Shown one piece after another: positions 1-64,000 of a DNA stretch of 64,000 nucleotides (position 1 is its first letter; each line of letters begins with the position of its first letter). The notes beneath the pieces are model-generated. The model had not been told where the DNA came from, searched no databases, and saw only the letters and a program-made list of their open reading frames with translations. The translations under genes and the position numbers were made by a program. The DNA comes from Aquilaria yunnanensis (lineage: Eukaryota; Streptophyta; Magnoliopsida; Malvales; Thymelaeaceae): positions 47,924,501 through 47,988,500 of the forward strand of contig CM077596.1 of NCBI GenBank assembly GCA_039654915.1. The letters run 5' to 3'.

Positions 1-1352
1 GAAGATTTGAATTGACATAAAATAATAAATGTTGCAAAGGATATGGAACACATAAGTACTTGCTAATTTTGCTGTCAAGGAATAGAGATCATGCTTTTTT
101 TTTATTGTTTTCTTTTGGATAAGGTTTTTTGAGATCTTGATTTACACCCTTGATCAGATTTTGTAGGAATTGGCACCATTCACACAAAGTTTATACTCCA
201 CGTTAAATTTCTGTTAAGTCACTGTTAGTTTTAGTTATACAAAATCAAGGAAACTTTCATGTAGTTAGGGTAGTGTATTTTGGGGATTCTATTTTAATGG
301 TCCACGCAATTTCATTCATAAATATGATAATATCAAAAAGGAGATTTTAAAATGAGAAATATGGCTATTATAAAAAGAATATTATTCATTCATTTTTTAC
401 TGCTTCAAGCAATCATGTTGGTAGACATATGAACAGTACAAGAGATTCTCAGATTCATAAAACAACCAAACAAACTAAGATTTGCAACCAATCAACGATT
501 TAGGCTACAAAACAAAACTCACGTAAGAAACTATAAGCAAAAATAATTTTCGAGAAGAAATCTATGAATCCTAATCTTAACCTGAATAACTTAGCATCCT
601 AACTCGTCAAATAATCGAAGTTAGTCACGAGTTGATTCAAACACGCTATAAAATTGAGGAGTTGATTGACAAAATCACACCCATGGACATGAATTCACTA
701 GATCTTTTGAAAGAGATGGAGAGAATGCTGGACGAAGGTAAAATCTCTTTGATAATTACGTTATCTAACAATTTTAAAAATGAAGTTATGATCAAACAAA
801 CCATTAACATCATAATTTATCTCAGTATGTGCTGGCTTGCATCTTTCCCTCAAATGAAACCTAACAAAGAAACAAATAGCTCTAATTAAATATGATGCAT
901 ATATACCTGTACATTACTGACTCTACCATATTTTTAAGGAGTACTGATCATATAAACTTCGCTTATGTCATAAACCATCCTTCTACTATATAATTACTAT
1001 TACTTTAACCCCTAACTATATAAAGCTACCATTTGGCAAATGCACTTTGATTTCTATGAAATTATAAGAGTGCCACCGCATCCAAACTTTGCAAAATTAC
1101 AACTCATGCCATCTAATAAATAACTACAGCGTGAAACCCAAAACCATTCAACTTCTCTAAGAAGCCTTCTCTTCTGGTAACCGTCGTCAACAGATTTTTG
1201 TCACCAGTACCTACAAGAACAAAACTCTGGTTGTAAGTTGAAACGTATGGCCAATAAAAAGAGTATAATCTCTGTTCTAGTCATGAAACTTCCATCGCGA
1301 AAACCCTAGCCATCGATAAGCAGATTTCTGGTGTAAATCGACCAATCCAACC
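1..1352. other. AT-rich intergenic sequence, nothing recognised
   Basis: No gene, RNA or repeat end is recognised. The one 85-codon open frame (632-889, +) has no recognisable domain and looks like chance. Confidence 0.4.
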
Positions 1353-1664
1353 ATGAAGAGACTGTGTGATGAAGAAATGCTTACCGAGCAACTGTAAGTA
1401 CTTGTCCTCATCCACACCTGTTCCTCTAACATGTTCATTCTTCTAGAGTTGTTTCTCTAATATATTCTTTATAAACATATTTACTCTCTATAGAATGAGT
1501 ATAACTAGAGTAAGAAACAAGACACAAGAAACAAGCTCCTGAACGAGGAAAAGAGGAAAAAGGAAAGAAAATTGCAATGGTTACTAAACGTGAACAAGAA
1601 GCATCTCTAAGGAAGAAAAAAATTACAAGCAAGTTAGAAGAAACCAAACATCAAAGTTAGGTTT

Positions 1665-2640
1665 TGTGTTTGTTCTTTTGTGTGCTTGTGTTTGTTTTTT
1701 TAGCGGCATCTGTATGTTTCTTTCCAAGGTGAATGTGTTTGTCATCTTACAGTTACCTTTATGTTCTTCTGGAAGACACCTTTTTTTGGTGAAATGTATT
1801 TGTTCTTTTATTCTTTGGTATTTGTTCTTTTAGAAACCCTTATTTTTTTTCTTTGTTGCTTACATTTTTATTTTTTTAGAAGGCACTATTTGTTCTTCTT
1901 TGTTTATGTGTTTGTTCTTTTTTCTTTCAGTGGGCCTTCTTTCATCCTTTTGGAAATTCTTGTTGTTCTTGTACGTGTCCCTCTTTGTTTTTATATTATC
2001 TTCATGCCTTGCATACAAGTACTTGTTCTTTTGCTATTTGGTGTTTGTTCTTTTAGAAGCCCTTGTTTGTTTTTTGCTTTTGTGTTTGTTTTTATAAAAG
2101 GCATTGTTTGTTCTTCTTTGCTTATATGTTTGTTCTTTGTTCATTGTTCATTGTTCATTGTTCTTTTAAAAGGCCTTATTTCTTCCTTTTGAAATTGTTG
2201 TTGTTCTTGTACATGTCCCTATTTGTTATTTTATTATCATCCTACCATGTGTATAAGTAATTGTTCTTTTATTCTTTAGTGTTTGTTCTTTTGGAAGCCA
2301 CTATTTATTCTTTGTTGTTTATGTGTTTATTCTTTTAGAATACACTGTTTGTTCTTCTCTACTTACATTTTTGTTCTTTGTTCTTTTAGAAAACCTTCTT
2401 GTTTTCATTTTGAAATTGTTGTTGTTCTTGTACCTTATCCTATTTGTTCTTTTATTATTTTTGTGCCTTGCATAAAGTAGTTGTTCTTTTGTTCTTTGGT
2501 GTTTAGTTTTTTAGAATGGCCTGTTTGTTCTTTTTTGCCCATGTGTTTGTTCTTTTAAAAGGTATTGTTTGTTCTTTCTTGCCTACATATTTGTTCTTTT
2601 CCACCCACATGTTTGTTCTCTTAGAGTAAATCTTTATTTC
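1665..2640 (+). repeat. T-rich degenerate repeat, TTTGTTCTTTTAGA type
   Basis: A 12-15 bp motif close to TTTGTTCTTTTAGA recurs dozens of times with variable spacers (for example around 1800, 1915, 2045, 2165, 2280, 2380, 2530). A longer period is also visible, since a segment with 'cctt.ttt.ttgttgttcttgta' returns at about 1945, 2190 and 2405. The several + strand open frames here (Phe/Leu/Cys/Val-rich) are by-products of this composition. Confidence 0.75.
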
Positions 2641-3079
2641 ATTTTTGCTACAAATCATCTGTGACACCAAGGTGCTCTACATTACAAGTTCATGAGCTAA
2701 TGCAGTTAATATCAAGCACCTTTGAACAAAAAAATGTTGTAGTAGAGGTTGGGTTTGATAGCCTTTTCAATCTTTCCGGGATCACTATTAGGCAGGAGTT
2801 GATAAACTTTTTAATCTCCACCTTTGACTGCACTTCTTTGACTCTAACTATTGCAAATAGGAGGGAGATATAGATTGAAGTTGTTGATCCCATTTATTGT
2901 TTAAGATACCCTTTTGGCAAATCAATGTGCATACATATGACATGTTCTTCACAGCAATTTAGTGGCAAATCCCCACACCCAAAGCAATTAAAGGATGCAA
3001 TACTTTAGGACAAAGATGGAGGGGAAATTTTCAAAAAGAACTTTATTGTCTTCATTGTTACACATCTTATTGCTCCAAC

Positions 3080-4117
3080 TAAGGGTGAAAATGAGCTGGG
3101 CCGAGCTCAAGCCCACTAGGCCCGAGGTCAACCCATTTTTTAATCGATACTACCCAGACTTGAGCTCGAATTGCTCAAGCCCTAATTTTTTAGGCTCAAG
3201 CCCAGCTCAAGGTAGACCTGAAAGCTGGTCAGGCTCGAGTGACACATATAAATCTTTAGTACCATAATTACAAATTAAATGAAATATGAGGATTGGATCT
3301 GTAATTTTCAATATAGATAACCAAATAAAGAAAAATTAGAAAACATATCTCAAACTTTCTGATCCTTTGCTATTCTGCCCCAATTTTGTGAACTACACAA
3401 CTTAGCCATTGTCTTCCTCATTTTGACTACGGAGCCACCATAGTCCATCCTCAGCCACCTGTCAGGTCTATTTATGGGCCACTATAGTCTAACTCATGGG
3501 CGATTCAAGCAAAAACCTAGATAAATCAAGAAATCAACAGCGGCAAAGATTCACGTTCTGAAAGCAATGAAGATTTGCGATCGAGCGGCGGCAAGATTTG
3601 TGAGCTGGCTGCTTGTTGCAAACTTGGGTTTGGGTTTCTGGTGTCGGTGTTGGGCTATCATCATTTTGTTGTGTGGGGTAGGTGATCGTCATGCACTTGA
3701 ATCGCCAGAGGCCGACCTTACAACCATAGTGGAAATCGTCATTAACATAGGGCTCTCATTATCATGCTACTGGCATTGATCTTGGTAGTGACCGCCGGCT
3801 TGTAGGATGGTGGGTGGGTTAGTCAAATAAGCCTAAGGTTCAAGTTATGTTGCGATCAAGCACTTAGGTTTGGCTGGGAGTAGGCATGGAGTAAGGCTAT
3901 AGCCTGTAAGGGTTAGGGATCTTAGGAGTACTACTTAGGTCGTGCCCAACAGGCCCGCGACCTTATAGCACTAGGTACCTTAAAGCTCAACCTTGGCCCC
4001 AGATTTACTCAAGCCCACTTTTGGCTTGAGCTCATCTCAAAAAAACCTTCCTTAAAAAGCCTTAATTTGAGCTCGAGCTCAAGTTACCCAGAAAAAGCTG
4101 GGTCTCTTTCACCCAGA
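3080..4117. mobile_element. Non-autonomous hAT-type element
   Basis: The ends are inverted: TAAGGGTGAAA at the left and TTTCACCCAGA at the right, 9 of 11 matching after reverse complementing. They are followed inward by GAGCTCAAG-type subterminal sequence on both sides. Perfect 8-bp direct repeats GCTCCAAC flank it (3072-3079 and 4118-4125), the TSD length typical of hAT. Removing it rejoins an exon-like stretch of the DUF1985-like pseudogene. The interior is more GC-rich than the surroundings and encodes no transposase, so it is non-autonomous. Confidence 0.88.
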
Positions 4118-4534
4118 GCTCCAACAACAAAAGCAAATGACTATGCACGCAGGATTATGAAAGCAATGAAAGATTTATTAGTTATCAAATATATGAACTA
4201 GGCGCAGTACTTAATTGATTCCTTTGTTTCATCAATTGAAAAATACAAGAAAAAAGTTTAGTGTCCAATATTGGTGGATGCATCATTCTCCTATAGGTAT
4301 TCCTCTTATCATTTTATAACATTATTATCTTGCTATCATTACAACTAACTAATTCTAAAAATTGTATGTGCAATAACTATACTTTGACAAATTTTGGATG
4401 AAAGGCCAAGTAATTGTTCCTAGATAGATACCAAAAGTGTCTGGATAAGACAACAAATTAATCATCCAAAGAATCAGCAAAGAGAAAGTTGCAGGTTCCT
4501 TTGGACTGGGAAAGGTAATTAGGTCTTACATTAA

Positions 4535-4905
4535 AATCTTTGTTCATTTTAGTTTGTTCCTTCTTATTTATGTGTTTGTTCTTTTTTATGTTCTTGTTTG
4601 TTTTTTTACATATTACTGTTTATTCTTTTAGACTTCTCTGTTTATTCTTTCATGTATAAGTGTTAGTTCTTGTTTGTTCTTTTAGATTTCTCCATTTGTT
4701 CTTTTACATGTTCTTGTTTATTCTTGTAACTGTTATTGTTTTTTTTATATGTCTTTGTTTATTCTTTCTTATATCAATGTTTGTTCTTTTTACATGATAC
4801 TCTTTGTTCTTTTAGAATTCTCTGTTTGTTGTTTGTTATATCACTTGTTCTTTTACATTTTGCTATTTGTTCCTTTACAACCACTATTTGATTGTTGTTT
4901 ATGTT
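4535..4905 (+). repeat. T-rich TTGTTCTTTTA repeat, second block
   Basis: The motif family of 1665-2640 returns here (TTTGTTCTTTT, TTCTTTTAGA, TTCTTTTACAT). It sits between exon-like remnants of the decayed gene, as the first block does, suggesting that these blocks occupied introns of that element. Confidence 0.7.
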
Positions 4906-5544
4906 TAGGTGACAAGTGGTCCACTAGTTGCTATCATCAACCAAAAAAGAAAGGAAAACTTGCTCAACACATTTAGATAAAGCAAAAAACATGCACAGGG
5001 AGAATAAGCCTCACAAAAAATTAAAATATTTAAAGAACTAGTTGATTCTATGTTATAACATGCTAAGAGGGCTGTTGATACCAATAGGAATTTGTTTAAA
5101 GCTATGAAAGATGCCATGAATGCCTACCCTGATTAGACAACAACTATTCATGAATACATGGCCATGAGGACACCTACATAAGAAGACCCATTTGACTCTT
5201 AGTTCAGTTTTACTGCCCTTCACCAAAAACATAAGTTGACACAGCTGTGGAAGCATGCAAGAGAATGATTCACACAACAACTACAAAGACAAGCAAAAAC
5301 AACATAACACACATCCTGTTCATCAGTGCTACTAAAAGGAGGCTTCTGTGGTCTGCATGAGATTATTTCAAAAAATGCAAATGATAGGGAAGGCGAAGAT
5401 GAAGAGGACAATCAGATAACTAAAAAAGATTTATGTTTTGATGATCTACTGCAACATGATCATGACAGTAATGATGATGATGATAGTAATTAATAGCCAA
5501 AGCAAGTAGGAAATGGAGGAAGCAGAGATGAAGTTGAATATTGC

Positions 5545-5960
5545 AAGCCTGGTACTGTTTGTTCTTTTCTTTGGGAATACTTGTTCTATTGTGTGTTTTT
5601 ATTTGTTCATTTAACTTTTGAGAGTATTTTTACATGTAACAAACAAATGAGTCCAAAAAAATAATGAATCAAATAAAAAACAACAAAGGAAACAATGAGC
5701 CCATTAAGGAAACACAGTTGAAGCACAACAGGAAAAGCCTGGTAAAAAATAAACAAATTATATATGTTTTTTTTTTCTTTCCTATACTAGTGTTTGTTTT
5801 TTTTTACGTTCTTGTTTGTTCTTCTACAAGTTAGTTTTTTGTCCTTTCAAACTTTTCTGTTTGCTCTTTGTTATATCAATGTTTGTTCTTTTCTATGTTC
5901 TTGCTTTTTTTAGAAGTTTCATTTTTTTCCTTTAGACTTCTTTATTTTTTTTGTGCGATT
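5545..5960 (+). repeat. T-rich TTGTTCTTTTA repeat, third block
   Basis: This is a shorter and more eroded stretch of the motif found at 1665-2640, following the acidic tail of the decayed gene. Confidence 0.6.
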
Positions 5961-6726
5961 ACTTGTTCTAATACTTATCACAGCATCTTCTACACCATTA
6001 ACTCATAAAAGCAAATTAGCCAGGCCAAAAAGCACATTTATAAAGCCAATACAAAAAACACAAAATAACAGTTATTTGAAACAGAAAAGAATAAATAGTA
6101 TTCTTAAAAAGAAAATATTGAAAATAACATGTACCTTCAACAGGAACACCACAGGAGATCGCCAAAGAATTGGACAATGCACCCAAATTAGATCTCTAAA
6201 TACCATATATCAAAGACTGAACATCTACTTCACAATCTAATCCAGCAGGAATAGAGACAGAAGAACCTAACAAACAAAGTAAAGCCAATGAAACTCCATC
6301 ACAAATTTAACAAAAAAAAAAACAATTGATATATGATCTACACAAATGAAACACAAATAAGCATCAAAATCTTATTTGTACATGAGTTCATACACAAATC
6401 TACATAGTTAAGAACGTTAGACGATCGAGGAGGAAAAACATTCAGATCTAGATCTATTACACCGGCAACCACAAACACTAATCAGGAACACGTCCTTCAA
6501 CAACAAAGAAAAAAGAAAACTAAGATTGAAATCCACTCACAAAAATTGAAATCTAAGAAAATAAGAGATCCAAAACTTAGATTTGCCAAAAACATGAGAT
6601 TAAAAAAAAATAAGGTGTAGGACCTGCATAGCACAAACCGATAGATCAAAACTAAAAGCAAGAAACAAAAATAGTTATATGCATGACAAAATATTCGAAC
6701 AAACGAAGAACGATCGATGCAACCTA
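5961..6726. other. AT-rich spacer before CACTA element 1
   Basis: The sequence is A-rich with no convincing gene. The open frame at 5953-6240 (+) is Lys/Asn/Thr-rich and has no recognisable domain. The last three bases, CTA (6724-6726), are the probable target-site copy beside CACTA 1. Confidence 0.4.
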
Positions 6727-7140
6727 CACTACAAAAGGGAAAAGTATTTCCTACATAAAATTGCTATAAAAAAAAAAGCATAGGAACAAATTTTGCAAGA
6801 AAACCATTAGACAAAAAGGCGTTGACTGGTCAATATGGATTTTGTCCAATTATTTTCCTACAATAACAGAGTAACATATAAACCATAGCATAATTGTTAG
6901 AATAAGATGGCGGGAAATTGTGATGTGAAAACGTCCAATGCTTTTCATGCAAATTAAACAGGTAGGAACCACATGTATAGGAAAAGTGTCAGACATGTTA
7001 TCTGATGTTTTTCCTGTAAATTTTGTTTCCTACGCTTTTGGGACAAACGAGGATATGGGCATTTTAAAAATCTAGGACTTTTATTCCTTCGATTTTCCTA
7101 CAGTTTAATTTTCCTATATTTTTGTGACATAAATTACTAT
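6727..7140 (+). repeat. CACTA 1 left TIR and subterminal repeats
   Basis: After the CACTA terminus, short motifs of the type TTTCCTAC, CCTACGCTTTT and TAGGAAAA recur in both orientations. In En/Spm such repeats are the binding sites of the TNPA-like protein. That role is family knowledge, not seen here. A short TATA-like AATAAATATCC near 7210 could be the TPase promoter. Confidence 0.75.
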
Positions 7141-8924
7141 ATATTTGCTACACCAGTCTTGCAATTTGACTTTTTATACGTACCCTATGATTTTGCTACA
7201 GATTTTGCTAATAAATATCCCCACTTCTCCCTCTTCTCTGGTTCATCTCTACTATTCCTTTGGCATCCATTTTGGCTTTTGCTTCAACGTCTTTTCAGCT
7301 CAATCGAAGTGTTTCAAAGTAATTTAGAGGTTAGTGATTTAGATAGTAATTACTTATTTTTTAAGATACAGTTATGTTATTTTACGTAGCTGAGTTAAAA
7401 GACAGGATCATGTTGCATAATAAGTATTTACTCATTAAACTTTAGATTCTCCATCCATGATTGTGTTGATGACAAATATAGTATTGATCTGATTCAGATT
7501 ATGGGTAAAAAAAATGCATTGATTAAGTTATATTTATGATTAACATAATCATGGATTGTCCAAGTTGGACAGTTGAAAGTTGCATAAGTAGTATTGCAGT
7601 TAATGTGTTCCTTTCGTAGTAGCAATTTGTGAATTTTGGTAGACTATTTCCCAAATTATTCCTATAGTGTGTTTCTAAATAAGTTGATATTGTTGAGAAA
7701 TGCTGTGAATGGGAATTGAAGGGAAATGCTATTGAAATTTACGTAAAATGCTACTAAAATGGAATAGTTAAAATGCTTTACTACTTGTACAACTTTCAAT
7801 GGAGTAGGGCCTTTACTTTAATGGAGTAGATGGTTTAGTTATGGAAAGCTGACACGCATGCATGAAATATATAAGCAATTCATTAACATTACCACTCTAG
7901 TTATATGATATGAAATATAATATATTTATTATGTATTTATGTTGAGGGTTTTTACTATTTATTTTACAAGGGAACCAAATGGCTGCTAACAGACATGAAT
8001 GGATGTACTAGAGGATAAATGAAGATGGATATATGAATCCTGGATCTATGGCCAGTGTTAATGAGTTTTTACAGTTTATGTATAGTGGTATGGATTTAAA
8101 ATTGATTAAATGCCCTTGTCACAAATGTGAAAACAGATTTTACAGAATATAATTGAAAATGAGAAAGCATTTGTATCAATATGGATTTACATCAAACTAT
8201 TACATATGGCACTGTCACAATGAACAACATGATAACAATTTACACAATTCAAGTATGACCCGTAGCTATTTTTCATCACACTCATATAGAGCGATAAGTG
8301 GGGAATCAAGTATTGTAAATATGTATGAACAGATGATATATGAATCAATCGGTCCATTATCATCGAATGTAAGATCTGAAAATAGTTAAAGAATGTTGGT
8401 GGATGAAGAGTTTCTTGATGCTGATGTCGAAGAAGCTGATAGCATCATTGATAATAATGATAATATGTTCGATGTGTCTGAAATAAGAGAGGGCTTACCT
8501 AATCTGACTGCAAAACAATTCTATAATTTGTTGGAAGATGCAAATGCACCATTGTGGGATGGGTGCACAAAACATACATGATTATCTGCAATGAACTAAT
8601 TGTTGAGTTGGAAAAGTAGGTTTAATATAATGGATAATTGTTTCGATCGAGTGTTGGAACTTATGAAAGAAATATTACCTAAAACTAATAGACTCCCAGA
8701 GTTGCTATATGATGCAAAACAATTCACAAAAAGACTTGGGCTGCTATATATAAAAATTCATGCTTCTAAAAATAACTATATGCAATTTTATTAGGAAGAT
8801 GAGAAATTAACACATTGTCGTGAATGTGGAAATAGTAGACATAAGGAAAGAGTAACCTGTGAAAGAAGGAAGTTGATTCATAATAAACTATTACCATATC
8901 TACCAATAACAAGTAGGTTTGAAG

Positions 8925-9841
8925 CAAGGTTGTCAAGATCGGGATCCTACTCAGGATCGTAAGATTAGATCGTAGATCATAAGATCCTACCAAAAATTTA
9001 AAATTTTTTGTTTAAATAATATAGTTTATGTAAAAGATCAATTATATTAAAAACTGAAGTAAAATTTTAGTGTCATAGTAATGGCAAAACATAATTATTG
9101 ATACAATACAAGTAAAATTCAAACTTTAATAGAGTATACATCAGCATAATCAAAAAAATAATTAACACAAGTCTGAAAAAAATTCATGAACAAACACATT
9201 ATTGACAAATAGAAAAGGGTACAATGTCTATAATTTAAATATTCAGTAATTGACTTCTAATAAATTTAAAATGTATAATGATTTTTTAATAGTATGTAAA
9301 TAATTTAAAATTAGTAGTTTTTTTCTTCTTGATGAAATAAGTTCAACTTACAGAGAGAAAAAATTGGTAATTTGAGTATCCATTAACTATGTGTGTATAT
9401 ATATATATATATATATAAATTTACAATAAGATAGTTACCGAATAATTTAAATTATACTTTAAAAAATTTTTATTAGACAACTACCTTGAGTTAACAAATT
9501 TCATCCAATTGGGATCAAAATAAAATGTTTTTAATGGATTTAGAACCAAAATAAGATATTTTTAATAGGTTTAGGATCTAAACAGAACATTTAATAAAAT
9601 ATAGATGAAAATGGAATGAAAATCAAATGTTAGGGACCATCCATACAATTTACCCCCAACAAAAATCAATAACCAAGTAGGATCGATAGGATCTTTCGAT
9701 CCTACAATCCTATGATCCTAGTTGCGATCCTTCCACGATCCTACCATGTTTTCGATCCTACAATGTTTTGACAAGGTTTTCTATATTAGGATCGTACGAT
9801 CCTACGATCCTACGATCATGATCACGATTTTAACAACCTTG
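8925..9841. mobile_element. GATC-rich MULE-like MITE
   Basis: The inverted ends are CAAGGTTGTCAAGATCG and CGATTTTAACAACCTTG (15 of 17 matching after reverse complementing). They are flanked by imperfect 9-bp repeats GGTTTGAAG and GGTTGAAAT. The empty site is seen in CACTA 2 near 53668 on the - strand, where the sequence reads through without it. Both ends are dense in GATCCTA/TAGGATC palindromic words and the middle is AT-rich. No coding sequence is present. The 9-bp TSD suggests a Mutator-type element. Confidence 0.82.
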
Positions 9842-11917
9842 GGTTGAAATGCTTATATATGCCATCGAAAACAACAACTCATATGACTTGGCAAGCATAG
9901 ATCATGCAATGATAGAAGTATGGGTTATCCATGTTAGTTCAAAGTGTAGTGGCACATAGACTGAACATTCCCATCATTCACTACTAAAATAAAAAATGTT
10001 TGGCTCAGACTGTGTACAGATGGACTTAACCCGAATAATGTTATTGGTGAAACATACACGATATAGCTGATCTTTGTAGTTGTTTACAATCTTCCGCCGG
10101 AACTGTGTGTGAAAGAACCTTTTATTTTTATGGCTCTTCAACTTCCTAGTATTAGAGCACTAGGACATAACATTTATGTATTTTTAAGGCCATTGATTGG
10201 GGAGATCAAAACTTTAGAATTGGAAAAGGTTGTTACATAGGATAGTTCTTGACAATAGAATTTTGTTATGAAGACATGTTTATTATGGACAATTAATCAT
10301 TTTCTTGCACTAGGAAACCTTTCGAATTAGAGTACCCATAGTAAGCTTATGTGCCCATATTGCATGGATGAAATTCACACATTTATGTTGAAGAAATATA
10401 GAAAGCCATGTTGGTTTAATTGTCACAAAGCTTTTTTACCACATAATCACACATTCCGACCGAATGTAATATTGTTTATCCTAGGGAAAAAGGTCAGTGC
10501 CGTCACTAGTCCATATAAGTCAAGTGAGGTAAGTCATGATATGTTAGTTGGGTATTGTTTTCCTTCGTTTGGTTATTCATATGATAAATACCAAGTTGCA
10601 GGGTTTGGAGAGTGGTATAATTGGTTAAAGTGATGTATATTCTGGGAGTTACCGTACTAGAAGCATTTGTTAATCCGCTATAATTTGGACATTATGAATA
10701 TTGAAAAAAATTGTTTTAAGAATATTTTCAACATTGTTATGGATATACGGCGGAAAACAAAAGATAACTCAAATTCTTATCTTTCCCTTGAGGAGTTAAA
10801 GAATATGCGTCGTGAACTACATTTACGAAATGTTAGTGGAACCATTGTAAAACTGAAAGCATTTTATACATTGAGTCGGGAACATGTAAGAAAAGTTATT
10901 CTGTGGTTGAGAATGATAAAGATGTCTGATGGATATGCCTCAAACTTGGGTCGTACGGTTAACTTATGTGATTGTGCATTCTATAACTTCATGAGCCACG
11001 ACTGTCATATGTTCATGTAGAGGTTGCTTCTTATAGCATTACATTGGTACATGCTAGGTCCTATATAGAAGACAATTTCTGAATTTTGTTCATTTTTCAA
11101 AACATTATGCACAAGTAGGATTCAATTTCACGACTTAGAACAATTGGAGTAAAATATAGTGTTTACCATATGTAAGCTAGAGAAGATATCCCCTCCTGCA
11201 TTTTTTGATTTGATGGAAAATCTTGTCATCCACCTCCCTCATGAGGCAAAGTTGTGTGGTCCAGTTCAATTTCGATGGATGTATTGAAAGGTAATTTTTG
11301 GTTATTGGGTTTTACATTCATATTTCTTTCAATAATTTTCACATATTATATTTCAATAATTTTCGCATATTATACGTCAATAATTGTTATATTTTTTTTA
11401 ACTTGGTAGACTCATGCAGTCGTTGAAATAAAAGGTCCGAAAAAAAGCTTCAATTGAAGGTTCAATTGTCAAAGCATACTTGGCCCAGGAAATGTCAACA
11501 TTCTGCAGCCATTACTTTGAACCAAATATTCCCCGCACAGTTAAACAGGGTGCTATGAAATGATGACATCAGTTTGCCTACAGCTCATGTTGAGAGTCAA
11601 ACATTATCTATTTTCAATACAAGATGTCGTAATATACCTAACCAAGGTAGACAATGCTTACTCAATCCTACTAAGAGACATCAAGTACACATCTACACTT
11701 TGCAAAACTGCAATGAGATTATAACGATTATCAGGTGGCATATATGTAGACAAGTGTCAAGATTTTTTCTTCCAATTAGATTGCTTTAATTCATTTTTGT
11801 ATAAATATCATTTTAGGCACTTTGACTCTCATATTATCGACAAGATTTCCCCAATATAATGAAAGTCAATTACAAAGTTATCGAGATGAACATGTCATCC
11901 AATGGTTCTCATCATAC

Positions 11918-13335
11918 TTTTAGTGTTGTGCCCAAAACGCCAATCATGAGATGATTGTATTTTTTGCATATTGAGTCATGATATTTTATTAAGGCATTAA
12001 TCCAGTAATTATGGTTTGTTGTTTTGTTTCTACGTAATGTATCAAACATAATTGTAACCCTAGAATAATGATATTCTCAAACTTCCCTAGTCTAGTATTA
12101 TTGTGGAGTGGGTTGCAATAATACATAACGACTAGCATATGTGGAGACTAATATGAGATATGTAGCCTACATATGGGTACAAGTTGGAGAACTTGTATAC
12201 TAGACCGACCCACCATAAGAACACTACATGGATCGTTATATAAGTGTTATAAGTGATTCTCATAGTGATTATGGTATATGTAGCCCTTCGACCTAAGATC
12301 ATCAAGGTTCCCTACATGTGAGTTACATACTTTGATACTTTCCTTTGTTGCTCGTAACTGAGCAAACTTGAAAGGGGTCATTGGATATGTCACATATCAT
12401 GCGGAGGGATTTGTTTGATCAAGATGAGATTTGTCCCTCCTATGTAACGAGAGTGATATCTTCGGGGCCCTTGATAGAGTGAGACTTAGAAAATGCATGG
12501 CCATGCACGGATGAGTTGATATACGATATCAATGTCATCAGCTTAAGTTAGTCTACTCGGTAATCAAGAAACCAAAGATTGGGCTATACGAGAGTGACAC
12601 ATTCCATGTCTCGTGCTTAGTCTTGATATCTTGGACAAAGGGACAATGACATATATCGATGATGATCATAAAGGTTTAGTCGAATCACTAACAATTTTGT
12701 CACTTGGGTAGCAATGATGTGTTGCTAGACATCGCTCATTGCTTATGATCATAAATGTGATTTACGATCATTCCCAACGTGGCAAGAGCCTATTGGGTCA
12801 CACACATAGAGCTATTTTGATCATTAGAGTGCATGAGCTAATTATTTGGGTTATGGTTTCACTTTAATTTCATATTAATAATGGGCCCAAGAGTTGAGCC
12901 ATTATTAAGCCTGAATCTAAAGCCTAATTGGATTAAGGCTTTGAAACCCATTAGGCCTGGAAGTTGAGTCTTACTATAAATACAACTTTTAGTGAGAAAT
13001 TCGCAGGTCTTCTTACCCTAGCCTCCCAAAAAGATAGCCGCACTCTTTTCTTGCAATTCCTTAGAGGACGCAAGCTAGCACTGCGAGCGCAAGAGAAACG
13101 CATCTGCCGGGACGTGGTGGAAGCGTGGTGATCCCGAGAGGCTCATATAGATACCATAAGGAGCTTGAACACGTCAACTGTTCAGGTTTTGTGATTCGAC
13201 TCTATAGTTGAGTAAGAGATCTCAACCGAAAATTATGTATGAAAATTTTTAAACACCCGGTTTACCCCATTTCACTTGAATCCTGGAGGGTTTTGGTTAA
13301 ATTCCGCTGCGTTGTTTGGCTCCTGAAACCTAACA
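11918..13335. mobile_element. Solo LTR, family A copy 1
   Basis: A 1418-bp unit ends in ..CTAACA and starts TTTTAGTGTTGTGCCC. In copy 2 the start is TGTTATTGTTGTGCCC, so the family ends are TGTTA..TAACA. Perfect 5-bp repeats CATAC flank it (11913-11917 and 13336-13340). The uninterrupted target is visible in CACTA 2 near 51597 on -. There is no internal retrotransposon sequence, so it is a solo LTR left by LTR-LTR recombination. The superfamily is not proven. It lies in the CACTA 1 transposase gene. Confidence 0.87.
12975..12982 (+). promoter_or_regulatory. TATA box of solo LTR family A
   Basis: TATAAATA lies 361 bp before the LTR 3' end. It is conserved as CTATAAATAC near 56420 in copy 2, consistent with the U3/R promoter of the LTR. 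Confidence 0.6.
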
Positions 13336-14389
13336 CATACGTGAGTATCATGGCATGAGAATTTTTATGTACCTAAATGTGTTGTGTTTGTATTTACTTA
13401 GCAATTATGTTATTATATTAACTTTTTATTTTCAGGTTGACCATTTCAAGGATAAACTGGATCCTCGAATTATGCAATTAGCCCATGGTCCTATTCGAGT
13501 TAGCACTTTATACAACGGATGTATTGTAAATAGTTTTCATTTCCACACACAACCCTATAGCAAAGACAAAACGACACAAAATTATGGTGCTTGCGTGAAG
13601 GGTGATACATGGGGATCCACTGGGTATAATTTTTATGACCTTATTGATGAGATTATACACATTGAGTATCGCTGGAGTGGGCATAAAGTCATGACGTTAT
13701 TCAAATGTGCTTGGTTTGATCTGACACATGATGTTCAAAGTTCCACACATACTGATATTATTGACATTAAATGGAAGTGTAGATTATCACCATCTGAGCG
13801 CAACACAAGCTTAACTAGTTTACTACTTTCAGTGCCCTAACAAGAATCTTCATTAGTGGTGGGCAGTTGTTAAGATGAAGCCACCAGCTTTCATCGATTG
13901 TTCATCGAATAATGTTAGTGATTGGTCTGAGAACATGAGGAAATGTCTGATGAGCAAACACGTGTGTTAGAAACCATAGACGAGCTGTTTTAAGAAGTAA
14001 TTTCAAGAGAAGTACCTATGGTAACAACTGATGGCACCCCTTTTAATGAGATTAATATTCTTGTTTATTTCACGTGTTACCCTGAAATTGTTCAAGACAT
14101 GGATTAGATTATTGAGGTCGCACAAGACGATGGGGATACATCAGATGATGAAGTATCATTAGTTAGTTTAGATTCAGATGAAGTTGAGGATGTTTGATTA
14201 AATGTAATTTTTCAAAGCATCTTCATGTTTTATTTAAAGGTGTAATCACTTTGAACGTATGTGCATTGGGGATTGATGAAATGATATTAAATTTATTAAA
14301 TTTAATCATCAGATATATAATTACCTACAAAATCACAAAAGATGAAAAGTAAAAAAATGGTAATTTAATGGTAATATGAAAAACATTCC

Positions 14390-14930
14390 CTACATCCTGA
14401 TTGTATTATATTTTTTTTTGTTAACTAATATATCAAGTAGACACTGTATAGATATATAGTCTAATACTTTTCACACATTTTTTTATAAAAAAAAGTAGGA
14501 AAAGCCTAGGGCTGTAGTAAATTAAATTTAATGATATCCATTAACAGTCGTATGATGATTTTAAAATAATTTATAAAATTGTAGGAAAAGTGTAAGACAA
14601 ACACACTTAGGGTAATGCATTATCCGACAGTTTTAACACATTTTCAAAAAACATAGGAAAAATGTAGGACAAAGACACCTGGGGCTGTGCACTGTCCAAT
14701 GGTTTTAATTCAATTCCTGTCTAACAGTTTTAACACATTCTTGAAAAATTGTAGGAAAGTTGTAGGGCAAAGAAGTGGGAAACAAAATTATGGCAATGTG
14801 GTTAAATTTTTTGTTTCCTACACTTTTAACGCACCCTTCAATTTTCGTAAAAAAATATTAAGAAGCTTTGCTATACTTTTCCTACAATTACAAAAATTGA
14901 AGGAAAATTGTAGGACACGAGGGTAACTGA
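14390..14930 (+). repeat. Central subterminal-type repeat block of CACTA 1
   Basis: Motifs of the type TGTAGGAAAA, CCTACACTTTT and GTAGGACA recur every 20-70 bp (near 14580, 14655, 14750, 14815, 14885, 14905). They are the same words found at the two ends of the element, but this block lies between the two genes. CACTA 2 has the equivalent block at 49900-50345, so it is an inherited feature of the family. Confidence 0.7.
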
Positions 14931-15690
14931 ATCGCAGGTATTTCCCTTTAAATTCATTGGAGGTGGCTTTAGTTTTCACAACTCTTCTCCATCTCTTTTG
15001 TGATGTTCTCCTCTAACCCTCCCCATAAATCTCTACCAAAACTCCCTAAGCCTAGTAATTTTTATTTTTTAAGCAGTTTTGCTATGATATAATTAATGTT
15101 TCCTATTATAGTGGTGGTTTATATAATGCATGTATTGCATGTTATATTTTTTAATGACATTTTTTATATTATTTTTTATAGTAATTTATAAAATATGTAT
15201 GTGCTTAGTTATAAATAATTTTTAGTGTAATAATGTTAAGTTATATATATACAAAGGCATGTAACATGTATGTGGTAAGTTATAAAAAATTGTTATTACA
15301 ATAATGGTAATAATAGATATTGTTGTTATTACCATAATGTCAGTGTAATGAGTTAAAGTTAGTACAATATTGTTACTTCAATAATGTTAGTGTAATCAGT
15401 TAATATTAGTTTAATAATTGTAATTTATAAATAATTATTAGTCAATTAATTGGTAATTGATAAAAATTGTAAAAAAAGGTAATTTATAAATAAATTTATT
15501 GCAATATAATGGTAATTTATAAATAAATGTTACAGCAATAACGAAATTTAATAAGTAAATGTTAGTGTAGTATTGGCCATTTATAAATAAATGCATGTGA
15601 AGTAATGGTAATTTATACATAAATATTTATGTAATAGATGGTTCAACAATAATTAAAAAAATTAAAAACATATAACCTTTCAATTTTAAG
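14931..15690 (+). other. 5' leader and intron-like AT-rich tract of CACTA 1 TNP1 gene
   Basis: A pyrimidine-rich leader-like stretch (14940-15060) is followed by AT-rich sequence with several copies of an 'GTAATTTATAAATAAATGTTA'-like period of about 35-45 bp (15300-15640). No coding potential is seen. CACTA 2 has the equivalent at 49220-49860. Confidence 0.5.
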
Positions 15691-17486
15691 ATGGTTCACC
15701 TCAGACAGCTTGACTCAGGCCTGTTGTGACACCTACACTCGGATCCTGATAGCATAGACCCATGCTCAGTCGTAGATGCCATAGGCCCAGGTGCCATACA
15801 CCCCGGTGCCTAGACCTTACATGCCCCAGACATTTGGCACATCGAGCTCCGCATTTCATCACTTTTAAGACACCCAGCTCAATGCCTATTACCCGGATAT
15901 GAGTGGAATATCCAAGTTGTCTCATTACCAGCATACAGGCATCGGCCATACCACATAGGAGATCAATCCCAATTCATTCCTTGATCCGGATGAGATTGGT
16001 ATATCCAATCATCTAGCCAACCTACAGCAGACACAGCAGTACCAGCCGCCTCAGCAGTAGCCAGCTGATGATGGCCCTAGCAATCGTACATGATGCATAG
16101 GCAGATGATGGCACCTCATTCCTTGGAAGGTGAGGCCCATAGGTAGCTAAGTTACCTCCACCTCTACATCTTACTATAATTTAAATTTGTTACAACTTCC
16201 TCACTGATGAGTTCATTCGTTCCACCATAGCTTCCATTCATGGGAGGTTGTTGGACGAAAGTTGTATAGCTTGGTCACATGCATTTTGAGCTTTACGAGG
16301 GGAGCACATCACTAAGTTAGAGGTAATTAGTTTATGTACATTTTTATATAATAGTTTATGTATGGATTAATTCATATTTTGCCACATCTGTTGGCTAATG
16401 TTCGAGTCCTGCTCGTGGTCCATATGAAACCGCGTTTATCATTGGAGGAATGTTGCAATTCAGAAGATCCCCAGCTTTTATGACAATCCGGACTATAATT
16501 TACTGCAACCACACGTTCTATCCTGCTACAATCAGCAGGTATGGAACTAGTTGTGCGACCAGTGGCAGTAGGAGGGGTGGAAGAAGCTATCAGTGGGTGG
16601 TTCCCATGCCAAGCACACAACGGATACCTCAAGCCTTGTTCTGAAGCACATGATGAGCTCTATCCTAGGTGAGATGCACTGGAATCGTATGGTACCAACT
16701 TCTCCCTTCCATACATTACAATTTTTTATATGATTTATTAATTACTTAAAATTTTAATGATATGTAAAAATGTGTGGAAAAAAGGGCGGGATGGAGTTGA
16801 GCCATCATTTAATAAGTAGTGGTCTCATACTCCTGGACGCAAGAAGACCGGTCAGCTCATTAATCTGATTGCACAGCAGCCATAGGTAATAAATTTTCAT
16901 TTAGCATTACTAGCAATGTTTTAAAAATATATATTAAGTGTCTTACTAACTCTAATTTCTTGTTCTTTTAGGAAGGATACGTCTAGTGGATTCAAAAAAA
17001 ATGCCAATAACCGAATGACTACCCGCAGTTCGATGCAAAGGTATAGAGCGAGGTATGAGGCCCTAAAAAAAAGGCCGACTTCTGGGTGTTCCACTCCGAC
17101 TCACTGATTCCCCACTTTTGGACTAAATCAGGTATTTTTCATTTCTATTTAACTTAATTCATCAATTTTATAACTTTTATATTGCTAATTGCTACTTACC
17201 AAATTTTTTAGGCTCCATGTGCTGATTTGGCTGAGATTGCTTATCTAAGAGCTTAGAACACCCAACTATAGAGTGAATTAACTTAGTTACAAACAGAGCT
17301 TCACAGTCAAGTCCAACAAGAGATCGAGGTTGCAATGAATGCTATGCTTAACAAGTTTATCCATAGGGCATTATACCTGTATCAACTCTTTCAGATGACC
17401 TACGGACTGGATCCTCCACTAAGTATCATGACGACGATGGTAACCAGTGAGATGACAATTATTAGCCTGGCACTGCATCCCATTGA
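15691..17486 (+). pseudogene. CACTA 1 TNP1/TNPA-type protein gene, broken
   Basis: It is homologous to the - strand gene at 47164-49219. From ATG 15691 the frame breaks repeatedly. A Pro/Gln-rich N-terminal region, a central exon near 16440-16680, an exon near 16790-16885, another at 16975-17130 and a coiled-coil-like final exon (17212-17486, many Gln/Leu/Glu) keep the same order and similar spacing as copy 2. It resembles the Plant transposase (Ptta/En/Spm) family, whose members bind subterminal repeats in En/Spm. Stops make it non-functional. Confidence 0.75.
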
Positions 17487-17701
17487 ATTTATATTAGACA
17501 TTTAGTTATATGTAATTGACTTTTTCTATAAAATTTGATTACATTTATATATAGTGAATTATTGACTACTTTGATCAATTTTATATAAATAATAATAATA
17601 ATAATAATGTCTACAATATGTATATATATAATGCTATATAATATGTTTTTAATTTGTGTATAAATTAATTTACAAAAATCTTTAATTTGTCACAAAATCA
17701 C
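17487..17701. other. CACTA 1 sequence up to the retrotransposon insertion
   Basis: AT-rich 3' part of CACTA 1 with a short TAA microsatellite (17590-17609). Joining base 17701 to 38744 recreates a sequence that matches the continuous CACTA 2 region near 46860-46920 (reverse strand). The last five bases ATCAC are compared with ATCGT after the element, a degraded 5-bp duplication. Confidence 0.75.
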
Positions 17702-18299
17702 TGTTGACACTCAATTTCGTTCGACCTTTTTTTTAAAAAAAAAATTAATTAAAAATTAAAAATAATTAAAAAAATTAATTAATTAATTGATTATTATACA
17801 AAGAGAAAGAGAAAATTAAATTAAAATTTTTTGGGGGGGCATTTTGTTAAGTTAATATTTATGTGTGTATATCCAAAAAAAAAATTATTATTATTATTAA
17901 TTAATTATTAATTAATTAATTTTTATTATTACTGAAAAAATTTTAATTAAGGTAATTAGTTTAAAATACATTTTTTTTTATAAGGGTTTTGTTAAAAATG
18001 ACAAAATTGAAAATTTTGGGATAAAAATGACAAAATTGAGAAATTTGGGAAAATTTGACAAAATCTGAAAAATTCCAGGAGAATTTGGAAATTTTTCACA
18101 TCATATTTGGGCCAAACAGACGTTTTGGCCCAAATTGACAGAAAAAGACAAAATTGTCTCAATCAGAAGTTTCAGGAACATCCCCAAAGTCAAAGAGACG
18201 TAAAGGACTAAAACTGTCATTTTACCAAATTAAGAGATAAGTCTGTTTTGAATTAAATTTCAAATTTTTTTAATTAAGGGAATCCAAGGCCCCTTACCC

Positions 18300-18307
18300 T
18301 ATAAATA
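18300..18307 (+). promoter_or_regulatory. TATA box of the 5' LTR
   Basis: TATAAATA in the context CCCTATAAATAGGG, 599 bp into the LTR. It is just upstream of the GC-rich leader-like segment and identical in the 3' LTR, so transcription probably starts about 30 bp downstream. Confidence 0.7.
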
Positions 18308-18974
18308 GGGGGTGAAATCTGCGAAGAAAGGAAGAAAAAAATGAAGATTAGAGCCGTTTAAAAAAAAACAAAAAGAAAACTGTAGAAAAGTCCCTAGCCT
18401 CTGCCTCTTCAGTAAAAAAAAACCTGAACTTTCATTCCTAAACTCTTTTCGCCGTTAGCCTCTCTCGCTGTTTTCGCGCGTTTTCGCGCCTGTCACCCTC
18501 CGTTGTTCGCCGTGCCTCCCTCCTCCGCTCCAGCAGCCGTCTCACCACCTCCGTCGCTCGCCGTACCTCCCTCCTCCGCTCCAGCCGCCGTCTCGCCGCC
18601 TCCGTCGCACGCCGACACCGTCTCCCCCTCTCCTTGCCTTCCGCCGAAATTCTCTCTCTCTCTCACCATTGTTCTCCTCTCTCTTTCTTCCCCCTTCCCT
18701 TGCTGCCGACGCCGTCTCCCCCTCCTCGCCGCCGACGCCATCGCCGCCTCCAGACTTCCCCTTGCTCGCCGTCGCCGTCGCCTCCCCTGCACGCCGTCGC
18801 CGTCGCTTCTATCTCCCGTCGCCCAGGAAGTTTAAAATTTTATTCTTTAGGTAAAATTATGTTTTAATCCTTCATCTTTTTATATTCTTTCATTCAAGTC
18901 AGTAACCTTTTTATTTTGCAGAATTAACATAACTTTTGTGTGATTTATTTATTTGTTCTTATTTTTCTTATTTT

Positions 18975-19440
18975 TTATTTTTTTTTCATGGAAGGTTATA
19001 TTTCCTAATTTTTAGTGGATGACCAAAAAGTCCCACTTTTCTTTATTTATTTAATTTCTGCAATTATTTAATTTGTGCACTTTTATTTTTTATGGAAGGT
19101 TATACCTCCTACTTTTTATTTTTTGAGTCGATGGTCAAAAAGCCCCACTTTTCTTTATTTATTTAATTTCTGTAATTATTTAATTTATGCATTTTTATTT
19201 TTTATAGAAGGTTATACCTCCTATTTTTTATTTTTTTTTAGTGGATGGCCAGAAAGCCCCACTTTTCCATATTTATTTAATTTCTGCAATTATTTAATTA
19301 TGCACTTTTATTTTTTTTATGGAAGGTTACACCTCCTACCTTTTTATTTTTTAAGTGGATGGCAAAAAGCTCCACTTTTCTTTATTTATTTAATTTCCGG
19401 CATTTTACTTTATACAATTTTTATCTTTTTATGTGAATGA
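18975..19440 (+). repeat. Four tandem ~110-bp units in the 5' LTR
   Basis: Each unit contains ATGGAAGGTTAYACCTCC, a T-rich stretch, then GTGGATGGCCAAAAAGCCCC and TTTATTTATTTAATTTCTG. Units start near 18988, 19091, 19202 and 19318. The open frame of 121 codons here (19075-19440) is a repeat artefact. Confidence 0.8.
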
Positions 19441-19964
19441 TTAAACTTATTTCACTTATTTCACTTTTAGTCATAAAAAAAATAATAATAACAAATAAAA
19501 AAAAAGACTCTTTCTTATGTGAATAGTTAACCTTATTCCATTTATTTTTTAGGGTTAATCAAAAATCTATTTTTATTTTTAACAAAGCCCCCATCCTTTT
19601 ATTATTTTAGAACACATATTTTTTTTTCTTATTTCTTTAAAAACAACAAAAATTTAACAAAAAAATCATAACCAAGTGAATTCAAACAAAAAAAAAAAAG
19701 GAGAATTAAATTTTTTTAGTATATATTTTAGATTTATCAATTAGATGTAAGTTTTTAGACTTATAAATTAGAAAACTATTTTAAAATCTTTTATCAAAAA
19801 AAAAAAAGAACAAAATCAAATAAAAAATATATGAATATCAAGACTTTTTTTTAGAAAAACATATAACTATTTGGTTTCTTTATTAAATAATTAAAAAAAA
19901 TCTTGATATTATATAATTAAATAATTACTTTTTGGTTCCCTTATAAATTAAGATCTTTCACCAA

Positions 19965-20165
19965 ACAATCAAAAGAAAAGAAAAAAAAAAGAAAAAAAAA
20001 GAAAAAAAAAGAAAAGAAAGAAAAGAAAAGAAAAAAGAATAAGAAAAAAAAAAGAAAAGAAAGACAAGAAAAGAAAAGAAAAGAAAAAGAATAAGAAAAG
20101 AAAGAAAAGAAGAAAGAAAAAAAGAAAGAAGAAAAAAGAAAGAAAACAAAGAAAAGAAATTAAAA
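19965..20165 (+). repeat. A/G-rich simple repeat in the 5' LTR
   Basis: A run of AAAAGAAAAG-type words. The equivalent tract in the 3' LTR (37880-38090) differs in length and phase, as expected of microsatellite slippage. Confidence 0.85.
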
Positions 20166-20809
20166 AAAATGAAAAAAATAAAAATAATTTTTTTTTCTAA
20201 AAATTAAAATAAGGTAACATTAAAAAAAATTCATAAAAATTATGACAAAAAGATAAATTAATAATTAATTTAATAAAATAAAAATTAAAAATTTAAATTA
20301 CTAATTTCCATATCCGGATAATCCGACAGGATTCATGGTTTGGAAAATAAAAATTAAATATCTAGATAAAAATCCATATTCGGATAATTCGGCAGAATTT
20401 ATGATATGGATTACTAATTAATTGAAATATTTAATAATTAATTAAAAATTTCATCAAATTCCGTGTCCGGATGATTCGATAGAATCCATGGTTCAGAAAC
20501 GTCGAGTTTACTACAAAATTATACAAATTAATTACCAAAGATTTTGAAGATCACATTAATTTAAAAATCCATATCCGACTAATTCAGTTAAAGTTTCTAT
20601 TTGGAAAATTAAGTGAAGTTTATTTAAAAGCAAGCAAAGCAAAATTAAAATCAACTAAGGTACCAATTTTGGGTGTTAAAATAGAGTTATTTTAACGTAA
20701 CCGTACTCCCAAACTTTAGAACTCTCGCAAACCATTTTTAAGGTGTCCAATCGACCTGAGCGAAAACCGATTGGTGGCGACTCCCGAAAACCTGCACGTT
20801 GCCACAGCT

Positions 20810-20828
20810 TGGCGACTCCACTGGGGAC
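20810..20828 (+). promoter_or_regulatory. Primer-binding site (tRNA-Arg type)
   Basis: TGGCGACTCCACTGGGGAC starts 3 bases after the LTR end. It begins with TGG, the complement of CCA, and matches the complement of the 3' end of plant tRNA-Arg(ACG) as I recall it, except for one A/G difference and the last bases. Ogre elements are known to use tRNA-Arg. Confidence 0.8.
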
Positions 20829-21684
20829 ATAAGTCAGTGAGTCAGGCCCAAAGTTAATTCTGTTTTGTTCTGCTTTGCTTATTCTTATGTGGATTTACGT
20901 ATTATATTTACTTATTATAAACATGCATAATACATTCACGACATAAAGCTCTATACCCGAGCTTCCTCAATTTAGACCCGTTCTTTCAAAGCGGAATTGG
21001 TGTTGTTGTCCTTGTGAGACCATGGTCTCCAAGCCTTCACTGGTTTTAAGTAGCAAAGTAGTGTATTGCCTCCTGAGACGATAGTCTCTGCATGGGCCCA
21101 CGAAAAGCTACGACTCGAATTAATCCTTTCCTTACATAAACCCTCATGGGTAAGGAATTGGGCTGTCATTATAATTCAGTGATGGGATTCAGGAACTACC
21201 CTCAGCCTTTTGATAAACCACCTTATGCATATAGAATTCTCCACTTAAACATATAACTGACCGTAGAATTCCTACCATTTACCAACGCTATAAGCATGTC
21301 GTTGTTATGCTATACTGTTGCTCTATACTTTTGTCTTCTTCGTGTCTTATATTTATGGCTTAAGCTCATTTTTCCATAATAGTTCATGAGTTGTTAATTG
21401 CTATTTAACTTGTTAATAACCTTATTTTTCTTTTGTTATACTTCTGTTCTATGCAATTATTCTTCATGCATCAAAACCACGCATCAAACTATGCTAACTT
21501 TTTGGTCTTTCTAATAATAACTAGAAGTCTTGAAGTTCCACGATAGTAGATAATCAAATTCACTCATTGCATGCATACATTACATCAATCACATACAAGT
21601 AGAGTATAATAAAATAAATCTTACTTTAAAAAGGTAAAAATTGGACCTCAACACCGATATTCAACTCGGCTCCAAACAAGATTA
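20829..21684 (+). other. Untranslated leader between PBS and gag
   Basis: No conserved protein is recognised. Many Ogre elements carry an extra ORF1 upstream of gag. Nothing of that kind is visible here, and the short open frames are not convincing. Confidence 0.5.
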
Positions 21685-23350
21685 ATGGCAGAATAAACCA
21701 AAGGATGTCTCATAGATATGGAGTCCAAGATAGAAAGTATGGCCGAACAAATGAGACAATTGATGGAGTTAATCAAGGGGAAAGCAACTCAAGTCCCCGT
21801 CAAAGAACCTTAAGATCCCACTTATCCTCCGGGATTCACCCCACAACAGATATTAGTTCAAGGAAACCTGTTTCAGGAATCAGGTCCGTCCACTAGCGTT
21901 CACCTGAAACAAGACACTGTATATGAAGAGAAGAAGACACTACCAAAGGAAGAAGGAGAATCTCAAAAGTTTGAAACAATAGAGAAGAGACTTCGGGCCA
22001 TTGAAGGAGGCACTATATTCGGATCTCTCTTAGTGGATGACCTCTACTTAGTGCCAGATGTCGTAATCCCCTCAGACTTTAAGGTGCCAGACTTTGTGAA
22101 ATACGATGGAACGAGTGATCCCATCACTCACATCACGTTGTTTCTAAGAAGACTACAACCACTCACAAAATACGAAAAGGTGTGGATTGCACTTTTTCAA
22201 GAAAGCCTTACAAAATCAGCATTACAGTGGTATCTAAGTCAAGGTTCAAGAAACATTAAAACATGGAATGACCTTGCTCAGGACTTCATCAGCAATTGCA
22301 AACATGTTATGGACTTGGCCCCGGATCGCCAAACTCTCCAGAATATGGAAAAGAAAAAGCAAGAAACCTTCAAGGAATACGCTTAAAGGTGGAGGGACTT
22401 AGCTGCACAAGTTCAGCCACCCATGACGGAAAGAGAAATGGTTACTTTATTTGTTCAAACACTAAAGTATCCATATTATGACAAACTCATTGGCAATTCG
22501 GCAACCAATTTCTCAGACGTTGTCATGTCTGGAGAACGAATTGAGCATGGGATTAGAACCGAAAAAATCACTGAGTCCTTTAATGATGCCATGAAAAGAG
22601 GAGGACCATCCAGAAGAAAGGATGAGGAAGTACAACAAATAGGACGAGGAAGAGGGATTCCTTTCGTGGGTACTATGGCTACCGGGCCTCGCCTATCCTA
22701 TTCTACCAATAGGCCCAATGATTATCCTCCCAATAGGCCCAATGATTATCCTCCCAACAAGCCTAATCAGTTACGGACACCTGTTCTGACCCCTCCAGTA
22801 CCTGCACAAAGACCAAGAGAAGTTTTTGCGCCAATTCCCATGACTTACACTGAGTTGTATCCAAAACTCATTGAAAGTCAACTTATCCGCCAAATTCCTA
22901 CAAGGCCATTGGAACCCCCATACCCAAGATGGTATGACCCTAACATAACTTGCCCATATCATGATGGCGTTCCGAGCCATGGCTTGGAAAATTGCATAGC
23001 ATTGAAACGCATAGTCCAACAATTAATAGAGTCAAAATGGTTGGACTTTTCTGATGAACCGAATGTCACTCACAACCCATTGCCACCTTATCAAGCTAAA
23101 CCAGTCAATATGATAGAAGAACACTGGCTGCTAAAGAAGTCAGTCAACGATATCATAACCCCTCTTAAGCATGTATATTCATGCCTTCTGAAAGAAGGGG
23201 TCATCATTTGAAAGTCTTCTTTTAAACATGAAGAAGTCGAAGATAAGGAATGGTGTGATTTTCATGACAGTAAAAGTCATTCTATCTAAGAATGCTCAAA
23301 ATTTCGTGAGAATCTACAAAGACTCATTGACTCATCCCAACTCATCATTT
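21685..23350 (+). pseudogene. Retrotransposon gag region
   Basis: One frame runs from ATG 21685 through gag into protease. The retrotransposon gag domain is at about 22070-22500 (FVKYDGTSDPITHI, ALQWYLSQ, WNDLAQDF, then WRDLAAQVQPPM after a stop). A Pro-rich linker follows with a duplicated NRPNDYPP motif (22700-22770). A Cys/His segment CPYHDGVPSHGLENC near 22950 resembles a zinc-knuckle-like site. In-frame stops lie at 21694, 21811, 22384, 23209 and 23287, while the same frame continues after each, so these are late nonsense changes. The product would form the particle that packages the element RNA. This copy cannot make it whole. Confidence 0.88.
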
Positions 23351-23352
23351 TT

Positions 23353-24384
23353 ATGTCAGATAAAGATGATGATGTGAATGTGATCATTAAAGAACAAGAA
23401 GTCAATGCTATGCCAAGACCACTAGTCATACTAATTTCAAAACCTACTTTTAAGCCTTTAAGAATTCAAGTCCCAAGGCCATTCCCCTACAAATCAGACA
23501 AAGCTGTTCCATGGAGCTATGATTGCACTTCCAACATCACATCAACTCCATTAGAAGTTGGGAGCATGACTAGAAGTGGTTGGTGTTATTCTCTGGAGCA
23601 AATGAACAAGCTCCAACAAGATAAGAACGTTACAGACCCAACAAGTGGACCTCTTGATACAAATACATCCAAAGAGCAAGAAATGCCTCGAGCCGTAACA
23701 GATGAACAAGCTATTGAGTTTCTCAAACTCATAAAGCAAAGTGAGTACAACATCGTGGAGCAGTTAAACCGCCTGCCAGCAAAGATTTCCATACTTTCAT
23801 TACTCTTAAGCTCTGATGCTCATTGAGAAGCCCTCCTCAAAGTCTTGAATAAGGCCTATGTTGAGCAAGATATTTCCGTGAATAATTTTGACCACCTCGT
23901 CAACAACATCATGGCACAGAATCTTATCACATTCACTGACGATGAGATACCAGCAGAAAGAAGGGGTCACTCTAAGGCTCTACATATTTTGGTTAAGTAC
24001 AAAGATCGAATTATGGCTAGAGTTTTTATTGATAATGGGTTAGCTCTAAATGTAATGCCACTTGAAACCTTACACAAGCTTGGTATAGAGCCATCATACC
24101 TCAACAACAGTCATATCATTGTTCGAGCGTTTGATGGGACGAAGAGAGATGTTGTTGGAGAAATAGAGCTGCCAATAGAGATTGGCCCTTGTGTATTCCA
24201 CATCACATTCCAAGTTATGGATATTAATCCTTCTTATACTTGTCTGTTGGGAAGACCATGGATCCATATGGCTGGAGCAATTCCTTCTTCATTACACCAA
24301 AAAATGAAATTCATTATTGAAGGAAAGTTAATCACAGTCTTTGCTGAAGAAGACATTCTGCTATCTAGACCTGCGGATGCTTAA
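23353..24384 (+). pseudogene. Retrotransposon aspartic protease region
   Basis: It continues the gag frame. A linker (23353-23823) ends at a TGA at 23824. The protease fold follows at 23940-24360. The active-site segment reads FIDNGLALNVMP near 24027, so the usual D-T/S-G is D-N-G, a variant I recall from plant gypsy elements. A second core motif, LLGRPWIHMAGA near 24245, is the typical C-terminal signature. The segment ends at TAA 24382, after which the same frame carries the G-patch domain. Its role would be to cut the gag-pol polyprotein. Confidence 0.87.
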
Positions 24385-24952
24385 TACGTCGAAGTTAATG
24401 AAGATATACCTGATTGCTCTTTCAGGTCATTTGAAATTGTTAATGCTACCTATGTCGGTGAATATGGAGAAGAACCCGTGCCTAGCATCTCCAAAACAAG
24501 TCGCATGATCGCCAAACTCATGATGAAAGGAGGATACTCACCGGGATTAGGTCTGGGACAAGATTTACAAGGAATCCCAAAGCCATTGAAAATCTCCGCA
24601 AATGAAGGGAAATACAGCCTAGGTTTCACACTGACAAGGCAAGACAAAATGAAGGCGATAACTGAAAAGAGAGAAAAGAGGATTGCACGATTAACAGGGC
24701 ATCCTTTAGAGGAAAGAAATCTGGATATTCCTGACATCACTGAAACATTCATGAGTGGTGGCTTAATTCTGAAAAATGACAATGAAGGCGCACTGACCAT
24801 CAACATCAACAAGTCTTTTGAAAGTCTTTCTATTTAGGCAATAATCAGTGATTCACCCGAAGATGAGGAGCTCATTCAACCCTGTAGCCACGGGATGTGC
24901 TAAACAATTGGGAGGCGATAGAACTGCCTGTTATAATCGAGAGCTTTTCAAA
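24385..24952 (+). pseudogene. G-patch domain and end of the pre-intron exon
   Basis: In the same frame as protease, residues encoded at about 24500-24640 form a G-patch: MKGGYSPGLGLGQDLQG with regularly spaced Gly after a basic-hydrophobic helix. G-patch domains bind RNA or helicases and are known next to some retroviral and plant gypsy proteases. Stop codons lie at 24835 and 24901, and a frame change occurs near 24900. A conserved-looking segment NNWEAIELPVII is read just before the proposed donor at 24953. Confidence 0.8.
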
Positions 24953-25145
24953 GTAATCTAACAGTAAAAACCTCCTAAAGAAATGTTCAATCAATAGGGT
25001 GTAGTCTTTGCTTAAGTGAACCTTTTAGTTATTGCTTTTCATTCCAATAAAGTTGTGATTTATGCACACTATAAATAAAGTACCAGTTTGCATCCATCTC
25101 ATTCTTGCCATTTTCTCTTTTCTTTTTTCTCTCTGGTTAATGCAG
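24953..25145 (+). other. Probable intron between protease and reverse transcriptase
   Basis: The donor GTAATC at 24953 and the acceptor GCAG ending at 25145 follow a long pyrimidine tract (25105-25135). Removing these 193 bases joins the upstream NNWEAIE frame to the RT frame in phase (two bases of a codon on one side, one on the other). Inside the intron all frames are closed. Ogre elements are known to have a spliced intron at this position. Confidence 0.75.
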
Positions 25146-26670
25146 ACCTGAAACTCTCTTTGATGACAATGAAAGAATGAACTTTGATAATCCTGTAAAC
25201 ACCACCGACTCGAATGACGAAGATATTCAAATATCTCCTGAGTTATTAAAAATGATCGAGCAAGATGAAAAAGAAATAGCAACGAGTCAAGAACCAACTG
25301 AGACATTCAACTTGGGAGATAGTCAGGATATAAAAGAAGTCAAGATTGACACTCTATTTCCTCCTGAAGAGAAAGAAAAACTAGTCCACTTATTGAAGGA
25401 ATATGTGGATGTATTTGCTTGGTCATACCAAGATATGCCCGGCTTAAGCTCAAACATAGTGCTACACAAAATACCCTTGAAGCCTGGGGCGAAGCCTGTC
25501 AGACAGAAGTTATGAAGATTAAAGCCGGATCTGATCTTGAGAGTAAAAGATGAGATTCAAAAACTATGGGATGCAGGATTCCTTGGGGTCACTGAATATA
25601 CAGAATGGGTTGTTAATATAGTTCCAGTCGAAAAGAAAGAGAGTGGGAAACTAAGAGTTTGTCAGGACTACCGGCCCTTGAACGAAGCCAGTCCTAAAGA
25701 TAACTCCCCACTTCCTCACATCGATACGCTGGTGGATAATACTGTAGGAAACTCTTACTTTTCTTTCATGGATGGCTTTTCTGGATACAATCAAATCAAA
25801 CTTGATCCAGATGACATGATAAAAACTGCTTTTATTACCTTTTGGGGTACCTTCTACTATAAGGTGATGCCTTTTGGGTTAAAGAATGCTGGTGCTACAT
25901 ATCAAAGAGCCATGGTCGCGTTATTCCATGACATGATGCATAAAGAAATTGAAGTATATGTAGACGACATGATCGCCAAAACTTTCACTGCTGGGGGGCA
26001 TCTAAAAGTGCTAAGAAAACTATTCGATAGACTTCGTAAATATCAACTAAAGTTGAATCTTGCCAAATGTACTTTCAGAGCCTCTTCAGGAAAGTTATTG
26101 GGTTTCATGGTAAGCAAAGATGGGATTCGAGTTGGCCCAAGTAAAGTTAAGGCGATACAAGAAATGCAACCCCCGAAAACTCCAAAACAAGTAAGAAGTT
26201 TTCTGGGCAGAATCAACTTCATAGCAAGATTTATATCACAATTGACGTCCAAGTGTGAACCTCTTTTCAAATCACTAAAGAAGAACAATCCGATCGAGTG
26301 GAATAACAAATGCCAAGAAGCATTCGAGAAAATCAAGCAATATCTATCAAATCCACCAGTCTTGGTACCACCTCGATCTGGAGAACCGTTGATTCTATAT
26401 TTATCCATAAAGGATTCTTCATTAGGATCCGTATTAGGTCAACGTGATGAGACAGACAAGAAAGAGCATGCAATTTACTATTTGAGCAAGAAGCTTACCA
26501 CATATGAAGCGAAATACTCAATAGTAGAAAAGTCCTGTTGTGCCCTTACATAGGTAGCACACCGACTACGACACTACATGCTCAACAACACCACATTGCT
26601 GATCTCCAAGACTGATCCCATTAAGTACATTTTTTAGAAACCCGCTTTATCAGGCAGGATCGCAAAATGG
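25146..26670 (+). pseudogene. Reverse transcriptase and first RNase H region
   Basis: After the acceptor the frame is open to a TGA at 25513, then from there to TAG 26551. RT motifs appear in order: LRVCQDYRPLNEA (~25660), FSFMDGFSGYNQI (~25760), KVMPFGLKNAGATYQRAM (~25863), catalytic YVDD (25957-25968), and the LGFMVS thumb-side motif (~26098). A retroviral-type RNase H remnant follows (EPLILYLSIKDSSLG, then AIYYLSKKLTTYEAKYS), broken by stops at 26551 and 26635. It would copy the element RNA into DNA. The catalytic aspartates are present, but the nonsense codons disable it. Confidence 0.93.
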
Positions 26671-26673
26671 CAA

Positions 26674-27114
26674 ATGCTGTTGTCTGAATATGACATACAG
26701 TATGTCACCCAAAAGGCTGTAAAAGGGAGTGTGATTACTGAATATCTGGCTGATAGAGCATTGGATGATTATGAGCCAATGAGAATGGACTTTCCTAATG
26801 GAGATATAATGACGATAGAACAGGAAGTCTCTGAAGATGATGAAACATGGAAAATGGCATTCGATGGAGCATCTAATGCTTTGGGACAAGGGATTGGAGC
26901 TATACTCATCTCTCCAAGCGGAGAGCAGTTTCCCCTCACAGCAAAAATTACATTTCCTTGTACCAACAATATAGTAGAATATGAGGCATGTGCTATGGGA
27001 CTCCAAATGGCACTAGAATTGAAAGTACGAGATCTCCGAGTTTATGGGGATTCCGCATTAGTCATATATCAAATCAATGGAGAATGGGAGACAAGGGATT
27101 CCAAGGGAAGATAA
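26674..27114 (+). pseudogene. Second RNase H domain of the Tat type
   Basis: It is in frame with RT. Acidic residues of the nuclease centre are visible in MAFDGASN (~26860), NIVEYEACAMG (~26970) and VYGDSALV (~27040). A second, independent RNase H after the degenerate retroviral one is characteristic of the Tat clade. The domain runs into a deletion at about 27105, where the expected ~20-30 residue linker to the PREDNQI segment is missing and the frame changes. Confidence 0.9.
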
Positions 27115-28450
27115 TCAAATTTCGGACGCTGTAGCTACTTTAGCTGCTATGTACAAGATAAGCGACCCTGAGCACACTCCTGTGTTCGAAATGAAAATAA
27201 TAGATTCCCCAACTTATTGCATGAGCATCGAGGAAGAATTGGATGGGAAACCTTGGTATCACGATATCAAGAAATACCTCCAAGAACGAGTGTATCCACT
27301 AGAAGCATCAGAAAATGACAAGAAATTTCTACGAAGACTGTTAATGGGTTTTCTTTTAAACCTAGACATACTTTATAAGAAAACCCCAAACTCAATGCTA
27401 CTTCGCTGTGTAGATGCTCATGAAGCACGAAAGATCATGGAAGAAGTTCATTCTGGAATGTGTGGAGCATACACCAGTGGTCATACCATGGCAAGACAAA
27501 TAATGAGGGCTGGCTACTATTGGCTCACATTGGAAAGTGATTGCATCAATCACGTAAGAAAATGTCACAAATGCCAAATATATGCCAACAAGATCCAGGC
27601 TCCACCCGCTCCTCTTAATGTAACAGCAATACCTTGGATTTTTTCCATGTGGGGAATTGACGTCAATGGAGCCATTACCCCCAAAGCTTCTAATGGTCAC
27701 AAATTCATCCTAGTGGCAATAGACTACTTCACTAAATGGGTAGAAGCTGTGTCTTATGAAAATGTAACTCAAAAGGTGGTATGCCGGTTCATTAAAAAGC
27801 AAATCATTTGTCACTATAGGTTGCCAGAGTGTATTATCTCAGATAATGCCACAAACTTGAACAATGCAATGATGCAGACTTTGTGCCAACAGTTCAAGAT
27901 CAAGCATATCAATTCGGCACCTTATCGACCGATGATGAATGGTGCAGTAGAAGTGGCCAATAAAAATATCAAGAGAATTATTGAGAAGATGATTGTCACT
28001 CACAAGGACTGGCATGAGATGTTACCTTTCGCACTACATGCTTACAGAACTTCTACCCGTATTGCCCATTGAAGTTGAGATTCCTTCATTAAGGGTACTA
28101 ATGGATACCCAATTGAAAGAAGCGGAATGGGTCAAGGTTAGATATGAGCATTAAACCTAATTGATGAAAGAAGAATGACAGCCCTCTGCCATGGGCAGCT
28201 TTATCAAAGGAGGATGATTCACGCTTACAATAAAAAGGTTTGCCCACGACAATTTCATGAAGGTGACATAGTGCTCAAGAAAATTCTACCCATTCAGCAT
28301 GATTCTAGAGGAAAATGGACACCAAACTATGATGGGCCATATGTGCTGAAGAAAGCCTTTCCAGGAGGGGCTCTAATTCTGACAGAAATGGATGGAAGAG
28401 AGCTACCAAAACCAGTAAACTCAGATTCAGTAAAGAAATACTTTGCATAA
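27108..28450 (+). pseudogene. Integrase
   Basis: The frame is open from the deletion to 28072. The HHCC zinc domain (HSGMCG, HTMARQI, CHKCQIY, 27448-27590) is followed by the DDE core: D in WGIDVNG (~27655), D in IISDNATN (~27835), and E in NGAVEVANKNIKR (~27940). After HAYRTSTR a deletion and frameshifts damage the core-to-C-terminal junction (28050-28170). The C-terminal domain (28175-28450) is readable again, with FHEGDIVLKK, GKWTPNYDGPYVLKK and a terminal KKYFA. No chromodomain is seen. It would insert the cDNA into the genome. Confidence 0.92.
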
Positions 28451-29673
28451 TGAGGAAGTTTTCGGACAGAAGGGAAGAAGTGGATACAGGGTTATCAAAG
28501 CTTGTTTGATCAAAGTTGTCAAAGAAATCGTTCTTCTCTAATTGTTATTCATCTGTACCCAAGACTTTTATATTCTCCTACTCATAAATGAAAAGCCAAT
28601 TCTCTTTAGCTCTTCTTTGACTTTCACGTTTAACTTTTATATTCCCTTCTATCTAGTTCTTTTCCTTCAAATCTCTCATTCTTGCTGGCCTCAATTGTGC
28701 AATAAATTGTCACTTTTGTACGAAGGATAGTAATAATTAAAACTCAGAAAAAGCAAAGACCGTAGATTACTTTAATAAGCTTTATGAATTAAAACAGGTA
28801 AGATTGAGGTCCTGCTTTGCGAACGGCGCAGAACATAGGCTAACAAAGAAGAATGAGTGACAAATCTTTGGGAGATAGCTTTAGTAGTTGTCTGGATGAT
28901 CGCTTCAGAAGTCTTAGCATGTTCACATCAGCAAGAAAGAATCATACTCACAAATATTTCAACGGGGATAATTATCCAGAGAGGCATAAAGTATGAGGTA
29001 GGCAAACATTAAGGAAATCGAGGCCAAAATTCAAGAACAAGTCAAGGAAAACTTCTTTGAAAGCGGCTCTTGAAAAAGTTGGGCTTTTGAAGTAATGGAC
29101 AAAAGCTGGGAAGCATAAAGATATTCAATGATAGTTCGAGAAGGTAATCACAAAGAGGATCCAGTAAAGCAAAGATATGAAGAACTAGATCCATCTAAAA
29201 ACCATCAGTTACACATGCTCTGCATTCATGCATTTCACATCACGCATGCATGGCCTTTACATAACAGGGACCAAACGGGAAGCACATCCACGGCACAGTT
29301 ACAGCAGTATAAGCTGAGATCTCAATGACATCAGCTCTTACCAGTCTATCACTGGATGCACAGCTAATACGCTGGACCAAGCCCCATCAGGAATTCAAGG
29401 ATAAGGTAGACAATATGTCAAAAGCCTGGTAATCGATTCAATAATCGAGGTTACACCTGGAAGGACAGGATTGATGTCAGCTTAGTAGTATCCAAGATAA
29501 GAGATATCTATAAGTCAAGGATCAGGTAGATGTCAAGAAATATTGTTGTTGACAATTTGTCAAAAGCTGGCAATGGATTCGATAATCGAGGCTTCATGCA
29601 CAAGGACAGGATCGACGACAGCTCGACAGAATATCAAAGATAAGAAATATTGTCAAAAAGTTGGCTCCATTTT
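28451..29673 (+). other. Post-integrase non-coding region with local duplications
   Basis: No protein is recognised in the three short open frames. Two diverged tandem copies of about 120 bp are visible at roughly 29405-29525 and 29527-29655, sharing GTCAAAAGC.TGG, AT.CGAT..AATCGAGG and AAGGACAGGAT.GA. A Helicase- or tRNA-like feature was looked for and not found. Confidence 0.55.
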
Positions 29674-29781
29674 CCCGGTTAAGTGGCTGATACGGTACTC
29701 CGTGACTCTCAAGTCGGTTCTCTCAGTTGCCTATAATAACTGATTCCTTCTTCCCTTCTTTCTTTTACTTCCTCTTAGAAA

Positions 29782-30330
29782 ATGGATCCTATTCTTTCTG
29801 CCTTGCGAAAATATTTTCCTTCTCTCCCGATGAACATTCTTAAAAAAATCTACCGAGTTCGCTGTGAACGATTAAGAGTTTTGATGCATAAAGGAATCCC
29901 TAAAGATGTGCGATGGTTAATTGAAGCTAAGGTTCGGCTGGCAGGTGAAATCCTAGAGGTATTTGTGTCTCACATGCCTGCCATAGGCAAAAGCTCTTAT
30001 GCCGAAAAATGAAGAGCAAAAAGGCTAGCTGTTTGTCATAAATGCAGACAATGGACTTGCAATACTAAATGTCGTTCTTTAGGAATGATCTCTAAAAATC
30101 GAGAAGATAAAATACAATTCATCAAGAATGGCCTGAGTAAGGACTCATTGGATGATATCCGATTGACTATTGAGACGCATTCTTGTGGATCAGTGCAACG
30201 CGAACTTCTTGGTTTATGGAGTATTTTTCACGAAGAACAAGAGCATTATAGCCCTAGGAATCTGACTTTAAAAGACCCTGTTTGCCAGTTTATAAGAAAA
30301 CTGGATGGGAAGCAAATCCCCGACTCATAG
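29782..30330 (+). pseudogene. Cys-cluster basic protein, copy 1 (one in-frame TGA)
   Basis: A 182-codon frame from ATG 29782 to TAG 30328 has a single TGA at 30010. The N-terminal part is helical and hydrophobic/basic (ALRKYFPSLPMNILKKI). After the TGA come Arg/Lys residues followed by a cluster CHKCRQWTCNTKC, then NREDK..FIKNGL and a C-terminal region ending PVCQFIRKLDGK. I do not recognise a host family. The order of a Ser-Tyr-Ala-Lys basic patch, immediate Cys cluster and D-x3-F-x3-G segment recalls the cysteine-rich nucleic-acid-binding proteins of plant flexiviruses (carlavirus/vitivirus type). That is an inference from pattern memory. Apart from the TGA the frame is clean, unlike gag-pol. 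Confidence 0.7.
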
Positions 30331-30491
30331 AAGGCATTGAAGCCGTTACTGGACGTAAAACCAGTGGAAGATGTGAGCCACAGTCACAATCACTGTACAT
30401 ACGGTTTGTCATATTTGGAAAATTTGCCTTTTCTATTGACGATAAAGTATTCCCTTCTGTAAGCGTAATAAACACGTTATCCTTTCATCAC

Positions 30492-30499
30492 TATAAATG
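30492..30499 (+). promoter_or_regulatory. TATA box before cargo copy 2
   Basis: TATAAATG in TTTCATCACTATAAATGC, 119 bases before the ATG of copy 2. The same block precedes copy 3, and a related one precedes the LOG gene. Confidence 0.55.
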
Positions 30500-30617
30500 C
30501 ACATTTTCTTTCCGGTTAAGCAGCGGATACGGTACTCCGTGACTCTCAAAGTCGGTTATTTCAGTTTCCTACAATAACTGATTCATTTCCCTCATCTTTC
30601 AAATTCTTCTCTCATCA

Positions 30618-31166
30618 ATGGATTCTACTCTTTCTGCCCTGCGAAAGTACTTTCCTTCTCTTCCAATAAATGTTCTTAAAAAGATCTACCATGCTAGATG
30701 TGAAAGAATCAGAGTTTTTATACGCAAAGGCGTTCCTGACAATGTGCAGTGGATAATTGAAGCTAAGGTCCGTTCGGCTGGTGAAGTTGCAGATGCATTT
30801 ATGCCTCGTATGCCCGGCTTAGTTAAAAGCGCTTATGCCAAAAAATGAAGAGCAAAGAGGCTAGGCGTCTGTCATAAATCTGGAAGATGGAATTGCAATA
30901 CTAAATGCCGCTCTTTAGGATACATCTCCAAAAATCGCGAAGATAAAAGAAAATTCATTAAGAATGGCCTGCGTAAGGAATCTCTGGAAGATATCCGAGG
31001 GACTCTTGAAATGCATTCTTGCGGAATAGTACAACTCAAAATAGTCGATTTATGGATGACTTATCATAAAGAACGAGACCGTTACAGTTTTGGGAATCTG
31101 ACTTTAAAAGACCCTGTTTGCCAGTTTATAAGAAAACTGGATGGGAAGCAAATCCCCGACTCATAG
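30618..31166 (+). pseudogene. Cys-cluster basic protein, copy 2 (one in-frame TGA)
   Basis: A 182-codon frame from ATG 30618 to TAG 31164, with a TGA at 30846 in exactly the position seen in copy 1. The rest of the frame is open. The cluster reads CHKSGRWNCNTKC, so the second Cys of copy 1 is Ser here. NREDKRKFIKNGLRKES and DPVCQFIRKLDGK are conserved. The shared TGA means either that units 1 and 2 duplicated after the mutation, or that the codon is tolerated or read through. Copy 3 has AGA there. Confidence 0.7.
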
Positions 31167-31316
31167 AAGGTGTTGAAGCCATTACTGGACGTAAAACCAG
31201 TGGAAGATATGAGCCATAGTCACAATTACTGTACATATAAGCTATCATTTGTCTTTTCTTTTGACAGTAATGTACTTGCTTCTGTAAGCGTAATAAACAC
31301 GTTATCCTTTCATCGC

Positions 31317-31324
31317 TATAAATG
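31317..31324 (+). promoter_or_regulatory. TATA box before cargo copy 3
   Basis: TATAAATG in TTTCATCGCTATAAATGC, 109 bases before the ATG of copy 3, at almost the same spacing as for copy 2. Confidence 0.55.
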
Positions 31325-31432
31325 CATGTTCTTCTTTCTGGGTACGGTACTGCGTGACTCACACAGTCAGTTATTTCCGTTTCCTACAATAACTAATTTC
31401 TTCCTTTTTTCTCTTAAATTCTTCCTTCATCA

Positions 31433-31966
31433 ATGGAGTCTTCTATTTCCACCCTACGAAAGTATTTTCCTTCCCTCCCAATAAATGTTCTTAAAAAGAT
31501 TTATCAAGCTAGATGTGAACGATTCAGAGTATTTATGCACAAAGGCATTCCTGATAATGTGCAGTGGCTAATCGAAGCTAAGGTTCGTTCGGCTGGTGAA
31601 GTTCCAGATGCATTCTTCCCCCGTATGCCCGGCTTTGGTAAAAGCGCTTATGCCAAAAAGAGAAGAGCAAGGAGGCTAGGCATCTATCGTAATTGTGGAT
31701 GGTGGATTTGTGGCACAAAATGTCGTTCTTCAGGGATGATCAACAGAAATCGTGAAGATAGAAGAAAATTCATTAAGAATGGCCTGCGTAAGGAATCTCT
31801 GGAGGATATCCGAGAGATTCTTGAAGCGCACTCTTGCGGAATGGTGCAATTTGAGATTGTCGGTTTATGGATGACTTTCCAAAAAGAACGAGATCGTTAC
31901 AGTCCTGGGAATCTGACTTTAAACGACCATGTTTGCCAGTTTGTAAGAAAACTGGAAGGGATGTAA
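31433..31966 (+). CDS. Intact small basic Cys-cluster protein (177 aa), copy 3
   Basis: The only uninterrupted copy: ATG 31433 to TAA 31964. Residues 1-65 are a hydrophobic/basic helical part (STLRKYFPSLPINVLKKI). Residues 73-85 are a strongly basic patch (SAYAKKRRARRLG), followed directly by a Cys segment (NCGWWICGTKC; the first Cys of copies 1-2 is Arg-Asn here). Residues 100-115 contain NREDRRKFIKNGLR. The C-terminus is truncated relative to copies 1-2 by a TAA. No signal peptide or membrane segment is evident. It lies in the retrotransposon cargo region with a TATA-bearing spacer upstream. The product is not recognised as a host protein. Resemblance in layout to flexivirus cysteine-rich nucleic-acid-binding proteins, some of which suppress RNA silencing, is inferred. 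Function is unknown. Confidence 0.72.
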   Translation: MESSISTLRKYFPSLPINVLKKIYQARCERFRVFMHKGIPDNVQWLIEAKVRSAGEVPDAFFPRMPGFGKSAYAKKRRARRLGIYRNCGWWICGTKCRSSGMINRNREDRRKFIKNGLRKESLEDIREILEAHSCGMVQFEIVGLWMTFQKERDRYSPGNLTLNDHVCQFVRKLEGM

Positions 31967-32410
31967 ATCGCCAATTCATAGAAGGCATTGAAGCCGTTAT
32001 TGGACGTAAAGCCAGTGGAAGACGTAAACCAAAGTCATGACTACTATACATGTTAGCTGTCGCTTTTGAAAATTTTCTTCTGACAATAATGTTCCTACTC
32101 CTGATGTGAGCTACAGTCATGACTACTGTACATGTTAGTTGTCGCTTTTGAAAATTTTCTTCCGACAATAATGTACCTACTCCTGATGTGAGCTATAGTC
32201 ACTACTACTGTACATGCTAGCTGTCATATTTGAAAATTTTCCTTCTTTCCCGACAATCGTGCTAGCAGCCATTTTGGAAAATTTCCTCCCCTTTTGGCAA
32301 TAATGTACCACTCCTGACATGAGTCATAGTCACGACTACTGTGTATAGCTGCCACTTTTGAAAATTTTCCTTCTCTTCCAGCAATAATGTACCTACTCTT
32401 AAAAATATAA
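31967..32410 (+). repeat. ~80-bp tandem repeats upstream of the LOG gene
   Basis: Four or five diverged units contain GACTACTGTACATG.TAG, CTGTCGCTTTTGAAAATTTTC and ACAATAATGTACCTACTC (units near 32030, 32105, 32190, 32325). They match the spacer found after each cargo ORF (for example 30375-30450), so the LOG gene sits behind an amplified version of the same spacer. Confidence 0.75.
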
Positions 32411-32433
32411 TTATTGCTTTATCTCTTCATCTC

Positions 32434-32441
32434 TATAAATA
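32434..32441 (+). promoter_or_regulatory. TATA box before the LOG-type gene
   Basis: TATAAATA in CTTCATCTCTATAAATATATC, 43 bases before the chosen ATG. It resembles the TTTCATC.CTATAAATG block of the preceding cassettes. It implies a very short leader if used. Confidence 0.5.
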
Positions 32442-32476
32442 TATCATCTTCATTTCTCAAAAGGATAAGGATAGGA

Positions 32477-33106
32477 ATGGAGAAAACCTCAACTCGTAAG
32501 TCCCGAAGTATTTGTGTATTTTCTGGGGCTTTTCCTGGAAAAGATGAAGTGTACTTAAAGGCAGCCAACCATTTGGGTAGAGTATTAGCCGAGCGAAAAA
32601 TACATTTAGTTTATGGAGGAGGTAGTGTCGGATTAATGGGAGGCGTAGCATCAGTAGCATCTTTAGGAGGAAGTCAAGTTCTGGGCATTATCCCTGGACC
32701 GTTGAAGTTTGTTTCTGGGGGCACGATCGGAGAAGAGCTAGTGGTAAAAAATCTGCAAGAGCGTTTGTTACAAATGCTTTCTAACGCTGATGCTTTTATC
32801 GCTCTACCCGGTGGTTTTGGCACATTGGGAGAGGTCTTTCAAATTGCTTCCATGGCCCAACTTAATTTGCATAAGAAACCCATTGGGCTGTTGAATGTTA
32901 ACAATTTCTTTACAGGCCTGATATCTTTTGTGGATTATGCTGTGCAAAAGAATTTTATATCGATAGTGGCACGACAAATCCTAATATCCGCAAAAACTGC
33001 TGAAGAATTGCTTGATAAAATGCAAGCTTTTGTTCCTGAACCAGATTCAGCAATGATTCAGATAGACTGGACACGCCAGTCTTTCCCGACCAATTCAATC
33101 CCATAA
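32477..33106 (+). CDS. LOG-type cytokinin riboside 5'-monophosphate phosphoribohydrolase, intron-less
   Basis: A 209-residue intact frame. LOG enzymes release active cytokinin bases from their riboside 5'-monophosphates in one step. Seen here: a Rossmann-like start (SICVFSGAFPGKDEVY, 11-26), YGGGSVGLMG at 46-55, Arg96 in LQERLLQM where the family has its catalytic Arg, and PGGFGTLGE at 111-119 with the catalytic Glu119 of the PGGxGTxxE signature. KKPIGLLNV is at 133-141. The Lys after Arg96 in the family motif is Leu, a notable change. Length fits the family (about 210-220). The start is the ATG at 32477, since the open frame upstream (32414) is AT-rich leader. Host LOG genes have several introns and this has none, as expected for cDNA capture. 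It lies between integrase and 3' LTR on the element's strand. Whether it is expressed or active is unknown. Confidence 0.9.
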   Translation: MEKTSTRKSRSICVFSGAFPGKDEVYLKAANHLGRVLAERKIHLVYGGGSVGLMGGVASVASLGGSQVLGIIPGPLKFVSGGTIGEELVVKNLQERLLQMLSNADAFIALPGGFGTLGEVFQIASMAQLNLHKKPIGLLNVNNFFTGLISFVDYAVQKNFISIVARQILISAKTAEELLDKMQAFVPEPDSAMIQIDWTRQSFPTNSIP

Positions 33107-33464
33107 TTGTCCTCTACCCGGCCTGTTAAAGCATTGTGGAAGAAGAAGTGATCTGATCCGTTCTTCTTGTCCTTTAGTTTTATTATCAGCATTTTCTTTC
33201 GTGTTTCGGTTTTTCTTTTTAGGGAATTTCTTCTTTCTTTTTACCTTTGTAGGATAGTTTTTGTTCATACTGATATTAAAACCATAGGACAAAGCCTTTA
33301 GTTTGGAATGGTTGAGTAAGGAGTAATTTTGTTTACTCTTAAGACGCATCCTATTAGGTCCACTATGTCAGGACATTTTGGGGTAGCTAAGATTCAACCT
33401 TATTTGGATGACATATCTCACAAGGGAATCTATATTTTATGAAGAAAATATTAGATGAAACTTT
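33107..33464 (+). other. 3' flank of the LOG-type gene
   Basis: T-rich sequence with no gene, possibly the captured 3' untranslated region. No clear polyadenylation tail marks the capture end. Confidence 0.4.
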
Positions 33465-34490
33465 GGATATTGATTCCAAACATCCGTACCCTTACATAAT
33501 TTGATGCGAACCCCTATGGTATAAAGACCATGAAACGCGCCCAAGATGAGATTCAAGCTCCACAAGACATCAAAAAGACTGGGTTTAAAACCCCCACCCC
33601 TAATCAACCTGTGATTAGAAACGAGAAGTATAGAACTCCAAGAACACAAGCACACTTGTGCACCAAGGCAGTCCGCCAAGAACCAAAGAGAAAACCTCTC
33701 CAAAGAGCAATATTATTTCGGCAATAATCTGTATGTTTACATCCAGAATATGTGCCTTTATATAGGCCTAAACTAGGGTTAAAAGCTAGGAAAAATTCGC
33801 AGCCTAAATCCCTTAGGAATCCTAGATACAAAGACATAGGAAATCCTAGTCAAATTAGGACTCTAATTCCTAGTTTGAACAAGTTTAATAAATGCAGCGT
33901 ATTCCACTTGCCCAAAACGATTTAAAACTATTCCATAGCCTAAATAACTTCCTAAATAATGTATCTAAATAGGATTTGAACGAAAATAAAATATAAATAC
34001 AAGATTAAACCCGAAAACTCCCAAATAGCCTTTTTGGGTGCATTTTGGGCACTTTAAGGTTCTCTCTTGTATCTTCAGCTCCAAGCTTGAATCTTTGAGT
34101 TCCAATGGCATGAATCTTCATATTAGATGTGGTAATGAAGGTCTGGAAAGTTAGAGCTCAAAAATCCAGCTTGTGGACACAAAATGCATCAAGAACACTT
34201 AAGGTGGCTCAAATGGTGCACTTTGAGTGGTGTCCTTGGTGTCCTTGTTTTGTGACTTATCTAAGCACTCCAGAACTGAGTACCAAGCATATCCATCATC
34301 TCCATATGGTGTCTTGAAAGTTCCAGCAGCTCCTTGTGAAGTTCCATGTCCATTCTCCATGAAGAAACTTGAAACAAAGCCTTGTAGTGCACTTGAGAGC
34401 TCCTTAGCTTTCTTCCTTGTCATAGGTCCACTAGAAACCTTCAATGGGTCCTTGCCTTCTCCATGTGTGCCTTCCTTGATCATATCATAA
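33465..34490 (-). mobile_element. Fragment of another LTR retrotransposon, inverted
   Basis: On the - strand, 34483-34199 encodes a segment with SSGPMTRKKAKELSSALQG, which resembles the extreme C-terminus of other plant gypsy polyproteins. Downstream on - is an LTR-like region with a TATA box (CTATATAAAGG, complement of 33755-33765) and poly-pyrimidine stretches. No second LTR or intact ends are found. It is probably an insertion or capture that was truncated. Confidence 0.5.
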
Positions 34491-34609
34491 TTTGTCTATT
34501 TTATTTCACATCATCAAGATTCACTCATCCCATGGAAGTTTAAATTCTTGCACTCGCCTATTATGAAAATTCACACTTTCAATGAAACCATTCCAACTTC
34601 AATTGCCTT

Positions 34610-35465
34610 CATACAAATTTCGCTAGAGGTCTTAAGGAAAGCTCCTTAGCCTCACTCAATCAATCAATTTTCCTTCAACGATAGGACAGCTCCTATCGCC
34701 GAGGTTCTAAGGATGGAACCTTAACCTCGAAATCAATCAATCAATTTTCCTTCAACGGTAGGACAGCTCCTATCCCCGAGGTTCTAAGGATGGAACCTTA
34801 ACCTCAAAATCAATCAATCAATTTTCCTTCAACGATAGGACAGCTTCTATTGCCGAGGTCCTAAGGAAAGCTCATTAGCCTCAAACTCAATCAATTTTCC
34901 TTCAACGATAGGACAGCTCCTATCGCCGAGGTCCTAAGGAAAGCTCCTTAGCCTCAAACTCAATCAATTTTCCTTCAACGATAGGACAGCTCCTATCGCC
35001 GAGGTCCTAAGGAAAGCTCCTTGGCCTCAAACTCAATCAATTTTCCTTCAACGATAGGACAGCTCCTATCGCCGAGGTCATAAGGAAAGCTCTTTAGCCT
35101 CAAACTCAATCAATTTTCCTTCAACAATAGGATAGCTCTTATCGCCGAGGTCCTAAGGAAAGCTCCTTAGTCTCAAACTCAATCGATTTTCCTTCAATGA
35201 TAGGACAGCTCCTATCACCGAGGTCCTAAGGAAAGCAACTCAATCAATTTTCCTTCAATGATAGGACAGCTACTATCGCCGAGGTCCTAAGGAAAGCTCC
35301 TTAGCCTCAAACTCAATCAATTTTCTTTCAACGATAGGACAACTCCTATCGCCGGGGTTCTAAGTATGGAACCTTAACCTCGAAATCAATCAATCAATTA
35401 ATTTTCCTTCAACGATAGGAGAGTTCCTATCGCAGAGGTTCTAAGGAAAGTTCCTTAACCTCAAA
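34610..35465 (+). repeat. Hairpin-forming tandem array (~75-bp unit, about 11 copies)
   Basis: Units run CAATCAATTTTCCTTCAA, then CGATAGGACAGCTCCTATCG, then GAGGTCCTAAGGAAAGCTCC and TTAGCCTCAAACT. The second word is a perfect 8-bp stem with a CAGC loop. The third and fourth form an 11-bp stem with a 2-base bulge. Unit starts are near 34665, 34742, 34818, 34887, 34965, 35037, 35110, 35184, 35245, 35318 and 35398. Tat/Ogre 3' regions are known to carry such arrays and to seed satellites. Confidence 0.9.
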
Positions 35466-35584
35466 AAGGAGGAGGAAAAGGTTTTTCTCCTCAGGGTTTA
35501 GGCGGCGAGAAAGTTCTCAATGCCTAGCTAAGTCGAACGAAATTTGGTAACTAGTTTGCATACATCATGTCCCATGAAGCATGC
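35466..35584 (+). other. Short sequence between tandem array and polypurine tract
   Basis: No coding features are seen. It contains a G/A-rich stretch (GGAGGAGGAAAAGG) that could be a secondary polypurine tract. Confidence 0.4.
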
Positions 35585-35596
35585 AAAGGGGGGCAG
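35585..35596 (+). promoter_or_regulatory. Polypurine tract
   Basis: AAAGGGGGGCAG lies immediately before the 3' LTR and is the expected plus-strand primer. Confidence 0.8.
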
Positions 35597-36894
35597 TTGA
35601 TGACACCCAATTTCTTCCGACCTTTTTTTTTTTTAAAAAAATTAATTAAAAATTAAAAATAATTAAAAAATTTTAATTAATTAATTGATTATTATACAAA
35701 GAGAAAGAGAAAATTAAATTAAAAAGTTTTGGGGGGGCATTTTGTTAAGTTAATATCTATGTGTGTATATAAAAAAAATATTATTATTATTAATTAATTA
35801 TTAATTAATTAATTTTTATTATTACTGAAAAAATTTTAATTAAGGTAATTAGTTTAAAATACATTTTTTTTATAAGGGTTTTGTTAAAAATGATATATGT
35901 GTGTATATATGTATGTATGAAATACAAAAGAAAACTCCATAAAAAATGACAAAATTGAAAAATTTGGGATAAAAATGACAAAATTGAGAAATTTGGGAAA
36001 ATTTGACAAAATCTGAAAAATTCCAGGAGAATTTGGTAATTTTTGACGTCATTTTTGGGCCAAACAGACAAAATTGGGAATTAAATTGTCTTAATCAGAA
36101 GTTTCAAGAACATCCCTAAAGTCAAAGAGACATAAAGGACTGAAACTGTTATTTCACCAAATTAAGAGATAAGTTTGTTTTGAATTAAATTTCAAATTTT
36201 TTTAATTAAGGGAATCCAAGGCTCCTTACCCTATAAATAGGGGGTGAAATCTGCAAAGAAAGGAAGAAAAAAATGAAGATTATAGCCGTTTTAAAAAAAC
36301 AAAAAAGAAAACTGTAGAAAAGTCCCTAGCCTCTGCCTCTTCACTAAAAAAAAAACCTGAACTTTCATTCCTAAACTCTTTTCGCCGTTAGCCTCTCTCG
36401 CCGTTTTCGGGCGTTTTCGCGCCTGTCACCATCCGTCGCTCGCCGTGCCTCCCTCCTCCGCTCCAACAGCCGTCTCACCACCTCCGTCGCTCTCCGTACC
36501 TCCCTCCTCCGCTCCAGCTGCCGTCTCGCCGACGCCGTCTCCCCATCTCCTCGCCTTCCGCCGAAATTCTCTCTCTCTCTCACCGTTGTTCTCCTCTCTT
36601 TTTCTTCCCCTTCCCCTTGCCGCCGACGCCGTCTCCCCCTCCTCGCCGACGACGCCATCACCGCCTCCAGACTTCCCCTTGCTCGTCGTCGCCGTCGCCT
36701 CCCCTGCACGCCGTCACCGTCGCTTCTATCTCCCGTCGCCCAGGAAGTTTAAAATTTTATTCTTTAGGTAAAATTGTGTTTTAATCCTTCATCTTTTTAT
36801 ATTCTTTCATTCAAGTCACTAACCTTTTTATTTTGCAGAATTAACACTAACTTTTGTGTGATTTATTTATTTGTTCTTATTTTTCTTTATTTTT

Positions 36895-37345
36895 ATTTTT
36901 TTTTCATGGAAGGTTATACCTCCCAATTTTTAGTGGATGACCAAAAAGTCCCACTTTTCTTTATTTATTTAATTTCTGTAATTATTTAATTTATGCACTT
37001 TTATTTTTTATGGAAGGTTATACCTCCTACTTTTTATTTTTTGAGTGGATGGCCAAAAAGCCCCAATTTTCTTTATTTATTTAATTTCTGCAATTATTTA
37101 ATTTATGCATTTTTATTTTTTATGGAAGGTTATACCTCATATTTTTTATTTTTTTTTTAGTGGATGGCCAAAAAGCCCCACTTTCCATATTTATTTAATT
37201 TCTGCAATTATTTAATTATGCACTTTTATTTTTTTATGGAAGGTTACACCTCCTACCTTTTTATTTTTTAAGTGGATGGCAAAAAGCTCCATTTTCTTTA
37301 TTTATTTAATTTCCGGCATTTTACTTTATACAATTTTTATCTTTT
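36895..37345 (+). repeat. Four tandem ~110-bp units in the 3' LTR
   Basis: Copy of the array at 18975-19440, with unit starts near 36904, 37010, 37120 and 37236. Confidence 0.8.
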
Positions 37346-37879
37346 TATGTGAATGATTAAACTTATTTCACTTATTTCACTTTTAGTCATAAAAAAAATA
37401 ATAATAACAAATAAAAAAAAGAAGAGTCTTTCTTATGCGAATACTTAACCTTATTCTATTTATTTTTTAGGGTTAATCAAAAATCTATTTTTATTTTTAA
37501 CAAAGCCCCCATCCTTTTATTATTTTGGAACACATATTTTTTTTCTTATTTCTTTAAAAACAACAAAAATTTAACAAAAAAATCATAACCAAATGAATTC
37601 AAACCAAAAAAAAAAGGGAGAATTAAATTTTTTTAGTATATATTTTAGATTTATCAATTAGATGTAAGTTTTTAGACTTATAAATTAGAAAACTATTTTA
37701 AAATCTTTTATCAAACAAAAAGAACAAAATAAAATAAAAAATATATGAATATCAAGACTTTTTTTTAGAAAAATATATAACTCTTTGGTTTCTTTATTAA
37801 ATAATTAAAAAAAATCTTGATATTAGATAATTAAATAATTACTTTTTGGTTCCTTTATAAATTAAGATCTTTCACCAAA

Positions 37880-38090
37880 CAATCAAAAGAAAAGAAAAAA
37901 GAAAAGAAAAAAGAAGAAAAAAAAAGAAAAGAAAGAAAATAAAAGAAAAAGAAAAGAAAAAAGAATAAGAAAAAAAAAGAAAAGAAAGAAAAGAAAAGAA
38001 AAGAAAAGAAAAAGAATAAGAAAAAAGAAAAGAAAAAGAAAAGAAAGAAAAGAAGAAAGAAAAAAAGAAAGAAAAGAAATAAAAAAAATA
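37880..38090 (+). repeat. A/G-rich simple repeat in the 3' LTR
   Basis: AAAAGAAAG-type run corresponding to 19965-20165 in the 5' LTR. Confidence 0.8.
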
Positions 38091-38743
38091 AAAAAAAATT
38101 GAAAAAAATAAAAATAGAAATTTTTTTCTAAAAATTAAAATAAGTTAACATTAAAAATAAAAAAAATTCATAAAAATTATGACAAAAAGATAAATTAATA
38201 ATTAATTTAATAAAATAAAAATTAAAAATTTAAATTACTAATTTCCATATCCGGATAATCCGACAGGATTCACGGTTTGGAAAATAAAAATTAAATATCT
38301 AGATGAAAATCCATATTCGGATAATTCGGCAGAATTTATGATATGGATTAGTAATTAATTAAAATATTTAATAATTAATTAAAAATTTCATCAAATTCCG
38401 TGTCTGGGTGATTTGATAGAATCCATGGTTCGGAAACGTCGAGTTTACTACAAAATTATACAAATTAATTACCAAAGATTTTGAAGATCACATTAATTTA
38501 AAAATCCATATCCGACTAATTCAGTTAAAGTTTCTATTTTGAAAATTAACTGAAGTTTATTTAAAAGCAAGCAAAGCAAAATTAAAATCAACTAAGGTAC
38601 CAATTTTGGGCATTAAAATAGAGTTATTTTAACGTAACCGTATTCCCGAATTTTAGAACTATCGCAGACCATTTTTAAGGTGTCCAATCGACCTGAGCGA
38701 AAACCGATTGGTGGCGACTCCCGAAAACCCGCACGTTGCCACA

Positions 38744-39165
38744 ATCGTAAAAACAGTACATTGATGTCAGAAAACCATAGGAAATAATTTAGTTAGAAAA
38801 GCATAAGGCATTTCTTGTTACAAAACCGTATGACAAAAATTCTCATAAAAGCATAGTAAATTGGAAGTCGCAAAATCGTAGGACAGCTTTGGTCATAAAA
38901 CTATACAAAAAGTTGGGTCACAAAACCGTAGGAAACACTTTTGTTAGAAAATTGTAGGATTAAATTCATCTCAAAATGTCGGATAAGCTGGGGTCCACAA
39001 ACATCACAAAAGTGTAGGATTGTTCTATGCTTATCCAATGGTTTTTATTTCCTACACTAGTTTTTCCTATAGTTTTATCCGACGATTTTAATTGTAGGAA
39101 ATAAGCATTTCCTACGATTTCCCTACGTTTTTTTCCTATCTCAAATGCTTTGTTCTCTTGTAGTG
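38744..39165 (+). repeat. CACTA 1 right subterminal repeats and TIR
   Basis: It resumes CACTA 1 after the retrotransposon. AAAACCGTAGGA-like words recur about every 30-40 bp (38785, 38825, 38870, 38920, 38945), then appear inverted near 39040-39130. It ends at TAGTG. It aligns with 46494-46880 (reverse complement) of CACTA 2. Confidence 0.88.
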
Positions 39166-39522
39166 CCATAGGTCTCGATGCAAGGCTGAAGCAAGAAAAC
39201 AGAGCAACTAACTCTCTCACAAAACAACCAAAAAAAGCTGGAATAGGTTTAAATAATGGCGTGAATGTAAATAATTAGTATAATTGTGCATTGTCTCTTT
39301 GTATGCTTGTAATAGTGCTTCTGAGTAACCAAAACATAAAAATAAAAATAAAAAGTTCTATTCTAAAGCAAACATCTAACTTCAGAAATAATTTGTTAAA
39401 TTACTTTATATTATTTTGTGCTAGTTCAATATTGTATCTGATTGGTTAAATAAGTTTACAGATAAGGTAGCCTAGCAGGCAGGTATAATGGAATATATAC
39501 AAATGGTTTTAGACAAGTATTG
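39166..39522. other. 3' flank of the DUF594 gene
   Basis: AT-rich host sequence between the CACTA 1 end and the DUF594 stop codon. It must hold the 3' untranslated region. No clear AATAAA on - was identified. No other gene is seen. Confidence 0.5.
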
Positions 39523-41586
39523 TTATGCAGTAGAATATCCAAGATGTGCCATAAGAAGAGCAACATAGGTAAGTAGCTCTCCACCTTCCTTGAGGTGTTG
39601 AGCGTGCTCTTTCCAAGAACAGCGAATAGCTGCGTAGGCAAGTAAGTCCGCCCAAGCGTGACTGATTCTCTCCCATTTCTCTTGGTAATCCAAGCGTCCA
39701 TACAATGACAAATTCCTCAGAATACGTGACAAAAAAATTACGGACCCTTGCACAGTGGAGTTGAATAAGTGCTCCTGAGCAATGTCACGTAGCGCTATTG
39801 CTGGATGATCATTTGGATTAGCATTGCCACCTGAAGCGAAAGATAGGATGGAGTATAATGCATTGCAATATTCAATTTTTGCAACTTCCGAGGCCTTGGA
39901 TTTATCATAAACAACCTTTGACTGGATATATGTGTCTTTGTTGATCACATCCGCGATTCCCATTGGCAGCATCCCTGGACGGACCAATAACAAGTACATC
40001 ATGTAGTCTGACAGCCGTTTGCTGATTCCAGAGCCTTGTCTACCCAGATATTCTATCGAGTATTGGGGAACCTCAATATTGTATAAGATGTTTGTGGCAA
40101 GGTGGAAAACAAAGATGAACTCAACGAAACCAGTAGCCAAATGCTCAGCCCAGTCAAAATCATAATATAAATATAAGTTAAAATGATGATTGATTATATC
40201 GGACACCAAGTCCTTTTCACTTCTTTCACGAAGAAATTTAGGGTAGCTTTCAAGATCAGTCACATGGGAATGGATAAATGTCTTCAAGTCAGCGTCCACA
40301 ATCTCCCAATGGGAATTCCATAGTATCCTTATCATGTTGTTGGGATCAAGAAAGTTTGTGAGGCTCCGGCCCAAGCAATATTGCTTTATCAGGTCATGTT
40401 GCCCCATCGACATTTTCTTCTCCCTCAACACCATATGCCTTAACCTCGCCCTAAGTATGGGCAAACGATCTATTAGCTTGCGACTTGCCTTCACCAATGA
40501 CCAAGTTGAGAAGAAACGCATGGCAGTTGAGAGGCATTCAAGAAGAATAGCCCCCAAAAGCAGTAAATATGATAGAAAGATATTGGCTGCTCCATAGTCG
40601 TAACGGTGATGATGCCTCACAATCATAAACGAAAATACTGAGAGTGAGAAAATGGCAGAGAGCACACTTAAGGCATTGCTATAATTCCCAAATTTCCTGA
40701 TATGTATTGGGATCTTGGTATAAAGAGAGTCATAGAGTAATGCCAATTCAATCTCCATTGCTTTGAAAGAATCTTCGGGAGTTTTGTGCAAAGCATGTAG
40801 GATGTCTGGATCCATGTCTTTCAAAATGTGTGAAGCAGCAGAGAAGCCAAAAAACAAAGGCCTAAATAGCATGAATGACAAGTAAGAGTTACGAAGGAAT
40901 CGCTGCTCCTTGTTTTTTGACTCCAGCAAGTAGTCCTTCATTCCTTTCTTATCTCTCCATCCAATTCCCTTAATTACTTTTCCTTCACCAAAAAACAACC
41001 GATCCACCAACTGTTTATCGCTGGCTGACCGAAGGGCATATACCCTCTCTCCATATTTGATCAAACCAACAATCAGGATGGGTGCAGCCATGAATTTGAC
41101 TGTAGTGTCAGCATCAATTCCAAAGTTGTAGGAAATATAAAGGGCCTCTGACACATGAATCACATAGCCAAGCAGATGTCGAATCCAAATTTGGTTGTCC
41201 TCAAGTGAGTAAGCGGTCACATTATAAGGGCTGCCAAGATGCCATAGCAAAAAAGGTGTCCATAACACCACCAAGGACTTGTTTGATTCCACTTTGGCCC
41301 TTAGAAGAGCACTGAGAGTGATGGTCGCTATCAAATCTGCTAGCAAATATGTCAAGTAGACCACACTTGACACCAGCGGAAAGAACCCTCCAATCTTCCT
41401 CTTTCGGAAATGCCCCGAGATCACTAGAAAATACTGAAAGCTGAGGCTCAAAATCATCATTAAGTGCACCTCCCATTTTCTCCAGTACACTTGGATTTCA
41501 TCAGTTGTTGCCCTCTCTAAAGCCATATCCTTTATCCAAACCAATATTTCAGAGCTCATAACTGAAATACATACGAATGGATCCAT
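39523..41586 (-). CDS. DUF4220/DUF594 family membrane protein (687 aa)
   Basis: An uninterrupted 687-residue frame and the best candidate for a live host gene. Residues 35-60, 70-95, 105-120 and 165-177 are hydrophobic, giving a multi-pass N-terminal membrane region. DUF4220 hallmarks are visible: YLTYLLADLIATITL (78-92), LWTPFLLWHLGSP (108-120) and TAYSLEDNQIWIRHLLGY (124-141). Two more membrane helices lie near 305-325 and 333-355. The C-terminal DUF594 signature is HAWADLLAYAAIRC and GGELLTYVALLMAHLG, with Ala where Trp is usual. The family is plant-specific and often clustered, and its biochemical role is not known. An alternative start at Met21 is possible. Its 3' end lies only 358 bp from CACTA 1. 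Confidence 0.93.
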   Translation of the reverse strand: MDPFVCISVMSSEILVWIKDMALERATTDEIQVYWRKWEVHLMMILSLSFQYFLVISGHFRKRKIGGFFPLVSSVVYLTYLLADLIATITLSALLRAKVESNKSLVVLWTPFLLWHLGSPYNVTAYSLEDNQIWIRHLLGYVIHVSEALYISYNFGIDADTTVKFMAAPILIVGLIKYGERVYALRSASDKQLVDRLFFGEGKVIKGIGWRDKKGMKDYLLESKNKEQRFLRNSYLSFMLFRPLFFGFSAASHILKDMDPDILHALHKTPEDSFKAMEIELALLYDSLYTKIPIHIRKFGNYSNALSVLSAIFSLSVFSFMIVRHHHRYDYGAANIFLSYLLLLGAILLECLSTAMRFFSTWSLVKASRKLIDRLPILRARLRHMVLREKKMSMGQHDLIKQYCLGRSLTNFLDPNNMIRILWNSHWEIVDADLKTFIHSHVTDLESYPKFLRERSEKDLVSDIINHHFNLYLYYDFDWAEHLATGFVEFIFVFHLATNILYNIEVPQYSIEYLGRQGSGISKRLSDYMMYLLLVRPGMLPMGIADVINKDTYIQSKVVYDKSKASEVAKIEYCNALYSILSFASGGNANPNDHPAIALRDIAQEHLFNSTVQGSVIFLSRILRNLSLYGRLDYQEKWERISHAWADLLAYAAIRCSWKEHAQHLKEGGELLTYVALLMAHLGYSTA

Positions 41587-41831
41587 GTCTCATCAATATC
41601 GATAGACATAAACATGTCTAAAAATGAAGCTAGCTTGCTACACTAACCTATTAACAAAATGTAGTAGCACGTCCAAAAATAATGATGCCAAGCTGATATG
41701 GAAAAGCAAGGAGAGAGTTAAACCTTTTGGCTCAAACTTAGTGAGATAATTTGTTCAAAGTCCTCTACTTTCATTCTTTTCACTCTATTTCAGCAGCTAC
41801 TGAGTTTTCGAAGTCTTATTCTATTTGCGTA

Positions 41832-42274
41832 GATAAAATCAGAAATTGGCCCTTAAGCTATACAAAATATGACCTTTTAGCCCCTAAACTAATTTCGGTT
41901 TCAAAAAGCATATCGAACTTATAAATTCAAGCCCAACTACCCCTAGGTGTTGAAAATGAATATTTCAAAAGAGAAAAACTTTGGCTAACGTTTGTAATAA
42001 TGCATTAATTCACAGCAGCCCCGTGGCCACTGGCGCCCATAAGTGAAGTGCCAAATTAAGGAAGAAAATGTTTTGGCTTTTTAGCAGGATGGGTCGATTT
42101 TTTGGTGCCCCTACAAAAACAACGCCAAAAATGGCTTTCCACAATGTTATTTTTTGTCATTCGGGGCCAGTTGGCACAAATTTACAAGTTCAATACATTT
42201 TCGAAATCGAATTTAATTTAAGGGATAAAAAGTCATATCTTTGACAGTTTTCGGGACAATTTCCAATTTTGGCC
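41832..42274. mobile_element. Long-TIR MULE-like MITE
   Basis: The first and last ~60 bases are inverted copies (for example GAAATTGGCCCTTAAGCT against GGAAATTGTCCCGAAAAC, and ATATGACYTTTTA in both). Flanking 9-bp repeats are ATTTGCGTA and ATTTGCAGA (7 of 9). The length is 443 bp with no coding sequence. Confidence 0.75.
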
Positions 42275-43202
42275 ATTTGCAGACACGTACTTTTTTCAAG
42301 ATTATCGTTTACATTTTGGAAAATTATACTTTCAGTTTTTTAAAATTTCTGTAGTTTGAATTTTTCTTTCAAGTAATTAATTACCTTAATTTTTATATAT
42401 GAGTGATTGTGAATGAAATGGTAAGTGTTGATAATTATGACAATAATTAACTGAAGACCAAAAATTTAAGATCAAATCCATATAAATTTTGAGAAGCGTG
42501 AAAACTTACAGTTAATTTTGTGAAGGGTCAAAAAAAAAATCTATGAATAATGTTAAGAGTTAATTACTCACGTTAACCTTAACCTTTTAATCATGTTCAT
42601 GTTCTCCAACCTTCATTTTGTTTGTTCTGTATTCTTAATATGGTTAAAACGGTTTTTTTTTTTCACTTTTTTTAGATGGAAATTATTGTCATAAGTGGAA
42701 AACACGACATCAGCATGGGATTATAGGGGGGGAAACTAGCTTTAACCCCTTCAAAACATTCCCTTTGTTGAGGAAGTGTTAAAACTTTGAAACCTAACGA
42801 TCTGACTACCTCCATTAGCCACTCAGAAAAATTTTTAGAATTTTAATTGACCTTCATGATTTAGTAGCTTTTTTTTTAATCCCCTTTAACTTTTCCTTTT
42901 GTTCATTTCATCTAAAATTGAACCAATTTTTGTAAATCATGCTTCAAAGATTTGAGTTTTAAAATTTCAAATAAAATCTACTAAGATTTGAAAGAAATGA
43001 TAGAAAAAAAAAGTTAAAGACACCAAAAAGTCTATCAAACCATGAAGTTCAATCGAAATTTAGGAAGATTTTTTTCTAACGTGGTGGCATTGTTGCCTGA
43101 AAACTCATTAGCGCAACAGCACCACAGCTTTGAAAAAAAAGAATTTATGAACTTTCTTCAATTGGGGGGTCAATGTAAGAATAGTGCTACACCTATGATA
43201 TA

Positions 43203-43441
43203 CTCCCTCTGTTTCATATTAACTGTCATTTTTATCTTTTTTTACTAAAGTTTGACTTAAATATATTTATATTAATATGAATTTAAAAAAATTCTCAAAA
43301 ATGATATTTAGAAACTAGCATCTTTAAAGTTTCATTTTCATATTAAAAGTTCATATTTTTATGATAAATTTTAAAAGAAATAAAATCACAGATTAATTGT
43401 TGTGAATAATAAAGAGGATAGCTTTTGTGAAACAGAGGGAG
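43203..43441. mobile_element. Stowaway (Tc1/mariner) MITE
   Basis: The ends CTCCCTCTGTTTCATATTAA and its imperfect inverse AACAGAGGGAG are flanked by TA on both sides (43201-43202 and 43442-43443). The CTCCCTCYGT terminus and TA target are diagnostic. Confidence 0.93.
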
Positions 43442-43551
43442 TATTTTACTAAGATGATTTTTGTGCCAAAAATTTATCAAGCGCTTTTAAATTTAAATGA
43501 GTTTTGCACGAACAATTTTGCTCCAATCATTACATATCATAAAATATTTTA

Positions 43552-43897
43552 GGATAAATATTTTCAGTTCTCCCTAAACTATGCTTAAGTTGCTTTTGTC
43601 CCAAAATTATCATGTGTTACACCACCCATCCTGAAACTATTTAATTGTTGCTATTTCATCCTATCGTCAACTAAACTGTTAAATATGGACAAAAAAGTAC
43701 TGCTACATCAACAGCCACATCATTCTTCCATGTCACATTAGTGGCCACATCATTTTTTCATCCATTTTTAACGGTTTAGTTGATAGCAGGACGAAATAGC
43801 AACAATTAAATAGTTTCAGGGCGAATGGTGTAACACATAATAGTTTGAGGAAGAATAAGTAAGGGCATAGTTTAGGGACAATTGAAAATATTTACCC
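43552..43897. mobile_element. MULE-like MITE with very long inverted repeats
   Basis: A 346-bp element in which about 140 bases at each end are inverted copies (GGATAAATATTTTCAGTT against GGGTAAATATTTTCAATT, continuing through CTAAACTATGC and AACTATTTAATTGTTGCT). A 9-bp duplication AATATTTTA / AATGTTTTA flanks it. RNA from it would fold into a near-complete hairpin. Confidence 0.88.
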
Positions 43898-44008
43898 AAT
43901 GTTTTACTAAGAATTACTTTGTAAATTCCTACAGTTTAGAAATCTTTAAGAGTAAAACCACGCCTTAATATGAAATGCTAGAAATAGATAATTGAATGTT
44001 ATGCTCAC

Positions 44009-44087
44009 TTGTAAGCAGCATCGCAGCTGGTGCTCGCTATCCTCCAAAGCGCAGATCTGTCTCCACAATCTGGTCTAATATACTCAC
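44009..44087 (-). other. Candidate 5'-leader exon 2 of the DUF594 gene
   Basis: On -, it starts after the acceptor TTTTCAG (complement of 44088-44094) and ends before the donor GTGAGC (44008-44003). It is GC-richer than its surroundings (79 bases) with no ATG-initiated frame of note. Inferred only. Confidence 0.4.
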
Positions 44088-44192
44088 CTGAAAATCAGAG
44101 GGGTTTATATTAATCCATATGTGTTGTAGTCCTTAAAATGGTAATGTAAAAAGTATATGATGAAAAGGAAAAACAATGTACAAATCAAGTAC

Positions 44193-44256
44193 CTCGATTG
44201 GAATAAGACGAATCAAATACTATAAAGTCAGCTGTGGCTTGCAGTTCCTCGCTAAT
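44193..44256 (-). other. Candidate 5'-leader exon 1 of the DUF594 gene
   Basis: On - it begins about 30 bases after the TATA box at 44284-44291 and ends at CAATCGAG before the donor GTACTTG (44192 downward). Confidence 0.35.
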
Positions 44257-44283
44257 TAATTCCAATAAGCTTGAGCCGGCCTC

Positions 44284-44291
44284 CTTTTATA
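44284..44291 (-). promoter_or_regulatory. Probable TATA box of the DUF594 gene
   Basis: TATAAAAG on - in the context GCATATAAAAGGAGG, a near-ideal plant TATA box. It fits the two leader exons predicted downstream. Confidence 0.5.
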
Positions 44292-44559
44292 TGCATTTTT
44301 GCGAGAGGGATTCCCAAGGAAAACACATGCGCCCTAGGTTTTCTTGCACTAATAATACTAGTATAAAGTAAGTTAACCTTTTTTTTAGAGAATCGAATAG
44401 ATTATATAAACTAATCCACAAGCCAAAGAAATGAATTGTTATATATTCTGTGCTTGCCTTTTGCCGAAAACATGAATCCATTAAGTTCTACCTGATGATT
44501 AAAGGTCCTATTTTGCAAGAACATGAGTACCACCATTTGCCGAACGTCTAACAAAAGAA

Positions 44560-45929
44560 AATATACAAAAAAAAAAAACCAGCTAAGACTCTAAACTCAT
44601 CCAAAAACTCACCAAAGTAAAACATAATGGGGACTACCCCATCTGGAGTTCTGAAATAAGCGTCCGAGAATCTGACTTCAATGTCACTAAGTCGATGCCA
44701 TGCCTAAGGGCTTCCTTTAACTCGAAATAATGGCAAGAGCTTCAACATAGATCCTCCCCATCATACTCAAAGCTGAAAGAAATCGTGAAGATCACCCTAA
44801 CACCTTCATCTCGGCAACAGAACCCCACTGCTCCCCTTCTGTTGCTCTTAGACAAAGCCCCATCCAAATTAACTTAGAACTGGGTGGAAAGAGGCAAACT
44901 TCCCAACTCCCCTATATGGCTACATGCATTTGGACTTGATGGCACCATGCATCCAAAAGTAAGCCAACTCTCAATCTATGAATGGATAGCATGGGCCACC
45001 TATGTCAAAAGCTAACATGAGAACTCGTGAACCACCCAATTATTTTTCATCCATGCCATCCACTTGAAAACTACCAATTTGAGCACCCTTTGAAAATTAC
45101 GCTTTAGCCAAGACCGAACATTCACCTACAATCCGATCCTGGGGGGATAACTGGATGGAGATCTTGAAGGACCTGAGCCGAATAAGGATAATAGAAGAAA
45201 AGGTGAGCTATGGATTCTTTTGTTGACTCGCATATCGGGCATAGAAGGGGTACAATCAAGCCACACCAAGAAAGATTGTCTCTAGTAGGTAAAGCCTCCA
45301 TACAAGCTCACAAGAAAAATAAGTGAACCCAAGGGTCTACGAATAAGCTCTAAAGCCACGCCCAAAACTCCAACCAAATAAGAGGCTTTTGACCAAATAA
45401 AATGGCAAAGGCTAAGTAATATGCTGATTTTCACTGTGAAGGTTCCACTATCTTGCATACCACCCGTTAAAATGTTATCCATAAAGTGAGGGAAGAGGGG
45501 AATTCTCTTCACTGCAGCAGCATAAAAAAGATGAAGTAATGCGTCGATCAAGTCATAGCTCCAATGAAAGCTTTCATGGTTAATTAAATGAACCACCTGT
45601 CATTCCTCAATGCTTTAGAATCGGAGCTATGATTGGTTTAGGATGATCACCCTGCAACCAATGATACCTCCAAATAAAGACCAAAGCACCTCTACTAATC
45701 CCCCCAAAACCCCCTACCAAAATAATATCTTGTCTTGCAAAAAGACCCTTGTATATGGCCAACATATGTTTAGGAACCGTCGCCCATGCAAAAGAAGTGA
45801 GGTGGAAATACCTTTCTCGCATAACTCAAGCAACCAAACCTAAAGTTTCTTGGACCAGACACCAAGCTTGCGTGCCCTACAAGGCTAAATTGAATGCATG
45901 GATGTTCCTAAAACCAAGGCCTATAGCTC
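44560..45929 (-). mobile_element. L1-type LINE, 3' part
   Basis: Read on -, it continues the LINE at 56787-59170. It contains GLGFRNIHAFNLAL (~45915-45875), a region with RYFHLTSF (~45815), then the zinc-binding RVT motif CPICESTKESIAHLFF (~45240), and an RNase H remnant with LDGALSKSN (~44860) and LKSDSRTLI (~44675). Stops and frameshifts are many. No poly-A tail is recognised at the 3' end, so the boundary near 44560 is approximate. Confidence 0.82.
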
Positions 45930-46493
45930 CTTAGTGTTATTGTTGTGCCCAAAAGCCAATCATGAGATGATTGTATTTTGCACATTGAGTCATGATATTT
46001 TATTAAAGCATTAATCCAGTAATTATGTTGGTTGTTTTGTTTCTGCATAATGTAATAAGCATAATTATAATCCTAGAATAATGATATTCTTAAATGTCCC
46101 TGGTCTAGTATTATCGTGGATCGGGTTACGATAATATATAACGACTAGCATATGTGGAGACTAATATGAGATATATAATCTACATATGGGTATAAGTTTG
46201 AGAACTTATGTACTGGATCAACCCACCATGATGAGAACGCTACATAGATCATTATATGAGAGTCATAAGTGATTCTCATAGTGATCATGGTATATGTAGT
46301 CTTTTGACCTAAGATCATTAAGGTTTCCTACATATGAGCCACATACTTTAATATTTCCCTTTGTTGCTCGTAACTGAGTGAACTTGAATGAGGTCATTGG
46401 GTATATCATACATCATGCGAGGGGTTTTTGTATGATCAAGATGAGATTTGTCCTTCCTATGTAATGGAAGTGATATCTTCAGACCCCTTGATA

Positions 46494-46880
46494 CACTACA
46501 AGAAAACAAGGCATTTGAGTCAGGAAAAAATGTAGGGAAACCGTAGGAAATGGTCATTTTCTATAATTAAAATCGTTGGACAAAACCGTAGAAAAAAGTA
46601 GTGTCGGAAATAAAAACCGTCGGATAAACGTAAAATGGTCCTATGCTTTTATGATGCCTGTGGTCCCCATTATATCCAACGGTTTTAAGATGCATTAACT
46701 CCTACAGTTTTCTGACAAAACTATTTCCTACGGTTTTGTGACGTAAATGTCCTACGCTTTTGTGACCCTTTAGTCTTACGCTTTTGTGACGTCATTATTT
46801 CCTACGCTTTTGTGACTTTAATATCTCCTACGGTTTTCTGTCATTAATATTGTTCCTACGATTTTTGACAATTTAAAGAT
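46494..46880 (-). repeat. CACTA 2 subterminal repeats, 3' end
   Basis: AAACCGTMGGA and CCTACGCTTTTGTGAC words recur 12 or more times in both orientations, about every 25-35 bp. Confidence 0.88.
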
Positions 46881-46927
46881 TTTAGTAAATTAATTTATAC
46901 ACAAAATAAAAACATATTATATTGCCT

Positions 46928-46967
46928 TATATAATAATAATAATAAAACACAAATGATTATTATTGC

Positions 46968-47009
<42 letters not shown>

Positions 47010-47011
47010 TC

Positions 47012-47062
<51 letters not shown>
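46928..47062. repeat. ATT/TAA trinucleotide microsatellite
   Basis: About 135 bases of (ATT)n with three small interruptions. The equivalent site in CACTA 1 (17590-17609) has only about six units. Confidence 0.95.
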
Positions 47063-47065
<3 letters not shown>

Positions 47066-47163
47066 ACAATTGATCAAAGTAATCAATAAAATTACTATAC
47101 ATAAAAGTAATCAAATTTTACAGGAAAAAGTTAATTACAAAGAACTGAAGGTCCAAAATAAAA

Positions 47164-49219
47164 TCAATGAGATGCAGTGCCGGGCTGATCATCATCATTT
47201 CGCTGGCTACGATCGTTGGCAGGATGCTGAGTGGAGAATCCGATCCGTAGGTCGTCTGAAAGCGCCGATGCAGGTATAATCCCCTGCTGGATCAACCTGT
47301 TAAGCATGGTGTTCATTGCAGCCTCGGTCTCTTGCTGAACCTGAATGCGAATGTCTGCCTGTAACCACGTAAAATCACTCCGTAGCTGGGTGTTCTCAGC
47401 TCTCAGCTGAGCAATCTCCTCCAAATCAACACGTGGAGTCTAAAAAATTGTGCAGGTAGCAATTAGCAACATAAAAGTGATAAAAATAACTAATTAATAA
47501 AATTAAATAGGAATGAAAAATACTCGATTTGGTCCAAAGGTCTGGGGATCAGATAGTCGGCGCGGAACACCCGGTAGTCGACCCTTTTTTGGTGGGCCTT
47601 GTACCTCGCTCCAGACCTCTGCATCGAACTGCGGCTGGTCATTCGGATTCTGGTATTTTTGTTGAATCCGTTAGACATATCCATCCTACAAGAAAAAGAA
47701 ATTAGAGTTAGTAAGACAAATATTATATTTTTAAAACAATGTTTGTAGTGGTAAATAAACATTTATTACCTGTAGCTGCTATGAAATCAGATTGATGGGC
47801 TGACCGGTCTTCTTCCATCTATGAGTATGAGACCACCACTCATCAAATGATGGCTCAACTCCATCATTTTCTTTTGTCTGCACAATTTTAGATATTATTA
47901 AAAATTTAAGTAATTAATAAATCATACAAAATTTATAATGTATGGAAGGTCAAAGTTGGTACCATACGATCCCAGTGCATCTCGCCTGGGATTGAGCCCA
48001 TCGTGTGTTTCGGAACAAGGCCTGAGCTATCTGCTACGTGCTTGGCATGGGAACCAACCTCGGATAGCTTCTTCCATCGCTCCTGCTCTCACTGGTCACA
48101 CAACTAATTCCATACCTGCTGACTGTAGCTGGGTGGAACATGTAGCCGCAGCAAATTGTAGTCAGGGTTGTCGAAGAAGGCGGGGATCTTCTGAATCGCG
48201 ACGGACCTCCAATGATAGATGCGGTTCCGCATGGACCGCGAACAGTAGTCGAACACAATTCGGCGGATGGCGCCGAAGTCGCTAGGGTACCATCTATAGT
48301 AGCTCTACAATTTCACAAAGAAAAAAGAAATTATGAAATTTTTCATATACAAAGTATTGTTTAAAAATGTATAACAACCAATTACCTCTAACGTGGTCAC
48401 GTGCTCCTCTCATGCAGCTCGAGATGCATGTGACCAAGCTATAGAACTTTCGTCCCACAACCTCACATGAATAGAGGCTATGGTGGAACGAAGGGAGTCA
48501 TCAGTGAGTAAGTTGTAACAAATAATGATTATAGTAAGATATATATATAAACTGATGTAACTAAGAACAACGTATAATTATATCACAATTAATTTTGTAA
48601 AAGTCAATAACACTTACTCTCGAGGGACGATCAGCGAACGGTCCTACGGAGGTGGAGGTGGTGGTAAGTCAACTACCCATGGGCCTCGGCCTCTAGGTAA
48701 TGGGGCCCCGTCAGCTGGCTACGTGTCAAGTGCGACCACTGGGCCACCAGTGGCTGGGCCCTGCTGAGGCGGCTGCTGCTGATGCTAAGTCGGATAACCG
48801 CCAGGTAGATGATAACTGGATATACCGAGCTCATCTGGATCAAGGAATGAATTAGGATCGACCTCCCATGTGGGCTGCCCGATCCCTGTATGCTGGTACT
48901 GAAATGACCCGAATATTTCGCTCATATCAGGGTAATACGTATCAATCTGCATGTCTTGAAACTGATGACATACGGAGCTCAATGTGCCAAACGTCTGGGG
49001 CACAAAAGGTCGTGGCACTGGAGTATGTGGCAGCTGGGTCTGTGCATGGATCTGTGGCACTGGTGTCGGAGCCTAGGTATCTGGCACCTGGGTCTGAGTC
49101 TCAGTCTGTGACACCTGTGTAGGTGTCACAGAAGGGTGTCGTCGACCTTGACTACGTCGCGGATCATGCAAGTCCTTGGCCGGGCCTTTGCCCGAGCCAA
49201 ACTGTCTAGGGTGAACCAT
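47164..49219 (-). pseudogene. CACTA 2 TNP1/TNPA-type protein gene
   Basis: Start ATG at 49219 (VHPRQFGSGKGPAKDL). Exon 1 (49219 to about 48618) is Gln/Pro/Thr-rich with PDMSEIFGSFQYQHTG. A second piece is near 48500-48390. Exon 3 (about 48302-47945) contains FGAIRRIVFDYCS, then a piece at 47880-47770 with DEWWSHTHRWKKTGQPI, and 47690-47520 with FDAEVWSEV. The last exon (47437-47164) is a Leu/Gln/Glu coiled coil (EEIAQLRAENTQLRSDF). This matches the Plant transposase (Ptta/En/Spm) family, whose members bind the subterminal repeats. At least three in-frame stops (near 49075, 48785 and 48730) break exon 1, so it is probably inactive unless spliced around. Confidence 0.8.
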
Positions 49220-49899
49220 CCTAAAATTAAAGTTTAACGCATGTTTATTACACTTAATGACATATAATTTCATTATTTTAGTAAACTCATTAATTTTTAA
49301 TTTGCCATCATTTCAATACCATTTGTGCAGTAACACTTTTTAAAATTGCCAATTATTCAATATATACTTATTTATGAAATAAATTTATGAAACTACCATT
49401 AGCTGATTATACTAATATTACTGAAGTAACATTATTGTTCTCTAACATTATTACTGAAATAAATTTAACTGCTTACATTAATATTATTGAAGTGATAACA
49501 ATATTTCTCTAACATTATTGACGTAACAGTTTTTTATAACTAACATGCTTTTGTACAAATAGAACTAACCATTATTACATAAAAAATTATTTATAACTAA
49601 CTACATACATATTACTAACACCATATATAAAATTACCTAAAACATATTATATAAAAACTGGCTTTGAAAAATATAACATGCAATACATGCATTATATATG
49701 TAAACAACAACTATATGTAATAACAAACATTAATTATATATGAAAAAGTACTTAAAAATTAAAAATACCTAGTTTAAATAGCTCTGGAGGGGATTTTGGG
49801 AGTGGGTATGGAAGGGGCGTCGCAGAAGAGAAGGAATGAAGTGGTGAAAACTAAAGAACTCCCACGAATTTAAAGGGAGGGTCTGGCGATTTAGCTACC

Positions 49900-50345
49900 A
49901 ATTTGACCTCCGATTTTCCTGCACTTTTTAAAACTGTAGGAAAACTGTAGCAACATTTCCTACAGTTTTCTTACGAAAAATATGAAATGCATGAAAAGTG
50001 TAGGAAATTAAAAAAATTGATCTTCCCGCCAGTGATTCGTTTCCTGCCTTCTTTCCTACGAAGTCTCCTACGGTTTTATGACATCTACTTGTCCTACAGT
50101 TTTGCTACTTAATTCAAAAGTTGACTCAAAACCGTCGGACGAAACGCTTCCCTAGGTGATTATGGTCCTACATCTTTCCTGCGCTTTTAAATATTAACTC
50201 AAAACCGTCAATCTTGTCCTACACTTTTTCTACATACTTTAAATATTAACTCAAAAGCGTCGCAGATTACAATGCCCTAGGTTATATATTCCTACACATT
50301 TCCTATGATTTTTAATTACTAACTTAAAACCGTCGGACAGATGTA
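49900..50345 (-). repeat. Central subterminal-type repeat block of CACTA 2
   Basis: CCTACRSTTTT, AAAACCGTCGGAC and TGTAGGAAAA words recur about every 25-40 bp, as at the ends of the element, but between its two genes. It matches 14390-14930 in CACTA 1. Confidence 0.8.
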
Positions 50346-50732
50346 ATATAATATATATATATATATAATTTATAATGTGTATATATATGAACTAATTACT
50401 ATATATATATAGTTGGAAGTTAATTATTTAACTTTTTTTGTTGATGAATAAATGAAAATATTTATATTTGGAAATTAAATATATGGATTTAATGTATATG
50501 GTCAGATTGAATCTCCCAAATTTATTAACATTATTATTATTTGTATAATAACATGCAATAAATTTTTGTGAGAAACAAAATGCATATTTTCATTTCAACG
50601 ACATAGGTAATTAGATATGTGATGATTAAATTTCATAAATTTTTTTTCTTTTCTGTCCAAAACATAAATGCATTTAAAGTTATATTAGGATTTCAAATAA
50701 AACATGCAAATGTTTTAAACAATTACACTTAA

Positions 50733-53700
50733 TCAAACATCATTACCTTCATCTGACTCTAAACTATCGAGCGATGCTTCATCATCTGATGTATCCCCAT
50801 CGGCTTGTGTCACCTCGATGTTCTCATCCATGTGTTGCACGATTTCAGGAACACATGTTCTATCGACAAGTATGTTAATCTCATCAAGAGCAATGCCATC
50901 AGTTGTTACCATTAGTACTTCACTTGAAATCACTTCTTGGAACGGCTCATTTGTGGTTTCTAACCGACATGTTTGCTCATCAGACATTTCCTCATTCTCG
51001 TCAGATCGAATACTTAAATTATTCGATGAACAATCGATGAAAGCTCGTGGCTTCGTCTTAACCACCGGCCAACAATGATGAAGAGTCTTGTTAGGGTACT
51101 CATAATAGTAAACTTGTTGAGTCTGTGTCGCAAAGATAAACGGCTCAGGTGGTGATAATCTTGACTTCCATTTAATGTCAACAACACCAGTACGTGCGCA
51201 ACTTCGAACACCACGTGTCAGATCAAACCAAGTACATTTGAACAGCATCATGACTTCTTTCCCACTCCCATGGTACTCAATACGTATAATTTCATCAATA
51301 AGGCCATAAAAATCATACCCACTGGATCCCCATGTCTCACAATTCACGCAAATACCATAATTCTATGTCGTTTTGTCTTTGCCGTAGGATTGTGTGTGGA
51401 AACGAAAACCATTCACAATACATCCATTGTATGAAGTGGCCACTCGAATAGGACCACGGGCTAATTGTACAATACGAGGATATAATTTATCCTTGAAATG
51501 GTTAACCTGAAAATATAAAGTTAATATAATAACATAATTGCACAGTATATTCAAACAGAACACAATTAGGAACATAAAAATTATCACACCATAAAACTCA
51601 CGTATGATGAGAACCATTCGGTCAAATGCTGATCTTGATAACTTTGTAATTCACTTTCACCTAATTAGGGAAATCTTGTTGATATATAAGAGTCAAAGTA
51701 CCTGAAATGATAACTAGTCAATAATGAATTAAAGCAATCAGATTGATATAAAAGCCCTCACAGTTGTTTACATTTATGTCACCTGACAATCGGTATAATC
51801 TCATTGCAGTTGCGCAAAGTGTAGATATGCATTTGATGTTTCTCAGTGGGATCAAGTAAGCGTTGTCGCCCGCAGTTGGGTATGTTACGACATCTTATAT
51901 TGAAGATAGAAACAATTGACCCTCGACATCAGCCACAGGAATAGCAATATCATCATTTCGTGGGACCCTGTTTAACTATGTGGGAATATTTACTTCAAAG
52001 TAATGGCTACAGAATGTAGACATTTCCTGGACCAAGTACGCTTCCACAATTGATCCTTCAATTGCAGCTTTATTTCTAGCCTTTCGCTTCAATGACCACA
52101 TTAGTCTGCCAAGTTAAAAAAATATAACAATTAATGACATATAATATGCAAAAATTAATGACTATAATATATGAAAATTATTGACAGAAATATGAATGCA
52201 TATTAAAAAATTACCTTTCAAATTGATACATCTATCAAAATTGAACTAGACCACACAACTTTGCCTCATGAGGGAGGTGGATAACAAGATGTTCCATCAA
52301 ATCAAAAAAGGAAGGAGGGAATATCTTTTCTAGCTTACATATGGTAAACACTATATTTCGCTCCAACTGTTGTATGTCATCAAATCGAATCCTACTTGTG
52401 AATAAGGTTTTGAAAAATGAGCAAAACTTAGAAATCGTTTCCCATATAGGACCTGGCATATACCCACGTAATGTAATAGGAAGCAACCTCTGCATTAACA
52501 CATGACAATCGTGACTCTTGAAGTTATAGAATGTACAGTCACTCAAGTTAACCGTACGGCCCAAATTTGAGGCATACCCATCAGGCATCTTTATCGTTCT
52601 CAGCCACAGAGTAACATCTCTTATATGTTCCTGACTCAACGTATAAGATGCTTTTGGTTTTACACATTTTCCCTTAATATTTCGTAAATGTAATTCACGC
52701 CGCATATTTTTTAACTCCTGAAGCGAAAGGCGAGAATTGGAGTTATCTTTTGTTTTCCCACGTATATCCATAACAATATTAAAAATATTCTCGAAACAAT
52801 TTTTTTCAATATGCATGACGTCCAAATTATGGCGAACAAGCAAATGCTTCCAGTACGGTAACTCCCAGAATATACTCCGCTTTAACCAATTATGCCACTC
52901 TCCAAATCCCGCAACTCGGTGTTTATCATGTGAAGAGCCAAATGAAGGAAAAAAATACCCAACCAACATAGCATGTATTTCCTCACCTGACTTATATGGA
53001 CTAGCGACAGCACTAACCTTCTTCCCTGAGTTGAACGATGTTACATTCGAACGAAATATGTGATTATGCGGTAAAAAAACCCTGTGACAATCAAACCAAC
53101 ATGGCTTTTTGCATTTCTTCAACATAAATGTGTCAATTTCATCCATACAATATGGACACGCAAGCTTACTATGGGTACTCCAACCTGAAAGGTTTCCTAG
53201 TGCAGGAAAATCATTAATTGCCATAATAAACATGCCTTTATAAGAAAATTTTGTTCTCGATAACTGTCGCATGTAACAACCCCTTCCGACCATAAAGTTT
53301 TGAGCTCCTCAATCAATGGTCGTAAAAATACATCAATGTTGCGTCCTGGTGCTCTAGGACCAGGAATTAGGAGAGTCATAAAGATGAAGGGTTCTTTCAT
53401 ACACAGTTCTGGCGGAAGATTGTAAACAACTATAAAGATTGGCCATATCGTGTATGTTTCACCAACAACATTATTCGGGTTAAATCCATCGGTAACATTT
53501 CTAATTTCATCAACGAATGATGGGAATGTTCGATCTACGTGATGCCACGCTTCAGATTGACATGGATGACCCATACTTCCATCATTGCATGATTTATTAT
53601 AAGCATGCCAAGTCATGTGAGTCACTATTTTTTATGACATGTACAAGCGCTTCAACCTGCTTGTTATTGGTAGATACCGTAACAATTTTTTCGGAATCAA

Positions 53701-54593
53701 CGTCTTTCTTCTGGAGGTTACTCTTTCTTTATATCTACTGCTTCCACATTCATGACAATGTGTTAATTTCTCATCTTCCAATAGAATAGCATACAGTTAT
53801 TCTCACATGCATGAATTTTTATATATAGCAACCCAAGTCCTTTTGTGAGTTGTTTCGCATCATATAGAGTGGATGGGAGTCTATTACTTTCAGGCAACAT
53901 TTCTTTCATAAGCTCCAGTACTCTATCGAAACAACGATCTGTCATATTAAACTCACTTTTGCAACTTAACAATTGGGTCATTGCAGACAATCGTGTTTGT
54001 TTAGTGCACCCATCCTACAACGGTGCATTTGCATCATCCAACAAATTATAAAACTGTTGTGCGGTCAGATTAGGTAACCCCTCTCTCATTTCAGACACAT
54101 CGAACACATTATCATTATTATCACTGCCATTATCAGTTTCTTCGACATCAGCATCGATAAACTCTTCATCCACCAACATTCTTTCACTATTTCCAGATCC
54201 TACATTCGATGATAACGAACCCATTGATTCATATACCATCTGTTCATACGCATTTACACTACTTGATTCTCCACTTGTCCCTCCATGTAACTGCGATGAA
54301 AAATAGCTACGGGCCATATTGAAATTATGTAAATTGCTATCATATTGTTCATTGTGACAGTGCCATATGTAATAGTTTGGCGTAAATCCATATCGAAATA
54401 AATGCTCTCTCACTTTCAGCTCTATTCTATAAAATCTGTTATTACATTTACGACAAGGGCATTTAATCATTTCTGACTCCTTCCCACTAAATGCAAACTG
54501 TAAAAACTCATTAACACCAGCCATAAATACAGAATTCATATATCCATCTATATCTGTCCTCTGGTACATCCACTCCCATCCATTAGCAGCCAT
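50733..54593 (-). pseudogene. CACTA 2 transposase (TNP2-like), near-complete
   Basis: The segments read in order. The transposase-associated domain (54593-54015) starts MAANGWEWMYQR and has the CPCRKC zinc-like cluster. A linker (53990-53763) has FDRVLELMKEMLP. The TNP2 core (53625-52235) includes FPALGNLSGWSTHSK, CPYCMDEI and HNLDVMHIEKNC, followed by a DUF4218-like part (NLGRTVNLSDCTFYN, HLVIHLPHEAKLCG). The DUF4216-like part is at 51500-50733 (GPIRVATSYNGCIVNG, WGSSGYDFYGLIDE) with an acidic tail. The transposase cuts at the CACTA ends. Breaks are TAG replacing Trp at about 54014, a frameshift near 53290, and a TAG near 51364. Introns are expected between 52235 and 51500. Confidence 0.9.
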
Positions 54594-55433
54594 TTTGGTT
54601 CCCTTGTAAAATAGATAGTAAAAACCCTCAACATAAATACATAATATATTTATTACATTTCATATAATATAAATATAATGAAAATGTAAATGAATTACTT
54701 ATATATGTCATGCATACATGTCAACCTTCCATAACTGAACTACCTAGCTACTCCATTAAGGTAAGGGCCCTACTCCATTGAAAGTTGTATAGGAAGTAAA
54801 CCATTTTAACTGTTTCATGTTAGTAGCATTTTATGTAAATTTCGGCAGCATTTCCCTTCAATTCCCGTTCACAGTGTTTCTCAATAATATCAACTTATTG
54901 AGAAACACACGACGGGAACAATTTGGGAAATACTTTACCAAATTTCACAAACTGCTACTACGACAGGAACACATTAACTGAAATACTGCTTATACAAGTT
55001 TCAACTGTCCAACTTGGACAATCCATGATTATGTTAATTACAAATATAACTTAATCCAATATATTTTGTTTGCCAACAATCTGAATCAGACCAATATTAT
55101 ATTTGTCATCAACACAATCATGGATGGAGAATCTAAGGTATAATAAATAAATACTTATTATGCAACTACATGCTGTGATAAGTTAGCTACCTAAAACAAC
55201 ATAAGTATATCTTATAAAAAATAAATAATTACCATTTAAATCACTAACCTCTAAAGTCAGCTACCTAAAACAACATAAGTATATCTTATAACAAATAAAT
55301 AATTAACAGTTAAATCACTAATCTATAAATTAATTTTAAATACCTATATTGAGCTAAAGAATATGTTGAAGCCGAAGTGAGAATTGATGTTGAAATTCTG
55401 GCTGGGATGAGCTGGAGAAGAGGGGGTGGGAGG

Positions 55434-55442
55434 TATTTATAA
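55434..55442 (-). promoter_or_regulatory. TATA box of the CACTA 2 transposase gene
   Basis: TTATAAATA on -, about 840 bases before the ATG. It is followed by a CT-rich leader and an AT-rich leader-intron-like stretch (54600-55370). Confidence 0.55.
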
Positions 55443-55479
55443 GCAAAATCTGTAGCAATATCGTAGGTATATATGAAAA

Positions 55480-55939
55480 GTTAAACTGCAAGGATAGTGT
55501 AGGAAATTTGTAGTAACTAACGTAAAAAAAATGTAGGAAAAAGAAACTGTAGGAAAATTGAAGGATTAAAATTCCTACAACCCACTTTTTTTTGTCTCAA
55601 AACTGTAGGAAAAAAAAATGCAGGAAAAGCGTCAGACATTATTTTGTCTCAAAACCGTAGGAAATAAAAACGCAGGAAAAGCGTTGGATAATGTGTTCGA
55701 CGCTTTTCCTACATATGTGGTCCCTACCCATTATTTCGCATCAAAACCGTCGGACAATTTCGCGCCATTATTTCCCGCCATCTTACTCTGACATTTGTCC
55801 TACGCTTTTTTGTGTCAGAAATTTATTGACTGAAAACCGTCGGACATAATATTTTGTCCGACGGTTTTCCTGTGAATAATTTTCCTACGTTTTTTTTCGT
55901 AGGAAATTGTCGTAGCAAATACTCCTCATCCTTATAGTG
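55480..55939 (-). repeat. CACTA 2 subterminal repeats, 5' end
   Basis: AAAACCGTAGGAAA, GTCGGACAAAAT and CCTACGTTTTTT words recur in both orientations up to the TAGTG terminus. Confidence 0.88.
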
Positions 55940-56786
55940 ATAGAGTGAGACTAAGAAAATGTATGGCTATGATCGAATGAGTTGATATATGATATCAATG
56001 TCATCAGTTTAAGTTAGTCTACTCAATAATTAAGAAACCAAAGATTGGGCTATACAAGAGTGACACATTCTATGTTTTGTGCTTAGTGTTGATATCTTGG
56101 ACAATGGGACAATGGCTTATACAGATAATGATTATAATAGTTTAGTCGAATCACCAACAATCTTGTCACTTGGGTAACAATGATGTGTTGCTAGGCACCA
56201 CTCATTGCTTATGATCATTGCCAACATGGTAAAAGCCTATTGGGTTGCACACATAAAGCCTATTTGAATTATTTGAGTGCATGGGCTAATTTATTTGGGT
56301 TATGGTTTCATGATAATTTCATGTTAATAATTGGCCCAAAAGTTGAGCCATTATTAAGCCCAAAATAAAACCCTAATTGGATTAGGGATTTGAGACCCAT
56401 TAGGCCTAGAAGTTAAGTCTCACTATAAATACATCATATAGTGAGAAATTCGCAACCTTGCCCTAACCTCCCAAAAGTGACAGCTGAACTCTTTTCTTGC
56501 TATTCCTTGAAGGACGCAAGCTAGCACAGCAATTATAATAGAAACGCATCTACTAGGACGAGGTGGAGGCATGGTGATCCCGAGAGACTTGTGTGGATAC
56601 TATAGAGAGCTTGAACAAGTCAACTATTCAGATTTTGTAATTCGAGTTAATAGTTGGGTGAAAGAACTCAACTGAAATTAGGTATGGAAATATTTGAATA
56701 CCCGGTTTACCCCATTTCACTTGGATCCTGGAGGGTTTCAATTATATTCCTCCGCGCTTGTTTGGCTCTCGAAACCCTACACTTTG

Positions 56787-59170
56787 GACATAGATAGATG
56801 CTCCCAGCTCACCTTGGTTACCTTCCTTTTATCAAAATCAGATGAACAGATAAAATTGATAGTCAAAGATTGAAGCTTGTCACAAACTTCCACATATAGG
56901 CACGAGAATGCAGCTCTTTAGATGTGATGGCATTGTTTGTACAATCGGCTTGATGAGAAGACAATTGCCTAGTTGAGAAAAAAGGGACACCTTCCACTTA
57001 GCCATTTTCTGCTTTATTGGCTCTATAAGAAAGTTGAATTGCACTGACTTCTCGGCCAAAGTAACCATAGGATGCACAGGTATTTTTCCACTTGCAAGCA
57101 TGTAAAAGTCCCCAACAAATTCATCAGCCTTTCCCTGTGCTCTTCAAAACAACTAGGACTGAAAAAAAAAGACATGATTTATACATGTTAACCATCTGGC
57201 CCAAAGCACACCAATACAGCTGTAAAGAAGCCAATAAGTGTCGCACATTCTATTCCTTAGCTTGCATAAATACAATGCTGTCGTCGGCAAAGAAAAGATG
57301 CGAGACCAGGGGCAAAAATGACTAATAACAATACTTGAGATTTACTGGTTCAGCTCATGGTGCTTTGAAAGAGCAGAGAGACCTTCAGCACAAAATGGAA
57401 ACAAAAGAAAAGATGAAGGATCTCTTTGCATGAGACCTCAAGAAAGCCAAAATTGTCTAGAAGGTTGGCCATTGACCAAAATTGAGAAGGACGCCATCTC
57501 AACACAACTCATTACCAAAGTAACCCAGTTATCACTAAAACTTATTTGAGGCATCATTCTCCTAAGAAACACCTATTCTACCTTGTCAAACACCTTAGCC
57601 ATGTCCAGTTTCATTGCCATCAAACCCCAATTCCTTCCATAAAGACCATTAATGTAATGACACGTCTCCAACGCAACCAAAGCATTATTCGATAGAAGCC
57701 GCTAAGGAACAAATGCACTTTGCTTCTTCAAAATTAGCTTAGGCAACAAGGCTTTAATCAGTTAACCAAGACTTTGGAAATAATCTTATAAATAAAAAAA
57801 AAACATTGCACAAGCTTATAGGTTTATAATCTGCCACTTTTTTGGATTTGGTCCCTTTGGGATCAAAACATTGAATTCGGTCCCTTTAGGATCAAAACAT
57901 CGAATGCCTCATTTATTTCCTCAGGGATTAGGCTGCCTTGAAGGATTGCTAGAACATAACTAGTGACTTTCTTCTCCATAATACTCCAATACTTCTTAGA
58001 ACAAAAATGGCAGCAACCCATCTGGTCTTGGCGATTTTGTTGGATACATTTGGAAAAGCCGTAGTTGGACTTCCTTTTTGCTATAAGGTTTGTTCAATGT
58101 GTGATTCTTGTCCTCTAATACCACCATATCGACAATCTAGGTGACCTATTCAATTCTTGAGCGGTTGGAAGATTCAAAGAGTGCCTCAAAGTACTTCACC
58201 GCTTCCTCCATCATGGTTCTAATTCTGTAACCTCCTTCCCTTCGCTGGTTACCAAACATGAAATATAGTTCATGTGTTTCCAAGTTTTTGTCCCACTTTT
58301 TTAGCCATATGGATTTTCCACGTTGACTCTAATATTTTTCCTCTTGCTCGTATAAAAGACATAGATCCACTTCTAACCTTCTCCTGTATGTTATTGCATA
58401 CCCCCCATGCAAGTTGGCCAACTTTTGCAATAGGGTTTCAATGTCTTTTGTTTGCTTATGCAAGCTCGGCTCATCTCTTTTCCAATGCTCAAGACTAATT
58501 CTACAAGCTACCAATCTATCCGAAAGAGAACCATAACTGCTTAAACCCATGGTACCCCTAATCACCTCATCATAACTTGACTCTAATGCCCAACAAGGCT
58601 TAAAGAGCCAGATTTTCTTCCAGTTCTCTCTAGAACCAAGCAGGTAAAGCTAAAGTCCACAATGGTTTGAGCATGGAAACTGGAAGTGACATACTTGAGC
58701 ACAAAGGAAAAGTGATGTCCAGTCCAAAGTCTCGAAGTCGTGATCCAATCTCTCCTAAACTAAGACCCCCCAGAGCAAATACGTTCCTAGGTGAACTCAC
58801 TACCATTGAAAATCAGGTCTAAGAGATTTGCCTCTTCAACGGCCTCCATTTACCCCGGGGCACACACTATACTCTTCTCCTTTCTTGCCACACAAAGAAG
58901 CTCATTAAAATCACCATTAACAACCCAAAGAAATTGATATTGAGAAGCCAGACAACGTAGTAAAGCCCAGGATTCTCCTCTTAGTTCTTTCTTTAGGTGA
59001 TCGTAAAAACTTGTTAATTATGAACTTTTCGGGCGTCGTATGCCTAATTTTTTTAAAACATTTTTTTTTGTTTTGGTAGATGGAGATGGAATTGTTACAG
59101 CTGATGTTGACCATCATGTCAATATAAAATTGGGATGAAGAAAAAAGCTCCACTTTCCACATAGAACACT
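56787..59170 (-). mobile_element. L1-type LINE, 5' and RT part
   Basis: Read on -, in order: an endonuclease C-terminal remnant (DLIFNGSEFT near 58820), a linker (LEVDLCLLYEQEEKY near 58330), and the RT fingers (TKSPRPDGLLPFLF near 58040). YKPISLCN is near 57800 and LDMAKVFDKVE near 57595. The catalytic FADD is at about 57280-57291, and WKVSLFSQLGNCLLIK near 56965. All are signatures of plant L1 reverse transcriptases. Numerous frame breaks make it a fossil. The 5' end near 59170 is approximate. The LINE is cut at 56786 by the solo LTR insertion. Confidence 0.87.
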
Positions 59171-59479
59171 AGAGCATAGCCAACCCATACTTCCTTCCTT
59201 TACACGAAACTGCTAAGAATAATTGAAACCCTAGTGATCTTCTAATTCTCTCCATCTTGGAGTTGGTTTTTTGGGTTTCTAGTAAAAAAACCAAATCCAA
59301 GGCCGTTTTACTCACTGCATATAATTTTATAAAGAATCTTGCATGTGGCTAGGTATATATGTGCTAGAACATGCTTGTAGTTCGGTATATATATTTTGTT
59401 TGAGAGCTAATTTAGATGGCTTAAATCAGTCTTTAGCTCTTTTTTGTTTTACTTTCTCAAATGGGCAAGCTAGGAAGGA
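59171..59479. other. Spacer, nothing recognised
   Basis: No gene, terminal repeat or recognisable element. The open frame starting at 59343 is not supported by any motif. Confidence 0.4.
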
Positions 59480-60815
59480 GAAAATATCACTCAACTTGAC
59501 AACATGGCCTGATCCACCTAAACCCATTCTCAACCTGACCGAATTTGACCAGAAAAGTCAATGACCCAAACCCGACCTGAACCCAAACTTGATTGAAGTG
59601 TAACCTAAGAAAACCTGAAATACCTAAACCTAAATTGGCCCAAACTCAAAATGACCCGAATCCAAGACTGACCCGACCTAAAGCCGATATGACTAGATGG
59701 CTAAACCCGACAAGACCCGATTTTAACATAAACCCTATACCTAACTGTAGCTTTTGCCATGAACCTTAAATCAAAACTCTAAGTATAAACATAAACCCAA
59801 AACCCTAAAGCCCTATGTCCCTAATTCTAACCATGTAAACCCTTACTGCTAACCCTAAGCCCTTAAACCATAACATTAAAACCTTAAACCTTAACATTGA
59901 ATCCTAACCCTTACCCTAAACCTTAGCTTTCATCTTCATTACTTTCTATATTTAGCAAGTCTTATATTTCGAAGCTACTATATTTAGTAACTTCCATTTT
60001 TTTTAATAACAATACCTAGTACGTCTTATGTTTATGACTTTCAGATTAATATGTCTCATATTTTGGTTCTTTCAAAACTAGTAATTTCTATAGTTAGTAA
60101 GTTTAATAATTATTAGTAGATAAATGTAAAAATTACAATATTGGTCCCCAAAATTTTAAATACTGTGCAATAAAGTACGTAAATTTTACAAAATTTCATT
60201 TTTTTCACCCACAAAAATTACAAGATGGGTCCTTAAAATTTTAAAATTTTTCTATTTTCACCCAAATATTTTGAATTTTTACAATTCAGTCATTAATAAA
60301 AAATAGTGAATTGAAGTAACATTTTATAGAAATTTCATTATAAAAATTGGAAATTATAAAAAATTCGTTGGAACATAATTAAGAAATTTTTTATGAATTT
60401 TTAATTAAACATTCTAAAAGAAGGAAAATTAAGAAAAATTAAATTGCATAAAAAACCAAATTTTTTAATTTAAATTTTTATAAAAACATAAAAAAAATAT
60501 AATCGATTTAGTCATTTCAATCTCTACATCAGTAACCCAAGTAAACTCAATTGTCAACCTGAATCTAACCTATAGCCTGAATAACCCTATTTGAAATTAC
60601 TGAGACTAAAATTGACCTGACTTATTTTGAACTTGAACCCAAATAAATCTAACCTAAACCAACCTAAATATGGAATCTACACAAACAGAAATCAACCGAA
60701 CCTAAATAACCTGACCTATACCCGAATTTATGCTGGCCTAATTAAATTCGAACCTGAATGACCTGATCCAAATATAGCCTAACCTACCTAATTGCCATCC
60801 TTATGACTGGTCTAG
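59480..60815 (+). repeat. Degenerate ACCCGACCTGA / telomere-like repeat element
   Basis: Three parts: short degenerate tandem words such as AACCTGACC, GACCCGA and CCTAAACC (59480-59720), telomere-like CCCTAAA/AACCCTTA variants (59725-59935), an AT-rich body, then the first word type again (60520-60800). The right side ends AATTGCCATCCTTA, which resembles the end of a hAT-type element. The left end was not found. Confidence 0.55.
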
Positions 60816-60827
60816 TTCTTTTGTTTA

Positions 60828-61305
60828 GGCTCTTCGTTTGGCATAATTTACAGATGTGCCACTCTCATCACCTAGCATGTGTATGGCCGTGGCTCCATTC
60901 GTCTCACTCGTCCTCCATCGTGGGTCACCGTTCTTGCGGGTCTTACGATCACTCTCCCAGTGCTAACAACGAACCGTAAAAGAGAGAGATGCTAAGCTAG
61001 TTTCTGGTTTCAATTTGGCCAGAATCTGTTTTGATTCATTAGAGTGATGCTAATGATGGTGGGAGGGAGAGGATGGGTGATTGCGGCAGCGGCGCTGGCC
61101 TTGTTGGTGATGGTTTCAGTGGATGGTGAAAGCGGCGGGCGACTTTGAAGGCAGAATGTAGTGCGGACTTAAAGAAGGTGATGGCGTACTTGAGCTTCGC
61201 ACAGGGGAGCTTGGCGACGCTGTCCAAATAGCGAGGGGTGTTTTAAGCGTACGCATGTTATGTGAGGTTAGTGGCACATCTGTAAATTATGCCAAAAACA
61301 GAGCC
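60828..61305. mobile_element. TIR element that captured a host gene fragment
   Basis: About 50-base inverted ends: GGCTCTTCGTTTGGCATAAT at the left and the complement reads GGCTCTGTTTTTGGCATAAT at the right. TTTACAGATGTGCCACT is identical in both. The 478-bp element has a GC-rich centre unlike its AT-rich flanks. No clear duplication was seen (TTA left, TAC right), so the superfamily is open; GGCTCTGTTTGG-type ends are seen in Tourist/Harbinger MITEs. Confidence 0.8.
61053..61231 (+). pseudogene. Captured 5' fragment of a lipid-transfer-protein-like gene
   Basis: From ATG 61053 the reading gives a signal-peptide-like start (MMVGGRGWVIAAAALALLVM) and then a frame shift. A second frame encodes ECSADLKKVMAYLSFAQGSL, which matches the first-helix pattern of non-specific lipid transfer proteins (ECxxDL..VMxCLxFAxG). 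The second Cys is Tyr here and a stop follows at 61229. The fragment ends there, so it is a captured and decayed exon piece. Confidence 0.68.
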
Positions 61306-61879
61306 TACTTACAAAAGAAGCGAGCCACCCTTTTGAAAAGTGCAAAAAAAAAAAGACCTAGAGGCAGCTCTAAGCCATCCGAATTGGCTGCGTGTCTTAG
61401 ATAAAAGTGGCATTTAGAAGAGTCTTTTGGAGGCCGATGATGAAGTGGGGCCCTGAACCTCTTGTAAATGATGATGAGTCTAATATAGCCATCAGGAAGG
61501 GTGGTTACAGGCAATTTGAATTGCCGGATCCACTTTTATGTTTTTTTTTTTCTTTTTCTAGATTTCTTTTCTTTATTTCATTTTGTTATTGCTCCTTTTG
61601 TTTTTTTATTTTATTTTTCCTGTTTGTCTCTTTTTTTTATTTTCTTATTATTCTTTTGTTATATAGCTTTTTTCCCCCGTTTTATTCCTGTTTTTATTTT
61701 CTCATTATTCTTATTTCTTCTTATTCTTTTAATCCATCTTTCTACTTTTTCTCCCATTTTTTCTTTGTTTTTCATTATTGCTATCTTGTTTTGGGTGGAT
61801 TCAAAACACTCTTATATTAAATTTCAAATAAGAGAACATAAACTGTCTATTACATAAAAAGAAAAACTTGAAAGTGCAA
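61306..61879. other. T-rich low-complexity sequence
   Basis: A short non-repetitive stretch is followed (61535-61800) by a TTTTTATTTT/TTCTTTT-rich tract that opens two long Phe-rich frames with no domain. Confidence 0.5.
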
Positions 61880-62620
61880 AAATAACAAACCTGTATAAAA
61901 AAAGTGAATCTACTTAGAGAAAAAAATGTATATTCACAACATAAAAAAATTTGTAGTTTCTTTCAAGTTTGTCAACTAATAAAAAAAAAACTAGTTGAGC
62001 CAAAAGAACAAACAATTACTAGTAAAAGTACAACTAGTTCTTCTAAATAACAAACAAATATATACTGATAAAAAAATAATTTATTTCTCTGAATAGAACT
62101 AGCAACTACTCATAAAAGAATAAATAGATAATAGTAAAAGAATATAAAAACAAATAATTTATCTAAAAAACAAGAACATATAAAAAAGTAAATTAATCCA
62201 AAAAAATCTACTTATGAAAAAACAAACAATACATTGATAAATAATTATAAAATAGTAAATAGTTAATAATAAAAATAAATATAAATAAAATAAAAAACTA
62301 CTAGTTCATCTAAAAGAATAAATAAGAATGGATGGAAAATAATAACTCAATTTTGTGATATTTTTATGTTAATTTATATATGTAAAAAAGAAAAATTAAA
62401 ACAGATTTTTTTTTAAAAAAGAAATAAATCTAAAATATGGAAAAGTATGAATAAACCTATAAAAAAACTGATAAAAAAATATTAGTAGAAGAACAAACCT
62501 AATAAAGAATAAATAAGAACTAATAAAACAATATACAAAACTTACAAAAGAACAAACTTGATAAAATAATAGATAAAACTGATAAAAAAAAAAACAAAGA
62601 CTCACATTGTGCACCTATCT
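61880..62620 (-). repeat. AAAAGAACAAAC repeat block, inverse of the left blocks
   Basis: On - it reads TTTGTTCTTTTAG-like words with irregular spacing (for example near 62000, 62170, 62225, 62490, 62550). It is the inverted counterpart of 1665-2640 and 4535-4905, and probably belongs to another copy of the same decayed element running beyond the window. Confidence 0.6.
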
Positions 62621-64000
62621 TACGTAAGAGATACTCTAGTTTTATCTTCAATAATTTTGTTTTTGCATTACTTAGTAAGATAAAATCTGGAAAAGTTCCC
62701 ATGTATTTAAAACTTGTTTGCTCTTGAAGGTTATGGGTTTCAAAAAATAAAAGAAATTAAATGCCGTGAGTTTAGTTGCTTCTTCCCATTATTGAGAACT
62801 AATATGAAAATAAAATAAAAAAACAATAGTGATATACTCAATCAATCCTATATTTTTGTACCATTTTCTGTTTTGATTCATCCTAAACTCTCTGCACTAA
62901 TTTTCATATTTTCTAAATTTTTTGTACCCTATTTACCATAATACCCCCATTTCAACCATTCTCTTTACTATCCAGGCAAACCCCACTCTTTTTCTCTCAC
63001 TGGCCTCCTTTGAATGTCAACTTGTATAACAAAGCAATGACAAACTATATGGATCAGCTCGCCAAATAAAATTTCAGAATCGACCCTGAAACAGAAAGCA
63101 GAGAAAAAAGAAGATCTCAAACAAACGAGAAAAAACAGGAAATAGAATAATTCTGCAACAAAAATTAACTTGGTCATTGAACAACTTTAATTTAGACGTG
63201 AGCAAAACAAACTAGTTGAATGAAATGAAGTTAGCTTCAGCTTCAGTTCTCAAAATCCGCCATTTTTTTATTCAGCTCCACAAAACCACAACTTCCATGG
63301 AAACCCAAATTCAAAAAGCTTGAAAAATTGCAGAAACAAAAATCACGGAGGAACAATTTCAAAAGTGGCATCTGTAGAAAGATAGAAGAAACAGAGGGTT
63401 ATGATCAAGACCAAGGCCTGGAGCAGAACAATGAGCTAATACGACTACTTAAGATCTTCCTCTGTAGCACTCTGATTCACCTTCAATATATTGTAATAAT
63501 CCAGCCCCATTATTGCTAAGTCGGAAGAAGAGTTGACCACAAATCAATCAATTGCCCCAAAAATTTCTCAGGCATCTAGATTGCCAAAACCAGCGAGCTC
63601 CTCCTGAAATCACCAATATAAATCTACAAATCAAGACGAGACAAGATTTATGGACCAATTTCTTTGAGATCAGAGTGGACAGGAACAAGGATACGAAAAC
63701 ACTGATTTCCGGGAGCGTATGTGAGGAATAGTTCTTTTTTCTTGAGTTGGGTTGTGAAATTTGTTAGCCTGTGGACAGAAAGAGCCTTCAAATTAGAGAG
63801 CCATCCTAGGCTCCTCGCCACTGGCCACTCACTTCCTAGTGCACTAAAGATTGTTTCAGAGCAATCTCGCTAGCGATCGGTTGGGAATTTTCCAAAGATG
63901 GAAATGGCATCCTTTCCATTTTCCAAACATCAATTAGGTGATGTCGGGGTGGCGAAGAATTCTGAAAGGAGGTAAGGAGTCTTGGAGTTGGACTGGATTG
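62621..64000. other. Right edge, no gene recognised
   Basis: The sequence is AT-rich to 63200, then moderately balanced. The short open frames (62968-63177 and 63328-63519) show no known motif. It may be the start of a gene or of another element continuing outside the window. Confidence 0.35.

What the first reader, a model, noticed from the sequence alone, without database searches (positions are those of the whole stretch)
32477..33106. Intact intron-less LOG cytokinin-activation gene inside an Ogre-like retrotransposon
The open frame has the LOG signatures YGGGSVGLMG and PGGFGTLGE and the catalytic Arg and Glu positions. It lies on the element's own strand between integrase and the polypurine tract, enclosed by the two LTRs. 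Host LOG genes normally contain several introns and this has none, which fits capture through RNA. A retroelement that could make active cytokinin would have a route to influence host cell division. The frame is uninterrupted while gag-pol has at least ten stops. With roughly one lesion per 500 bases in gag-pol, a clean 630-base frame could still survive by chance about a quarter of the time, so selection is not proven.
Basis: partly seen in the sequence, partly recalled or inferred. Interest (0 to 1): 0.9.

Follow-up and report, generated by a model that had tools for sequence, protein, structure and literature searches.

The report
Plant retrotransposon with virus-like and hormone genes
An abundant plant jumping gene carries, besides its copying machinery, several copies of a gene related to plant-virus nucleic-acid-binding proteins and a gene of the kind that activates the growth hormone cytokinin, and natural selection has preserved both, so the element may influence the cells it lives in.

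Summary
The LOG frame (32477-33106) is real, intact and inside a 21-kb Tat/Ogre-type Ty3/gypsy element (LTRs 17702-20806, 35598-38743). It is a family trait, not a one-off capture: LOG sequence sits in place in 10 of 10 sampled copies picked by integrase and 10 of 10 picked by the neighbouring gene (window included). Changes shared between copies show purifying selection (w 0.16-0.19); private changes in copies not picked by LOG are looser (w 0.50-1.03, by data set).

Upstream of LOG stand 2-4 tandem genes for a basic zinc-finger protein related to carlavirus/allexivirus nucleic-acid-binding proteins, a class that includes RNA-silencing suppressors. They too are under purifying selection. All 20 LOG-picked loci examined carry them; 12 of those 20 lack RT-integrase but keep the virus-like genes and LOG. 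A TATA-like box stands 40-48 bp before LOG in 21 of 21 copies. Of 120 related LOGs listed, 104 end in an LxLxL repressor-type tail; none of 120 LOG1/3/8-type host LOGs does; this genome's copies lack it.

A LOG (YgdH) domain in Citrus and poplar LTR elements was already reported; my searches found no report of the virus-like partner. Function is inferred, not tested.

The parts
17702..20806 (+). 5' LTR (TG...CA)
   Evidence: blastn and alignment against 3' LTR, K80 0.044
20810..20828 (+). primer-binding site, tRNA-Arg-like (assignment recalled; PMC9289625 states the Ogre PBS is antisense to tRNA-Arg)
   Evidence: sequence read
22033..23211 (+). gag, broken into at least two frames
   Evidence: PF03732 E 4.4e-06 on 22033-22386; frames
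23845..24384 (+). protease
   Evidence: PF13650 E 8.2e-4, below cut-off
25537..26553 (+). reverse transcriptase + RNase H
   Evidence: PF00078, PF17919, PF17917
26674..27114 (+). additional RNase H (aRH) between RH and integrase
   Evidence: PF13456 E 3.5e-11
27077..28450 (+). integrase, in two frames
   Evidence: PF00665, PF17921 on 27077-28072; C-terminal piece 28175-28450 kept in relatives
29782..30330 (+). virus-like nucleic-acid-binding gene (NABP), copy type d, one stop inside
30618..31166 (+). NABP, copy type c, one stop inside; end from the length of relatives
31433..31966 (+). NABP, copy type a, open frame of 177 aa; first zinc-finger Cys replaced
32021..32398 (+). about 82-bp tandem repeats in front of LOG
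32434..32443 (+). TATA-like box 43 bp upstream of the LOG ATG
   Evidence: TATAA[AT] at -40 to -48 in 21 of 21 LOG copies
32477..33106 (+). LOG gene (cytokinin riboside 5'-monophosphate phosphoribohydrolase family), 209 aa, intact
34660..35480 (+). 73-bp tandem repeats between LOG and 3' LTR
   Evidence: D2, D3
35585..35593 (+). polypurine tract
   Evidence: sequence read
35598..38743 (+). 3' LTR

Best explanation
Shown: a high-copy Tat/Ogre-type retrotransposon carries an accessory cassette between integrase and the 3' LTR, made of 2-4 tandem genes related to viral nucleic-acid-binding proteins (basic stretch plus zinc finger) followed by an intron-less LOG. Changes shared between copies show purifying selection on both kinds of gene, derivatives without reverse transcriptase and integrase keep them, and TATA-like boxes stand before LOG and most NABP copies. 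Inferred: the genes are transcribed from their own internal promoters. The NABPs blunt RNA silencing of the element, as related viral proteins do. LOG releases free cytokinin from its nucleotide precursor and pushes the cell towards a dividing, meristem-like state. Together they make cells permissive and raise the chance that new copies reach the germ line.
For: LOG: Pfam, PDB and fold matches, motif complete; PGGxGTxxE and Arg kept in 8 of 8 full-length integrase-picked copies. Position: 20 of 20 LOG-picked loci (of 150 scored) have 2-4 NABPs upstream; 10 of 10 NABP-picked loci, window included, have LOG sequence downstream; 10 of 10 integrase-picked loci have LOG sequence. Selection on LOG: shared changes N32/S60, w 0.16, against private N47/S14, w 1.03, in eight NABP-picked copies (p 2.6e-7); in 17 copies, the window's and 16 not picked by LOG, w 0.19 shared, 0.50 private (p 0.003). 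NABP: shared N106/S146 against private N188/S88 (p 2e-9); between types w 0.23-0.35; pol-less set shared w 0.22. Viral kinship: Carla_C4 in 19 of 19 and Viral_NABP in 18 of 19 aligned members at E <= 1, best 2e-7 and 2.8e-8. Mandarivirus and allexivirus proteins of this class share the NLS-plus-zinc-finger layout (PMC12172455, section 5), and some suppress silencing (PMC12172455 abstract; PMC10219291, PMC8742542 passages). TATA: 21 of 21 LOG starts, 45 of 66 NABP starts, background 525 of 6,000. Acer yangbiense P0149 is a gene model running from NABP into LOG, so the arrangement is not confined to this species.
Against: No RNA, protein or enzyme data. The window's own NABP Pfam hits are below the gathering scores (E 0.008 and 0.025), and its intact copy has lost one zinc-finger cysteine. 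The NABP model is poor (pLDDT 49), so kinship rests on sequence profiles. 21 of 66 NABP starts have no TATA match, and copies are related, so counts are not independent. Private changes are not uniformly neutral: w 0.50 in the set not picked by LOG, 0.47-0.71 by NABP type and 0.14 in LOG-picked copies, the last being biased by the choice of similar proteins. Among 8 integrase-picked copies alone changes are too few to judge (shared N3/S5, private N6/S5). L034, one of the pol-less examples, has Lys for the motif Glu, and 2 of 9 NABP-picked LOGs have lost the PGG motif and 3 of 9 the Arg. No shown link between element activity and cytokinin or cell division.
Confidence: 0.5

Rival explanations
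1. The NABPs serve the element directly as nucleic-acid chaperones, RNA-packaging, RNA-export or transcription-activating factors, not as silencing suppressors; LOG is kept for its effect on host cells or nucleotide metabolism.
For: NABPs are basic zinc-finger proteins kept in pol-less derivatives, which fits a role acting on the element's own RNA or LTR. Section 5 of PMC12172455 says the viral NLS and ZF motifs resemble those of eukaryotic transcription factors.
Against: Nothing tested separates these roles; the property of the viral class most often named in the passages read is silencing suppression (PMC10219291, PMC8742542).
Confidence: 0.3
2. LOG works in the element not through cytokinin but as a nucleotide-processing enzyme (for example on AMP-like monophosphates) or, in other plants, as a carrier of a corepressor-recruiting tail.
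For: LOG-family structures with bound AMP (titles of 5zbk, 5zbl, 3sbx). 104 of 120 relatives end in LxLxL, 102 of them with basic residues just before it; 0 of 120 host LOGs do.
Against: This genome's copies lack the tail yet keep LOG under purifying selection, with the phosphoribohydrolase motif complete in 8 of 8 full-length integrase-picked copies.
Confidence: 0.15
3. Passenger: LOG and NABP ride along without function.
For: Older copies carry lesions in LOG: of 9 non-window NABP-picked loci, 4 have one stop in the main match (one of them ends at residue 151) and a fifth has a frame break with stops.
Against: Shared changes w 0.16-0.24 for both genes; open frames in 8 of 10 integrase-picked copies; retention when pol is lost.
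Confidence: 0.03
4. The LOG is a separate later insertion or a host gene trapped between two unrelated LTRs.
For: Imperfect target-site duplication.
Against: Same gene order in the loci examined by LOG, NABP or integrase.
Confidence: 0.01

Closest known systems
LTR-retrotransposon consensuses with a YgdH (LOG) domain in Citrus sinensis, C. clementina and, with a filter off, Populus trichocarpa (PMC9289625, passages read; citing Steinbauerova et al. 2011, not held here)
   Same: A LOG-type domain inside LTR elements of eudicots; a poplar protein named LOGL10 (P0022) falls in the same clade as the window LOG.
   Different: Those passages give presence only; here position, selection, TATA boxes, the virus-like partner genes and the pol-less derivatives are described.
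Phalaenopsis Ogre-related elements with an AlkB RNA-demethylase ORF (PMC9289625, abstract and passages read)
   Same: Giant Tat-family element with an acquired enzyme gene kept through replication; a class of domain also found in some flexiviruses.
   Different: Different enzyme; here two unrelated accessory genes, one in tandem array.
Viral nucleic-acid-binding / cysteine-rich proteins of carlaviruses, allexiviruses and mandariviruses (Pfam PF01623, PF05515)
   Same: Basic stretch followed by a short zinc finger; profile matches in 19 of 19 and 18 of 19 aligned members.
   Different: Encoded in a chromosomal retrotransposon as 2-4 tandem copies; direction of transfer unknown.
Retand elements with antisense TRP28 ORFs between pol and 3' LTR (PMC11963269, passages read)
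   Same: Long pol-3'LTR region with accessory ORFs and tandem repeats.
   Different: Here the genes are in sense orientation and carry LOG and NABP domains.

Membership tests
LOG / cytokinin riboside 5'-monophosphate phosphoribohydrolase, type I | PGGxGTxxE motif and aligned Arg | tested here: met
   PGGFGTLGE at 111-119, Arg 96 in the aligned place
LOG / cytokinin riboside 5'-monophosphate phosphoribohydrolase, type I | fold of solved LOG structures | tested here: met
   model pLDDT 86; TM(target) 0.92-0.95 to 2a33, 1ydh, 5zbk
LOG / cytokinin riboside 5'-monophosphate phosphoribohydrolase, type I | enzyme activity on cytokinin nucleotides | not testable with these tools
   needs protein
Tat/Ogre clade of Ty3/gypsy retrotransposons | second RNase H between RH and INT | tested here: met
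   PF13456 on 26674-27114, between PF17917/PF17919 and PF00665; rule from PMC6317226 passages (Ogre and Retand)
Tat/Ogre clade of Ty3/gypsy retrotransposons | PBS antisense to tRNA-Arg (Ogre) | tested here: inconclusive
   PBS read at 20810-20828; pairing with a tRNA not computed, assignment recalled
Tat/Ogre clade of Ty3/gypsy retrotransposons | extra ORF upstream of gag (plant mobile domain in 57% of Ogre, PMC6317226 passages; its place upstream of gag is recalled) | tested here: not met
   no ORF of 80 aa or more between 20806 and 22033; not present in all Ogre elements, so not decisive
Tat/Ogre clade of Ty3/gypsy retrotransposons | RT-RH-INT phylogeny | not tested
   no reference set at hand
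Viral NABP / Carla_C4 | profile match above Pfam cut-off | tested here: inconclusive
   window copy 16.5 and 15.0 bits, below 23 and 20.9; aligned members down to E 2e-7 and 2.8e-8; precomputed PF01623 in 31 of 32 listed homologues
Viral NABP / Carla_C4 | basic stretch plus zinc finger | tested here: met
   [KR][KR]RRA[KR] in 26 of 31 and C-x2-C-x4-C-x3-C exactly in 17 of 31 homologues, some of them partial, P0149 left out; window copy lacks the first Cys
Viral NABP / Carla_C4 | silencing suppression | not testable with these tools
   needs assay

The most novel reading that the evidence does not exclude
A plant retrotransposon lineage carries a two-part host-manipulation kit: tandem copies of a virus-type silencing-suppressor-like protein and a hormone-activating enzyme, which in most listed relatives also bears a basic plus LxLxL tail able to recruit the TOPLESS corepressor. 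The kit is more indispensable than the element's own polymerase, since common derivatives have dropped pol and kept the kit. The element would thus work as a chromosomal analogue of a cell-transforming virus, inducing silencing-poor, dividing cells through which it reaches the germ line.
Probability: 0.3. Interest if true: 0.93.

Novelty: new variant of a known kind. Interest (0 to 1): 0.78.

Why it matters
Accessory genes of plant Ty3/gypsy elements most often lack known domains (so PMC9289625, passage). Here one is a recognisable hormone enzyme and its partner is kin to viral silencing suppressors, both under measurable selection in a family with thousands of candidate copies, so the question 'do plant retrotransposons manipulate hormone state and silencing?' becomes testable with two small proteins. 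It also shows a gene class shared between plant RNA viruses and a retrotransposon, and warns that some proteins annotated 'LOGL10' in poplar may belong to transposons.

Tried and rejected
Separate-insertion and passenger ideas were rejected. Structure prediction of NABP gave a poor model (pLDDT 49), so no fold search was made with it. Viral contigs gave no NABP relative, although 49 stretches matched a pattern, and only distant LOG relatives (26-32% identity) in 30 loci, not looked at further. A DNA pattern for the host LOG motif gave 0 hits, perhaps because an intron splits it. Which host LOG paralogue gave rise to the element clade was not settled: host sampling held mainly LOG1/LOG3- and LOG8-type proteins. 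Of 120 + 120 proteins listed I used 30 + 18 in the tree, which has some long branches and one bacterial root. Rows called 'element' there, other than the window's, are inferred to be element-borne from clade, tail and copy number, not from context. L018 was dropped from the LOG count (match ends at residue 151); with it, private changes are N86/S26, w 1.01. L069 and L073 were left out (edge fragment; frame breaks). Of 121 integrase places I fetched 10, of 150 LOG places 20. The species of the genome was not identified. Paper searches with no relevant hit: (held no paper, 915 papers held at least two of six terms and the 40 listed showed none of the NABP terms), on a carlavirus protein, also held none; brought only papers found elsewhere or unrelated. 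Steinbauerova 2011 and Fujita 2018 (PMC6638135) are not held (one search used a wrong DOI).

Full report
What was checked. The frame at 32477-33106 codes for 209 residues without interruption, belongs to the LOG family by Pfam (PF03641, 106 bits) and by sequence and fold against Arabidopsis and bacterial LOG structures, and keeps the phosphoribohydrolase motif. It lies inside an element bounded by LTRs at 17702-20806 and 35598-38743. LTR divergence is K80 0.044, which at commonly used rates (recalled: 6.5e-9 to 1.3e-8 per site and year) means roughly 1.7-3.4 million years. The flanking five bases match at three of five positions only.

Element type. RT, RH, a second RNase H and integrase follow in that order. 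PMC6317226 (passages read) gives this position of the second RNase H as typical of Ogre and Retand. The PBS looks tRNA-Arg-like (recalled). I saw no frame of 80 aa or more between LTR and gag, so an upstream ORF is absent or decayed. No RT tree was made.

A family trait. Searching the window's own 842-Mb genome gave 3,659 loose LOG candidates; the 150 scored were full length and 149 had no stop, but these are the copies most like the query. Loose candidates for NABP were 9,378 and for integrase 21,432, which will include other element families. Context was read in three differently chosen samples. Of 20 LOG-picked loci (of 150), 20 have two to four NABP genes directly upstream on the same strand. 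Of 10 NABP-picked loci (the window among them), 10 have LOG sequence downstream; of the other nine LOGs, four have a stop (one of these also ends at residue 151) and a fifth a frame break. Of 10 integrase-picked loci (of 121 listed, all with a 1,144-aa pol frame), 10 have LOG sequence at the expected distance: eight cover residues 1-205 or 1-209 without a stop, one has frame breaks, one is an edge fragment with a stop. So the members examined do have LOG at this position. Copies without LOG elsewhere in the genome are not excluded.

The partner genes. The stretch between integrase and LOG holds three repeats spaced 815-836 bp. The third holds an intact 177-aa frame. Its homologues (32 at E <= 0.01) carry precomputed Pfam Carla_C4 in 31 of 32 rows. 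Scanned one by one, 19 of 19 aligned members hit Carla_C4 (best 2e-7) and 18 of 19 hit Viral_NABP (best 2.8e-8) at E <= 1, while the window copy itself is below both cut-offs. The proteins have a basic run followed by a short zinc finger. PMC12172455 (abstract and section 5 read) describes an NLS and a zinc-finger motif in mandarivirus and allexivirus cysteine-rich proteins, and suppressor activity for one mandarivirus protein. PMC10219291 and PMC8742542 (passages read) call carlavirus CRPs silencing suppressors. In the window, copies c and d have a stop each and copy a has lost one cysteine: this element is a decaying member of its family.

Pol-less derivatives. In 8 of the 20 LOG-picked loci RT, RH or integrase is present. 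In 12 of 20 it is absent from the stretch held, and all 12 share a piece of about 3.3 kb (as measured in L030; only partly held in some) upstream of the NABPs; gag or protease remains are seen before it in 10 of the 12 (L021 and L027 show none in the stretch held). L030 and L034 each have three open NABP frames and an open LOG frame without pol, though L034 has Lys for the motif Glu. Intact pol also exists: many integrase hits lie in open frames of 1,144 aa.

Motif upkeep. PGGxGTxxE is present in 19 of 20 LOG-picked, 7 of 9 NABP-picked and 8 of 8 full-length integrase-picked copies; the Arg is lost in 3 of the 9 NABP-picked copies.

Selection. Pairwise, window LOG against 20 copies gives w 0.10-0.20, but those copies were chosen by protein similarity; their private changes also look constrained (N7/S15, w 0.14), which I ascribe to that choice. 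With eight loci chosen by NABP, private changes (N47, S14) give w 1.03 and shared changes (N32, S60) w 0.16, Fisher p 2.6e-7 (the shared class includes LOG-picked copies). Using only 17 copies, the window's and 16 not chosen by LOG: shared w 0.19 (N27, S44), private w 0.50 (N57, S35), p 0.003. The 8 integrase-picked copies alone are too alike to judge (shared N3/S5, private N6/S5). For NABP in LOG-picked loci plus window: shared N106/S146, private N188/S88, p 2e-9, private w 0.47-0.71 by type; between types w 0.23-0.35; shared w 0.22 in the pol-less and 0.19 in the pol-bearing set, private 0.42 in both. Copies are related and counts are not independent, so p values are guides. The pattern is constraint on shared changes and weaker or no constraint on private ones, as expected if the genes matter while the lineage transposes and decay after insertion.

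TATA boxes. A TATAA[AT] box lies 40-48 bp before the LOG ATG in 21 of 21 copies, and 30-130 bp before 45 of 66 NABP starts, against 525 of 6,000 random points in the same loci. Some boxes lie in a shared repeat module (D16). Transcription was not tested.

Relatives. Proteins most like the window LOG come from Reevesia, Paulownia, Populus, Xanthoceras, Diplodiscus, Parasponia and unnamed contigs, several with many member sequences. In a tree of 50 rows, 31 of this type stand on one side of a 100/97 branch and 18 host LOGs, a conifer's among them, on the other. An Acer yangbiense gene model, P0149, runs from NABP into LOG. 104 of the 120 listed relatives have LxLxL in the last 16 residues, 102 of them with basic residues just before it; none of 120 host LOGs, mainly of LOG1/LOG3 and LOG8 type, does, though 6 have LxLxL elsewhere. 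The element LOGs seen in this genome lack the tail: of 150 matches to P0005, all but one stop at residue 200 or 201 of 217, and one at 202. LxLxL as an EAR/TOPLESS-recruiting motif is recalled knowledge.

What is known. PMC9289625 (abstract and passages read) reports a YgdH (LOG) domain in LTR consensuses of two Citrus species and, with a filter off, poplar, 'in line with' Steinbauerova 2011, which I could not read. My searches listed nothing on a NABP in a retrotransposon; that is weak evidence of absence, since most subscription papers are not held.

Judgement. LOG capture as such is known; the LOG plus tandem virus-like cassette, its selection, its survival without pol and the LxLxL tail appear new as far as I could search. 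The mechanism, silencing relief plus cytokinin release, is the best single reading but untested.

Noticed in passing
L021, L025-L028, L030, L031, L033-L036, L038: A derivative subfamily without RT/RH/integrase in the stretch held keeps the NABP array and LOG, with a shared stretch of about 3.3 kb upstream and, in 10 of 12, gag or protease remains before it.
   Followed up: partly
proteins P0001-P0120: 104 of 120 LOG relatives end in LxLxL (EAR-like), 102 with basic residues before it; 0 of 120 host LOGs do; the copies seen in the window genome lack it.
   Followed up: partly
window 39523-41586 (-): DUF4220/DUF594 host-type gene (687 aa, Pfam 211 bits) just downstream of the 3' LTR.
   Followed up: no
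window 15120-17696 and 46862-49698: Inverted repeat arms (pieces of 71-328 nt, 76-92% complementary) enclose the element and the DUF4220 gene: a diverged inverted duplication of the left flank.
   Followed up: no
P0022, P0052, P0089 (Populus): Database proteins named LOGL10 in poplar are among the LOGs most like the window's and carry the LxLxL tail, so they may be transposon genes annotated as host genes; only P0022 was placed in the tree.
   Followed up: partly
window 34660-35480: 73-bp tandem repeats between LOG and the 3' LTR; L030 and L034 have repetitive frames in their downstream stretch that look similar in kind.
   Followed up: no
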